Below are positions 1-64,000 of a stretch of 64,000 nt of DNA, one piece after another. A model generated the notes under the pieces. That model made no database searches. It saw nothing but the letters and a program-made list of their open reading frames with translations, and was not told the DNA's origin. The stretch covers positions 80,685,422 through 80,749,421 of the forward strand of contig CP142456.1 of NCBI GenBank assembly GCA_038049695.1, in the 5' to 3' direction. Made by a program: the position numbers and the translations under genes. Every line of letters starts with the position of its first letter. The stretch's first letter is position 1. The DNA is from Cinnamomum chago (lineage: Eukaryota; Streptophyta; Magnoliopsida; Laurales; Lauraceae).

Positions 1-467
1 GTCTTCGAGGGTCCGGATCGAGGTGCAACAGAAGGATAAAGTCCGGGAAATTAGGTAATCTACCTGTTGGTGCTAAAATCTCGAAAAGCGGAAAATACTA
101 AAAAGCCCTCGAAACTTTTCAGAAATAGCAAAACGTGCAGAAGGGACCGAGTCGCGTAGTTCTGACCGTTATGGTTGTTGGAGTAGAGCGTCCGGTGAGG
201 GCCGTCTCTACGAATAAAGATAGAGACATGGATAGGAAGAAGGTGCTTCTACGAAACAAATCTCCAAGCCTTTCTTTATTGATGAAACAACGCTTCGTCA
301 GTTTTGTTCTAGAAGTCACAACCTCCGGGCTTACTTTGGTTAAGGATTTCGCACTCTTCTTGTGTGGCTTGAATGCGAGATCCACAGCTCTTTCTAGAGT
401 ATTTTGATTGAACAAAAGTCTATTCCTCTTGCAATTCGAACGGAATAGTTTCGGTACGACAGCCCTT
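1..467. other. Unassigned left-edge sequence
   Basis: No gene is recognised here. Short open frames exist on both strands but overlap each other and show no known motif. The segment abuts the mitochondrial-like nad5 piece at 468 and could belong to the same organelle-derived block, but nothing in it was recognised as mitochondrial. Confidence 0.3.
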
Positions 468-763
468 GATTTATATGTTATTTATCCATTCCTACTTTTT
501 TTATGCCAATGTTGGTGACTGGAGATAACTCTCTTCTATTATTCCTGGGATGGGAGGGAGTAGGTCTTGCTTCATAGTGGTTCACACGACTTCAGGCAGA
601 TAAAGCAGCTACAAAAGCTATGCCTGTCAATCAGAGTAGGTGATTTTGGATCAGCTCCTGGGATTTTGGGTCGTTTTACTCTCTTTCAAACAGTAGACTC
701 TTCAACCATTTTTGCTCGTGCTAGTGCCCCCAGAAATTCTTGGATTTCTCATAATATGAGACC
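468..763 (+). pseudogene. nad5: Nuclear copy of mitochondrial nad5 fragment (NUMT)
   Basis: Translation recovers a stretch of NADH dehydrogenase subunit 5, a membrane subunit of respiratory complex I that is encoded in plant mitochondria. Motifs in order are [50 protein letters not shown] and [13 protein letters not shown]. The copy is broken in two ways. A short deletion with an in-frame TAG falls right after GVGLAS (about 576), and a one-base insertion falls after MPVN (about 630), so the halves read in different frames. It has no start, no stop and only about 100 of the roughly 670 residues of the family. A nuclear insertion fits the flanking nuclear gene family better than an assembly join, although the join cannot be excluded. 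Confidence 0.85.
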
Positions 764-1184
764 AAACGGTCTTGGATCTCAACCTAATTTCGCACTCACA
801 AGTCACAATCCTAATGATTAATCGGACCTGTTTGGCTTATAACGAGCTTAATTAGCTAAAAGCATAATTAACTAAGCTAATTACAACCTTGGAATTTCGG
901 GATATTACAAACAACAAGAAGGAAAAAGCAAAAAAAGAAAGCTTGAGGTTCTTCCATCAGTGTTTAGAAAATAACAAAATGAAATCCATATTATGGTGGT
1001 GTTCTTGTTGCATTCAGGAGATTAAAACTGGAGGCAACAATGTTAACAAACTAAACCTTAAAATAAAAACTAAAGATATTTCTAAAAGTATTCTCACACA
1101 AAAGAGAACTTAGAAACAAACCAAACATGTCCATGGGCTTGGAAGAAGCATATAACATAACATAATAATAACAATAAGCTTTAC
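764..1184. other. AT-rich interval downstream of F1
   Basis: No gene seen. The F1 frame ends in a splice donor at 1184, so this interval was searched for the tail exon found downstream of sister copies (a RLSNYxRxLL-like motif behind a CAG acceptor). None is recognisable. Either F1 has lost it, possibly where the organelle-like DNA joined, or it lies beyond the window. Confidence 0.4.
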
Positions 1185-2464
1185 CTCACAGATATGCACA
1201 TGGCAGTGGGAGTGTATCGGAAGAACGTCCACCCACAAGTGCATTTTCCCTTGAGGACTAACTCTAACTCAAACACACCACTCTTCAGATCATATGATAC
1301 AATCCGTTTATATGAATATGATTTAATCCGGCTGGTACTGAGATACTCAGTGAAGAGAACTTTATCACATCCTTGGCAACTCATGTATATAGGTTTGAGA
1401 ATTGGGAACACTCTATTTTTTCTACGCAATGGAAAAAAATCCAAATTCAAATCCAGTACTCCTGTTAGGTCTACATTATGCAGTATCAACCATCGACAGC
1501 TTGTCGTGGACATTTTCCAGACAATCATTCGGTGGCTCCCAGCAGAGCCTACTCGAATGTAGTGCAGATGCCCATCACACTCTATCAACTTGCCATCGTG
1601 TTCTATTGCATCATGATCATCATCATTATCATCAACCTGTTGTTTCTCATCTCTTGGCAGATCCAAATAACCAGAGGCTTCTGTTTCCAAATTGAAAAAG
1701 AGCGCGTGGTCCTTCTTGGAGCACTGCCAATACAAGATTCGGTTGCAATAAACAGCATTTTGGTCTAGTGTGCCACTGCAACGATGGGGCTCGGGGGCCC
1801 TTTGCAGCGTTAACCACCTCCTTACATCAGGTGAGTAGATCTCAAATTCATAATCATAATGATAATGAACCTCGTCTTTGGGAGGAGCTTTACACCTATG
1901 GGCCATCACAATCTTGTACAAGGCTACATTATTGTTGTTGTTGTTGTCCCATGAATGGTTTTCCACGGCGAGTCCACATAGAGAATAATATCTGGAAGAA
2001 ACACGGCTTAAACCTCTTGGTTTTGGAAGAGGAACATACTTTTTGGTCCATGGATTGGAGATGTAGCAGTTGACGAGAAAAGGCGTTTTAAATCCTCCAT
2101 GTAAATAAGCGGAGAAGAACAATCCATTGCAGGAAGACAGAATCCGACTGTCATATGGTCCTTTCTTTGGAAAATCAATACATAAGTCAAGGTCTGAAAT
2201 CTGTAATATTTCTCCTCCTCTTTGGGCTCTTTCCATACACTTGTAGTTGTGTGGATAACAATGAAGACTGGCTGCAACATTGAAGGGGTTTGTGAGGAAG
2301 TAATTGGTTAGAGATTGCCACCGTTTACATACATTACGGCATTGGATAATGGAGTTTAATGGCAATAAACGCAGAATCTCCACCATTAGATCGTCAATCA
2401 GATCCTCGGTTGTGCTTCTTCTCTTCTCCTCTCTTCTCCTTGTTCTTCTTTTCTCCATCTCCAC
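1181..2464 (-). CDS. F-box protein F1 (main exon)
   Basis: A 427-residue open frame. The F-box is near the N-terminus (about residues 18-60) with the core LIDDLMVEILRLLPLNSII followed by CKRWQSL. F-box proteins are substrate adaptors of SCF ubiquitin ligases: the F-box binds SKP1 and the C-terminal part selects targets. The rest resembles the plant F-box-associated region, with recurring motifs SCNGLLFS, ISNPWTKKYVPLP, YEFEIYSPD, AVYCNRILYWQC, LIECDGHLHYI and VSYDLK. Asparagine and aspartate runs (DNNNNNN; DDNDDDHD) are specific to this copy. The last codon and stop read AGG TAA, which is also a good donor (GTGAG|GTAAAG at 1184), so the printed stop may lie in an intron. No matching downstream exon is visible. 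Together with F5 it forms a subfamily apart from F2, F3 and F4. Confidence 0.85.
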   Translation of the reverse strand: MEMEKRRTRRREEKRRSTTEDLIDDLMVEILRLLPLNSIIQCRNVCKRWQSLTNYFLTNPFNVAASLHCYPHNYKCMERAQRGGEILQISDLDLCIDFPKKGPYDSRILSSCNGLFFSAYLHGGFKTPFLVNCYISNPWTKKYVPLPKPRGLSRVSSRYYSLCGLAVENHSWDNNNNNNVALYKIVMAHRCKAPPKDEVHYHYDYEFEIYSPDVRRWLTLQRAPEPHRCSGTLDQNAVYCNRILYWQCSKKDHALFFNLETEASGYLDLPRDEKQQVDDNDDDHDAIEHDGKLIECDGHLHYIRVGSAGSHRMIVWKMSTTSCRWLILHNVDLTGVLDLNLDFFPLRRKNRVFPILKPIYMSCQGCDKVLFTEYLSTSRIKSYSYKRIVSYDLKSGVFELELVLKGKCTCGWTFFRYTPTAMCISVR

Positions 2465-3175
2465 TCAGCTGGAATTGGTTGGTTCATAGAAGTAGTTAAA
2501 AAAAAAAAGTGTGTGAGACTTTTTCCAGAAAGAGAATATACATGTGCATCTATACCTTACCATAAGATGAGAGATACTTAAATAATTGAAAATATTCATA
2601 TGCAAAGAGGAAAAGCCATATATCGTTATATGGAACAACAATAACTTCCAAATTAATTATCAACAACACATAAAGTTGGACTGTTGGAGTCCATTCAAAA
2701 TAGGGGTGGAAGTGGAAACAGCAATATGCTTTTGGTGGGCCACTGCAAAAAGAATTAAAAAAAAAAAAAAAAAATACAGTAGAAGTTTAAATTAAAACTA
2801 TTGGGTTTGGGGACCAAGGCCTACCCATATTCCCCCATAGTTCCAACCCTGGTTCAAATTGACTTAGGGGCAAGGAATTGGAACAGGGTTATAATCTAAC
2901 TGTAAATTAATCATAACATTCAACAATATTGAGAACCATAAAGAAAAACCCAATTAAAAAAAAAAAAAAAGACATATCAAGTGAGAGTTACAGAGATAGA
3001 AAAAAAGATCAAGAGAAAACGAGGGATTAAAAGAGAGATATGTAGAGATACTAAAAAGAAAATCAGTGCTCAAGTTAAACCCCAAATCTTTTTGAGATTT
3101 GGAAGAAAGAGAGAGGGGATGGATGGATCCAGGGTAACATAGAGGAGGTTTCCTTAGATGGATTTAATCAAGTGA
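2465..3175. other. Intergenic spacer upstream of F1
   Basis: No gene seen. The segment is A-rich, with homopurine runs at about 2758-2774 and 2955-2970. It would hold the F1 promoter, but no element stands out enough to name. Confidence 0.4.
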
Positions 3176-3255
3176 AGCATTGGACGATGGTGGTTAGTGG
3201 CAACAAAAGCAGAATCTTCACGGTCAAATCATTGTTCAAATCTTCTATTGTATTG
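3176..3255 (-). pseudogene. F-box gene 5' scrap
   Basis: About 80 bases match the start of the other F-box genes on the minus strand, covering the EDLSNDLTVEILLLLPL region. Compare 11100-11165 in F2 and 60020-60085 in F4. The sequence just upstream in gene orientation (3256-3400) still matches the 5' flanks of F2 and F3, including the GTAGAGTTxAGTGGATTA block and the AAGAATAGCTxAAGTGGGA block. The body of the gene is gone, so this copy keeps a promoter-side flank and a few dozen codons only. Confidence 0.75.
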
Positions 3256-4893
3256 ATATGTAAAATGGACTCGGTCTGTTGTTTCTATTTGTAGAGTTCA
3301 GTGGATTAATATTAAGTAAACAGTTTCAAAGTGTTTCGATAGAAGAAGAATAGCTCAAGTGGGAATCTTGCCATCTTGAAAATATTAAAACTCCTTACAA
3401 TTAGACTTTTGATGGGGCTTTAGTGGGCTCCACAAGAGGGTGATACGATTCCAGCTGCGTTTATAATACTTCCTGCATAGTAGTATTGCTAAATAAACAA
3501 GGTTGCTAATTTCAATTCATCTTGCGGGACATTTAATTTATATGGTTGTGATGGCCATTTGTGGGCCCCTTTATTACAACAATTTTTTGCGACACGAATT
3601 GAAGGCCCAAGCCTTTCAAAATAGACTTTCTTGAATTGGGGCATGCTGTTTTCCAAAAATCTCACCGTAGGATTGACACTAGGCTTGTCAATTGCGCTCG
3701 TTAAAATGGGTATCCAGTCCGGCTCGGCTGATCCCAAGACCAAAAATATAGTGATTTTCAAATCATTTGAGCTCGGCTAGCTGAGATTGGACAATAATTT
3801 TAAAGCCCAGCCAAAATAGGATTAGAAATTGGCAAAACATGCCCGGCCCACCCGCAATCACATTTCACTCATTTTAGTAAATTTACCGAAACAGCCCCTC
3901 ACAAATAGCTTTTCACGACTAATTAGGTGGGGTAGATTTGTAATTTCACTCAATCCAAGCCATGGCTCAGCGCGTCCCATTGACAGGCTTATTTAACACA
4001 TGTATGGAACTTATTTTGAACCATTTGGGTTTTTAATAAATGGGCTCGATTGTGGAATTCCATTCATTTGTGATTTCCCAAAGTCTAAATTAGTTAAGAG
4101 TCCAAATCAAAGTGGATAATATATGGGGAAAAGAGTCCAGATGCAACCATTGCAACCGACTATATGCTTTTAACTATTAGATTTGACTGTAGGAAATGCC
4201 CATTTGATTTCTAATCAAATTAAGACACATGAAAAGGTGTTCAAAACTATTGGATGTGATCAACACACGGCATACACATAATATATTGCATACAAAGGAA
4301 AATTGCATCCATAGGAGCCATTGATCAATAAAGGCCTTCGTATCTCATGAATTTATTGTGGTCACAAGAGGTCCAATAAAGGGCCATGATTGGTGTTGGT
4401 GAATGTGACTGTCCCACAAAGAATTAGGTCATTTTGCAAGTACTTGTGATGGCTAGATTGCGTTTGGGACCCACAATCAAATGGAACTTTTGCTTCTATA
4501 AAAAGATACTTCTATATTCCACAAATGATTACCATACTATCCCAATCGGATTTAAATTATAGTAAATGTACTCATTGAAGAGAGATGAAACTAGTGAGTT
4601 GGATCATCATAACTTGGCCTCAACACTGGTTAATGGTTATTTGATTCGAAGATAGAGAGAGAGAGAGAGACTGTAGGAAAAGATCAGCCTATTTAACAAT
4701 CTCATCTTGAATGGAGCAAATAAGAAAAGGATTGATTGAAATCTCACCTTAAAAAAAGGTGGATCCAATTCTGCATCAACCCATTGGATATAATTCTTTC
4801 CATTCCAATTTTCTTCCGTTTGGTAAGTCTCTCCTACTTTTTATCAAGTTGGCACCGGACTATAAAAAAAAAACCATTCATTCTTATTTGTGA
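3256..4893. repeat. F-box cluster spacer, copy A side
   Basis: Non-coding spacer homologous to sister spacers. The block at 3490-3660 recurs at 27610-27740. The block at 4190-4560 recurs in diverged form at 6890-6960, 7980-8100 and 33730-34150. The block at 4590-4760 recurs near 8520-8580 and 61140-61400. The purine-rich (GA) run at 4653-4672 is short. No gene seen. The repetition shows that the cluster grew by duplicating whole gene-plus-spacer units. Confidence 0.6.
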
Positions 4894-4903
4894 ATCCCCC
4901 TAC

Positions 4904-5057
4904 TTTTTTTTTTTTTTTTGCTATCAGAGGGTTCCTAACCCTTTTGGCTGGACTACTCCCTCCGGTCAAAGTTGGGTAAACTCTCTTGTAAGCTAAGAAC
5001 CTTCGGATGCAAACCGTAGTCATAGGCCAACTGAGCCACCCTTTTGGGTTTTAACAA
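4904..5057 (-). mobile_element. tRNA-derived SINE with target duplication
   Basis: On the minus strand the element starts with a tRNA-like promoter: a box A match TGGCTCAGTTGG and a downstream box B-like GGTTTGCATCC. It ends in a run of 16 A (T run at 4904-4919 on the plus strand). It is bounded by a 10-base target duplication with one mismatch, ATCCCCCTAC at 4894-4903 and ATCCCACTAC at 5058-5067. Sister spacers at about 8950 and 34345 read straight through the site without the element, giving natural empty sites. The box A to box B spacing is shorter than in a tRNA, so the internal promoter may be degenerate. Confidence 0.8.
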
Positions 5058-5418
5058 ATCCCACTACTTATCACAATAATACAAGAATAAAACAAAAACC
5101 AAACTATAAACTCCCTCCAAACCATCGAAATTATTGGGTGGTGAATGAATCCACTCAACCCAGAACAAACAACCAATGTATCATATAGATCAAAAGACAA
5201 CACAAAATTCTCAGTAGATTGTAAAGTGATTGGTTTATTCTATTATGAAAAAATCAACAAGAAAGTACCATAGAATTGAGAGAGAAAGGGCAGAAATTAG
5301 TGCCTGAAATCGACTCACTCCAATGGTGGGTGATTCACTTTCAATGCTAGGATCTTCGTACACAAGCATCAAATCAAATGTTAACCTACAGAATTCCTTA
5401 TAATCCAAATAAACAGGA
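5058..5418. repeat. F-box cluster spacer (3' flank of copy A)
   Basis: Non-coding. It matches 8960-9424, 34360-34712 and 62050-62334, with shared blocks such as CAATGGTGGGTGATTCACTTTC and GATTGTAAAxTGxTTGGTTTATT. It lies just 3' of the tail exon in all copies and may contain its 3' untranslated region. Confidence 0.6.
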
Positions 5419-5590
5419 CTATGTCTTGAAACACACTAACAAATTTCTAACATAATTAGAAAGCCGCTTGAACTATTTTGACTTTTCCGTCTTAAACTCA
5501 TGTTGCAATTCTGGCCTATCAGTCTTAAACTTATGCTGCCGTTCTGATTCTTCAGCCCTAAACTCATGTTGTAGTTCTTCTGTAATAATC
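5419..5590 (-). pseudogene. F-box tail exon, copy A (orphan, with nonsense codon)
   Basis: A 172-base exon-like segment behind a CCCATGCAG acceptor. In the frame used by the sister copies it reads IITE, then three 11-residue repeats (ELQHEFRAEES, ERQHKFKTDRP, ELQHEFKTEKS), then FKRLSNYVRNLL and a stop. An in-frame TAG replaces the CAG glutamine codon of copy B (KQFKR becomes K-stop-FKR). Its main F-box exon is missing. Intron-like sequence continues to about 5920, then microsatellites and unrelated DNA take over. It is therefore a relic, but it has the largest repeat number. Confidence 0.75.
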
Positions 5591-5918
5591 CTGCATGGGA
5601 AGGGATAAATGCCATTAAAAATTGAAAACTCAACACACAAAATGTAATTTCTTTTTTCTTATTTTTTTTTTTTGCTATGGTGCAAACGAACTATATATAT
5701 AAAACGAAGAAAGATTACAAGACTTCAAAAAATAAATAAAAAAAAAGAATACAAAGCAAAGACCATGCAAAAAAAAAAAAAACAAAGGGAGTACTATATA
5801 AAGCTTAAAAAGCAAAGAAGTCAAAGCATAGCATGAGACATCCTGCCTAAAAACAAAAGAGTGATGAAACTTGGCTGAAGGAGAGAAGAAGCCAAGTAAG
5901 AGTGACGCATCCTCTTCA

Positions 5919-5930
<12 letters not shown>
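5591..5930 (-). other. Residual intron of copy A
   Basis: Homologous to the F2 intron (9564-9930) and the proximal F4 intron (34825-35100). Shared blocks include GCAAACGAACTATATA, CGAAGAAAGATTACAA and TGAAGGAGAGAAGAAGCCAAG. No coding content. Confidence 0.6.
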
Positions 5931-5956
<26 letters not shown>

Positions 5957-5990
5957 GCTCTCCTCCACTGCAGTATATATATATATATAA
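5919..5990. repeat. TA and GA microsatellites
   Basis: A TA run at about 5919-5942, a GA run at 5943-5956 and a second TA run at about 5973-5989. They sit exactly where homology of copy A to its sister copies ends, so they may mark the breakpoint at which the main exon was lost. Confidence 0.8.
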
Positions 5991-6650
5991 ATGGTGTCTG
6001 GTGCATACTGGCGGCAAATTACTTGTTCAAAAAGACTTATTTGCCTACGGGGAGAAAAAAATTCTCAAGCTTGCTTTTTTTTTCCCCCTCATTTCCACTT
6101 TTCCAAATTTCTAAAACCTAATCAATCTGCAACTCTCCGTCCAACTTTATTCTCTGCTCTTCTCTGAGTTGAAGGGTCTTATGATTATGAGGGTTTGGGC
6201 TGCGAGGAAAAAGGTGTTGGTTCTGATGTGGGTTGGGGTGTTTGGGTTTGAAATAGGTTTGGAACTTTTGGTTTTGGTTCAACAATATTTGGGTTTATTA
6301 GGATTTTAAGGTTGGTGGGAGGGACAATGAGCTGTGATTGATTTGGGATTTCGGTGGGGTGATGGGAAATTGTGTGGGGTTTAGGATTTTAGGAATTTCT
6401 AGTTGAAGAAGATTGGCTGTAGGGGTTGGAAAAGAGTTGATTTGGATAGGCAGATGAGAGAGGGAGAAGAGTCGATTTGGGGATACGCCAAGACACATCT
6501 TATATATGGAGGGGTAAATTCGTCATTATATATTTTTCGTTACGACCGTCTGTATTTACATTGTAATTATAACTACAAGTAACTTTAGTACAAAATACAA
6601 AAGTACTAAGGGTGCTCAGCAAAGTAATCAAAGTACAAGTATGTATTATG
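5991..6650. other. Unrelated filler where the copy A main exon should be
   Basis: No gene recognised. The stretch is G/T-rich with short open frames on both strands that do not resemble the F-box family. Homology to the F-box 5' flank resumes at about 6651 (CTAAAACCCACAAAAA block, also at 11403). Confidence 0.45.
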
Positions 6651-7429
6651 TTGTTTTCCCTATTTCTAAAACCCACAAAAAACACTTTCTCTTTCCAACC
6701 CAGAAACTGACATTGGGAAGTTGGAGTCTAATAAAAAGGAATTGGACTAGATCATTTCTATGCTTTCTAAGAAATTTTCTCTTCTCTTTTAGAGGAAATG
6801 CCAAATCGATTAGAGTTTGAACTGGGCACATACAAGGTGATAAAAAGCTAGACACATTTGTGATCACCATTTTGTAAAACATATTGCAGTCAAAGGAAAA
6901 TTGCATCCATATGGACCATTGCTCAATAGAGGCTAGCTTTGTTTTATAGCCACTGCAGATCCAATGAAGGGCCTCGATCGGGCTATTTTTTACATGCATA
7001 CACAGGCAACGAAAGGCCTTTGATTGAGTTGACTTTACAGCCGCAACAGGGCCAACAAAGTCCCTTGATTGTGAGTATTTATAGTCAGCCTCAAATCCCA
7101 AAGATAGAGCATGTGATAGGACTGATTTACAGCACCCACATCTGAGGGCGCAACACTACTATGAAGGAGCATATAATCAACCATGATCTAAGTTATATTT
7201 TAATACTATGATGGGCCTGTAATTACCCTAAACCATTTCAAAACTTGCATAATTTGAATTTCTCAAAAACATAATTTTGATTTTATCAGTATGCTAAATT
7301 TTCTTTTCCCACTTAAGTTGGCCTAGCGGCCAAGGGGTTTTACATAAACCTACTTGCCCACTTGCCCAAGAATCGGTCCCTTCGTGATGTGGTAAGAGAA
7401 GGAGACCTACCCACATAGACATCCCTATT
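6651..7429. repeat. F-box cluster spacer, 5' flank of lost copy A
   Basis: Spacer homologous to 11396-11440 and to parts of 4190-4450. No gene supported. From about 7310 the sequence is unlike the sister spacers and leads into the palindrome. It includes a tRNA box A-like TGGCCTAGCGGCCAAG at about 7320-7335. Confidence 0.45.
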
Positions 7430-7920
7430 GTAGGGGATCGAACCCGGACCCAGGCGCGCGGACGCGGTGTCCCCTGTGGTGGGGTGACCTCTACAGGGGA
7501 ATAGGCGGGGCCCAGGGCCCCGGGCCTATTGTATACACTTCGGGAGACGGACTCCGTAATCATGCATTTGTCCCAGGGTGGATTCCGGAAATCTGGCACC
7601 CCAGGGGCCTCCCCAGGGACTTGAACCCAAGACCTCTCTTTAAGAGGATTCTTTGGTGTACCCTGGTACCACTTGAACTACTAGCTCAAGTGGTACCAGG
7701 GTACACCAAAGAATCCTCTTAAAGAGAGGTCTTGGGTTCAAGCCCCTGGGGTGCCAGATTTCCGGAATCCACCCTGGGACAAATGCATGATTACGGAGTC
7801 CGTCTCCCGAAGTGTATACAATAGGCCCGGGGCCCTGGGCCCCGCCTATTCCCCTGTAGAGGTCACCCCACCACAAGGGACACCGCGTCCGCGCGCCTGG
7901 GTCCGGGTTCGATCCCCTAC
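7430..7920. repeat. Long near-perfect palindrome with tRNA-like promoter boxes
   Basis: Two arms of about 240 bases mirror each other around 7675-7685. The outer ends read GTAGGGGATCGAACCC and GGGTTCGATCCCCTAC, and the centre is CCACTTGAAC-TACTAG-CTCAAGTGG. The left arm has about 12 extra bases near 7600-7620. Each arm, read outward from the centre, carries a box A-like TAGCTCAAGTGGTA followed by a box B-like GGGTTCAAGCCCC, and a second GGTTCGATCCC at its end. This fits two head-to-head tRNA-derived SINE-like units. It is GC-rich against an AT-rich background. RNA from either strand would fold into one long hairpin. Confidence 0.85.
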
Positions 7921-9191
7921 ACCTATATTCTCTATTAAGTTGAATTTGGAGCATATACATTTGGATGTTATCTACGTGGGTGATCAACACACATCATAAA
8001 ATTTGTTGCATCCATACATAGGAACCATTGATCAATAATGGCTTTCTTATCTCATGAATTAACTGTATATTACATCCACAAGAGGTCTATTAACTTATGG
8101 AGCAGATGCTAAAGTCATGAAAGGCATTGGGGCTATTTTTTCTATCTACTTATTTCTCCATCTGGAATGCGAGATGCAAGCGGTTTTTCTCGAAAATCAA
8201 ACTAACGCCTTGCAAATACTTAATTCTGCCATGACAAGCATATCCTTCTCTCTCAAGAGGTTGTAGGGAACCTCCTCCACACATATGTTAAGAAGCTTCT
8301 ATAGTACTCTTAAGATCCAAGAATGATGATTTGATTTGTCTTTTCCTTTTCTTTGCTCCTTCTCCGCTTTCTCTCCTTTGTATTTTAATAGTGCTCTTCT
8401 TTTGGGACTCTTTAGCTTGTATTCTTTTGGAGGGATTTTTCTTAACCCTTTTTCTTGATGACATACTATTGCAACTTAACAAAATAATTATAAAAAGAAA
8501 AAAACAACTTGGTCTCAACATAGGTTATTTATTTGGAAGATAGAGAAAAAGAAATTGTAGGAAAAGATTACTTTATTTACCACTTTAATTCCGTAGAATT
8601 AAGTATTGAGTATAAGCTTTACCTGTAATAAATAGACATATGGGTTATGTGGGTCGTGCAGATTAAACGGGTCAACCTTAACTTTACATGTTTAAATGAG
8701 GGTAAGGAAATCTTGAGCCACAACCAACCCGTATATTGTGCGGTCGGATTGTGCAAATTATACACGGATCGAGTTGGGTCAGGTTGGCTTTTTCCGGCTC
8801 TGAATTTATCTATAATTCTTTCCAACCCAAATCTTCTTTAACGGAAGAGGATTTCGATAAGTTAAGAGCCTTTAATTTGCAGGATAAGTCTTCTCTCCTA
8901 CTTCCAATCAAGTTGGCACCAGATTATGAAAATAAAAGAATATTTGTTCTTATTTGGGAACCCCCTACGTATCACAATAATACAAAAAAAAAAAAAAAAT
9001 TAAAACCAACTTTAAATCCCCTCTAAACCATCAAAATTATTAGGCACGTAGTGATTGAATCCACTAAACCCAGAACACATATCCAATCTATTATAGATCA
9101 AGAGACAACACAAAAATTGCCAGTAGTGAGATTGTAAACTGGTTGGTTTATTCCACCCCATAACAAATCCACAAGAAATTACCACCATAGA

Positions 9192-9276
<85 letters not shown>

Positions 9277-9424
9277 ACTAATTAGTGAATTTCTATCACA
9301 AAAACCTAAAATCTAGACACACCCCAATGGTGGGTGATTCACTTTCAATGCCAGGATCTTTGTACACAAGCATCAAGTCAAATGTTAATCAACATAATTC
9401 CTTATATAAGCCAAATGTCGAGGA
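7921..9424. repeat. F-box cluster spacer (3' flank of F2)
   Basis: Non-coding spacer homologous to 4200-4760 plus 5058-5418 and to 33730-34712. At 8955 it carries the empty version of the SINE site. A block at 8580-8680 (TAGAATTAAGTATTGAGTATAAG) recurs twice at 28740-28890. No gene seen. Confidence 0.6.
9194..9275. repeat. (GA)n microsatellite
   Basis: About 40 uninterrupted GA units. Sister spacers have only short GA runs at the matching place (about 5278 and 34560), so it expanded after duplication. Confidence 0.95.
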
Positions 9425-11192
9425 CTATGACTTGAAACACCCTAATAAATTCCTAGCATAATTAGAAAGCCGCTTGAACTGTTTTGGCTTTTCAGTCTTA
9501 AACTCATGCTGCAGTTCTGACTTTTCAGTATTAAACTCAAGCTGCAGTTCTTCTGCAATAATCCTGCGAAGGGACAAATGCCATTAATAAATGAGAATTC
9601 ACAACAAAAATTGTAGTTTCTGCTCTTTTTTTTTTTTCTCTTTTTTTCTATGGTGCAAGTGCAAACGAACTATATAAAACGAAGAAAGATTACAAGGCTT
9701 CAAAAAACTTAAAAGACTACAAAGGAAAGACCATGCAAAAAGAAAGGGACTATACAAAGCTTAAAAACCAAAGAAGTCAAAACATAGCATAAAAAAAAGG
9801 GCATCCTGCCCAAAAACAAAGGAGTCATGAAACTTGACTGAAGGAGAGAAGAAGCCAAGTAAGAGTTAAATTAAGCATAGGCATAGAAAGCTTGATTAGA
9901 GAAAGTGAAGCATCCTCTTTGATGGCTATATATAATGAAATTGAGGATACATGGCTTTTGAGGCTTCTGTGGACAAACAAGAACTAAGGGAAAAAATTCT
10001 AACGAGAACTAAAAGGGAAAAAATTCTAACAAACCAAAATTACAATGTCATAGTTTGGAAGAGATTACCTCTTGTTAGTAGGAGTGTATCGAAAGATCTC
10101 CCACGTCCTAATAAAGTCTTTATCAATGACTATCTCAAACACATCCCTCTTCAGATCATATGATATAATCCTCTTGAAATTGTCATTGAAGAGAACTTTA
10201 TCATCTCCTTGGCAACTCAATGCAATAGGTTCGAAAATTTGATGGTTTGAACTGTTTTTGTGCGTCTCCAAATATCTCTCCTCTGCTCCGCTTATATCTA
10301 CATCATGCAATATCAACCATTCACCGTTCATCAACATCTTAAAGACACTTAGTCGGCGGCCATAGGAGTATCTTTGAATGTAGTGCAGTTGCCCATCACA
10401 CTCCGTCAACTTGCAGAAGAATGCATAGTCATCGGATATCGGTAGATCCAAATAGCCTGAGGTTTCTGTTTCCAAATTGAACATGAGCGCTTGTCTCGTA
10501 CTAGGGCAGTGCCAATACAGGACCCTGTTGCAATAAACTGCATTTTGGTCTGGCTCACACCAACCAAGATCACGTGGTTTGGAGGCCCACTTAAGCAATT
10601 GCCATGCCCTTTTATCAGATGAGTAGATCTCGAATTGATATGATGCCTTCTTTATGTCTTTTTTGATACTATGGGCTATCACAATCTTGTAAAAAGCGAT
10701 GTTGTTGCAACTTGAATTGACGATTCTGGGGTTGTTTTCAAAGGCGAGTCCACATAAAGAATCATGGCACCTCATGGATGGATTTGGAAGAGGAACACAC
10801 TCTTTGGTCAATGGATTGGAGATGTAACACAGATGAGCCAGAAATATTGTTATAGGGAAAAAATAGGAGAAGAGCAATCCATTGCAACAGAGATGATTCA
10901 GGTAATGGTGTGCTGGAAAATCAATAAAGAAGTCAAGCTCTGAGCTCTGTATTCTTCTTTGGCCTTTTTCAAGGCACGTGTATTTGCAAACACGCTGATG
11001 CCAAATAGGTAAAACATCGACTGTGTCGGTGAGGAACAATGGGCAGCCATTGATCAGAGACTGCCATCGTTTACACACATTCAAGCATTGGATGATGGAG
11101 ATTAGTGGCAGCAAAAGCAGAATCTCTACTGTCAAATCATTGCTCAAATCTTCTATCGTGGTTATTCTTCTCTTTTCTGTCTCCTCCTCCAT
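9425..11192 (-). CDS. F-box protein F2, two exons with a C-terminal repeat tail
   Basis: Main exon 11192-10069, intron 10068-9564 (505 bases), tail exon 9563-9425; the reading frame is kept across the join and predicts 420 residues. The F-box (about residues 12-50) reads IEDLSNDLTVEILLLLPL then CKRWQSLI, the SKP1-binding module of SCF adaptors. F-box-associated motifs follow: CNGLLFS, ISNPLTKECVPLP, YQFEIYSSD, NAVYCNRVLYW, ECDGQLHYIQ, LSCQGDDKVL and SYDLK. If the intron is retained, a stop follows at once, because AGG TAA overlaps the donor AG|GTAATC, giving 375 residues. The tail exon follows a TTCGCAG acceptor and reads IIAE, two 11-residue repeats (ELQLEFNTEKS, ELQHEFKTEKP), then KQFKRLSNYARNLLG. 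This is the only copy with both exons open. CACTA-1 lies 250 bases upstream of the start. Confidence 0.82.
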
Positions 11193-11442
11193 TCAATAGT
11201 GTATTCTACTGGTTGGTTGGATGGAAATTTTGGGCTGGGACACCTTTTTCTAATGAACGTGTGACATTGATATAGACCTCGAGTGAGTACTATTTGTAGA
11301 GTTGAGTGGATTAGTAATAATAAACAGTTTCGAAGTCTTTCAATAGAGGAAGAATAGCTTAAGTGGGAGTCTTGAAAATATTAAACTCTTAGGATGGGTA
11401 TTCCTAAAACCCACAAAAAGCTTATTCTCTTTCCGGTCTAGA
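11193..11442 (-). other. F2 5' flank left between start codon and CACTA-1
   Basis: Matches the 5' flanks of the 3.2-kb scrap and of F3/F4 (AGAAGAATAGCTTAAGTGGGA-like block). It is the only native upstream sequence still attached to F2; the continuation of the flank is at 27504 beyond the transposon. No TATA element was assigned with confidence. Confidence 0.5.
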
Positions 11443-12145
11443 CACTACAAGAAGTTGCACTTTTAGCGACGTTTTTTAGCGACGTTTTCTAAAATTCGTT
11501 GGTAAAAGTATATTTTTAGTGACGTTTTTTAAATTCGTCGGTAAATAGTGGATTTTAGCCGACGTTTAAAAAATTCGTCGGCAAAATATGACTTTTTCCA
11601 ACGTTTTATGGAATAACGTCGGTAAAATTGATGTTCGCCGACGTTTTATTTTCGTCGGTAAAATGAGCACGTAAAAAGTAAAAAAAATTTTAAACTTTTG
11701 CCGACGTTTTAAAGACGTCGGTAAAAATCATATTCGCCGACGTTTTCTCGTAAAACGTCGGTAAAATTGATATTCGCCGACGTTTTATTTTCGTCGGTAA
11801 AATGAGCACATAAAAATTAAATTTTTTTTTTAACTTTTGCCGACGTTTTAAAGACGTCGGTAAAAATCATGTTCGCCGACGTTTTATGGGAAAACGTCGG
11901 TAAAATTGATATATGCCGACGTTTTATTTCCGTCGGTAAAATGAGAACTATTTTCGTATAAAGAGGAAAAAATGTTTACACATGTTGCCGACGTTTTAAA
12001 AAACGTCGGTAAAATTTAACTCTACCGACGTTTTATTACTTTGACCGACGATTTGGAAACGTCGGAAAAAAGTCTGAAACATTAATACGGAATTTACCGA
12101 CGTTTTTCTAGAATTTTGGAGACGAAATTTTAACGTCGGTAAAAG
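11443..12145. repeat. CACTA-1 left end and subterminal motif array
   Basis: The terminal inverted repeat is followed by roughly twenty copies of a 10-12 base motif, CCGACGTTTT or its complement AAAACGTCGG, often in face-to-face pairs 10-25 bases apart (CCGACGTTTT-n-AAAACGTCGG). In En/Spm the subterminal motifs bind TNPA and bring the ends together. That role is inferred here. Confidence 0.88.
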
Positions 12146-12179
12146 GCGTTTTTTTCCCCTCTCCCGCGCCAAAACCCTT

Positions 12180-12795
12180 TTTTCCTCTCTTTTCCCTCAC
12201 TCTCTTTTCACTCTTTTCTCTCACTCCCGCTGCGCCAAAACCCCCTCTCCCGCCCTCGGTCGATCTTTGTCTCCCTCGCTCGCGTGAATCGCCCAAATCT
12301 CCCTCCCTCTCCAGACCTCTGCAATCCCTCTTTTCCCTCACTCCGCGTGAATCGCCCAAATCTCCCTCCCTCTCCAGACCTCTGCCAGTCCCAGGCGCAC
12401 GACCACTGCAGCAGCCCCCGGACGCCCAAATCTCACTCGCCCACTCTCGCTCCCTCACTCGATCTCTCTCTCACTCTCGTTCTCGCTCGCTCTCTGCTCT
12501 CTCTCGCTCTGCTCTGTCTCTCTCTCTCTCTCACTCTCTCTCTCTCTCTCTCTCGCTCTGCTCTGTCTCTCTCTCTCTCTCACTCTCTCTCTCTCTCTCT
12601 CTCGCTCTGCTCTGTCTCTCTCTCTTTATCGCTCTCGCTCTCTCGATCTGCACATTATCTCTCTCTCTCTCTCTCTCGCTCTCGATCTCGATCTGCTCTG
12701 ATTCTCTCACCAGTCACCACCAGTCGCCACTCACCAGTCGCCGGTGCCACGCCCAGTCGGAGCCCAGGCCCCACCCACGCTTTCTCCGGTGCCAG
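12180..12795 (+). promoter_or_regulatory. CACTA-1 CT-rich leader with a 5' splice donor
   Basis: Extremely C/T-rich leader following the subterminal array, with a 63-base direct repeat (CGTGAATCGCCCAAATCTCC at about 12282 and 12345) and long CT runs. It ends in a good donor CCAG|GTACAC at about 12796. A matching arrangement, CT-rich sequence then ACCAG|GTACAC, is in CACTA-2 at about 43482, and both share GCACGAC and CCCCCGGACGCC blocks. This suggests a transcribed non-coding first exon. The long open frame across it is a product of CT composition. Confidence 0.55.
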
Positions 12796-15750
12796 GTACA
12801 CAGTTTCTTCTTCTTCTTCCATTGTTTTTCCCCATTTTTTTTTCTAAATCTGCTGCAAGTGCTCTCTATTTTTCTAAATCTTCTTCTTCCATTGATTGTT
12901 GTTTTTCTCCGTACTGTAGTGCAGAGTTATCGTTTTTCCCCTTTTTTTTTCAGAAACATTGATTCCAGGCTCAAGCCTGGAATATATATATAAACGGAGT
13001 TCCAAAAGCCTAGGGACTCAAGGGAGTTCCAAATAGCCAGTAGAGTTGAAACGGACCCTGATTTTTGTAGAAGGCTTAACCTAAACAAGAGGGAAGACAG
13101 AGCTCTCTCTGGACATAAAAGAGGGAAGGAAAAAGGGAAAGGAGAACACTCTCCAGATGTCCAGGGATGCAACTACTTAAATTAATGGGCCAGGTTAAGC
13201 ACAAACACAGGTTACTGCTTAAATTGTTAGCATCTGTGTGCATGTAATAGGCTGTGAAAAACCAAACAGACCAGAGTTGGATAAAGGTTATGATTTTTTT
13301 TTTCTTTTTTCTTTTTGGAAATATGAGGATGCTTCCTTTTCGTTACATGGGAGTTGAATTGAAGGTGTGGAAGAAAGAAAAGTGGTCTAGTTCTTAGGGA
13401 AGAAGGTTTCCAAGAAGGAAGTTTCAAACCCAACAACCAGACCAGAGAGATTCCAGGTCTAGAGTGGTTGGCCTCTTCCTTATGAATTTTTTTCCTGTAG
13501 GTGGTCCCATCAGATTTGAATATGACTGAGATAAGAGGTTGATGTCAATGCATGGTCTATTATTTTTGGGTGTTTTTGACTTGTTCTGAGGAATGTTGAG
13601 TTCCACAAGTGGTTCTATCATGTCTTAGTTTAGGTTTAATTGGATGATTAAATAAATTGTAATAGTGTTTTAAGTAAAAAACTAATTTGATTTATATATT
13701 TAGCATGGGATTCCATACATTTGGCATACATGTACAAGATATTGACCTTTCATAACCCTCTTGCTAGCAGACTTCTCTGCTTATTGAGACCATCCTCTTC
13801 TAATTTTCCTGAGCCCTCTGATTAGGAGGCAGAATTGTCCAACCAATGTGATTATTAGCAACCGAATCATGGTAGGCCCAATTAACAATGTTTTTACCCT
13901 TCTTGTTAGTGATTTAAAAGTGTATCATCTACTGTGGGGTCCACTTTAAATCAATGCTCAAATGTCATTAACGCAACCATGTTAGATATTAATCACATCA
14001 TCTGCACTTTCTGAACCAATGGTGATAATCATATTGATGATATGAGGATATTTGAAGGCACAAACAATGACAGGGATTGAAATCTAATCCAATGGTTTGC
14101 TTATGGCTACACAGTCGATATTTATGAGAGAGACACATTACTGTCTGCAAGAGACATCTAACCTGTCTAGCTGACTTATTAATTGTGTGGTTGCAAGCAA
14201 ATGACCAAAGTGATTTATATCAAAGGAATAATGCTACCACAAACCATAGAGGTTATGACTGTATTACTGTTGTGGAATTTGCCACCAAAGACCAAAGAAA
14301 AAAAAAGGGTGGGAGACATTGGTTTTTGGACTGATAAGGATCTTCCATTTTGCTCACACACATAATCTTAATATGGTTTTTATATAAATAAGGATTCCTT
14401 ATTGCTTACACATATGATAGTGACTTGTGAGGCCCAATGTTCATACTAAATGCATTAAGATTTTAGAATCTAGCCATTTTGAAAGCAGTAGATTAGGGTT
14501 TGCCAGTTGTCTAATCAAATATCATAAAATAAATCCACACAATCCATTACATAGCTTTAGAAAAGAAAGTATCAAAATCAGTGCCGCTAATAGCTGATAA
14601 TGTAAATTGACCCACAAACTTTTTTGCCCCCATAATCTTAATTTTTAAATATAGTCAGCGAGGGTCATTTCATAATTTGGTATGTTCTAACTTGAGAGAA
14701 TTTGTACATTAAGATATCAATTGCTAGAGGCAACAAACAATCAATCAATTGCCAATTATCCAGATTGAGTCAGTGAAATCAGGATCCTAACTAACGCAGA
14801 TTTTGATTTCTATTCTAATAGCAACATGGACTTTCCTAGAGGAGAGTAGGTGGTGGGGGTGGGAGTCGGTACTTGCATTTAGAAATACAGCAGAGACAAA
14901 ATCTTTTAGACCACTAACAATTAAAATAGAAGGGTTGCTTTTTGGAAAGGAGGATTGGGGGTTTGACCACATAATCGTCCTCTCTTCAAAGAATAAGATT
15001 TAATGAAAGCAAGATCTCCACACTACAACATACAAAATCACATGCTAATACATGCACACAGATGATTACATCCCGAAAGATTTTACAGTAATACACTAAC
15101 AGAGAAAAATTCACTCAATTTTTTGGCCAGGGGCCATCTTCCTCTAATATTATTATGTCATTTCCTGGCTCCTTGTAAGCTTAAGTTTCAGATAACATGA
15201 TTCTACTATTCCTCTGTTGTAATATTGGGTCCTTTTTCTTGTTTGGTGTACAAGATGAGTGTTACAGCTATTAAGTTGGTACACCGCACCACCTCTTTTG
15301 ACGAGGTCTGCATTTAACGTTATTACTAGGTTATTTTTACGTTTAACGTTTATTTTTTAGTTATTACTAGGTTAACCGACTAGCAAATATCGTTATTACC
15401 AACATTATCCGTTATCATCTCGTGTTATTACAGACACGCCCGCCTATTTAGTTAGACTCCAGTCATTCACTTAAAATAACTCTTTTAATCTTATAGGGGG
15501 TTGAGTTGCATTAGTATTTGAAATTCTATTTTAGAGACTCCATTTGAAATTCTGAGAATTCCCTCGAACAAGAATCCTCACAATTCTTCTAACCAAATAG
15601 GCCCTTAGGTATCCAATTCATTTCTTTATTTTCTTTATTTATTTATTGATTCTTTCCAAAAAGGGCTGTCATGGACCTTGTATTGAAAGAGAACAAAATA
15701 GTGGACATTATATAATTGCTAATTGCTAATTACTTGTGATTTGGTCAGAT
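12796..15750. other. CACTA-1 interval before the transposase gene
   Basis: No gene recognised on either strand. It probably includes the long first intron of the transposase transcript. Short GT/AG-bounded open pieces (for example around 13500) are too short to assign. Around 15480-15610 the sequence resembles a small, unclassified repeat. Confidence 0.4.
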
Positions 15751-18700
15751 ATGGACAGGAGTTGGATATTACATTATCGGAACCGATTTAGTGCGGAGTA
15801 CATAGCTGGGGTAAACTCATTTATTGATTTTGCAAAGGCGAATTCGGGCGGGGCAGTGTTGATTAACTGCCCGTGTAACGATTGTTGTAACCATCGGAAG
15901 CATGACTATGTAACCGTGAGAAGTCATCTGCACATTAAAGGAATGATGGTCCATTATCTACAGTGGATATATCACGGGGAACCCATAGTTCAACCCGATG
16001 ATTCGGATGAGAGCGATGATGAATCAGAAGATAATCAAGATGAGTACAATGAGTTGATAGATGATCATCGTAGGGGAACTTACTTGGAGGAAGATACTCA
16101 AGAGATGGATGATTTTGAAAATTTGTTGAATGCTTCTCAGCGAGGCCTTTACCCAGGATGCAAAAGCTCCGATACTCTGTTATCGTTTATCATCAAGATA
16201 CTGCACGTGAAGGTAGAAAGTGGGTGTAGCAATAAGTCGTTCGACAAGGTCCTGCAGATTTTTAAGGACTTCTTACCCGAAGGTCATGTGGTGCCGGCAT
16301 CAATTTACGAGGCGAAGAAATTATTGCGTGACTTGGGCATGGGATACAAGAACATAGATGCCTGCAAACACAATTGTGTGTTGTATTGGAAGGAGAATGC
16401 TCAATTGGAAAAATGTCCAGAATGTGAAGAGCCTAGGTACAAGACCAATGATGGCAAGCGAAAGAAGATCCCGCATAAGGTGCTCCGTTACTTCCCATTG
16501 ATACCGAGGTTACGCAGATTGTATATGTCAAGGAAGACAGCCACAGAGATGAGATGGCATAGTGATAAGCGCGTTGACGATGGGATAGCGCGGCATCCGG
16601 CTGATTCAGTGGAATGGAAAGAATTTGATAAGAAATATCCAGAGTTTTCCCAAGAGACACGTAATGTGAGGTTGGGGTTAGCCACTGATGGATTCAATCC
16701 TTTTGGTAACATGAGCACCTCTTATAGCATGTGGCCTGTCATACTTATGCCCTATAATTTGCCACCATGGATGTGCATGAAGGAGCCATTCATGATGATG
16801 TCATTACTTATTCCAGGACCAAACTCACCGGGAAACGATATCGATGTATATCTGAGGCCCTTGGTTGATGAGTTGAAGGAGTTGTGGGATCATGGTGTAT
16901 CTACTTATGATGCCTCCACTAAACAAACATTTCAAATGCATGCAGCTGTGATGTGGACGATAAATGACTTTCCTGCGTATGGTAACTTGTCTGGGTGGAG
17001 TACAAAAGGTTATAACGCATGCCCCTCGTGTAACGACACCTCGTTAGGGGTGAGGTTGAAAGATAAGATTGGGTACATTGGCCATCGAAAATACTTGGAA
17101 GTAAACCACCAATGGCGTAGAAGCAAGGCCTTCAATGGTCAGCCTGAGCGTGAAAAGCTGTCTTTGGATCTACCGGGGCAAAAGGTACTAGACCAGCTCG
17201 AAGAACTACATCCGGTTAGGTTTGGCAAGAATAACAAAAGACCGCGTGAGTCTGGAGAGTTGAATTGGACAAAGAAAAGCATCTTATTTGAATGGCCCTA
17301 CTGGAAGTGCAAAAAACTCCGACACAACCTTGATCCTATGCACATTGAGAAGAACATCTGTGTAGCCTTGGTTGGAACAATGTTGGGCATAAAGGGCAAA
17401 AACAAGGACACCGATAAAGCGCGTAAGGATTTGAAAAATATGGGCATCAGGCCAGAGTTGCATCTAATGGAGAGGGACGATGGATCCAGCTTGAAGCCGC
17501 ATGCCTCTTACACTCTGGCACCAAAAGACAGAGATGGATTTTATGAATTCTTGAAGTCGATCAAATACCCAGACGGCTATGCCGCGAACCTCTCGAGGTG
17601 TGTAACCTCGAAAAATGATAAATTGGCTGGTTTAAAGAGCCATGATTGCCACATCCTTATCCAACGGATCCTTCCTATTGGCATGCGTGGCTTTGTGAAT
17701 AAGGATATGTGTACAACATTGTTTGAGTTAGGCAGCTTTTTCCAAGACCTCTGCTCGAAAACACAGAGGCACGATGATTTGAAAAAATCGGAGGAGCAGA
17801 TAGTTTTAATATTGTGCAAGCTTGAGAGGATATTTCCTCCTGCTTTCTTTGATGTGATGGTTCATCTATCGGTTCACTTGCCGCGCGAGGCCATTCTTGG
17901 TGGACCGGTGCAATATCGGTGGATGTACCCGATTGAAAGGTAATAGTTGATGATCATCGAAAAATTATTTAAATATTAGTGCAATTGCCTTGCATTGGAA
18001 ATCGTAATAGTTATCATTTGTTGTTTAAAGGTTTCTGAAGACCCTAAAGGGGTACGTTCGCAACAGAGCACGTCCTGAAGGTTCAATCGCCGAGGCTTAC
18101 ATTGTCAAAGAGTGTCTCACTTTTTGCTCAATGTATTTAAGGCAAACTGATAGAGTAGAGCGTTATGATGATGGTGGCGAACAGGGTGCGGGGATGTCAA
18201 TCTTCACACAAACTGTCCGTCCCATCGGGCTGATGCAAAGGGCACATGATCCTTCTCAAAGGGAGCGTGACATGGCTCATTGGTTTGTGCTGAATAATTG
18301 CCCCGAAGTGGAGCCGTATCTACAGTATGTGCTTCAATCTAGCCATATTTATGTTTTGCTTGTTAATTCATTTATTCGTACTTATTCATTAAAAGCTATC
18401 TTGAGTAGGGAACACAGGAATTTAGTTCAAGACCAAAGAGGTGGAGACATCGGGCAGATACAACGAAAAGAATTTGCAGAATGGTTCAAACAACGTGTAA
18501 GACATAAAATATTATCATTTTAATAGCTTGATATTATTTGAGTATAAGCTTCAAATAACATTAGTCTAATACATTTGTCTTAATATGTTTATGTAGATGA
18601 ATCAATTGCGAACTATAGGGTCACCAGAAGCTTTTGATGAGATGTGGTCATTAGCAAATGGCCCTAGATCCCTAGTGAATCTTTACCAGGGGTGTGATTG

Positions 18701-19340
18701 CAATTGCGTCCGATACCACACTATAGACCGTGAGAAATGTCGTAGGAGCCAGAGTAGCGGCTTGGTCGTTGAAGGGGAATATGAAGGGGTGAAACATGAC
18801 TACTATGGCTACATCTGCAAAGTTTGGGAATTGTCCTATCGGCACGGGGGTAAGGTGGTCTTATTTGAATGTGAATGGTACAACACTAGTACCAAGCACA
18901 AGATAAACATCGAAGACCATTTTACAAGCATTGATATCACGGGTCGGTGGTGTAAGGATGATCCATTTGTCCTACCAAGTCAGGTGAAACAAGTCTTCTA
19001 CGTCAATGACACCAGCAGAGGGAAAAATTGGAGAGTTGTAGAACGGGTCAAGACTCGGGGAGTATGGGATGTACCCGCTAAGCGGGATGACGACGGTGAT
19101 GATGATGATGTGCCGGTTGATGCATTTCAGCAGGACGAAACGGCATTTGTTGTCCCAGTCCTCGTCGATGGTACTAGTGACCAATTCTCTAGGGGTGATA
19201 TAGATCCTGAGATCGTTCTCAGTGATGAGTCAGCATCAGAGGATGGCCAAGACGAGGATGAAACGCTGGGGGAATACGAAGATGATGAAGGGAATGATGG
19301 TCATAGTCAGGAAGATGATGACATGGAATATGACATGTAG
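15751..19340 (+). CDS. CACTA-1 transposase (tnp2 / TNPD type)
   Basis: Four exons, 15751-17939, 18031-18324, 18409-18496 and 18597-19340, all with GT-AG introns and matching phases, predict 1104 residues, full length for this family. In order: transposase-associated domain (about 5-77, ending WIYHGE); an acidic linker; the tnp2 domain (about 200-560) with TDGFNPFG, LIPGPNSPGNDIDVYL, MWTINDFPAYGNLSGW and HNLDPMHIEKN; a DUF4218-type region closing at YRWMYPIER on the exon 1 edge and running to CPEVEPYL; a DUF4216-type region (about 925 on); and an acidic C-terminus. The protein is the catalytic transposase that cuts and joins the element ends. The start at 15751 (MDRSWI) was chosen over an ATG 15 bases upstream because family proteins begin with this motif. 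No stop interrupts it. Confidence 0.92.
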
Positions 19341-19354
19341 TGTTTACTTTTAAT

Positions 19355-20177
19355 TTGCACATGTAACGATTAAGTAAATTAATAAAGAACTTTTCTTATA
19401 AAAAGTATGCTTAATTTCATTCGATTGTTATATATGCTGTGTGCCATGTTATTACCTAGCTTGTTATATTATGTTCATGTTTGATTTATCCGTTGTTGCT
19501 TTCTTCTTTAAATTAAAATTGAAAAAATTCAATTTTTCAACTCTAACACAGAACATATGAATACACCTCTCAAATACTTTCGTGGCAAAGACTCTCAACG
19601 TGTTAGGGAATGGACAAATGAGTTTGAACATAAATCATTTGAAAATGAAACTCCAATAGCAAAGCATGGTTCCCGCAAAATTCAACTGGCTCAGTGGCTG
19701 AGACTGTGTGGCAATTTCATCCCTGAAAGATATATAATGATAAAAATTGCTGAAACATTGCCACGGGCTTGGGATGCTGCAAAAATGAGGATATTTGAAG
19801 TCTTACGACCATGGCATGCAGTGGAGTTCGTCGACCTATTACAGTCATTTGAAAAATGTATTCATCCCTTATGGATACAGTTCCAGAGAGAGAAAATGGT
19901 TGAAGGAATATCTGTTAGAAAACATTTGCTAAACAAGGAGCAATTGTTTTACGATCTCAAAAGAAGAGGATTTGAACCAAATATTGCAAATCTGGTGCGT
20001 TCAATAGTAAGCACTCTACCACCTCCTTGGCCGGTACAAGAAATTCATGCTAAGCTCAAGATTAATTTCCTAGACTTGAGGGAATTAGGAGAAATGCTAG
20101 AAGAGATCGAGGTCGACATTAAATTTCAGGTGTTGCACATGTAACGATTAAGTAAATTAATAAATATCTTTTCTTAC
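19355..20177 (+). repeat. Direct repeat pair flanking a cargo open frame
   Basis: A block of about 45 bases beginning TTGCACATGTAACGATTAAG occurs at 19355-19399 and again at 20133-20177 with a few mismatches, 778 bases apart. The first copy is in the 3' flank of the transposase gene; the second supplies the last residues and the stop of the cargo frame. The arrangement looks like an insertion or filler repair event bounded by a duplication. Confidence 0.85.
19557..20144 (+). CDS. Unrecognised two-repeat protein carried by CACTA-1
   Basis: A 195-residue open frame not recognised as part of the transposase set. It contains two diverged repeats of about 60 residues offset by about 85. The first (about 39-101) has RKIQLAQWLRLCG, AETLPRAWD and FVDLLQSFEK; the second (about 127-187) has NKEQLFYDLKRRG, VSTLPPPWP and FLDLRELGEMLEE. 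The LPxxW plus helical context faintly recalls the capsid/gag domains of LTR elements, but this is a weak resemblance. No signal peptide or membrane segment is seen. The final VLHM and stop come from the flanking direct repeat, so the natural protein may have ended differently. It lies between the two transposon genes on the same strand. It may be a captured or recombined fragment rather than a working gene. Confidence 0.45.
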   Translation: MNTPLKYFRGKDSQRVREWTNEFEHKSFENETPIAKHGSRKIQLAQWLRLCGNFIPERYIMIKIAETLPRAWDAAKMRIFEVLRPWHAVEFVDLLQSFEKCIHPLWIQFQREKMVEGISVRKHLLNKEQLFYDLKRRGFEPNIANLVRSIVSTLPPPWPVQEIHAKLKINFLDLRELGEMLEEIEVDIKFQVLHM

Positions 20178-20282
20178 ATAATGACATGGTCACTTTGCTT
20201 ATATCCACGTTGCGAATATTATTTATTGTTGTTAATAATTATTTATTTTCCTTGTCACTTTGCTTTAAGTCAGATTACAGAT

Positions 20283-22168
20283 ATGCCTCGGGAAAATAGG
20301 GCGAAACGTGCTCGGCAGGTCGCAGCTGCACTCGGGTTAGCTCCTGTGGAGAGCACATGAGAGCCCTCGACGCAGCCTACGCCAGCTGCACTCGATGTTA
20401 CAGGGGCCGGAGGATCAGGGACCACCCCTGAATCGGCAGCCCCCCAGCCTCTGCCGATTCAGCCCTTGATAGAGCAGCCCTCGCAGACCCAGGCCCAGCC
20501 CTCCCAGCCTCCCGCGAGTCCTCATACGATCGGGAGCAGCGTCGGTGAGAAAATCGGAAAACCTTTTAAACTGTATAATGGTTCCTCTCAATTTATATTT
20601 GTGCTCTTTAACTTCTTTTCTTCTGATTATCTCACCTCAATTATCATTTGTGCTCACTAACTCATTTAGCACTGTCGTCTTAACAGCATCAGCCTCAGCT
20701 TCGGTTGCTCCGATCCGCGTTAGGGGTGTCACGCGGGGGAAGAATGCGACGAAGCTGAGGAGACAACTGGGTCATAACATCCCAGTCCCGATCCCCAGCT
20801 CCAGTCATAGGCCAGAGGGGGAACATGCCCCATCACTGGCTAACCATCTTGGGTTAGCCATTAGAGAGGTTGCCCCAGTCAGGCCTCATGGCTGGAAGAA
20901 GCTTGACTCCGGGATCAAGCTTGCCGTCATCGCTGCAGTTAAGGTAAACTGAAACGATAAACATCAACCAAAGTTGTTACAGTTATGCTCCTCCTTACAA
21001 TATCTGATTATATTTTGTTATTACTAGTGACTAATATGGTTATCCCCTAATTGCAGCAACTCTTTGAGATCGGGGATTACGAGGGTGATATGCAGCTTAG
21101 GGCGGACATTGACCGCCAATGCGGGATCTTGTATAGGGGTTGGAAGTATGAGCTGCATACTCACTATCTCGAGCTCTTGGAGCAGGGGGTTCCCCGACCC
21201 CAGGACCACCCGGCAGAGGGTTGCACTTTAGCTGACTGGCAGCAGATGATCTCGCAGTGCTGGGAATCACCAGCCTGGAAGGTGACCTTGTGATGTTATT
21301 TACAACTACTAATTATATTCCAATGTAATTCTATTAGTAACGATTTTATAGCCTGACTGCTATTGTATTATTGTTTTTCTATGTAGGCAAAGTCAAAGAA
21401 AGCACAAGAGAGTCGAGCTCAGTTGCCATACAATCATACGAGTGGCTCCCGGTCATTTGCCTCGAGGATGTCTCTGATGGTACTGTTTATATTCATATGA
21501 AGAAACTTTATTAAGTTTATCAATTTCTAAATATGTTGCAGGGTTCATATCTAATATAAAGCTTTTTCAAATGATAGGCGGCACAGAATGCCGGTCAAGC
21601 GCCGCCCATTACTCAGTTCTTCCGCGACACCCACTACAGACGATCTCGTAATGAGTGGGTAAATGAGGTGGCGCAACAGAGACATGTACGTTTCCTAATA
21701 AATGGTTTATGATTGCATAATGTCATAGAAGTATTCTAAATCTTTTATTGATTTAAATGGCAGGAGGCCTTGGTGTAGCGGACCGAGGAGCAGTCGCAGC
21801 CCTCTGTCACCACTCCGATGACTGAGGAGCAGATTGCTGCTGATGTGCTTGGGAAGAGGTCGGGCTACGTAAAGGGGTATGGGATATACTCAAGGACCTC
21901 TTCCTCTTCCACACAGTCTCGGGCACCGGACCCTGAGGTGGTCGCCCTGCGCGAGCAGCTAGCCGAGCAGGCCGAGCAGGCCAGGAGGCAAGCTGAGCGG
22001 CTAGCTGAGCAGGACCGGAGGCAGGCTGAGCAGGACCGGAGGACACGACAGCTTGAGGCCTTTGTTCAAAGGCTGGCAGCTGTAGCAGGGATAGATCCGG
22101 CCGCCTTTCTTGACACCACGGGGGGGACCACATCTGCTGGGGATGGCACGGCTCCTGGAGGATTATGA
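20283..22168 (+). pseudogene. CACTA-1 second gene (plant transposase_24 / TNPA-like), two in-frame stops
   Basis: Six exons with consistent phases: 20283-20544, 20687-20943, 21057-21281, 21387-21479, 21578-21685 and 21764-22168 (450 codons). The layout is a proline/glutamine-rich N-terminus; a core with TRGKNATKLRRQLG and WKKLDSGIKLAVIAAVK; then QLPYNHTSGSRSFASRM; QFFRDTHYRRSRNEW; the family signature VLGKRSGYVKGYG; and a C-terminal coiled coil (EQLAEQAEQARRQAER). It corresponds to the En/Spm regulatory DNA-binding protein family. Two in-frame stops break it: TGA at about 20358 in exon 1 and TAG at 21776 in the last exon. Both are single codons without frameshift, so decay is recent, or the exon edges are slightly different in life. 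Confidence 0.8.
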
Positions 22169-22417
22169 TGCGACTCTTTGGTTAGTAGAATACTCTCTTG
22201 AAATTTGCACATAATAACTAGTTGAAATTTACAAACATTGACAATGTAGTATTTGAACAAATTTTCACTGCACCTCCAGATTGCATTAACAAATTTTCAC
22301 TGCACCTCCTGGATGAGTATATATATACACCACAACATAAAAGTCGGACTACAAAGATTAGGTTGGAATCAACTTAATTAATGAGATTGGTCTTGCTAAT
22401 GCATGTTGGATCGTATA

Positions 22418-22528
22418 CTATGAGGAATGCAAAAGTAGCATAAACCTCACATCTTTTAACATCTCTGACACATCCCCTTCCCATTTGTAGAACTCCAGTT
22501 CCCTTCCTTCCAGAAGCTTATCAGAAAC
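22418..22528 (-). other. Possible captured terminal exon
   Basis: A 37-codon segment behind a GTGTAAG acceptor that reads VSDKLLEGRELEFYKWEGD, then VSEMLKDVRFMLLL and a stop. The composition is protein-like and it is opposite to the transposon genes, as expected of captured host DNA. The parent gene is not recognised. It could be chance. Confidence 0.25.
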
Positions 22529-23031
22529 CTTACACAAGGAGAAAAGGGAAGTTAAAAGAATATGGAAACAACTGCTGCAATGAGTTGCTGCAATGAGTTG
22601 AATGAACTAGATAAAAACATAGAGAAGTCAAAAAGTTATTTCAGCATTCTAGAGCATTTGATATCAGCAGATGTGCTTGATTCTTGTGTTCAGTAACGTA
22701 ACCTGTTACGAATCTAAACTCAATAAAAATGCAAATGCTCTAGAATAATGAAGCAAATATATTCTTAGAAAATCCTCAAGGCTAGAAGGAAGGAGGTCCA
22801 AGCAGGAATAGAAGGTGCAAGCTGTGATGAACAAATGGAAATATTGTTGGAGCTTTCATGACCAATATGAATTAATGACTCCACTCCTGATTAATATTGA
22901 TAATGGAAGCAATGAGGTGCCTAAAAGGCAACCATCTTGAATGCACTGGCCAAAGGTGACTACACGGCATATGCAATGCAATGAAATTATCTAAAATGAA
23001 ATAAAAGAACCATGCAAAGCATAGGGTCATG

Positions 23032-24632
23032 TCCAACACTTAGGCTCGAAAACGGCCCTTCGGGGGCCCGGAACGGGAAACGGCGACCGGAAAATTCAGG
23101 GACCGGCACGGGAAGTTCGCTCGGGGGTAGAGTAACCTGTAGGAACTGACGGCTCGCTGATAGGACTCCCGGTTAGGGAATTAGAGCCGAAAACCGACTC
23201 TTTTCCAACACTTAGGCTCGAAAACGGCCCTTCGGGGGACCGGAACGGGAAACGGCGACCGGAAAATTTGGGAACCGGCACGGGAAGTTCGCTCGGGGGT
23301 AGAGTAACCTGTAGGAACTGACGGCTCGCTGATAGGACTCCCGGTTAGGGAATTAGAGCCGAAAACCGACTCTTTTCCAACACTTAGGCTCGAAAACGGC
23401 CCTTCGGGGGCCCGGAACGGGAAACGGCGACCGGAAAATTCGGGGACCGGCATGGGAAGTTCGCTCGGGGGTAGAGTAACCTATAGGAACTGACGGCTCG
23501 CTGATAGGACTCCCGGTTAGGGAATTAGAGCCGAAAACCGACTATTTTCCAACACTTAGGCTCGAAAACGGCCCTTCGGGGGCCCGGAACGGGAAACGGC
23601 GATCGGAAAATTTGGGACCCGGCACGAGAAGTTCGCTCGGGGGTAGAGTAACCTGTAGGAACTGACGGCTCGCTGATAGGACTCCCGGTTAGGGAATTAG
23701 AGCCGAAAATCGATTATTTTCCAACACTTAGGCTCGAAAACGGCCCTTCGGGGGCCCGGAACGGGAAACGGCGACCGGAAAATTCGGGGACCGGCACGGG
23801 AAGTTCGCTCGGGGGTAGAGTAACCTGTAGGAACTGACGGCTCGCTGATAGGACTCCCGGTTAGGGAATTAGAGCCGAAAACCGACTATTTTCCAACACT
23901 TAGGCTCGAAAACGGCCCTTCGGGGGCCCGGAACGGGAAACGGCGACCGGAAAATTTGGGGACCGGCACGGGAAGTTCGCTCGGGGGTAGATTAACCTGT
24001 AGGAACTGACGGCTCGCTGATAGGACTCCCGGTTAGGGAATTAGAGCCGAAAACCGACTATTTTCCAACACTTAGGCTCGAAAACGGCCCTTCGGGGGCC
24101 CGGAACGGGAAACGGCGATCGGAAAATTTGGGAACCGGCACGGGAAGTTCGCTCGGGGGTAGAGTAACTTGTAGGAACTGACGGCTCGCTGATAGGACTC
24201 CCGGTTAGGGAATTAGAGCCGAAAACCGACTCTTTTCCAACACTTAGGCTCGAAAACGGCCCTTCGGGGGCCCGGAACGGGAAACGGCGACCGGAAAATT
24301 CGGGGACCGGCACGGGAAGTTCGCTCGGGGGTAGAGTAACCTATAGGAACTGACGGCTCGCTGATAGGACTCCCGGTTAGGGAATTAGAGCCGAAAACCG
24401 ACTCTTTTCCAACACTTAGGCTCGAAAACGGCCCTTCGGGGGCCCGGAACGGGAAACGGCGACCGGAAAATTCGGGGACCGGCACGGGAAGTTCGCTCGG
24501 GGGTAGAGTAACCTGTAGGAACTGACTGCTCGCTGATAGGACTCCCGGTTAGGGAATTAGAGCCGAAAACCGACTCTTTTCCAACACTTAGGCTCGAAAA
24601 CGGCCCTTCGGGGGCCCGGAACGGGAAACGGG
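23032..24632. repeat. 172-bp tandem array inside CACTA-1
   Basis: Nine full copies and a partial tenth. Unit starts (CTTAGGCTCGAAAACGGCCC) fall every 172 bases from 23039 to 24587 without an indel. Units differ by only a few substitutions. The unit is GC- and CG-rich (CTTCGGGGGCCCGGAACGGG, CGGCGACCGG) in an AT-rich element. Because 172 is not a multiple of 3, the open frames on the minus strand restart each unit; they are artefacts of the repeat. It lies between the second transposon gene and the right subterminal zone, not in either. Confidence 0.97.
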
Positions 24633-25680
24633 AGAACGGGAGATGAATGTAAACGGGAGATGAATGCATCAATTTTTTGTTTGAAGTCTTTTCAATTCCA
24701 CTTACTCCGTTTTAATTTTACCAACTACAAATGGAAACTTAAAGAATTGTGTCCAACTACAAATGGGAAATTTAAGGATCTTGTTTACGTGCCGTGTGAT
24801 AATAACCAAGTGACATGACCTCCAGGTTCCGAATATACACTCTACTAATCTAAACAGGCCCATGACCGTCAGATGAAAATCATTCAAATGCTTGACTATA
24901 CTTAGACTTCTGTTTTGCATGTAATATTATGCATTCATCTGGAACAGTGTATTGGAAGGCAAGATTTCAAAACAAAACCATTCTGAGCAATCAATATGGT
25001 TGCACTAGTTGATCTAGTCCCATCATGGTTCATGATTTACAGACACTTTAGCTTCTAAAATTGTGATCATTTGGTTGTTCTCATTATTGCCTGAACTAAA
25101 AATGTTTACTCAGGCTCTGTTCCCCTTTTATGTATATAGTTATATATCTCATCTGGACAATCTATAGCTTCTAGCAACTGTACCCTTGGCCTCCTGATTC
25201 CTCTTATATTCCAGTACAAGAACAATACTAAAAAATTGAGATCTAGTTTGTTCCAAAGTTTAATTTGGGGAAATGCTTGAAACCAATGATGCAAGTCATT
25301 TTGTGGAGATTGGATTGCAACTAAACTTTGTCAGAACAATTAAACCACAGATTGGTTATAAAAAAAAACAATTAAACCACAGATTAAAGTTTAAGGGAAA
25401 AATGAGAACAGTTACACAGATTGAAGAGCCTTCAATAGGCAGGACAATAACAATAGATCTTAACTTTTACACTTATCACTTTAAAACAAACTTAGACCAT
25501 GATTTTCGTTTGTGTCACAAAGTATAAATCCACATTTACAAATACAAATGCAAAATCACACAAAACTCAGTAGGAGTAAAAAAATTGTGTCAAATTTAAT
25601 CTGTCTATCCTCTCTTTGGAGAGGAAATGAACTGAACAAAACTTAGAACGATCTTCCAATTCGTACATCTTTACATTCAT
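24633..25680. other. CACTA-1 interval between array and RING segment
   Basis: No gene recognised. The first bases still show short slippage duplications of the array edge (GGAGATGAATG twice at about 24638-24666). The rest is AT-rich with only small open frames. Confidence 0.4.
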
Positions 25681-25689
25681 CTTTACATA

Positions 25690-25955
25690 TAATGGTATGG
25701 GTCTTGAAGAGTCCGTGATAGAGTCCATCACTGTGTAAATACAAGAGAGGTGGCAGTCTTTTTGAAGGGACTGAGTGTTCCATTTGCCTGAACGAGTTTC
25801 GTGAGGATGAGAACCTGAGGCTTCTTCCCAATTGCATCCATGCGTTTCATCTTCCATGCATCGATACATGGTTGAAATCTAACGTGAATTGCCCTCTGTG
25901 CCGCATGAATGTCAATTCTAACCCCATGAGCTCTCAGTGGGGGGACCAAAGTTGA
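25690..25955 (+). pseudogene. Captured ATL-type RING-H2 ubiquitin ligase fragment
   Basis: The plus strand encodes a complete RING-H2 finger starting at 25776: CSICLNEF, then 11 residues to CIHAFHLPC, then IDTWLKSN and CPLCR. All eight zinc ligands fit C-x2-C-x15-C-x1-H-x2-H-x2-C-x10-C-x2-C. The stretch upstream ([12 protein letters not shown], then [13 protein letters not shown]) matches the segment before the RING in ATL proteins, membrane-anchored E3 ligases. A two-base deletion at about 25735 separates these two pieces. The N-terminal membrane segment is absent, and a stop ends the frame soon after the RING. It lies within CACTA-1 with no relation to transposon genes, so gene-fragment capture is the best reading. 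Confidence 0.8.
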
Positions 25956-26819
25956 GATAAAATTCATTTAGTTTGGAGAAACTCTTGAAATGCATGTGAG
26001 CCATATTCCTCATGAATTAGATCAAAGAATCGTGGTTTTTTTACAAATTTAAGTTTCAAAAAGGGCTAAGATTGTTTTAAAAGCATTAAATACTTTTGGG
26101 TTTTGCATGCAAGAAATATATCTACTTACATCATCAATTAAAGTGACAATATTTATAACGAGCATGTGAAATGGTTTGTGCACTACTCCAAACACCAATA
26201 TGAATCAGATGAAAACAAGTGGTAGAAATACCATCACATGTGAGAAAGTAAGACTTCTCTTTTTTCCCACTTTACAACTAGACCAACCAATAGAAAGTCT
26301 TGTAAAGTAAAATGATATTTATTCATCCAAATTTCAAGAAAAATAGTTATTTTTCTTATTTTCTATATAATTTTGTTAATTCAAAAGATACTAATTTTTT
26401 TTTTGTTTTTGTCATTGCAGATTGATGGACGCTTTTGGATCGGATGCACACTTTGGCGTCGTTTTGTTGTTTTTAGTTTATTTGTTTATGTATATTGGAC
26501 AATTTTATTCGACTATTTGTATATGTTTTTAGTTTTATTGGACTATTAGAAATTTTTATTAATTGTACCGTTATTTTTAGGAGATGAATGATTTGATGAA
26601 AAATGTGGATGATTTTTGATTTGATGAAAAATGTGGATGATTTTGTTTGGATTCATTATTAATTGTATTGTGAGTAGGTTTGTGGATGATTTTGTTTGGA
26701 TTCATTATTAATTGTATTGTGAGTAGGTTTAATTTCCTGTTACAGGTGTATTACAGGTGCATCAGCATGTTTACAGGGAAATTTTAAACGAAAATCGGGA
26801 ATTGTATTATAAAAAAAAA
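25956..26819. other. CACTA-1 interval before right end
   Basis: No gene seen. A CATTGCAG acceptor-like site at about 26420 precedes a short piece that may be a 3' untranslated exon. A block of about 55 bases (GTGGATGATTTTGTTTGGAT) is tandemly duplicated at about 26630-26735. Confidence 0.4.
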
Positions 26820-27503
26820 AAAAAACTTTTACCGACGAAATTTATAATTTCGTCGGTAAAAGTCATTTTCACCGACGAAAAATAAACGTCGGCAATTGTT
26901 TTATATTTTTTAATTTTATATTTATCGACGAAAAAAAACGTTGGTATTTTATTTTCATTTATTCCATTTAATTTTACCGACGAAAATTAAACGTCGGTAA
27001 AATATTTTTATTTTTTTATTTTTTCTTTTTAATGTTCCCGACGATAAATAAACGTCGGTCAATATTTTATTTTAATTTTTATTTATTCCTTTTAATTTTA
27101 CCGACGAAAATAAAACGTCGGTAAAATATTTTTTATTTTTTTAATTTTTCTATTTAATATTACCGATGAAAAATAAACGTCGGTGAAATAGTTTTATTTT
27201 TTTGTTTATTTTCTTTTTAATTTTACCGACGAAAAAATAACGTCGGGAAAGTGTTGTTATTTATTTATAATTTTCCTTTTTAATTTTACCGACGAAAAAA
27301 AACGTCGGTAAAATCTGTAAAAACGTCGGTGAAAATTACATTTTTGCCGACGAAAAATTAATTCGTCGGTAACGGGTTTTCTTGACGTCATCTTACCGAC
27401 GTCTGACCGACGAAATAAAAAACGTCGGTAAAATTTTTACCGACGTTTTTTCGACTTTTACCGACGAAAAAAAACGTCGCTAAAAGTGTCTTTTGTTGTA
27501 GTG
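26820..27503. repeat. CACTA-1 right subterminal motif array and end
   Basis: Spaced ACCGACGAAAA and AACGTCGGTAAAA motifs, mostly as paired inverted copies, run to the right terminal repeat. The array mirrors the left one, though more AT-rich between motifs. Confidence 0.88.
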
Positions 27504-28896
27504 AGATTTCTCTTTTACAAAAGAAACAATTGTTTTGCATCCAAACAAACTTCCCGATCATTACTTTTGTTCATAAGTCTCTTCCTTGTTTAATTTCTAT
27601 TTCACATAGAAATGGTTGCTAATTTCATATCATCTGGTGGGCCATTTATTCTATGGTTGTGATGGCCCTTTGTGGGCTTCTTTAATCTAACAATTTTGTG
27701 GGCCGCCTATTGAAGATTATCCGAGCCGTTAAAAATAAACTTTCTTTTAAGTGTGGTATGTTGTATCCCCAAGAATCATACCGTGCGATTTACAATAGGA
27801 GGAAACTTATTTTGAGAGGTTCAAATTTTCAATGAGTGGTCCCCACTGTAGAGTTCCATTCATTCGTGGTTTATCAAAGTCTAAATTGTTTAAGATTCTC
27901 AACTAGAGGTGGGAAACTAGCCAGGTTGGGCTAAAGGGGCCAAACCCGTTTATTAAATGAGTTACATGCTCCTAATCCGTATTTGACCCATTTATTAAAT
28001 AGGTCAGAAACTCAAAACCCGCACCCGTTGCGGGTTAACCCGACCCGACCCACATCAACCAGCATAACCCTTTCGGGTTAATGCATGTCGGGTTGACTCA
28101 CATAACTTGCACCCAAACTTAAGTTTATTAACAGCCCTCTAAAGCATTAACCATACGCAAAGTTTAAATTAGACCCAAACCAATAAATTAATTTGTAAAA
28201 TGAGATAAGATCTCAAAGAACAATCCTTAACTTTCTAAATCCTATTGGAGCAATATAAAACCAATTGTGATAGGCGATGGACAAGATTTCTTTGGGTTAC
28301 GATGAGTATAATGTTAATCTGTTTCGTATAGGATCTTAAATAATACTTAGGTTCAATTGTTGTTGGGTTAAAAATTTAGGCCTAGCCCTGAGTCATGATG
28401 CCATAATTCACAATTCCCTATGGCTTGTGCCTGTATAAAGAGAAAATAGTGTGGAAACTAGTATAAACTCAACTATTACTGGATTATTTTATTTTATTCT
28501 ATTTATATCATATCCACTAAATTTTCTTCATATCCATAATCCTCATAAGAGAGAAAAGCACACAAAAATATTCTTAAGTAAGTTGAATAGATGGTTTACT
28601 TGAGAAAAAAAATGAGAAGGAATTATTTATAAAATGAGTGTAGTATACTTTTTTTTTAAATAGTGACTATAGAAATAAAATAAAAAATTTAATAGAAATA
28701 AAATAAAGTTTTCATATATCAAAATAAAAAGATACATTCCATAGAATTAAGTATTGAGTAAGTTTTAGCTGTAAGGAAAAAAAAATAAACAGGTTATGCG
28801 GGTCGTTCGGGTTAAACGAGCTAACCATAATCCGACCCGTTTAAATGCGGTGCTTTTAGGTACATTCCATAGAATTAAGTATTGAGTATAAGTTTC
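27504..28896. repeat. F-box cluster spacer, continuing the F2 5' flank
   Basis: Resumes F2 flanking sequence after CACTA-1. The block 27610-27740 matches 3490-3660. A hypervariable GGGTTAACCCGACCCGACCC stretch lies at about 28034-28053, a motif common in small non-autonomous plant repeats. Blocks at 28740 and 28865 repeat the spacer block of 8580. The F3 tail exon is not found here. Confidence 0.5.
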
Positions 28897-29486
28897 ATTT
28901 GCTAAGAGTATCATTATTCAGCCTAAAAGGGATAGTCACCCATCCATGGATAAATATTCATGTATGTATCATGTTCTAACCCAAGTCCCTCAAGCAGGGG
29001 AATGGAATTTTGAGAATGCATCTATTTTGTTTAGTGACTCAGCTTATAATCCCTATTTTCATAACGGTTCTCTTGTTGCTGCAGGAGCTGCCAAAGGACC
29101 AAGAACCTTCTCAGCCAAAGAGACTGAAATAAGGTCGGCTCTTTTTACATTAAAGGAGGTAAGAGGATGCGGGCCTTCGAGAATTATTTTGTGCATGGAT
29201 GCTTTAGAAGTAGTGAAAGCGTTATGATGAATTATTGATTGGAGGATCCAAACGATCATCAGAGATATCAAGGCCTGCAATTATTTTTCTTAGTCTATTA
29301 AAGTTTCTTACATTTCTAGGAAACTTAATATGGTTGCCCCACCATCTTGCCAAATGAGATCAAGCAGTCTCAACTTTCTCTGGGCTAGGGACCCCTATCA
29401 ATTAGGTTAATTTCTATGGGTGGTTTTTTAGGGGGCTTGCTTGTATTTTATCTGATTATTATATATTCTCTTACCAAAAAAAAAAA
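28897..29486 (+). mobile_element. 5'-truncated LINE (RNase H end)
   Basis: The 3' end of a non-LTR retrotransposon. It translates to a plant-type RNase H-like domain fragment (ILFSDSAYNP, then GPRTFSAKETEIRSALFTL and IILCMDALEVVKAL) and ends in GATTATTATATATTCTCTTACC followed by an A run. The same element, longer, sits at 35155-36560, and both end at the same point of the F-box intron. It runs antisense to the F-box gene. Stops and lost residues make it inactive. Confidence 0.75.
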
Positions 29487-29530
29487 TCTAACAAAACAAG
29501 AATTACAATGTGGTAGTTTGGAAGGAGCTG

Positions 29531-30157
29531 TACCTCTTGTTAATAAGAGTAGTGTATCGAAAGAGCTTGTGCATCTGAATAGTCTTTTTCAAGGACTATC
29601 TCAAACACATCCCACATCAGATCATATGATACAATCCGCTGGTGACTGTCACTCAAGAGAACTTTATCATCTCCTTGGCAACTCATTCTATAGGTCTGAA
29701 AATTGGATAGTAAAAATTTCTTTCGTGCATTGGACAAAGATCCAAATATCTCTCCATTGCTCCTTGTAGATCTACATGATGCAATATCGACCAATCACCA
29801 CTCTTCGACATCTTCAAGACACTTAATCGGTCGCGGTAGTTATCGTAGTGTCTTCTAATGTAGTGCAAGTGCCCAGCACACACTATCAACTTGCAGTAGG
29901 TTTCATCATAGTGTGTTGGTAGCTCCAAATAGTCAGAGGTTTCTATTACCAGATTGAACATGAGCGCTTTGCTGATTCCAGGGCAAAGCCAATACAAGAC
30001 TCGGTTAAATTAAACTGCATTTTGGTCTGGCTTAATCGAACTAAGATCATGTGGTTTAGAGGCCATCTTAAGCAATTGCCATCCACTTTTATTAGATGAG
30101 TAGATCTCGAATTGATATGATGCCTTCTTTATGCCTTTTTTGATACTATGGGCCATC
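29531..30157 (-). pseudogene. F3 F-box gene, 3' half
   Basis: C-terminal half of an F-box gene of the F4 type (YWLCPGISKALMFNL, CAGHLHYIRRHYD, MSKSGDWSILHHVDLQGA, SCQGDDKVLLSD). It is broken by an in-frame TAA in place of the tyrosine codon of NAVYxN (about 30006), a one-base deletion at about 29688 and a two-base deletion at about 29580. The donor at its end is AG|GTACAG, so here the frame does not stop at the donor. The 5' half resumes at 32479 beyond the inserted solo LTR. Confidence 0.88.
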
Positions 30158-32478
30158 TGTTACATTACAACCCGAGTTAATCAAGATTAACTCTAATTAA
30201 TCGAGATTTAATGTGGTTTAAACGTGATTAATTAAATTAAGAGTGATTAAGGACTAAAATGGATAAAATTAGGTTCATTTAAGGAATTTAGACATAATCG
30301 AATAAATTGGCAAGAAAGTCACGTGAGTGAGGTGGAATTATACTCAAAGTGATTATATGAAGGAGTTTTTCGTAAATATGAGTGTATACGTATTTCGTCG
30401 AATGAGGTGAAAATTGATGCCATCGTGTGTATCTCGATGAGTACAATAATTTTCATAATATACACATTTTCATTTGACTTAACATGAATCAAATGAGTAG
30501 TGAAGTGACTCAACTTGATAATATGCATAAGACATAGGGTTCATATGCAAAATCCATGAGTTAGGTGTCAAAGTAATATGTTACATGTAGTGAAGTGGCT
30601 TCATTCCAGCAACCTTGAGACAAGTCAGGAGCTTAGGTTTCTTCTTCGTTTCTACGATCAAGTGCTTGAGTGAAGGATAGACTCAAGGAGTTTTCAATCT
30701 GGTTTGATAAGGAAGCATGCTCATCATCTTCTTCATCATTCATCAAGTGGGTTTTTTTAGTTGGTGATTTTGCTTTCTACACTCAAAGAACAAAGGGGTT
30801 GTGTTCAATCACAGTAAAAAGGAAAGTATAAACTCTTGTTATGATTATATGTTAATTGGTTGAGAGTTTCTATAAGTTTGATGATTGTTAGAAATAGATG
30901 TGGGTTAATTATTTAGATGGAATCATGAAATAATTGGATGTTTCTAATGGTTGCATGTTGGAATCGAAGTGTTATTTTATGTTGTATAGTGTTTTAAGAA
31001 GGGAACAGGAGGTTCCAAGGAAGTTTTACAGGTCATGGAGTGAGAGGGAGAAATAGAATTCTGAAACAGAATTCTGCAGCAGATCGAGTGTAGCTCGGTC
31101 GACCGGCCACACAGGGGTGAATCCTTTGGAACAGAGTCTGACGAGAATTTTATTGGGTTTTCATTTTTATGGTCGGTCGACCGACCATGGTCTAGGTCGA
31201 CCAGGCCTTTTGAGAAACTATAAGTTTCACATATTGGAAGTAGACTGCAATCAATAAATACTGAGGGTATTATAAGCTCCATAAATTATTGTATTTGGAT
31301 TAATATTCAAAGGCACTTAGGTGTGAATTAAAAGGAACTCAAGGTTATTCGTAATTCACGTCCAAAACCTAATTCGTAATGCATTGCTCGATTGTACGAA
31401 AGAAACATTATGTCAAGATTTAATGCTGAATACAAGGCTGTTATGGTCTTTATACCTCCATGAGTGTGGATTTAGGGGATTTCAAGCAGGTACCACATCC
31501 CTCTATCTGTAATGTTCATCGAGAATAACATGTATCTTGACCACCTGGGATTACACTTGAATGGATGGTAATAGTCGTTTATGTAATTGTTTATTGACTT
31601 ATCTTCGTTAAATGAAATGAAATGAATCTTTTTGAGGCCTGGGTCATGAATGGTGCGCCCTTCCGCCCTGTGCCAAAACGGAAAATGCTACCAATGTGAA
31701 ATGAATTGAATGGATCAGTGAGTCTGGCACTACATGGTGATTTCTATAAGCTCATTGAGCTGATTCTGCTGCAGCAGATTATTTGGGAGCATTCCGGAGC
31801 TCCGTGGTGATATCAGTTGTCTCTAGCCCGGACGCTGATAAGTCCCACAAGAAATGACTTCTTCCGTATGGAAGAGATAATCCTCTCCTTTGAGGGAGAT
31901 GTAAATGAAATTGAATTGAAATTGAAATGCTATTGTAGTTTGGCAAATAAAGAGACCCATACTGATAATGAGTTGGAATTGGAATTAAACCAATTTAATA
32001 AGATATGAAATGAATTAAATGTATCATTAGCATATTTAATCACGTAATGATTTATACATTGCTGAATTGTGAAATTCATAATGGTATTGATGGCATTACA
32101 GGCACAGCTGCCCTTGCCGGTCATTCTAAGACCACAGCGCTACCGGAGACGTCCGGCGCGGTTTCTCAAAGAGGACTAGTCGAATGGAAATAAAGCAGTA
32201 TCAGTTATAGAAATGGAAATAACTTTGAAATGAGATTGGTTTAAACGTTTCATACTTTTGATCCTTGCATTGTAATTAAATATGCAAGTGATTGGATTGT
32301 AATTAGTGTAAATGAGTTTTGTTTTATACATGAGCAATGTATAAGTTTGTTATTCCGCATAATATATGTAATTGATATCCCTTGTTAATTTTAATGCGTT
32401 GAGATTCACGGGAATAAATATACGATGCGACCCGGTGTTAACTCGGATTAGTTCAAATCTTGGATTCGGGTCGTGTCA
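30158..32478. mobile_element. Solo LTR inserted in F3
   Basis: A 2,321-base segment starting TGTTACATTACAACCCG and ending GGGTCGTGTCA, i.e. TG...CA ends, flanked by the 5-base target duplication CCATC (30153-30157 and 32479-32483). The sister genes read through this site (GGCCATCACAATCTTGTA). No open frame of note and no internal direct repeat were found, so it fits a solo LTR left after recombination, probably of a Ty3/Gypsy-type element. The CAACCCG and GGGTCGTG near its ends resemble those LTRs. It contains a perfect 20-base palindrome at 31169-31188. Confidence 0.8.
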
Positions 32479-33004
32479 CCATCACAATCTTGTAAAGGGC
32501 TATGTTATTGCAACTTGAATTGATGATTCTGGGGTTGTTTTCGAAGGCGAGTCCACATAAAGAATCATGGCACCTCATGGCTAGATTTGAGAGACGAACA
32601 CACTCTTTGATCAATGGATTGGAGGCGTAGCACTCATTGACATCAGCCCTTTCTCTGCTAAAAGAATAGGAGAAGAGCAATCCATTGCATGAGAGACGTT
32701 TCAGGTGAACGCATTGTCTTGGCTTTGGAAAGTCAAAAGCGAAGTCAAGCTCTGAACTCTGCATTCTTCTCTGCCCTTTTTCAAGGCACGTGTATTTGCA
32801 AACAGCATGATGCCAAATAGGGACAACATAGGCTGTGTCGGTGAGGAACAATGAGCAGCCAGCGATCAAAGATTGCCATCGTTTACACACATTGAAGCAT
32901 TGGATGATGGAGGTTAGTGGCAACAAAAGCAGAATCTCCACGGTCAAATCATTGCTCAAATCTTCTATTGTGGTGATTCTTCTCTTCTCTGTCCCCTCCT
33001 CCAT
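32479..33004 (-). pseudogene. F3 F-box gene, 5' half
   Basis: Start codon and first about 175 residues of an F-box protein. The F-box EDLSNDLTVEILLLLPLTS and CKRWQSLI are intact, followed by SCNGLLFS, ASNPLIKECVRL and CHDSLCGLAFENNPRI. It runs into the LTR. N-terminal sequence is almost the same as F4 (MEEGTEKRRITT), marking these two as the closest pair in the cluster. Confidence 0.9.
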
Positions 33005-34712
33005 TCAATAGTGTATTGTATTGATTAGAAGCTAAAAGAAATTGGGCTGGGTCTGTTGTTACTAGTGGATGTGATATTGATGGCATTACTCGTATAAACT
33101 TTTGGAAAGTCCTCCAATAGTAGAATTCTAAAGGAGATTGTTGATGGGTTTAAAATGGACCCCACAAGTTGTTGATGCGATTTCCACTGGTGAAGAAAAT
33201 CTGAGCTAAAAGCCCAAATCTTCTTTTATGGTGATGTACAGGAGAAGAGAGAGATATTGGGAACATACTATTTTGTTCATTGCTTTGATGTGCATTATAA
33301 CTAGTTTTTTTTTTTTTTTTTTTAACCCAACAAAGGGACTGGAACCCAAGAAAGAGTCCAAAAATAGCTCACACAAGCGGAAAGAAGGCCACGCAAGCGA
33401 GAAAGGGGCATTATAACTAATTATTACTTGAAATTAGTCTGTAATAGAAACAATATAAAGAAGAAGCCAACTGAGGAAGCCTTCTACTAACTCCACTCGT
33501 TTTGCTGTAAGGGGATAAAATCTTAGGTTTTCTTTTTTCTTATATTAAAAATCTTCAGAATTGAATTACTACAAGTTCTCTTTGCTTAATTTATTTATAA
33601 TATTAAAAATGATAATTTCAGTTGAAAATTTTTCTTCGTTCCCATCCATTGCAATGGTTTAGCTCTCAATGCTAATGACTTGACCCTAAAAATTTTAAAC
33701 TTGAACATTAAAAATTTTCTTGCATCTTGGAGGAAATGCTCATTTGATTTCTAATGAAACTAATTAGGCATGTGTCAAGGTGGTCAAAACTGTTGGATGT
33801 GGTCAAGACATGTAAAATTTATTGCACCCAAATGAAAATTGCATACATAGAGACCATTGGTCACCGGATTACCATTGATTAATAAAGGCCTCCGCACCTC
33901 ATGAATTAAATGTATATTACAGCCACAAGAGGTCCAATAAAGGGCAATATATTGATTGGTGTTGGTGCATGTGGCCATCCGATAAAGGGTTAGGTCATTT
34001 TGTAAGTACTTGTGAAGGCTGGATTGCATATGGGACCCCACATGTTGCATGTGACCCACCATCAGATGGAGTTTTTGTTTCTATAAAAGATACTTACATA
34101 TTCCACACATTATTACCAACCCAATCTGATTCCCTTCTAAATAGAGTTCCTTCACTCTCCTTGAATGGAGCAAATAAGGTACTCTCAGTTTTTCTTCTCT
34201 TTCCAATAAAAGATTGATTGAAGTCACACCTTATACAATAATTATTTCCAACCCAATCTTTTCAATGGAAGAGAATAGTGGATTTAGGAAAGTCTAATGG
34301 TTTTCAAGCTGCACCTAAGTATCAAAATAAAAAACATTGACTCTTATTTGCATATCCCTCTACTTATCACAATAATATAAGAATCAAACAAAAAACCAAC
34401 TACAAATTCCCTTCAAACCATCAAAATTGTTTGCTTGTGATTGAATGCAGTTAGCCCAGAACACACATCCAATAATCTATCATACATCCCAGTAATGAGA
34501 TTGTAAAGTGATTGGTTTATTCTACCAAGACAATATCCACAAGACATCACCATAGAACATAGAGAGAAAAGGCACTAATTAGTGAAATCCTATCACAAGA
34601 ACCAGAAATATAACTTAACCCCATTGGGGTGATTCACTCTCAAATGCCAAGGGCTTCCTACAAAAGCATCAAATCAAACATGAACCAACAGAACTCCTTA
34701 TCAACCAAATGA
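33005..34712. repeat. F-box cluster spacer between F3 and F4
   Basis: Homologous to 3256-5418 and 7921-9424. It carries the empty SINE site at about 34345. A poly-T run (about 33306-33325) with an adjoining unrelated 90-base stretch may be another small retroposed insert. No gene seen. Confidence 0.5.
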
Positions 34713-34824
34713 TCAGGAAGCTGACTTGAAACACTCTAACAACTTTCTAACGTAACTGGAAAGCTGCTTGAACTGTCTTGACCTTTCGGCCCTGAACTCA
34801 TGGTGCGGTTCTTCTATAACGATC
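34713..34824 (-). pseudogene. F4 tail exon (one repeat unit)
   Basis: Acceptor TTTGCAG, then IVIE, one 11-residue repeat EPHHEFRAERS, RQFKQLSSYVRKLLECFK and a stop, in the frame that matches the donor of the F4 main exon at 36626. The exon itself is open and well formed. It is listed as pseudogene only because the main exon is split by the Copia element. Confidence 0.78.
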
Positions 34825-35154
34825 CTGCAAAGGGATAAGCACTATTAATAAATGACAATTCACAGCACAAATTGCAATTTTTTCTTTGTTTTCTTTTTCC
34901 ATTTTTGCAAAGGTGCAAAAGACCTGCATAGAAACAAGAAAGTTTACAAAGCTTACAAAATCCAAAAAGTATACGTACAAAGGAAAGACTTTGCAAAGGG
35001 TCATGAAGCTTGGCTGAAGGAGAGAAGCAGCCAAGTAAGAGTGAAATTATGCATGAACCTAGACAGCTAATTAGAGCAAGTGGAGCATCCTATTTGATGG
35101 CTATATATAATGGAATTGAGGATGCCTGGCTTGAGGTTTATGCGGACAAACAAG

Positions 35155-36560
35155 CTAAATATTGCCCAAATAAGGACATATGGGCGGCTTCAAGTAGGGG
35201 GGAGGAAGTCATGGTTTTAGAAAGGTTTTGTTGAAACCTTGAATTTCATTAATGAAAATGTCGGATGGATTATTAGAAATGGAAATAAAATATCAATGTG
35301 GGAATCTAATTGGATTCCCTGTGCGGAAGGCCTAAGGAAACCCTTCTCTCATGTAAATGGACTGGACTCAATGGTCAAGGATCTTAGGAACTCCAGTGAA
35401 AATTGAGGTCTTCCCCAGACCAATAGCATCTCTAGTGATCAGAGAGAGAGGGAGGATATCTCAAAAATATTCCAATCACTCTATGGAGGATAGGAGAATA
35501 TGGACCCCTACTAATAAGGGCGATCTTTCTATTAAATCAGCTTATAAATGCATTCTTACAAAAAAAAAAAAAAAGGTTTACTAACAGTACCCCAAATATA
35601 AGTTCGAAATCTTTAATGGAAGTGTCTCCTCCCTTCAAGAGTTTTATTATTTGGATGGAAATGTCTAAAAATAGCAATTCTAGCGAGATCCACATAGAAA
35701 TCAAGAAATGGGGACCCCAATCTCCCTTCTAATTTCCCTCTTTGTATGAATAAAGAGGAAACTATGAAGCATATCATGTTGCAGTGTGATTTCGCTTAAG
35801 TTGTTTGGTTTGGATCATGCTTTGGTGCATTGACCGACAAGTTCCCCCACAATTGTATAGATGAATGGTGGAAATGGTGGGCCGATGATGGGTCAACAGT
35901 TGCTCACTATCTAGAATCTCATGCTTTTTCCATAGCCATTTGGTGGGCTATATGGAGGATGAGAAATGAATCTGTATTTAAAGCTAGATCTCCAAATCCG
36001 ATGTGGGCAATTTCATTTGCGAATAGCATAATTATTCAGCCCAAAAGGGATAGTCACCCATCCATGGATAAATATTCATATATGTATCATGTTCTAACTC
36101 ATGTCCCTCGAGTAGGGAAATGAAATTTTGAGAATGTAGCTATTTTGTTTAGTGACGCAGCTTATAACCCCTCATTTGGTCCATCAACATTTGGTTTTGC
36201 AATGTTTCATAATGGTTTTCTTGTTGCTGTAGAAGCTGACAAAGGACAAAGAACCTTCTCCGCCAAAGAGGCTGAAATGAGGTCGGTTTCCATTAAAGGT
36301 GGTAAGAGGATGCAGGATTTCAAGAATTATTTTGTGCATTGATGCTTTAGAAGCAGTGAAAGCGTTAAGAGGAGTTATTGATTGGAGGATCGAGATATGG
36401 TGGCCCACCATTTTGCCAAATGAGATCAAGCAGGTCTCAACTTTCTATGGGCTAGGGACCCCTATTAATTAGGTTAATTTCTGTGGGCGGTTTTTTAGGG
36501 GGGTTGCTTGTGTTTTGTCTGATTATTATATATTCTCTTACCCCAAAAAAAAAATAAAAA
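35155..36560 (+). mobile_element. LINE 3' part in the F4 intron
   Basis: Decayed non-LTR retrotransposon, antisense in the F4 intron. Recognisable pieces: GWIIRNGNKISMWESNWIP, WTPTNKGDLSIKSAYKCI, a zinc-binding reverse transcriptase region (HIMLQCDF, then DEWWKWWADD, AIWWAIWRMRNESVF) and an RNase H start (SDAAYNPSFGPSTFGFAMF, FSAKEAEMRS). Several stops and frameshifts. It ends in A-rich sequence at about 36543-36570. F2 lacks it at the same intron site (about 9970-10020), while F3 shares it. Confidence 0.8.
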
Positions 36561-36625
36561 AAAAAATAGGAAAAAAAGTCTAACAAAACAAGAATTACAA
36601 TGTCATAGTGTGGAAGGAGCTTTAC

Positions 36626-37020
36626 CTCTTGTTTGTCGGAGTGTATCGAAAGAACTTGTGCATATGAATATAGTCTTTTTCAAGGACTACCTCAAACACA
36701 TCCCACTTCAGATCATATGATACAATCCGCCGGCAACTGTCACTTAAGAGAACTTTATCATCTCCTTGGCAACTCATGTCTATAGGTGTGAAAATTGGAA
36801 TGCAAAAATTTCTTTCGGGCATTGGAAAAAGATCCAAATATCTCTCCATTGCTCCTTGTAGATCTACATGATGCAATATCAACCAATCACCACTCTTCGA
36901 CATCTTCAAGAGGCTTAATCGGTCGCAGACGAGGTGGCTATCGTAGTGTCTTCTAATGTAGTGCAAGTGCCCAGCACACACTGTCAACTTGCAGTAGGTT
37001 TCATCATAGTGTGTTGGTAG
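36626..37020 (-). pseudogene. F4 F-box gene, 3' part of main exon
   Basis: Continues F4 in frame from the Copia insertion point: THYDETYCKLTVCAGHLHYI, MSKSGDWLILHHVDLQGAM, MSCQGDDKVLLSD, SYDLKWDVFE, FFRYTPTNKR, then AG|GTAAAG, where the in-frame TAA is part of the donor. No stop or frameshift of its own. The GGTAG at 37016-37020 is the target duplication shared with 59334-59338. Confidence 0.9.
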
Positions 37021-37571
37021 TGTTGTGCGGAAGCTAACGGTGGGTAATGAAACGATCTCAGACACACAAATAAACAACCACAAATTTACACATGATTTAC
37101 GTGGTTTGGCTAAAATGCCTACGTCCACGGGCAGCTGAGATCAATGCACTACTAGTAACAAGGATATTACAACAAGGATAAAAGATCCTCACAAACCCAA
37201 ATCCCCGTTACACCCAAACTCTCACAGTGGCTTACTCCACCTCACACACAGAAGGTTCTCACTCACTCTCACACTACAGTAGGCTCCTTTTCTCCATTTG
37301 CTTCACACCGTAGCATCACTCCTTTTTATAGGAGTTCTTAGGAGACAATGCATTTAATTTGGGTATGTGAAATCGTCCACTTGAAGATTCACAAACCAAA
37401 GAGATTGTGTCTCACAACCCAATGTGAGCTTCAAAGTCTCCATTTCCGGCTGCAACAGGTGGGAGTCACATCTAGTGCAAGTGCACTACATGCATCTCAA
37501 TTAAGATGGCTCTCAGTGAAAGTCAACAATAGCTGCATGAGAGTATGGCTGAATTGAGCCATTTATCAACA
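37021..37571 (-). repeat. Copia 3' LTR
   Basis: Begins TGTTGTGCGG directly after the target duplication and ends TTTATCAACA. Nearly identical to 58784-59333. Confidence 0.95.
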
Positions 37572-37587
37572 ATTCTCCACCTTGGCG
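37572..37587 (-). promoter_or_regulatory. Copia polypurine tract
   Basis: On the minus strand CCAAGGTGGAGAAT lies immediately before the 3' LTR, the standard Copia primer for plus-strand synthesis. Confidence 0.85.
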
Positions 37588-37667
37588 AAAAATTCACCAT
37601 TCATGCTGAGTTACCAAATCAAAGCTGCCTCTAAATGCGCCCTTAAGCGTCATGCACCCGAAGGTGC

Positions 37668-40600
37668 TCAAATTCGAGAGATGTTGATCAAGTCCAAACA
37701 GTGCTTGAACTTGACCCCAGTTACAACTTTAGTAAGCATGTCTGCAGGATTATCTGCAGTACCAATCTTCTGAAGGAGAATGTCCCCCTCATCCAAAATT
37801 TCACAAATAAAATGGAAACGAACATCAATATGCTTAGTTCGAGAATGATGAACCTGGTTCTTTGCTAAACAAATTGCGCTCTGACTATCGCAATAGATTT
37901 CAACGTGCTTTTGCACAATCCCCAAGTCCTCAATCAATCCATGTAGCCAAATGGCCTCCTTAATGGCCTTTGTTCCTGCCATGTACTCTGCCTCGGTAGT
38001 AGACAAAGCAACTGTTGATTGCAACATCGACCTCCAACTTACCGGTCCCCTAGAAAGAGTAAAGACATATCCTGTAGTAGACCGGCGTTTATCCAAATCA
38101 CCAGCATAATCCGAATCCACATATCCAACCATATTCTGACCGAGTTTATCATCCCTCTCATACATCAAACAAAGATCCACTGTACCTTGAATGTACCGTA
38201 AGATCCACTTTACCGCTTGTCAGTGTCTTTTCCCTGGATCATGCATGTATCTACTCACCATACTGACAGCATGTGAAATATCTGGCCTGGTACATACCAT
38301 AGCATACATTAAGGCACCAACTGCGTTAGCATACGGAATCTGAGCCATATACTTGCGCTCCTCATCTGTGCGCGGAGACATTTGAGCACTAAGCTTGAAA
38401 TGAGAAGCCAAAGGTGTACTTACAGATTTTGTTTTGCCATCAATGCCAAACCGCTGTAGCACTTTCTTCAAATACTGCGATTGCGACAAACAAAATGTGC
38501 CCTTCACTCTGTCTCTCTTGATTTCCATGCCAAGTATTTTCTTAGCTTCTCCAAGATCCTTCATTTCAAATTCTTTACTCAACTGAGTCTTTAGCCTGCC
38601 AATCTCCACCTTGCTCTTAGATGCAATGAGCATGTCATCAACATATAAGAGCAAATATATGAAGGAACCATCACGAAGCTTACGAAAATATACACAATGA
38701 TCAAAATGGCTTCTTGTGTACTTTTGATCAATCATAAATTGATCAAATCTCTTGTACCACTGTCGTGGAGACTGTTTCAAACCATACAAGGATTTTTTCA
38801 GTTTGCAAACCCAGTTATCTTTGCCAACAACCTTAAAGCCATCTGGTTGAGACATATATATGTCTTCTTCCAAATCACCATGCAAGAAAGCAGTTTTGAC
38901 ATCGAGTTGTGCTAACTCGAGATCAAATTGTGCAACCAAAGCTAGCAAAATCCTGATGGAAGAGTGCTTCACAACTGGAAAAAAAACTTCATTGAAATCT
39001 ATACCTTCCTTTTGCGCGTAGCCTTTAGCCACCAATCTAGCCTTGAATCTCACGCCATCTTGTCCTGGGGAACCATCTTTCTTGGTGTATACCCACTTGC
39101 AGCCAATTGTTTTCTTTCCCTTTGGAAGTTGTGCCAACTCCCAAGTCTGATTTTTATAAAGAGACTCCATCTCCTCATCCATTGCCTTCTTCCACATTGC
39201 GCTTTCTGTACTCCTTAAGGCTTCTTTGTAAGTGAATGGAAGTTCTTCATCAATTATTGGAAGTGCATATGCCACCATGTCAGTAAACCTAACAGGTTTT
39301 CGTATCTCTCTTTTTGATCTGTTGGCTGCAATAGATTCTGGCTGCTGTGGGGACTCTTGAACTGGAGTCTCCTCCTCATCTAAGCCTGAGTCCTCTTCAT
39401 CTGAATCATCTCCAAGACTATCAACTATCTGAACAGTCTTCATTGGAACCACTGGAGCCTCAAACTCCACCTGCTGCAAAGTACTCATTTTTAGACTCTC
39501 CTCCTGAGAGTTCTTTTGCTCCTTTTGCTTTAACATCACAGACTCATCAAAAGTAACATCCCTGCTAAGAATAATTTTATTTGATTTGGGACACCAAAGT
39601 CTATATCCCTTTATACCTGTGCTAAAACCCAAGAATATAACTTTCTTGGCTCTAGGATCTAATTTAGTTTCCTTTACATGAAAATATGCAGGACAACCAA
39701 ATACATGTAAGAAATCATAATCTGTAGCAGGTTTTCCAGACCATACCTCTATGGGAGTTTTTCCATCATTCGCAGTTGCAGGTAATCTGTTGATGAGATG
39801 ATATGCATAAGTCACCGCTTCAGCCCAGAATGCCTTGCCTAATCCAGCATTGGACAACATACATCGAACCTTCTCCAGTAAGGTACGATTCATCCGTTCT
39901 GCCACTCCATTCTGTTGTGGCGTACCTCTTACTGTGAAGTGTCTGACTATCCCTTCATCCTGACATACTAGGTGAAATGGATCAAACGTGTACTCACCAC
40001 CATTGTCTGACCTGAGTCTTTTGATCTTCCTACCAGTCTGAGTCTCTATCATCTTTTTCCACTTAAGGAACACATTCAGGACTTCATCTTTATGCCGCAT
40101 GGTGTACACCCAAACACGCCTGGAGAAATCATCAACAAAGGTTACGAACCAATGTTTACCTCCCAAAGAAGCAGCTTTGGTAGGTCCCCATACATCTGTG
40201 TGAACATAATCCAGAGTTCCTTGAGTACGATGAACCGCTGTGCCAAACTTGACTCTGGTCTGCTTGCCCAAAATACAGTGTTCACAGAATCCAAGTTTCC
40301 CAGTCTTGGCGCCCTTTAACAGTCCTTGCTTCACCAATCTTTGCAAAGCCTTCTCTCCAGCATGCCCTAAGCGCATGTGCCATAGTTTGGAGGTATCAGG
40401 CACATTATCCTCTGAGCTATCACAGACTGCAGCTCTTCCTATGATTGCACTCCCATCTAGGAAATACAAATTTCCTTTTCGAGTGCCCTTCAATACAACA
40501 AGTGCACCAAGTACCACTTTTAGGACTCCACCTTCCATAGTAACCTTAAAACCTTTTGAGTCTAAGGTTCCAAGTGAGATGAGGTTCTTTTTCAAGTCCG

Positions 40601-41960
40601 GTACATATCGAACATCTGTAAGAACTCTAACTGCTCCATCATGCATCTTCAATCGGATTTTTCCTATCCCTTTTGTTTTGCAGGCACTATCATTTCCCAT
40701 CAAAACAACTCCTCCATCGAACTTCTAGAAGCTCGAAAACCAGTCCCTGTGAGGACACATATGATAGGAACATCCGGAATCCAAAATCCATTCATCAGAG
40801 TGACTGACCGATGGTGAGACGGTCAATGCCAAATCTGAGTACTCATCTTCTACACGTGCAACATTTGCATTTGATCCCTTATTGTCCTTGTTTTTCAACT
40901 TTGGACAATCCTTTTTCCAGTGCCCTTTATTATGAAAAAAGGCACACTCATCCTTCGCGAGAGTCTTTCTTTTAGGTGATCCTCCTCTTGACTTCGAGCG
41001 AGACTTACTCCGTCTGCCATAATTTCTGCCATTTGACCTGCCCCTTACTGTCAAGACCTCTGATGTAGAGTCCCTATGGATGTGTTGGTCCTTCTTTCGA
41101 TACTCATTATTTGTCAAAGCATTAGATACATCATCAAATTTAATTTCATCTTTTCCATACAGTAAAGTAGTAGTCAAATGTTCATAAATGTCAGGTAAGG
41201 AATTTAACAACAATAATGCTTTATCTTCATCCTCAATTTTTACATCTAGATTTTGTAAATCAGCAAGAATTTTATTATAACTATTCAAATGCTCAGTCAT
41301 AGAAGTACCTGATTTATATTGGAAACGGAAGAGTTTCTTCTTCAAATAGAGTCGATTTTCAATGCTCTTGGTCATATATTTGTTCTCCAGTTTCTGCCAC
41401 AACTCCTTAGCCGAAGTCTCTTTCATAACAAAATATTTCTGATCTTTAGCAAGACAGAGCCTAATTGTGCCGCAAGCCTGACGATTGATCTTCACCCAAT
41501 CCTTCTCTTATAAGGAATTTAACAACAATAATGCTTTATCTTCATCCTCAATTTTTACATCTAGATTTTGTAAATCAGCAAGAATTTTATTATAACTATT
41601 CAAATGCTCAGTCATAGAAGTACCTGATTTATATTGGAAACGGAAGAGTTTCTTCTTCAAATAGAGTCGATTTTCAATGCTCTTGGTCATATATTTGTTC
41701 TCCAGTTTCTGCCACAACTCCTTAGCCGAAGTCTCTTTCATAACAAAATATTTCTGATCTTTAGCAAGACAGAGCCTAATTGTGCCGCAAGCCTGACGAT
41801 TGATCTTCACCCAATCCTTCTCTTCCATGCCAGTGGGTTTATCTTCAAGAGCAATATCCAACTCTTGTTGAGTTAGAACATCCAAAACTTCGCATTACCA
41901 CATGCCAAAGTTATTAGTTCCATCAAATTTCTCCACTTCAAACTTTGCATTTGAAACCAT
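37668..41960 (-). pseudogene. Copia gag-pol polyprotein, four in-frame stops
   Basis: One continuous frame from ATG 41960 to the stop at 37668. Domains in order: gag (UBN2-type, about 41885-41100); a zinc knuckle CAFFHNKGHWKKDC, in which the second cysteine of CX2C is phenylalanine; protease with WILDSGCSYHM; GAG pre-integrase and integrase (HMRLGHAGEKAL, CEHC, HTDVWGP, RSDNGGEY); reverse transcriptase (FLHGDLEEDIYMSQPDGF, YVDDMLIASK); RNase H (YVDSDYAGD, STTEAEYMA, CDSQSAICLAKN). Stops in frame: TAA 41895-41897, TAA 41508-41510 at a duplication junction, TAG 40725-40727 between protease and pre-integrase region, and TGA 38220-38222 between reverse transcriptase and RNase H. No frameshift exists. 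The element cannot make a full polyprotein. Confidence 0.93.
41196..41825. repeat. 315-bp tandem duplication within gag
   Basis: Bases 41196-41510 and 41511-41825 are nearly identical copies of 315 bases, an exact multiple of three. Frame is kept, but the junction creates TAA at 41508-41510. The near identity suggests it arose after insertion or shortly before. Confidence 0.95.
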
Positions 41961-42757
41961 AGTTCTTGCCACTGATGAAGATTATGAAACCGAGTCGATT
42001 TTTCCATAATAACAATCAGGAAAAAAAACTGTGCCAAAGTAGACACCTAAGCTTTTGTTGGGCTCAAAAGACTAGGTTTTTAGGTTGGTTGTGGCCTGAC
42101 CTGACAAAACCAACCCTGAGGGATCACCAATTTTCCGTAGTGCTTCAGAGATCACCAATTAGAGTGTTGCTTCAGAGTACCAGGAGGTACTTATGCTTTT
42201 CTCCCAAGTATAAATGAGAGACAAGTTCTGCCTCTATCTTTTCCCTTTTTTTCAAAAAAAGATGACAGAAGCCCTTTTTTTTTTCTTCCCACGTGTCTTG
42301 ACAATTCAAGAACTAAAATGGGAACTCAAATGATCCACTTTGAGATCAACACAAAGCATGTGCAACACAAAAAAAAAAAAAATAGCCTCTGCTTCGTCTC
42401 AGATAAGGGTGAAATCGAAGCAATGGAAGAGTTGAATCTCCAGTCGTCTGCAACGAGCCGAAACACCTTCCTCCTTTTCTTTTTTTTTTCTTTTCTCTGC
42501 CCAAGCAGAGAGAATCCGTGGCCCACCTTCGATCTGGCTCCAATCACCACGTGGTCTTTGTGCAAAGCACAGCAAATGGGTATGAAACCCTTCTCTTCCC
42601 ACGGTTCTGCAACAGAACAAAAGAGGCAACCCTGCTGCCTTCTCAGATCGTCTTTCTTCGGCGGATGAAGACGGTGGAGACGGCTTCAGCTTCGGCAGTC
42701 CCGAGGATTTGGAGAGGCAATGACTGTCAGCGGTCTTCGACGAGGGTGACCGGCCAG
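41961..42757 (-). other. Copia leader, part adjoining gag
   Basis: Untranslated leader between gag and the primer site, split by CACTA-2; the other part is 58685-58768. A block with GTGGCCCACCTTCGATCT occurs at about 42518 and again at 58750, so the leader had an internal direct repeat before the CACTA insertion. Short open frames here are not supported. Confidence 0.6.
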
Positions 42758-43070
42758 CACTACACCAAAACAGGGCTTTTACGGCGCGCATTTTACGGCC
42801 TGCATTAGGTGCACGCCGTAAATGATATACAATTACGGCGTGCCTGAAATGTGAGCCGTAAAAGTCATTTTTTTACTCTTTTTAACGGCGTGCGTGTTTC
42901 GCGTCGTAAATAAGTGTCAATTACGGCAGAATAAGTGGGTCGTAAATGAATACATGTTTTACGGCGTCCATCGCACGCCGAAATATATATACGTTTTTTA
43001 CGGCGTCCACCGCACGCCGTAATACATATACGTTTTTTAAGGCGTCCACCGCACGCCGTAATAGCCTAAT
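42758..43070. repeat. CACTA-2 left end and subterminal motifs
   Basis: Repeated TTTACGGCG(T/C)xC and GCACGCCGTAA motifs, including three successive units of about 45-50 bases (ACGGCGTCCA-CGCACGCCG) at 42960-43062. Likely binding sites of the element's own DNA-binding protein. Confidence 0.88.
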
Positions 43071-43079
43071 ATGCTAACC

Positions 43080-43485
43080 GGTATTCTCGCTGGCAAAGGA
43101 CGTGGAAAGTATTTTCGGCGTTAGTTTTTCGCGGGCAATAGTCAACGTTTCCTTTTCCTCTCCCGCCAGCGAAATTCTTAATCCCGCGTTTTCGTTCTCT
43201 CCTCTCAAAATTACCGTTTCCCTCCTTTCGTTCTCTCTCCTCTCTCATTTGTTTCTCTCCCGCGTCCATCGCGCTCTCCCTCTCCTCACCCATTTCGTTC
43301 TCTCTCACCTATTTCTCTCTCCCGCCTCCATCGCCCACTCCAGAGCCCATCAGCCCATCTCCTCTATCTCTCCCTCCCTCTCCACTGCACGACGACCACA
43401 GCAGCATCGCCAAGAGCTCGCAGCAACCCCCGGACGCCTTCATCTTCCTCCTCGCGCCGCAGACTCCTCCCCTGCACCAGGTACA
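43080..43485 (+). promoter_or_regulatory. CACTA-2 CT-rich leader with 5' splice donor
   Basis: CT-rich sequence after the subterminal zone, ending in GCACCAG|GTACAC at about 43482. It shares the order and blocks (GCACGAC, CCACxGCAGCAG-like, CCCCCGGACGCC) with the CACTA-1 leader despite unrelated terminal motifs. Further CT-rich sequence to about 44200 is probably the start of the first intron. The 320-residue open frame over it is compositional. Confidence 0.55.
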
Positions 43486-44538
43486 CCCCTCCCTCTTCCT
43501 GCACTCACGCCCCATTCCCCCTCTTCTCTCTCTTTCTTCTCTGCTCTCTCTCTCCCTCGTTCCCCATCACTCTTTCCTCTCTGTCTGCTCTTCTCCCTCC
43601 CTTCCTCTCATCTTCCTCCCCTGTCTCCCCTCGCCTGCGCTTGCTGCAGCGCCCACCTGCACAGCACTCCCTCGCTCCCTCGGTTCTCTCTCTCTCTCTC
43701 TCCCTCTCCTCTTCTTCCTCCCCTGTTTCTCTCCCTCTCCCCTGCTTCCTCCTCTGTTCTGCCCTGCGCCCACCTGCGCACCACTCCCTCTCTCCCTTGG
43801 TTCTCTCTGTCTTCCTCTCTTCTCTTCTTCCTCCCCTGTTCCTCTCCCCTCCTCTGCACTGCGCAGCCGCCTTTTCCTCCTCCTCTTCTTTCTTTCTTCC
43901 TTCTCCTTCTCCCTTATCTCCCTTTCTCCTTTCTCATTCCATGCTCTCAGCAGCCCTCTCTCTCATTTCCCTCTCCCTTCTCCACTCATTCATCTCATCT
44001 CCCATCTGATTTTCTATTCTCTCTTTCTTCCTTTCTTTATTTCCTCCTCATTCAGTCTTCCTAGCAACGTGACTGGGCACCCATCCATTTCACTCTCTCT
44101 CTGTTTCTTTCTCTCATTCTTTCTGATTTCTTTCCTCCCCCTCTTTGCCCAGTGGACCACCGGCCCCCTCATTACCTTTTTTTCTTTTTTTGCTTTTTTC
44201 TTTCTTTTGTTCACTTTGAATCTGAAAAGAGAAAGATAGGGAGATGTGAGGTTTAATCAATATATTACTTGCCATTGTTTTATTTACATGTAGACAGTAA
44301 ATATGAGCATTGTATATTTAAATCTTGGACTTCCTTTGTAGCAGCCCTTGGTGGTGATAATGCCCGAGCCTTTTGTGCCAAACTTCTGTGATATTCTCTT
44401 TGACTGAGAAAACTGCTTGCTCCTCCAATGGTTTTAGAGCAAAACTTGTGCCTTTCATTCTAACTTTAAAAATATCATGATTGGTTGCATCTTAAAATTA
44501 GACAATATTTGTCTTCAAAAGCAACTTTAAAACTTCTT

Positions 44539-45034
44539 TCAATCAATTGACATGTTTAAGTCCTGAAGCATTTTCCTAACAGTAATGTATCCAAAAAGCA
44601 CAGAAAAAACAAGTGATTATGATGCAAGTAAAGAAGCAGTTGATGCAGGAAGATATGCATATGCCCAGGCATACATCAAGTTATCAGCAGCACTTAGGAA
44701 ACCCAATGCTGCATAACAAATAGCGAGACTGTGAGTGATGGGAGTGGGTGTCCTTTTATCCATGATATATAAAGGAATTAAAAAAAGGGCAGTTAGAGGC
44801 CACCCAGCCACAGCTACCCATGAAATAATCCACTTGCTCTTTCCCCCATCAGCAAAGTAGAGACAGGATAGGAGGGAAGAAGCAGGAAATGCAATGAGCA
44901 TTGCACTACTGCTTAGAACCAGCAAGATCCAGTATGAGATTGGCTTGCTCCTGTATGTTACCTTAGCCATTACTAGGAGTTCAGATATCTGCTCTTGCAA
45001 GGAGAAGAAAGATCTTGATGGCTCTGTAGTTTGC
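44539..45034 (-). pseudogene. Captured purine permease (PUP) fragment in CACTA-2
   Basis: The minus strand reads a large part of a plant purine permease, a multi-pass membrane carrier of adenine and cytokinin-type purines. It starts at an exon edge (TTTCCATGCAG acceptor, 45035). Motifs are SYWILLVLSSSAMLIAFPAS, LLSCLYFADGGKSKWIISW, VAVAGWPLTALFLIPLYI, YAALGFLSAADNLMYAWAYA, YLPASTASLLAS, then an in-frame TAA (44617-44619) and SLVFSVLFGYITVRK. The last half of the about 350-residue family protein is missing. Retained intron sequence upstream shows capture of genomic DNA rather than mRNA. It is opposite to the transposon genes and may give antisense RNA when the element is transcribed. Confidence 0.87.
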
Positions 45035-45419
45035 CCTGCATGGAAACAATAGAAAACAGAATATATCAATGCCAACACTACCTAATGCAAGGCACAAAAT
45101 TATGTATGGCATCTGATCACAGAGCAACACGAAAGCATACAAACTCCAACATAAAAATAAAAGGACCAGACTAGGTGTTCTGTTTCTTTTTTTTTTTTTT
45201 TTTTCTTTAAGTTATGAGCAGCTTTTCAGTGTACATGTTGCACATATATATAGTCCAAAATATCTCTTGCCTGTATGAACTCCATATATGTGATGTCTGT
45301 ATGGAAATAGTGATAACTGATAACTAGAGGGAGAGAAAAAGACTTCCCATATGGAAATTTTAGTGATGTTATTCGGCTTAGGTTTTTATGATACTCTATT
45401 ATTGTAAATAGGTTCAAGA

Positions 45420-45511
45420 AAGCAGTTGCCGTCAGTTTACAGAACTTGAGGAACTAAAAAGGCGATTGGAAGCTTTGAACCCAAGCAGAGCATCCTCTTC
45501 TACTCCTAAGG
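45420..45511 (+). other. Possible captured coiled-coil exon
   Basis: After a TTGTAAATAG acceptor the plus strand reads QESSCRQFTELEELKRRLEA followed by LNPSRASSSTPK. The charged, helical composition looks coding and does not belong to the transposase family. Parent gene unknown, and the downstream donor would be a GC type. Chance cannot be excluded. Confidence 0.3.
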
Positions 45512-45644
45512 CAAGCTCTCTTTGCAACAACGCTCTCAAATGCATGCTTTACAATACCCTTTCAATCTAATTCCATGTTTCTGAAATTAATAGATTGCAC
45601 CTGCATAGTTTCACAGCATTGTCAATGTAAGACAATAATCCATT

Positions 45645-48600
45645 ATGGATAAAGAATGGATTCATCTACCAAGGTGCAATTCCAAAGCCCTGCACTATAA
45701 AATATTTGATGTCCCATACCTATTTAGGATCTAATTAGTAAAAAACTTGGGTTTTCTTTATTTTAGACCATCAGAAGCATATCGAGAGGGAGCACGAAAG
45801 TTTGCAGATAAGGTTCAAGAAAAGAAAGGGTATCCAGAGAAGATTCAATGTCCTTGCATCAGGTGTTTAAACTTGAAATACCATCATTACAATGTAGTCT
45901 ACGACCATCTAGTATATTATGGAATTGATCCTACTTACACCACATGGATTTTTCATGGAGAAAAACCAACCGCAGTAGGGGAAACTGAAAATGCTGAAAT
46001 TCCAGCATCATATAAAATGTTTAGAGATGCATGTTTCGAAGATGATGATGTGGATCATATAGATGAAAGAGGCTACCAAGATTTTCAAAAGCTTGTCGAG
46101 GAGGCAGAGCTTCCTTTATATTCAGGATCGACACACACTAAGATGTCAGCAACACTTATGTTATTCAAGGCAAAGGCTCGACACAGTCTGTCTGACAAAG
46201 CATTTGATGATGTTCTCAAGATTGTTCATGAATTGCTACCACTCAATAACATACTTCCGGATGGTTTTTACTCATCCAAAAAGCTATTTAATGCTTTTGA
46301 TCTAGGGTATGAGAAGATACATGCATGTGAGAATGACTGTTGCTTGTTTCGAAAAGATCTAGAGCATCTTGAGACATGTCCAAAGTGTGGTTCTTCACGG
46401 TGGAAATTCAATGCACGAACCAAATTGATAAGGAAGGGAGTTCCAGCAAAGGTTTTGAGGTATTTTCCAATTATTCCAAGATTTAGGAGATTGTTTAAGT
46501 CAGCAGAAAAGAGTGAACAATTGACTTGGCACTACTCAAACAAAAGTCAGGATGGCATTATGCGACATCCAGTGGACTCATTGGCATGGAATAGAATAGA
46601 TGATAAGTGGCCCTCATTTGCATCTGATCCTCGTAATCTTAGACTTGGCCTTTCTTCGGATGGATTCAATCCTTTTGGTGATCTTAGCTCTAGACATAGT
46701 TGTTGGCCTGTAATTCTGGTCACATACAATCTTTCTCCCTTGTTATGCATGTCAAAAGAAAATTTAATCTTGACATTACTCATTCCTGGGCCTAAGCAAC
46801 CAGGAAATGACATTGATGTGTACTTAGCACCTCTTATAGATGATTTGAAAGAGCTGTGGGTGAATGGAGTAAGTGTTTACGATGCGTTTACTCAATCCAC
46901 ATTCAATTTGAGAGCCATTTTGATGTGGACAATAAACGATTTTCCAGCATATGGAAATCTGTCTGGGTATGCTGTTAAATCCAATAAAGGATGTCCGACA
47001 TGTGGACTTGAGACATGCTCAAAATGGTTGACAAACAGCCACAAGCACGTATTCATGGGTCACCGGAGATTTCTAGCTTACAATCATCCATTTCGGGTAA
47101 AGAAATCTTGGTTTGATGGGACAGAAGAACATGGACGAAAACCTCGTTTTTTGACTGGTTCAGAAGTATTTGAAGTGATCAGTACTATTGAAAATGACTG
47201 GGGGAAGGCTAATAAAAAAAAGGCAAAGAAGAGGAAGAGAGGGGATGAAGACGAAGAGCAAATTGTCGTGGAGCCTCAATCAGTGTGGAAAAAGAAATCA
47301 ATGTTTTTCGAACTACCATATTGGGAGGTAAGTCAATGTGCTTGTTCGCTCTTAAATTTATTTATTGAATTTAACATCTTTTTGTTTGGTTATTTTGTAG
47401 TCATTATTGTTGCGGCACAATTTGGATGTCATGCATGTTGAAAAAAATATTTGCGAGAGCCTAATAGGCACTCTATTGAATATTAAAGGCAAAACAAAGG
47501 ATGGTTTAAAGTCTCGTGAAGATCTGAAAGATATGGGAATCAGAAAATCATTGCATTTGAAGGAAAATGGTGTCGGCTCTAGCTGCAAAAGAGCCCCTTA
47601 TGTGTTGTCAAACAAAGAGAAAAAAGTATTTTGTAAAAGACTTTCTGAGTTGAGGTTGCCAGATGGTTATAGCTCCAATATTGCAAGTCATGTGTCACTA
47701 AAAGACTGTAAAATTTATGGGCTCAAGTCCCATGATTGTCATGTGCTAATGCAACAAGTTTTGGCAGTTGCATTAAGGGGACTATTAGACAAGGGGCCTA
47801 GGGTTGCAATTTTTAGATTATGTGCTTTTTTCAACTGCTTATGTCAAAGAGAGATTGACAAAAATAAGTTGGAATTACTTGAAGACCAAATTGCTGAGAC
47901 TTTGTGTATGCTTGAGAGGTTTTTTCCCCCTTCATTTTTTGACATTATGGTGCACCTTACTGTTCACTTGGCTCGAGAAGCACTGATAGGTGGACCAGTG
48001 CAGTTTCGTTGGATGTACCCATTTGAAAGGTAACTCCAATGTTTTATATAGTCAATTCTTTGGTTTAGTTACTGCTTGAGTTAGCTATTAATAATTTGTC
48101 TTTCATTTTGAGTTAGGTATATGAAAGTACTGAAAGGTTTTGTGAAAAACCGTTCCAATCCCGAAGGTTGTATGGTTGAAAAGTATAACGTAGAAGAGTG
48201 CACAAGTTTTTGCGCTCCTTACATAAAGGAAGCAGCTCAAGTAGGTGTTCAACAAAGTCGATATGAAGAATATGAAGAACGTAATATATTAGAAGGGAGA
48301 CCAATTGGTAAGGCTAAATTGAAGGAATTGTCTCCTAACATGTTCGAAGTTGCCCATTTATATGTCCTAGAGAATACTGCCGAAGTAGAACCGTATAGAG
48401 AGTAAGTTTCTCATGAAAGATATACATCTTTGGTATTTTTAGTTTGTTTCTATTTATGCACTTTTAATTTCTAAATATACCTTTGTCTTTTTCAGATTAC
48501 ACTTAGAGGAACTTCGACATTCTGATATACGTCTTCATGGGAATGAAAGCCTCTTAAGAAAGAGGCATAGGGACACATTTAGTGCATGGTTAGCAAATAA

Positions 48601-49294
48601 AGTCAAGGTTGGAGATGCCAGTAACATGTCAGAACTTGTGAGGTGGATAGGGTGTCGACCCAAACCAAATGTGGAATCTTATTCAGGTTATATCATCAAT
48701 GGTAATCGATTCCACACAAGATATGTTAAAAATTGCACACAGAATTCTGGTGTTTCTCTTGAAGCAGAGACAATGTGTCGATCAAGCGCAAGAGATACCT
48801 CACATGTTAGCGGGAATATTGTGTTCTATGGTGTTATAAGAGATATAATTTTGTTAGACTATCACAAGTTTAAACTCCCGATCTTTCATTGTGATTGGGC
48901 AAATATAGGAAGTGGTGTCAAAGTTGAAGAGTGTTTCACATTAGTTAACCTTCATCAAGGCCAGCATCAATTTGAGAACGATCCGTTTATATTTGCCTCA
49001 CAAGCAAACCAAGTCTTTTATTCTAGACATGATGATACTTCAAATTGGTATGTGGTGCTAAAAGCACCACGAAGAGGAGTTTCTGAGTCTGACACTAATG
49101 GGAATGATTGTATACCATTTGCTCCATTAGATGTCTCCAATCTTACTCTTGAGGACAAAGATTATGAAAGACATGACTATGAGGTCATGGATGATTTGGT
49201 ACTGTTATTAACATTAATTTGATGCTTTTGTTATGTCTTGAGTTAGATACTGATATTAAACACTAATTTGGCTATGCAGGTTCAACCATCTTAA
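45645..49294 (+). CDS. CACTA-2 transposase (tnp2 / TNPD type)
   Basis: Six exons with matching phases: 45645-45673, 45767-47327, 47401-48029, 48117-48401, 48496-49198 and 49280-49294, predicting 1073 residues. The first exon is only 29 bases (MDKEWIHLP), the conserved start of the family; without it the frame lacks its natural start. In order: transposase-associated domain (about 5-80, ending WIFHGE), tnp2 (about 190-560) with SDGFNPFG, LIPGPKQPGNDIDVYL, MWTINDFPAYGNLSGY and HNLDVMHVEKN, the DUF4218-type region ending at the exon edge FRWMYPFER and in CPEVEPYR-like AEVEPYRE, and the DUF4216-type region with SYSGYIINGNRFHT. It catalyses element excision and insertion. All exons are open, so the gene may be functional. 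Confidence 0.93.
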
Positions 49295-50410
49295 ATCATG
49301 GGTGATGTTGGTGAGGTAAGCATCGTTTGTAGATTTGGATTTATTTGAATTTAATTTCAAATTCAGCCATTGGCAAGCATTTCAGTTTTTGTATCATCTC
49401 CATCGATATTACATCTTCAAGCCTCTTCCTGGAGAGAGAGAAAGGGAAAGAAGAAAAATTAGCAAACTCTATCCCTATCATGTGCTTCTTTGTACAAATA
49501 GCACTTGAACAGAATCAACATAACTCACTTCCCAAGGTAGCTTAATATTAGAAATAACTTTCTAAATTCAAATTCTACCAAATGCAAGCATTTGTGGACT
49601 TGCTATCTGTGTTCGGGGCTTTTTAGGACTTGATCTAGATGAGCCGGATTCATCTGCATCATGGAAAACATTGAATGATCAACACTTGGACAACAAAGGA
49701 AATTTCAGAAACTTCATACAGTACTAAAACTCAAAACTTATACCACCCACTCTGAATTAGTTAACTGCACATCTTAAAAGCCTTTATTTCTCTCTCTCAA
49801 GGAATTAATAATGTGGTGTTTTTGCTAATCTCTTTTGTTTGCTTTGCATGGCCTTTTGATGTAAAGAGATTAATAATTATAATGGAGGTCCAGCACTTTT
49901 CTCTTTCATTAAAAATTTTTTTCCCACAATGATTGTTCTATTTGTTCTCCCATTTAAAAGCAATTAGTAAGATTCCTCTATAATGTGTCAGTTGGAAGTA
50001 AGAGAAAGGTTTTTCCATTTTTTTTTAAAAAAGACAGAAAGATGCTTCCAGTGATCTTGTGTTCAGTGATGATTGGATTCTTCCCTTTCTTTGCAGATAA
50101 TCTTTTTTTAAATTGTCATTGCTTTATTCTGTTTTTTGGACAAAACTACAGTGTGGTAATTCACTTGAACCTGAAACCAGTAGTCAGTAAAAGGGAAGTT
50201 TGATTCTGTGCTTTTGTATTTTGAGATGTGAAGTTACTTTTTTTGTTCTTTGGCTGCTGTCTTTTTTTTTGTTAGCTTTGTTTTGTTGGTTTTTAAGTTT
50301 TGTCTTAAGTCTCTACTGCAGGTTTTGTTCTCCTTAGTCTGGGTTTTGCACTTTGTTTACTGCAGGTTTGTTTTTCATAGTCTGGCTTTCATAGTTTTTT
50401 CTAAAGTTAA
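49295..50410. other. CACTA-2 interval between its two genes
   Basis: No gene recognised. It contains one copy (50273-50395) of a duplicated block repeated at 55842-55945. A first coding exon of the next gene should lie here but could not be fixed. Confidence 0.4.
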
Positions 50411-53400
50411 TTCCTTAATGTGAAGTGTTCGAAGAAGATAGCAAGGCGTGGAAAGAAGCAAAAAAAACATGCAGCAGCTGTAGCCATTGAAGATGAGAAT
50501 CACCCTTTTCAGATATCGGGTGAAGGTTCTAATTCTCCATCTGCTGTAGTTCCTAATGTCCCAGATGTTCAAGGTGAGAATAATCCTAATGCTACAAAAA
50601 GAAAACCCAGAGGAAAGGCACAAGTTTTGTGTTTTACCAAAGGAAAAGGAAAGGGAGCTCGTCTTGAAGTTGAGTTCAATGAAATGGGCCAGCCGATTAG
50701 AAAGAATGCAGCAATTTTTTCTTCTTTCCTTGGAATCACAGCAAGAGAGTTAATACCAGTGACACTTAAGAAATGGAGCGACCTTACAGATGAGTTTATC
50801 GCACAAATATGGGAGCACATAATGGTATATTTCTACAAGTATCAAATTTAAGTGTGGTTTAAATCTATTTCTAATGCAATTTTTAATTTTCTTTTGTAGC
50901 AAAAGTTCAGTTTTGCTGAATGTTATAAAAAGTATACATTTGCAAAGCTACGAAGGCATTGGAGAGATCATCGAAATTTGCTGATGAAGGAAGTGTCGGA
51001 CCAAGCGAAGTTGGTGGGCATCAAACGCGCTGCTACCCTCTTGAAACCTGATAGTGTAGAATCCATGGAAGATTGGCTATCTTTTATCAAAACACGGACC
51101 AGTCCAACCCAATTGGTAAGCACTTTATATTATTATATTTTGTCGCACATTGGTGATCATCTCACAATGTCCCTAAATTGTCATTGTGCTCTAGGCGACA
51201 AATAAGAAGTTCAAAGAGATGCGAGCACAACAAACTCTACTTCATCGAACGAGTCGCAAAGGATTTGCACGGCTAGAGGATGAAATGGTAAGTAAATAAT
51301 TGAATCTGTACAATAAGTGAATTTGTGGACATGACAAATATATTTTTCCTTTTCTAGAGACAAGAAAGTGAAACACCAGATTCAATATCAAGGTCTGATG
51401 TATGGATTCGTGGCTATGAAGCAAGAAAGAAGAAGAATAATGAGGATGATGAGATAGAGGATCCCGAGATAGTGGTAAGTAGTTTAAAATGTGGTATTTT
51501 TTAGTAAAGACTTTTGTTTCAGATCATTAATCAAGTATGGACCCACTCCTGGATTCAAGATGAGGAGTCCTTATCCATTTTTATGTCTCATCAGATGAAC
51601 TGCTTAGAATAAGACCACAGAAAGCAGAGAAAGAGAAGAGATAGGGAAACTGAGAGAGGTTTTTGGATTTAGCTGTACCCATCTTGTGTTCCACTGAAAG
51701 TAATTAATACCACTTTTCTGCTGCCCAAATCAGTGACATATCCCCTGAATTCACAAGAGAGAGTGTTATTCATGAAATGCATCTGAACCTTCAGCCTAAA
51801 TAAAAAAATAATAATTTTTTTGGCAGGATTTGGGTTAATCCTTTTTATTAATTTTGGTTGGAGTATGTTCAAGGCAATCCATGCAGGGTTGTTTGTTTAA
51901 CACTCTGATTATCTGCTTCACTCTATGGAAATTCATTTATGTGGGGAGCATGAATAAGCAAAATATTTATTTTATGAGAGCAATAATTTTAAAAAAAGTT
52001 TATCCAAAAAAGTACTGCACCACACTAAATTGTGAAAAAATTAAACGCAAAGATTAAATGGGTTTCATTCTTACTCAGTCAAAGATTAAATAGGTTTCAT
52101 TCTTACTCAGTCAAAGATTAAATGGCCTCATTTCTGTTGAATGATGATAGTTTGGTCTGTTTAATGTTGAAGCCAAATTTGAGTTTGGCTATGGTTGGGT
52201 TGGCTCGGCTCTGCTCATGTTTAAATTCTCTGCTGTTGGGTCATAGGCTGTAAGATTTTGAATCACATGGCTACTAATTCAAAAAAATGCAGGTAAGAAT
52301 GAATTCTTCATGCAGTTCTTATAATACATGCAGGTGTCCTCCAAATATTTGGCCTTTTTTTTCCCTGTCTTTTGGAATCAAAGAACTCATTGAGATTGTT
52401 ATCTCTAAATATGCCTCATAATTTTTTTCAAAATGGACAGAGGAAACCTTTTCTCCAACTATAGCCATAGATTCAGGTATTATCATTCAGATTTTTAACT
52501 ATCCAGGTTTTTATTTCATGGATTCATTTACACTGCTGGCGCCTAGCTATATAGATGCTGGTCTTTGTGCAATGTTACAGATCACAACATTAGCTAGAAG
52601 TCTCCTTTCTTAATTTACAATCAATGTATATAGACTACTTAGGCTGCTTGGACCAACTCTTAGCAATAACATTGATTACTATGAGATTACGAAGTCAATA
52701 TCCTTGAGTGTAATTACTACTCTGCTGTTCATTGAAGTTCCTTCCACCTAATTTACTTCAAACCTTGTAAAAAAGTTAGTCAAGCTACTGCTTCATCACT
52801 GCTTCATCCAATGACAGTAAATTGTGCACATCCAAAAAAGGTACCTCTGCAGTCCAGAATGCCTTTCCCTATTCACCACTGCTTCATCCAATGTCATCAT
52901 TGGTCCCCTTCTAGTTCCTTGAACTTGTAACCTTTCAACACATGATACAAGAGTTGATTGTGGCCTTGCATTTAAATGCACAAACCATCTTGAATGTCAT
53001 TCCTTGACCTTCAATTGAAACTACACATAGACTTCCTCTTAGAACTTCTCATAATTCCATCCTTTCTTGTAATTCCACACATCCATCATATGATGTGCCT
53101 CTCCACCACATGTACTCTGGCATCTCATTTCAATTGTTACCTCAACCATTCAGCTCCAAACAAGAGAGCGAGTCCACTATTGTCTTGTAAAAAAAAGACC
53201 CTACAATTGAAGTGATAATCAGCAATTGCATTGCACTCCACTAGCTTGTTTCCACTTTGCCCACCCAGTCATCTTGTTCGCTATATCCAACTAAAACCTC
53301 AATTTTGTTCTATAATTGACCCTAGATATTGAAATCAATCGCAATGTGGTACTAATCTATTGTCAATTTTGATTGACTCATCTCCTCTCAGATCCACAAA

Positions 53401-55037
53401 ACTTATTTTTTCTTTTTAACAAAAAATTATATTGTTAGAGAAGAAGAAAACATCCAAATACAAGACCAAACTTTCAGTTCATTTGATCCACAAAACTTGC
53501 ACTCCATATACAATGTATTTTTGCTAACTTTCAGGCTTCCAGCTCATTTGACTAGAATACATTTGTCCAAACTTCTAGCTTATCATTTACTTTCATCCCC
53601 ACTCAAATTGGGATCAGCCAGTTTTCTGACTAATGAAAACCATGAGATCTGCAACCAACTGCACCGTGGAACTTCTTCTTGGATATCTTTTGATATATTA
53701 TCCATAACCAAGGCCAATAAGTTTAGGCTCAAAGCGAGCCCTTAGCAATCCCCACTCAAATCGGGACAAACGTAGCCCCACACACAGTTCTTGCACTCAT
53801 CTCTGCCCCTTCATTTATGTCTAGTATGATTTCATCATAACCATTAAGGATGCCTTGTTTTTCTTCAATCCATTAGTAGAAGGAATTTAAATTTCTTTCT
53901 AGCACGATACAAGCCTTAGATAAAGAAAAGAAAGTTGTCTACAGCAGCAGGAATTTGTTTTAGTTGCTGAATTTATCTGGAACCTTAAATTCAGCATCAC
54001 AGCACTTCTAGGGAGGCCTCATTTGAGTCAAAACTCAGAAGTCCGAGTTATCCAGACTAAATGTGGTCTGACCAATCCAATTTGCATCAGATGCTCAAAT
54101 TGTAACAGCCGAATCCAAATATATATAGACAGCAGAGATTTGTAAATGTTAGTTAATTCTATTCAATCGGATTGCTAGGAGTGACACAGGACTTATCACT
54201 GAATAGGGATGAATGGAGAAGTATTCTACTACTTTTGCCCTCATTATGTTTGTGTTTCTTTCTCTTAATTTGATGTACACTTATGGTTTTACAAATACAG
54301 CAACAAGTCAAGAAACACAAAGCAGAAGAAAATGGTTCTTCTTTTAGAGATGATGCTGTTGCGAAGGTACTTGGTCCTGATCCACGAGGACGAGTAAGAG
54401 GGCTTGGATATGGAGCAACACCTTCAAAGGTGGCGGGTCAAACACAAATGAGGGACAAATTTAATAAATTAGAAAATGAACTTTTATCCTTGAAAAACCA
54501 AATGAACAGTTTCATTGCAATGGTCGGGAAAGGTGGAAATACTACAGTAAGTACTCAAATATATTGCTTTTAATTATTATGTGACTTTTCTATTTATTCG
54601 TTGAGCTGAATATAAGTTGATTACAGCAAAAAGATAATGGAAGTGTTCAACATTCTGCAAACGACTACATGTCACAAAGCAACAGAATTGAACCTCCAAG
54701 TGCAATGCAGAATTCTGTTCATGGGACAACACAAAGTAAGGGAAAAGAACATACGACGGGTGTTTGCAATTCCAATCAGGGGAGCTCAAGATGCAAATTG
54801 CTAAGTTGGCTCGACGCAACTAAAGTTGTTGCAACCGGTGAAATTCTATCAAGGGATTCAACATCACTTGTTCATCATGTTCCTCTTGGTGCTGAATGTT
54901 GGAAAGTTTCTGTGCAACATGTAGTAGAGGGTAATGAGAGTTTGATTCTCTATCGACCAACTCGGGAAGCTTTTCTTCTGAATGAAGTACTGGGAAGCAC
55001 AATTGCATGGCCCATCAAGTACATCGCACCTTGTTAG
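50411..55037 (+). CDS. CACTA-2 second gene (plant transposase_24 / TNPA-like)
   Basis: Exons read without stops and all in phase 0: up to 50824, then 50900-51115, 51195-51287, 51358-51474, 54301-54546 and 54627-55037. Content in order: basic N-terminus (KKIARRGKKQKKHAA); core with KGARLEVEFNEMGQPIRKNA and PVTLKKWSDLTDEFIAQIWE; YKKYTFAKLRRHWRDHRN; ESMEDWLSFIKTRTSPTQ; WIRGYEARKKKN; the signature VLGPDPRGRVRGLG; a coiled coil (KFNKLENELLSLKNQMNSF); and a C-terminal domain LLSWLDATKVVATGEIL to WPIKYIAP. By family it is the DNA-binding accessory protein of En/Spm elements. The 5' end is open: the frame has no ATG before a stop at 50408-50410, so an upstream start exon must exist. The 2.8-kb intron (51475-54300) is unusually long. 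Confidence 0.85.
51475..54300 (+). other. Long intron of the CACTA-2 second gene
   Basis: Donor GTGGTAAGT side and acceptor ACAAATACAG. Small open frames occur on both strands (for example 52796-52981 minus), but none was recognised. The pair of phrases CCCCACTCAAATxGGGA at about 53599 and 53753 hints at old inserted repeats. Confidence 0.4.
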
Positions 55038-58000
55038 AAGATGAGAGGTAAAAATCTTCGATTGAGTTTTTGGGTTTCAAATCTTCAAGTCTATATTATC
55101 TTGAACCTGCTTGTGGGAATTAGGATTGGACTTTTAAACCTTTCTCATGCTACTTGCAACTTAGTTTAAAGTTTGAATAATGAGTTTTCATGAACTTGTC
55201 TATTGCCTAATTTGCATGATAATGAGTTTTCATGAACTTGTCTATTGAATATTAGGACAGCTCGTTGTGTTTCGTATTATTCACCTTGGGAGTGCTGTGG
55301 TGGATGTTGGATCCATGTAAAGGGCTAGTTTGGGTGTCCATGCATGCATTCTTTTTCTAATGGACTCTGACCCCAATTCTAATATTTGAATCTCTTATTT
55401 GTATTTGAGGATTTACAGATGGTAATTGGTTTCTCTCTTGTTGTTGCATAGAGGGACCAGGACAATGGTCCGTATGTGGGAACGTCAGCAAGAGAGAACT
55501 CTCCTTAGAAAGATTGATACCTAGTTTATAAGCTCACATATCCTAAGAAACATTACTAGCTTTAAAACAGAATCCAAAATTCCAGTTATAAGACTCAGTG
55601 TAAGCAATGACTGATTGAGTAATAAGACTCAGTGAATTCAGTGAATTCAAAATTCCAGTTATAAGACTCAGTGAATTCAAAATTTGGTCCTGATAATTGC
55701 AAGAAGTCACCTTACCATCAGATTCCGTTAGCCTCACTGGATTTTGAATACTTCAGATTGGACATTGACTCATGTGCATCTTCACCTTCGTTGTTGTTAG
55801 TAACATTGCTGCTCCCTGATAATGGAAATCTGTTCTGTATAGCTTTGTTTTGTTGGTTTTCAAGTGTTGTCTTAAGTCTCTACTGCAGGTTTTGTTCTCA
55901 TTAGTCTGGGTTCTGCACTTTGTTTACTGCAGCATAGTCTGGCTTAACGTGCGGCTGCTGTCCTTGCTCTGACTTTATTTTTTGGGGTTGTCCTTGGACC
56001 AATAGCACTATGGAAAACCCACAGCTCTCTCCCTCCAAAAAACACACACACTGAAAGAGAGAAATTCCACAATTCAAAACAGGACAATATCACCCAAAAG
56101 AAATTATTAGGAATTGGAAAGCTATCAGGACTGCTTTGGCCTGCGTGGGAGCTTTGCTGTACATGCAGGGGTGGCAATACAGCATGGGAAATAAATCTTT
56201 TCTATGTTTATGTCTCTGTCTTTGGTGATTGATTGATTTTCTTTTTTAGAGCTCCTTTGAAGCCGATCTAGAGGGATGGGACTGACTGACTGTAGCCTGA
56301 TTTATAATGATTCCTCCATGAACAATATGGAAGTTGTTAGAATTTACTGGAACTCTTTATTGGAGCATTACTATGAATGTAAATTACTCTAAAGTAACTC
56401 TAAACTGTACACCAGTTCCTGGTAGTGTAACAGGTCCTATCCAATTTGCATTGGCCTGGTAGTGTTCTATTCTCCTCTGACCCGAGATCATCTGCCTTCC
56501 TCTAGGCCATCTATGAGTAGCAGCATTGGCCTTCAGCTATGAAATTTCTTATAGTTTGTTCGGTATTGAATTTTATTTATTTTTTTTATTTTTTGTTGTG
56601 TAATATTTTCACTATCACAAAAAACAAAAAAAAGCTACAAAATTTTACAGCATATTCCTTCATAACAGAGACATGCTTTCTTTTTTTTTTCATTGGCAGG
56701 TAATGTCTTCAAATGGAATCTTGAAGTGTGCTTAGCTGGTCCTGCAAAGATATCATGCATATAGGTTATGTAACCATTGTTGCTACAACATAAAGAAAAA
56801 TATTCTCTTCTTCTATTATGCTGCTTTCCAAAAATTCAAAATGGTCTTGTTGAAAATGGAGACGCCTCACAGTCAAAGAACAAGCTCACGACAATTGATG
56901 ATGTTTTGAAAGGTTTGGTGGAGTGGCTGTGTGCTCAGGTTAGCAATCTGCACAAAACTGTATGGTTCTGTTGGTGCCATATAGCTTCCTTTTTTTTTTT
57001 CTGAGTTTGGTATATGATAGTTGGAAGCGTCAATTTCTAATGGTAGGAAAAAGAACATTTGCAGTCTGTCCACTATTTTTTTTTACTTCAAAGTAAACAA
57101 ATTTCTCATGGGGCAAACTGCTGGCCAAATAGAAATCACTTGATTCACTTGCCCTTCTATTCTACAGAGTCATTCATTTTGCAGTTTGCACAGACTGTTC
57201 CTTTGCTGTGAGACATTGAATGCCTGAGGCTGTATAGCTTTAGATGTTATATGTGATCGTTGTCACACAAGGCATCCTTAAGCACATGGGGATAAGCACA
57301 TGGCTCAATGAACTCATAAAGACTAGCATTCTACCAGAACTATCTTTTTAATATAATAAGCTATATGTTCTATTGTTTGCTGACCCAACTAAGATGGGAC
57401 AAATCTATGGTGGTAAGGATGATGATTATGATTGTGATGATGAAGCCGTGCATTTTTTTTTTTTTTTTTGTGCCCATTGTCAATGCACCTAAGATACATT
57501 TTTATTTGATTTTGTGGCAGTTACCTCCAGCTGATCATAAGTAGTTTGACAATGATGTACTTGTTTATGCAATACTGATGACTTGATGAGTTGATTTACA
57601 TGTTACTTGGATTTTTAAACCTTGCTTTCACTTTTTCTTTAATTATTTGGGGTGGTGAAGTTACGTGCTACCTAATATTGGAGTAATGATTCTATCAAAT
57701 TTTATTTGTTTGTGCAGATTTTGCTGATAAGTATTGGAAGAACACAATTTTAGTTCGAGCTTCATGGGTATCTTTCTCAGGAGTTTTTTTTTTGTGGTTC
57801 ACTTTTGTTGTATTAAGAACAAATACTAATTTTTTTGTTTCTAAAATTGTATTGGTAACGTTGATATGTTGAAATATGTTGAAATATTTTTACTTTCAGC
57901 CTCTTATGCATTTTGGTGGTTTAATTCTGATTGAAGATTTTGATCTGTGGGTTTGGTTTTGATGGTGTAATCCAGTTCATTTTGTTTTTAATCTTTTATT

Positions 58001-58140
58001 AAGGTTCTGTTTTGTAGAATTTGAATTGGAGCTTGAGCTTGAGATTAATTTATTTCATTCATGTATGGGCACAACTGTTTTGTATTGGTTGAATTTAGTT
58101 TCAATTTAACAGGATATTAATGGTTTACATTCAATTTCTA
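55038..58140. other. CACTA-2 3' interval
   Basis: Mostly without recognisable genes. Around 56836-56938 the plus strand reads NGLVENGDASQSKNKLTTID then DVLKGLVEWLCAQ followed by a GT, which looks like a captured exon of an unidentified gene. Around 57720-57770 a GTGCAG acceptor precedes a short open piece. Both are tentative. Confidence 0.35.
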
Positions 58141-58681
58141 AAAAAAAAAAAAAACACAATCACGGCGCGCAATGCACGCCATATATTAGATCTTTCCAAT
58201 CCTTTTGCGGCCCTCTTTGGACGCCATAAATTCATTCTAAAAACCCATTTACGGCCTACGCCTACACGCCGTAACAACGATTTACAAAATTAATTTACGG
58301 CGTGCGCGTGCACGTTGTAAAAGACCTTCATTAACGGCATTCGTTTAGCGCCGTGAATACGTTCGGAAAGTCATAGCAAACCTCACTTACGGCCTACGCC
58401 TACACGCCGTAACAACGATTTACAAAATTAATTTACGGCGTGCGCGTGTACGTTGTAAAAGACCTTCATTAACGGCATTCGTTTAGTGCCGTGAATACGT
58501 TCGGAAAGTCATAGTAAACCTCACTTACGGCATGCATTTGAGTATGTTACGGCCCGCAAATGCGCGTCGTTAATACACATGCCCTTTTACGGCTGGAGCT
58601 TTTACGGCTCGCTAGTTTGCGCCGTGAAACTTGGTTTACGGCGCAAAATGCGCGCCGTAAAAGCCCTGTTTTGGTGTAGTG
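58141..58681. repeat. CACTA-2 right subterminal zone and end
   Basis: ACGGCGTGC/GCACGCCGT motifs. It includes a 138-base unit tandemly duplicated at 58251-58388 and 58389-58526 with few differences, then the right terminal repeat ending GTAGTG at 58681. Confidence 0.9.
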
Positions 58682-58684
58682 CAG

Positions 58685-58768
58685 GTGAGTGAAACTGTGA
58701 AACCCTCTGTTTTTTTTTTCTCCTCCTCTCTGCTATGAGAGAGAATCAGTGGCCCACCTTCGATCTAC
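58685..58768 (-). other. Copia leader, part adjoining the primer site
   Basis: Short remainder of the leader cut off from gag by CACTA-2. Contains GTGGCCCACCTTCGATCT, also present at about 42518. Confidence 0.7.
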
Positions 58769-58780
58769 GCTCTGATACCA
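58769..58780 (-). promoter_or_regulatory. Copia primer-binding site (tRNA-iMet)
   Basis: On the minus strand TGGTATCAGAGC lies three bases inside the 5' LTR, the classic match to the 3' end of initiator methionine tRNA used to prime minus-strand synthesis. Confidence 0.93.
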
Positions 58781-58783
58781 GTT

Positions 58784-59333
58784 TGTTGTGGGAAGCTAAT
58801 GGTGGGTAATGAAACGATCTCAGACACACAAATAAACAACCACAAATTTACACATGATTTACGTGGTTCGGCTAAAATGCCTATGTCCACAGGCAGCTGA
58901 GATCAATGCACTACTAGTAACAAGGATATTACAACAAGGATAAAAGATCCTCACAAACTCAAATCCCCGTTACACCCAAACTCTCACAGTGGCTTACTCC
59001 ACCTCACACACAGAAGGTTCCCACTCACTCTCACACTACAGTAGGCTCCTTTTCTCCATTTGCTTCACACCGTAGCATCACTCCCTTTTATAGGAGTTCT
59101 TAGGAGACAATGCATTTAATTTGGGTATGTGAAATCGTCCACTTGAAGATTCACAATCCAAAGAGATTGTGTCTCACAACCCAATGTGAGCTTCAAAGTC
59201 TCCATTTCCGGCTGCAACAGGTGGGAGTCACATCTAATGCAAGTGCACTACATGCATCTCAATTAAGATGGCTCTCAGTGAAAGTCAACAATAGCTGCAT
59301 GAGAGTATGGCTGAATTGAGCCATTTATCAACA
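58784..59333 (-). repeat. Copia 5' LTR
   Basis: TGTTGTGGGAAGC...TTTATCAACA, followed by the target duplication GGTAG at 59334-59338. Confidence 0.95.
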
Positions 59334-60118
59334 GGTAGCTCCAAATAGTCAGAGGTTTCTGTTACCAGATTGAACATGAGCGCTTTTCTGATTCCAGGGC
59401 AAAGCCAATACAAGACCCGGTTATGATAAACTGCATTTTGGTCTGGCTTAATCGAACCAAGATCATGTGGTTTGGAGGCCGTCTTAAGCAATTTCCATCC
59501 ACTTTTATCAGATGAGTAGATCTCAAATTGATATGATGCCTGCTTCTCTCCGTCAGGGTTGATGCTATGGGCCATCACAATCTTGAAAAAGGCTCTGTTG
59601 TTGCAACTAGAATTGATGATTCTGGGGTTGTTTTCGAAGGTGAGTCCACACAAAGAATCATGGTGCCCCATGTTTGGATTTGGAAGACGAGCACACTCTT
59701 TGGTCAATGGATTGGAGATGTAGCACTGATTGAGATCAGCCCTTTGTCTGCTGAGAAAATAGGAGAAGAGCAATCCATTGCACGAGAGATGATTCAGGTA
59801 AGTTGATACAGGAGGGACTCGTTGTCTTTGACTTTGCATTGGAGAATCAAGAAAGAAGTCAAGCTCTGAACTCTGCATTCTTCTTTGGCCTTCTTCGATG
59901 CACGTGTATCTGCGAAAACTATCATGCCGAATCCATGCAACATTGACGGTGTAGTTGAGCAACAATGGGCAGCCAGTGATCAAAGATTGCCATCGTTTAC
60001 ACACATTGAAGCATTGGATGATGGAGGTTAGTGGCAACAAAAGCAGAATCTCCACGGTCAAATCATTGCTCAAATCTTCTATTGTGGTGATTCTTCTCTT
60101 CTCTGTCCCCTCCTCCAT
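59334..60118 (-). pseudogene. F4 F-box gene, 5' part of main exon
   Basis: Start codon at 60118 and about 260 residues of an F-box protein: IEDLSNDLTVEILLLLPLTS, CKRWQSLI, SCNGLLFSYFLS, ISNPLTKECARLP, HDSLCGLTFENNPRI, YQFEIYSSDKSGWKLLK, NAVYHNRVLYWLCPG and LVTETSDYLELP, where the Copia element enters. The rest of the exon is 22 kb away at 36626-37015 and the tail exon at 34713-34824. Counting the duplication once, the two parts add to an exact number of codons (1,179 bases) before the donor, with no stop. The gene was therefore intact when the Copia element landed. Confidence 0.92.
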
Positions 60119-62334
60119 TCAATAGCGTCTTGTATTGCTTAGAAGCTAAAAGAAATTGGGCTGGATCTGTTGTTACTAATGGATGTGATATTGATGGCAT
60201 TAGTAGTATAAACATTTGGAAAGTCCTTTTAACAGAAGAAGAAGAAGAAGAAAGTTACTGAAAAACAATTGGGAAATCTTGAAAATTGAAAAACATACCT
60301 GGACTGATATGAGATTTGATGAGGAAAAGAGCATTGGCCGGTGCTTATAGAGGGAGTTCTAATGGGAATGGGAGGGACATGGTTTGTTTTGGAGTTGGAG
60401 AAGACTGGTTTTGAGATTTTTGGAGACGTATGTGTGTTTGTTTGTGAGAAACTAGGAAATAAGATATGGATGGATTCTTGGGCTGGCAAAAAAAAAAAAT
60501 AGAATAGGTTTTGAGAAAGTGTTGGATTTGGATATGAATGTGTTTCATCTTCGGCTGGCAAAAAAATAGGAATGGCCGGATTGAGATTAGATTCAAAAAT
60601 TTTGGTTAGATTGAGATCTATCATCAGGGTCCCTCAGTCGGTCAAAGATTATTAACTTATGATGGTAGGCTGATGCTAAGATGGCAATTTGAGGAGGGTA
60701 GACGAATTCTCAAATGGGGGTTGAAAAGTGATGGATGGATTACATGTGGGCCAACTCTTGTTGCATGTGGCCCACCATCACATGGAGCTTTTGGGCCTCA
60801 TCTTTCCTTCTTTTACATCTTCCAGGAAGACATGGAGGCCTGCCAGTGCCATTAGATATATTTGCATGATGAAAGATTTGGATTTTTATAATTTGTTTTT
60901 TGAATATTTTAGAAGTTGCCAGTCTGACAGGATTTATTAGAGTTAAATTCAATGAGAATAATACACAATAGGAAGGGGAACAATTTTTTATTGACTATGA
61001 TTTTCATAGGGCCCCCCAAGAGTGACCTCAAAAACCTTCCAATGGGGCTATTCTGTGAAGTTTTGTTTTTTACATGTAAAGATATCAGTAGAACTTGTTC
61101 CACTAGGATTTAAACTTTGGTAAGTGTTTATACATTAAAGGCACGTGATATTAGTGAGTTGGATTACCTTAACTTGGCCTCACTCAAGTTATCTGATTGG
61201 AAGACAAATGGAGAAAGAAATTGTAGGAAAAGATTCACCTTGAGGCAGGGCCTATTCACAGATCTGATTACCAAATAAAGATAGTTCCTTTCAGTTCCTT
61301 AAAAGGGACAAATAAGATAGCGTTTGGATACCATAGTCCTCCAATTATTCTCCTCTTTCAAAAAAAAGATTGATTGAAATCATCTTTAAAAAAAGATGGA
61401 TCCCATTCTACATTAAACCATTGGTAATATTTCTTTCCAGCCCAATCCTTTTAAACAGAAGAGTATGGAAAGTTGTCTATAATTTGTCCTCAATTTTCAT
61501 CAAGCACCAAATTATCAAAATAAAAAGGGTTTTTGACCATACACTTGTCTTTAGAATTAGATATGTCCTTTACCTTGTTCAGGTTTAAATAATTCCCTAG
61601 AGGCGTGTTGTATTTGTTGTATGTAGGAAAAATGACAGGAATACCCCTCATTATATGATGTTTGTAATATATTGGATCAGCCTTTTGTCCTTCATTTTCT
61701 ATATATAGTGCCTATTTCATATTTCTATACTCCTCTTGGCCAAGTATATTTTCCCTTCTATAATCTCTCAAGGCGATGGATCCTTCCTTCTTTCTTTCTC
61801 TCTCTATTTTTTTTTGTACCAAATAGGCTACAAATAATAGCTTATTTGTTGTGAATTTATTTTAATGGATATTCTTTGCTTAATAATAATTTTTAATTCC
61901 TTTTTTGTAAAATCAAATTGATACTTTACTTATAAAAGAATTGAAAGATTCTTTTCGTGATTGTTATAATGAGAAAAGAAGTGCCACAAGTAGTTGGTGA
62001 AATTATGTTAGTCCACCGTCTTTGCCCCACAGAAGATATTTCTGGCTCCACCACTAATCAAAATCATTAGGGAGTGATTGAATCCACTCAACCCAAAACA
62101 CACATCCAATCCAAATCACACACAACAAAACCCAACATAAAATTTCCAATAATAATATTTAGAAGAGATTGATTTATATTAACAGAAAAATATACACTCA
62201 AAACTCAGACAGAGAGGGAATAAACACTAATTAGTAAAAACCTATAACAAGAACATGAAATATGTCAAAGGCTCCTATGCAAACATATTATCAAACGTTA
62301 ACTGACACTACTCCTTAATTATCAACCAAAATGA
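60119..62334. repeat. F-box cluster spacer between F4 and F5
   Basis: 60119-60235 matches the F3 5' flank (33005-33130). 60720-60800, 61140-61450 and 62040-62330 match other cluster spacers. The stretch 60236-60620 is not shared and has no recognised gene. Confidence 0.5.
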
Positions 62335-63927
62335 TCAGGATGCTGACTTCCAACGCCCCATTAATAGTTTCCTAGCATAATTAGAAAGTTTCTTTAACTG
62401 TTTTGAAATTTCTCCATGCCTGCAAAGGGACAACCACCATTAACAAATGGAAATTCACAATACAAATTGCAGCAAGATCTAACTATATATATATATGCTA
62501 ATGAAAATCATCATCCCCAAGACCCCAACTACAAACATTGATTCATTTTTAGGGAAGAAAATGATTACATTCAAACTACAATATCATGCAAAAGTTTCCC
62601 CACACCATACATTTGCCTTGTGATCATCATGATCATGTGATAATTACATTCCAACTACAATATCATGGATACTTTTCAAGAGTTTGCTCACACCATACAT
62701 TTGCATTGTGATCATCATGATCACGGGGCTTCCATCCCTTTAGTTGGGGGCATCTAGTAGACCAAGTCCCCTTGGCTGGAAAAAAAAAAAAAAAAAACAG
62801 CCATTACAATAGCATAACTTTACCTCTTAGATATGGATGTTTTAGTAGGAGTGTAACGAAAGAACTTGTGCGGAGAAATGTACCCAGTGTTGACAGTCTC
62901 AAAAACATCCTTCTTCAGTCTTCACATCATATGATACAATATTCCGTTTGGAGTTTTCAAGTAGGAGAACTTTATCATCTCCTTGGCAACTCAAGTCTAT
63001 AGGTTTCATAGATAGAAATAATGTTTTTCCTATCAACAATGGAAAAGTGCCGAGATCTCTCTCCAATGCTCTTTTCAAGTCTGCATTATGCAACATCAAC
63101 CATTCACCGCTCGTAGTAGACATCTTCAACACGTATAGTCGCAAGCAGTCACAGAAAATCTGAATGCAGTGCAATTGCCCATTACACTCCTTCAAAACGC
63201 TTCCACTCAATGCGAATGCATCATACTTTTGAGGCAAATCCAAATAGTCAGAAGTTTTTGTATCCATATTGAACATGAGAGCATGTTTTATGCAACGGCA
63301 CTGCCAATACAAGACCCGGTTGAAATAAACTGCATTTTCCTCTAGCCTGTGCCAACAAAGATGTGGCCTGCAGGGTCTGGAGGCCCTTCCAAGCCTTCCC
63401 CACCTCCTTTTTTCAGATGAGTACATCTCAAATTCATGAAGTGCCTCCCCGGTTAAATAAGGGCCAACCCTATAGGCCATCACAACCTTGTACAAGGCTA
63501 CATTGTTGTTGCTGTTGCTGTTGCTTGAGTCGTTTTCTAAGGAGAGTCCGAAAACAGAATCACTGCACAGCATGGATGGATTTGGAAGACGAACACACTC
63601 TTTGGTCCATGGATTGGAGATGTAGCACTCACCGATATTAGCGCTTCCACTCATGAAATGATAGGAAAAGAGCAATCCATTGCACGAGGAGATATGAAGC
63701 GTGTAATCGCAATATTGCCTTGTTGGAAAGCCAACAGAGAAGTCAAGCTCTGAACTCTGCATTTGACTTTGGCCTTTTTTAAGGCACATAAATTCGTGAT
63801 AAGTAGTAGTTGCAGCATTTACAGTGAATGGGCTGCCACTGATCAGAGATCTCCACCTTTTACAGACATCGTAGCATTGGATGATGGAGTTCAGCGGCAA
63901 CAAAAGCAGAATCTCCATCGTTATATC
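62335..63927 (-). pseudogene. F5 F-box gene, frameshifted and cut near its 5' end
   Basis: Main exon 63927-62824 and tail exon 62419-62335. The F-box is cut: sequence begins at ITMEILLLLPLNSII and CKRWRSLI, the first roughly 15-20 codons being replaced by foreign DNA at 63928. Motifs: SCNGLLFS, ISNPWTKECVRLP, ENDSSNSNSNNNVALYK, AVYFNRVLYWQC, KECNGQLHCIQ, SCQGDDKVLL. A 7-base insertion at about 62913-62926 (CTTCAGTCTTCACATC) shifts the frame after SYDVK; the shifted frame then gives FETVNTGYISPHKFFRYTPT and the donor AG|GTAAAG. The tail exon (acceptor TTTGCAG) has no 11-residue unit: HGEIS, KQLKKLSNYARKLL, stop. Subfamily of F1. Confidence 0.82.
62425..62822 (-). other. F5 intron
   Basis: Intron between the F5 main and tail exons. 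It has a 90-base direct repeat (CACACCATACATTTGCxTTGTGATCATCATGATCA) at about 62600-62640 and 62690-62725. No gene. Confidence 0.5.
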
Positions 63928-64000
63928 TGTGTGGGGGCCATATCGCGAACCGATTTCATCTTGAGCTCGGCAAGGGCACGCCTGTATCGGTCTCGGATCG
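63928..64000. mobile_element. Probable LTR element edge entering F5
   Basis: Homology to F-box genes ends at 63927 (GATATAACG on the minus strand), and foreign sequence starts with TGTGTGGGGG, a possible LTR start (TG). Only 73 bases are visible, so neither the other end nor a target duplication can be checked. Confidence 0.35.

Follow-up and report, generated by a model that had tools for sequence, protein, structure and literature searches.

Hidden exon or bystander sequence behind an F-box gene

Does a second coding exon lie hidden downstream of F-box genes whose stop codon coincides with a splice donor, or does the DNA found there never enter an F-box transcript? The question arose in the window, by which we mean the whole analysed stretch of 64,000 nucleotides (C6:80685422-80749421) in the 1.06 Gb genome of Cinnamomum chago, where tandem F-box genes lie on the minus strand. 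The F2 gene is an intact 375-codon ORF (11192-10065, minus strand), and its product scored above the Pfam cut-offs for both the F-box (PF00646; 30.1 bits, cut-off 20.5) and the At3g26010-like beta-propeller (PF24750; 50.2 bits, cut-off 25). The TAA stop overlaps a donor, AG/GTAATC (the slash marks the exon border), and the parts of F2 with the candidate downstream exon are as follows.

10069..11192, minus strand: F-box exon of F2, with 374 full codons and two further bases (ORF list, Pfam)
9564..10068, minus strand: F2 candidate intron, 505 bases, GTAATC...CCCTTCGCAG
9425..9563, minus strand: F2 tail exon, 45 residues up to a TAG whose last base is 9425; shortened copy of exon 2 from a DUF639 gene on C8
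9481..9551, minus strand: in-frame repeat of 33 bases within the F2 tail, in 2.2 copies
9329..9424, minus strand: homology to DUF639 exon 2 past the F2 tail stop (tblastn 9541-9329; nhmmer)

The candidate intron is T-rich, with about 67% A+T (measured over 503 of its 505 bases), and the tail exon starts at 9563 with GCAG/GATTATT. Splicing of 10069 to 9563 would create one continuous frame of 420 residues, which gains 45 residues and ends RYTPTNKR-IIAEELQLEFNTEKSELQHEFKTEKPKQFKRLSNYARNLLGCFKS. The 33-base (11-codon) unit is present twice in F2, three times in the relic copy A, once in F4 and not at all in F5, as counted by reading and, for F2, also by repeat analysis. A pure (AG)40 microsatellite occupies 9194-9274, 150 bases beyond the F2 tail stop, and was not seen there in the other four copies.

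The window also contains several mobile elements and repeats. CACTA-type transposase genes (tnp2, PF02992) lie at 15751-17943 and 46017-47441, the first of them also with PF13963 and PF13960 and followed by PF13952 at 18597-19340, and ORFs of the Ty1/copia type occupy 37668-41426 on the minus strand (RVT_2, integrase and gag_pre-integrs in 38220-40700), upstream of the F4 fragment. Just upstream of F2, at 11460-12000, copies of a short palindromic motif (about 'ACCGACG...AAAACGTCGGC') form an array that includes a tandem unit of 139 bases and presumably resembles the subterminal repeat of a CACTA element. An isolated 77-base piece at 3175-3251 is 88% identical to the start of the F2 F-box exon.

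The tail exon derives from a DUF639 gene

A genome search with the F2 tail returned six matches, namely F2, A (in two pieces), F4, F7 and a place on C8, and missed F5; the C8 exon was the sole match outside C6 and was weak when taken alone (E=0.37). A profile of the five C6 modules that carry the exon, described below, matched this C8 gene (L015) at 1469-1723 with E=3.4e-38 and 121.9 bits, and the match was limited to exon 2 (start 1485; end, by reading, about 1719) and its splice sites. Three further DUF639-like places, which an exon 2 query detected at 49-53% identity, reached 12.5, 10.3 and 2.6 bits against the module profile. Exon 1 of the C8 gene (MESGLSIFETFMRQNSFK...) ends TCC AG/GTACTA, exon 2 starts G/ATT CTC CAG and reads ILQVSTEDLQHGFEAEMSQKLKEPSNYARNLLEYCSYKALHVETKRPDHLADKEFHKLTFDMMLAWEAPGVESESPSK, and the exons are open as far as read. 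Two later exons, when joined, matched DUF639 (PF04842) with 65.1 bits at profile positions 1-79 of 231 (cut-off 37.1), a single exon alone remaining below the cut-off with 31.5 bits, and neither the tail itself nor the joined parent exons 2-4 matched PF04842 or any other Pfam family.

The intron phase is 2 in the C8 parent exon and in the copies. All five copies share a 23-base deletion relative to the parent, which shifts the frame and brings a stop codon shortly downstream: F4, F5 and F7 have a TGA there, F2 and A a TAG located two codons before that position. Homology to the parent exon continues past the tail stop. We set aside the capture of a larger part of the parent gene, for whose exons 1 and 3-7 no credible match turned up, either in the window with 10 kb on each side or in the 20 kb around F7 (best E 0.037); within the module, the parent introns and other parent exons are unrecognisable.

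Judged by these matches, the tail was copied from exon 2 of a DUF639 gene and is foreign to the F-box family. The "hidden second exon" of the original prediction is thus a real exon by origin, its acceptor looks usable and in F2 it fits in frame, but it belongs by descent to a DUF639 gene and not to the F-box family. The ready-made acceptor and the open tail frame would be explained by inheritance from the captured exon.

Copies of the exon differ in what they could encode

The further copies and relatives in the window are listed below; a fifth copy of the exon, F7, lies on C6 about 260 kb away, downstream of an F-box gene (L038/L017) at C6:80428727-80429902.

36626..36997, minus strand: F4, a 3' fragment of an F-box exon with the end AAGAG/GTAAAG (sequence comparison)
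34713..34824, minus strand: F4 tail exon, IVIEEPHHEFRAERSRQFKQLSSYVRKLLECFKSAS and then a stop
62824..63918, minus strand: F5 F-box exon, frameshifted near its 3' end (ORF list, alignment)
62335..62419, minus strand: F5 tail exon, HGEISKQLKKLSNYARKLLMGRWKSAS and then a stop
5419..5590, minus strand: tail exon of relic A, interrupted by an in-frame TAG and lacking a neighbouring F-box exon
1181..2458, minus strand: F1, an intact F-box gene with an AGGTAA end (ORF list)

The junctions proposed for F2 (10069/9563), F4 (36626/34824) and F5 (62824/62419) each pair an AG/GTAA donor with a CCCTT(T/C)GCAG acceptor in phase 2, and the open tail that follows carries a KQxKxLSxYxRxLL core; however, F4 retains only the 3' piece of its F-box exon and F5 is frameshifted. 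Frames ending at a TAA within the donor had been claimed for F1, F2, F4 and F5; the F5 ORF ends early (KTEEGCF and then a stop, at 62899) and the donor is reached in a different frame. Relic A had been counted as a fitting copy and does not behave as one: a TAG interrupts the frame within the core, the neighbouring DNA holds no F-box exon, and a phase other than 2 gives the longest reading (51 residues, versus 39 in phase 2). Only two of the five exon copies (F2 and F7) have an intact F-box ORF in front, and three of the five cannot encode a full chimeric protein. Four of the five tails are free of an internal stop.

Neither blastn nor tblastn found a tail for F1 in the 10 kb beyond the window's left edge, and the match of F1 to PF03478 was just under the cut-off (26.5 vs 27.4 bits). 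F3 (29480-33081), another F-box gene, is interrupted by about 2.3 kb (32478-30158) and is related to sequence beyond that edge (L018; 72-74% alike); by reading, F3 and F4 share a similar insertion just after the donor. The F7 F-box ORF lacks the TAA stop, having TAT instead, and runs into a TA microsatellite unless spliced.

The exon lies in a duplicated module that was not always inherited with the F-box gene

All-against-all blastn and alignment placed the tail exon in a longer duplicated segment.

8872..9981, minus strand: duplicated module, common in part to A, F4, F5 and F7; ends approximate, the start being nearer 9900 (F2 coordinates) in F7 and A

A genome search that skipped very common words gave nine matches of the module at five loci, all on C6, and we therefore rejected its classification as a widespread repeat within the scope of that search. 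Likewise, no further tail was detected in the family loci L030-L059 including their 1.5-kb flanks, nor elsewhere by a genome search skipping common words.

Comparison of the divergence of the F-box exon (dS) with that of the module revealed compatible values, with overlapping intervals, for F2-F4 (dS 0.23, module 0.23) and F2-F5 (dS 0.49, module 0.35). For F7-F2, on the other hand, the F-box exon gave a dS of 0.61 (0.46-0.78) and the module a divergence of 0.23 (0.19-0.29). The F7 F-box exon clusters with L032 at a moderate ultrafast bootstrap of 85 (dS 0.25) and shares with it a 3' flank (72% over 796 columns), after which the tail exon appears only 3.8 kb downstream of the donor. These divergences indicate that the exon at F7 and the F-box gene ahead of it, a member of another lineage, were inherited separately. 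The F7 F-box exon may have undergone gene conversion, but the shared flank favours plain descent.

Since the F-box gene and the exon at F7 differ in history, the in-frame fit there would most simply be an accident of phase, with a chance of one in three. This bears on the argument that the frame fits in every copy and would not survive by chance, which we find weak: the copies are related by duplication, so their agreement does not amount to several independent observations, and the acceptor and the openness of the frame were inherited.

Tests of selection on the tail

Across the ten pairs of copies, tail identity was mostly within the range of the flanking segments. The tail was more alike than every flanking segment in one pair (F2-F7; 86% vs 76-84%) and less alike than every one in two (F2-F4 and F4-F7), and the part of the exon past the stop was at least as alike as the tail in seven of the ten. 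Apart from the F2-F7 pair, which favours an established coding exon, these values are in keeping with an inert remnant.

The original prediction had named dN/dS over the tail exon as a check, and constraint did not emerge from it. A codon model gave an omega of 0.67 (LR 1.59, not significant; omega 0.70 without F5 and 0.69 with A, F2 and F4 only), even though relic A's stop was coded as missing data and kappa was held constant under the null model, two settings that tip the test towards constraint. This value is indistinguishable from those of 18 non-coding control windows of 28 codons, which overlap one another and exclude F5 (omega 0.60-1.95, LR up to 1.8). Pairwise tail dN/dS ranged from 0.27 in A-F2, which would suit a selected exon, to 1.35 in F2-F7 and 1.78 in F5-F7, which would not.

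The main signal favouring constraint came from the phase of indels among the copies: all six in the tail were multiples of three, compared with 6 of 25 in the flanks (p=0.0013). Few of these events are truly independent, because two 33-base indels share one unit and the F5 and F7 gaps overlap; with four independent tail events the test gave p=0.0088. We regard this as a hint of preservation, against which stands the shared 23-base deletion that broke the parent frame before the copies parted. The selection tests have little power because each copy offers about 25-55 codons. The F-box exon 1 is itself only weakly constrained (dN/dS 0.56-0.78 for F2 against seven relatives compared; 1.20 between F2 and the F4 fragment). 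Overall, the evidence of coding constraint on the tail is weak.

The donor is a general feature of the family end

All 18 family ends examined have GT after the last codon, be a tail present or not, a count that is partly built in since the ends were located by a GTA pattern; the 18 ends comprise 16 loci, selected from 40 matches for reaching the C-terminus, plus F3 and F5. AG/GTAA was exact in 14 of them, the variants being F7 (GTATGC), F3 (GTACAG), L034 (GTAGAA) and L047 (AA/GTAA), and in L034 and L045 a TAG lies ahead of the GT. The third base was equally invariant in 32 of 54 comparable two-fold codon columns. Because tail-less members share the donor and so many columns are invariant, conservation of the GT is ordinary for the age of the family and is no evidence for splicing, and we discarded the donor as evidence for the tail. 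A family-wide ancestral second exon was rejected as well, the downstream blocks of L032, L033, L035, L037, L041, F1 and F7 being indel-rich and non-coding in appearance.

Discussion

The origin of the exon, its phase and the structure of its copies are results of the comparisons above, and on these grounds a captured DUF639 exon very probably adjoins F-box genes in the C6 tandem array. We propose that exon 2 of a C8-like DUF639 gene, or a larger gene copy in which only that exon is still recognisable, landed downstream of an F-box gene of the array, and that an early 23-base deletion shifted its frame so that all copies would stop soon after. The family end, ...AG/GTAA, resembles a splice donor and has a phase equal to that of the captured acceptor, so a transcript continuing past the F-box stop could be joined to the exon in frame. 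Duplications in the array would then have spread the F-box/exon pair (F2, F4 and F5) and also the exon without its original F-box partner (A and F7).

Transcription, splicing and any function are what we infer from this arrangement. Since the shared module starts roughly 90-170 bases after the F-box stop of F2, its transcripts may well run into the module, and some in-frame splicing is plausible because of the good-consensus donor, the T-rich 505-base intron and the parent's own acceptor. F2 would be expected to yield chiefly the short protein that stops at TAA, perhaps with a minor spliced isoform bearing a 45-residue charged tail. The captured exon likely gives at most a low-level chimeric isoform. 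In our judgement the existence of any such spliced isoform falls somewhat short of an even chance, and a selected function for it is improbable.

An account that shares the captured origin and differs on splicing only is that the exon is a decaying DUF639 piece beside the F-box genes, never part of an F-box mRNA, with TAA as the only end in use. We give it an even chance. It accords with the general lack of excess conservation over the flanks, the omega values, the post-stop identity and the GT end of tail-less members, and with the F7 exon, which was not co-inherited and lies behind the F-box gene's own 3' flank. The frame-keeping indels, the four tails free of stops and the plausible read-through in F2 speak against it.

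That selection instead maintains the tail as an established coding exon of F2 and F7, making a functional two-exon F-box gene, is unlikely. The splice sites are good, the fit is in frame and the indels keep phase, and F7 has lost the TAA (GTATGC) while retaining an intact F-box ORF and an in-frame tail; the overall omega is nevertheless not significant, the two parts of F7 have different histories, and the search of L030-L059 with their flanks, like the genome search skipping common words, gave no further tail. An ancestral F-box exon lost from other members can be dismissed as highly improbable, since, despite the donor-like GT at every end examined, the exon is DUF639 by descent, the conservation of the donor G is ordinary and the downstream sequence common to seven members looks non-coding.

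A more speculative extension of the captured-exon reading, which we consider improbable, would make the combined stop and donor of F2, and perhaps of F7, a switch: unspliced transcripts would give the plain F-box protein, spliced ones would carry a DUF639-derived repeat tail that alters binding partners, and tandem duplication would be testing tails of 0 to 3 repeats.

The locus offers a concrete case of a tandem F-box array that gained a foreign exon beside a stop codon already resembling a splice donor. It illustrates how, with no selection at work, a "hidden exon" can come to fit in frame: acceptor and open frame arrive with the captured exon, and the phase fit is a one-in-three accident; frame agreement among related copies is therefore not proof of use. 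If spliced, F2 would be a young chimeric gene caught early.

With respect to known systems, exon 1 of F2 is an ordinary member of the F-box/At3g26010-like beta-propeller proteins (PF00646, PF24750), whereas the tail is not part of that family. The tail is homologous to exon 2 of a gene for a DUF639 protein (PF04842), but this exon falls outside the Pfam-defined domain and the C6 copies are frameshifted. The titles and abstract openings surveyed, a scope outside which subscription papers and preprints fall, contained no report of an F-box/DUF639 fusion; three papers mention both DUF639 and F-box, and none announces such a fusion in its title. The capture adds one more example to a familiar type of event. 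Gene fusions are described as frequent in Oryza, where likewise pieces of two unrelated genes are joined after duplication, with one possible new transcript; that account includes RNA-seq and selection evidence, whereas the F-box/DUF639 pair is a candidate fusion in genomic sequence (PMC9199173). In Caenorhabditis, HTH-bearing F-box genes are described as a multicopy F-box family that similarly gained a segment from another source, there a transposase piece reported to be needed for function, in contrast to the truncated plant DUF639 exon captured in the C6 array (PMC12062965).
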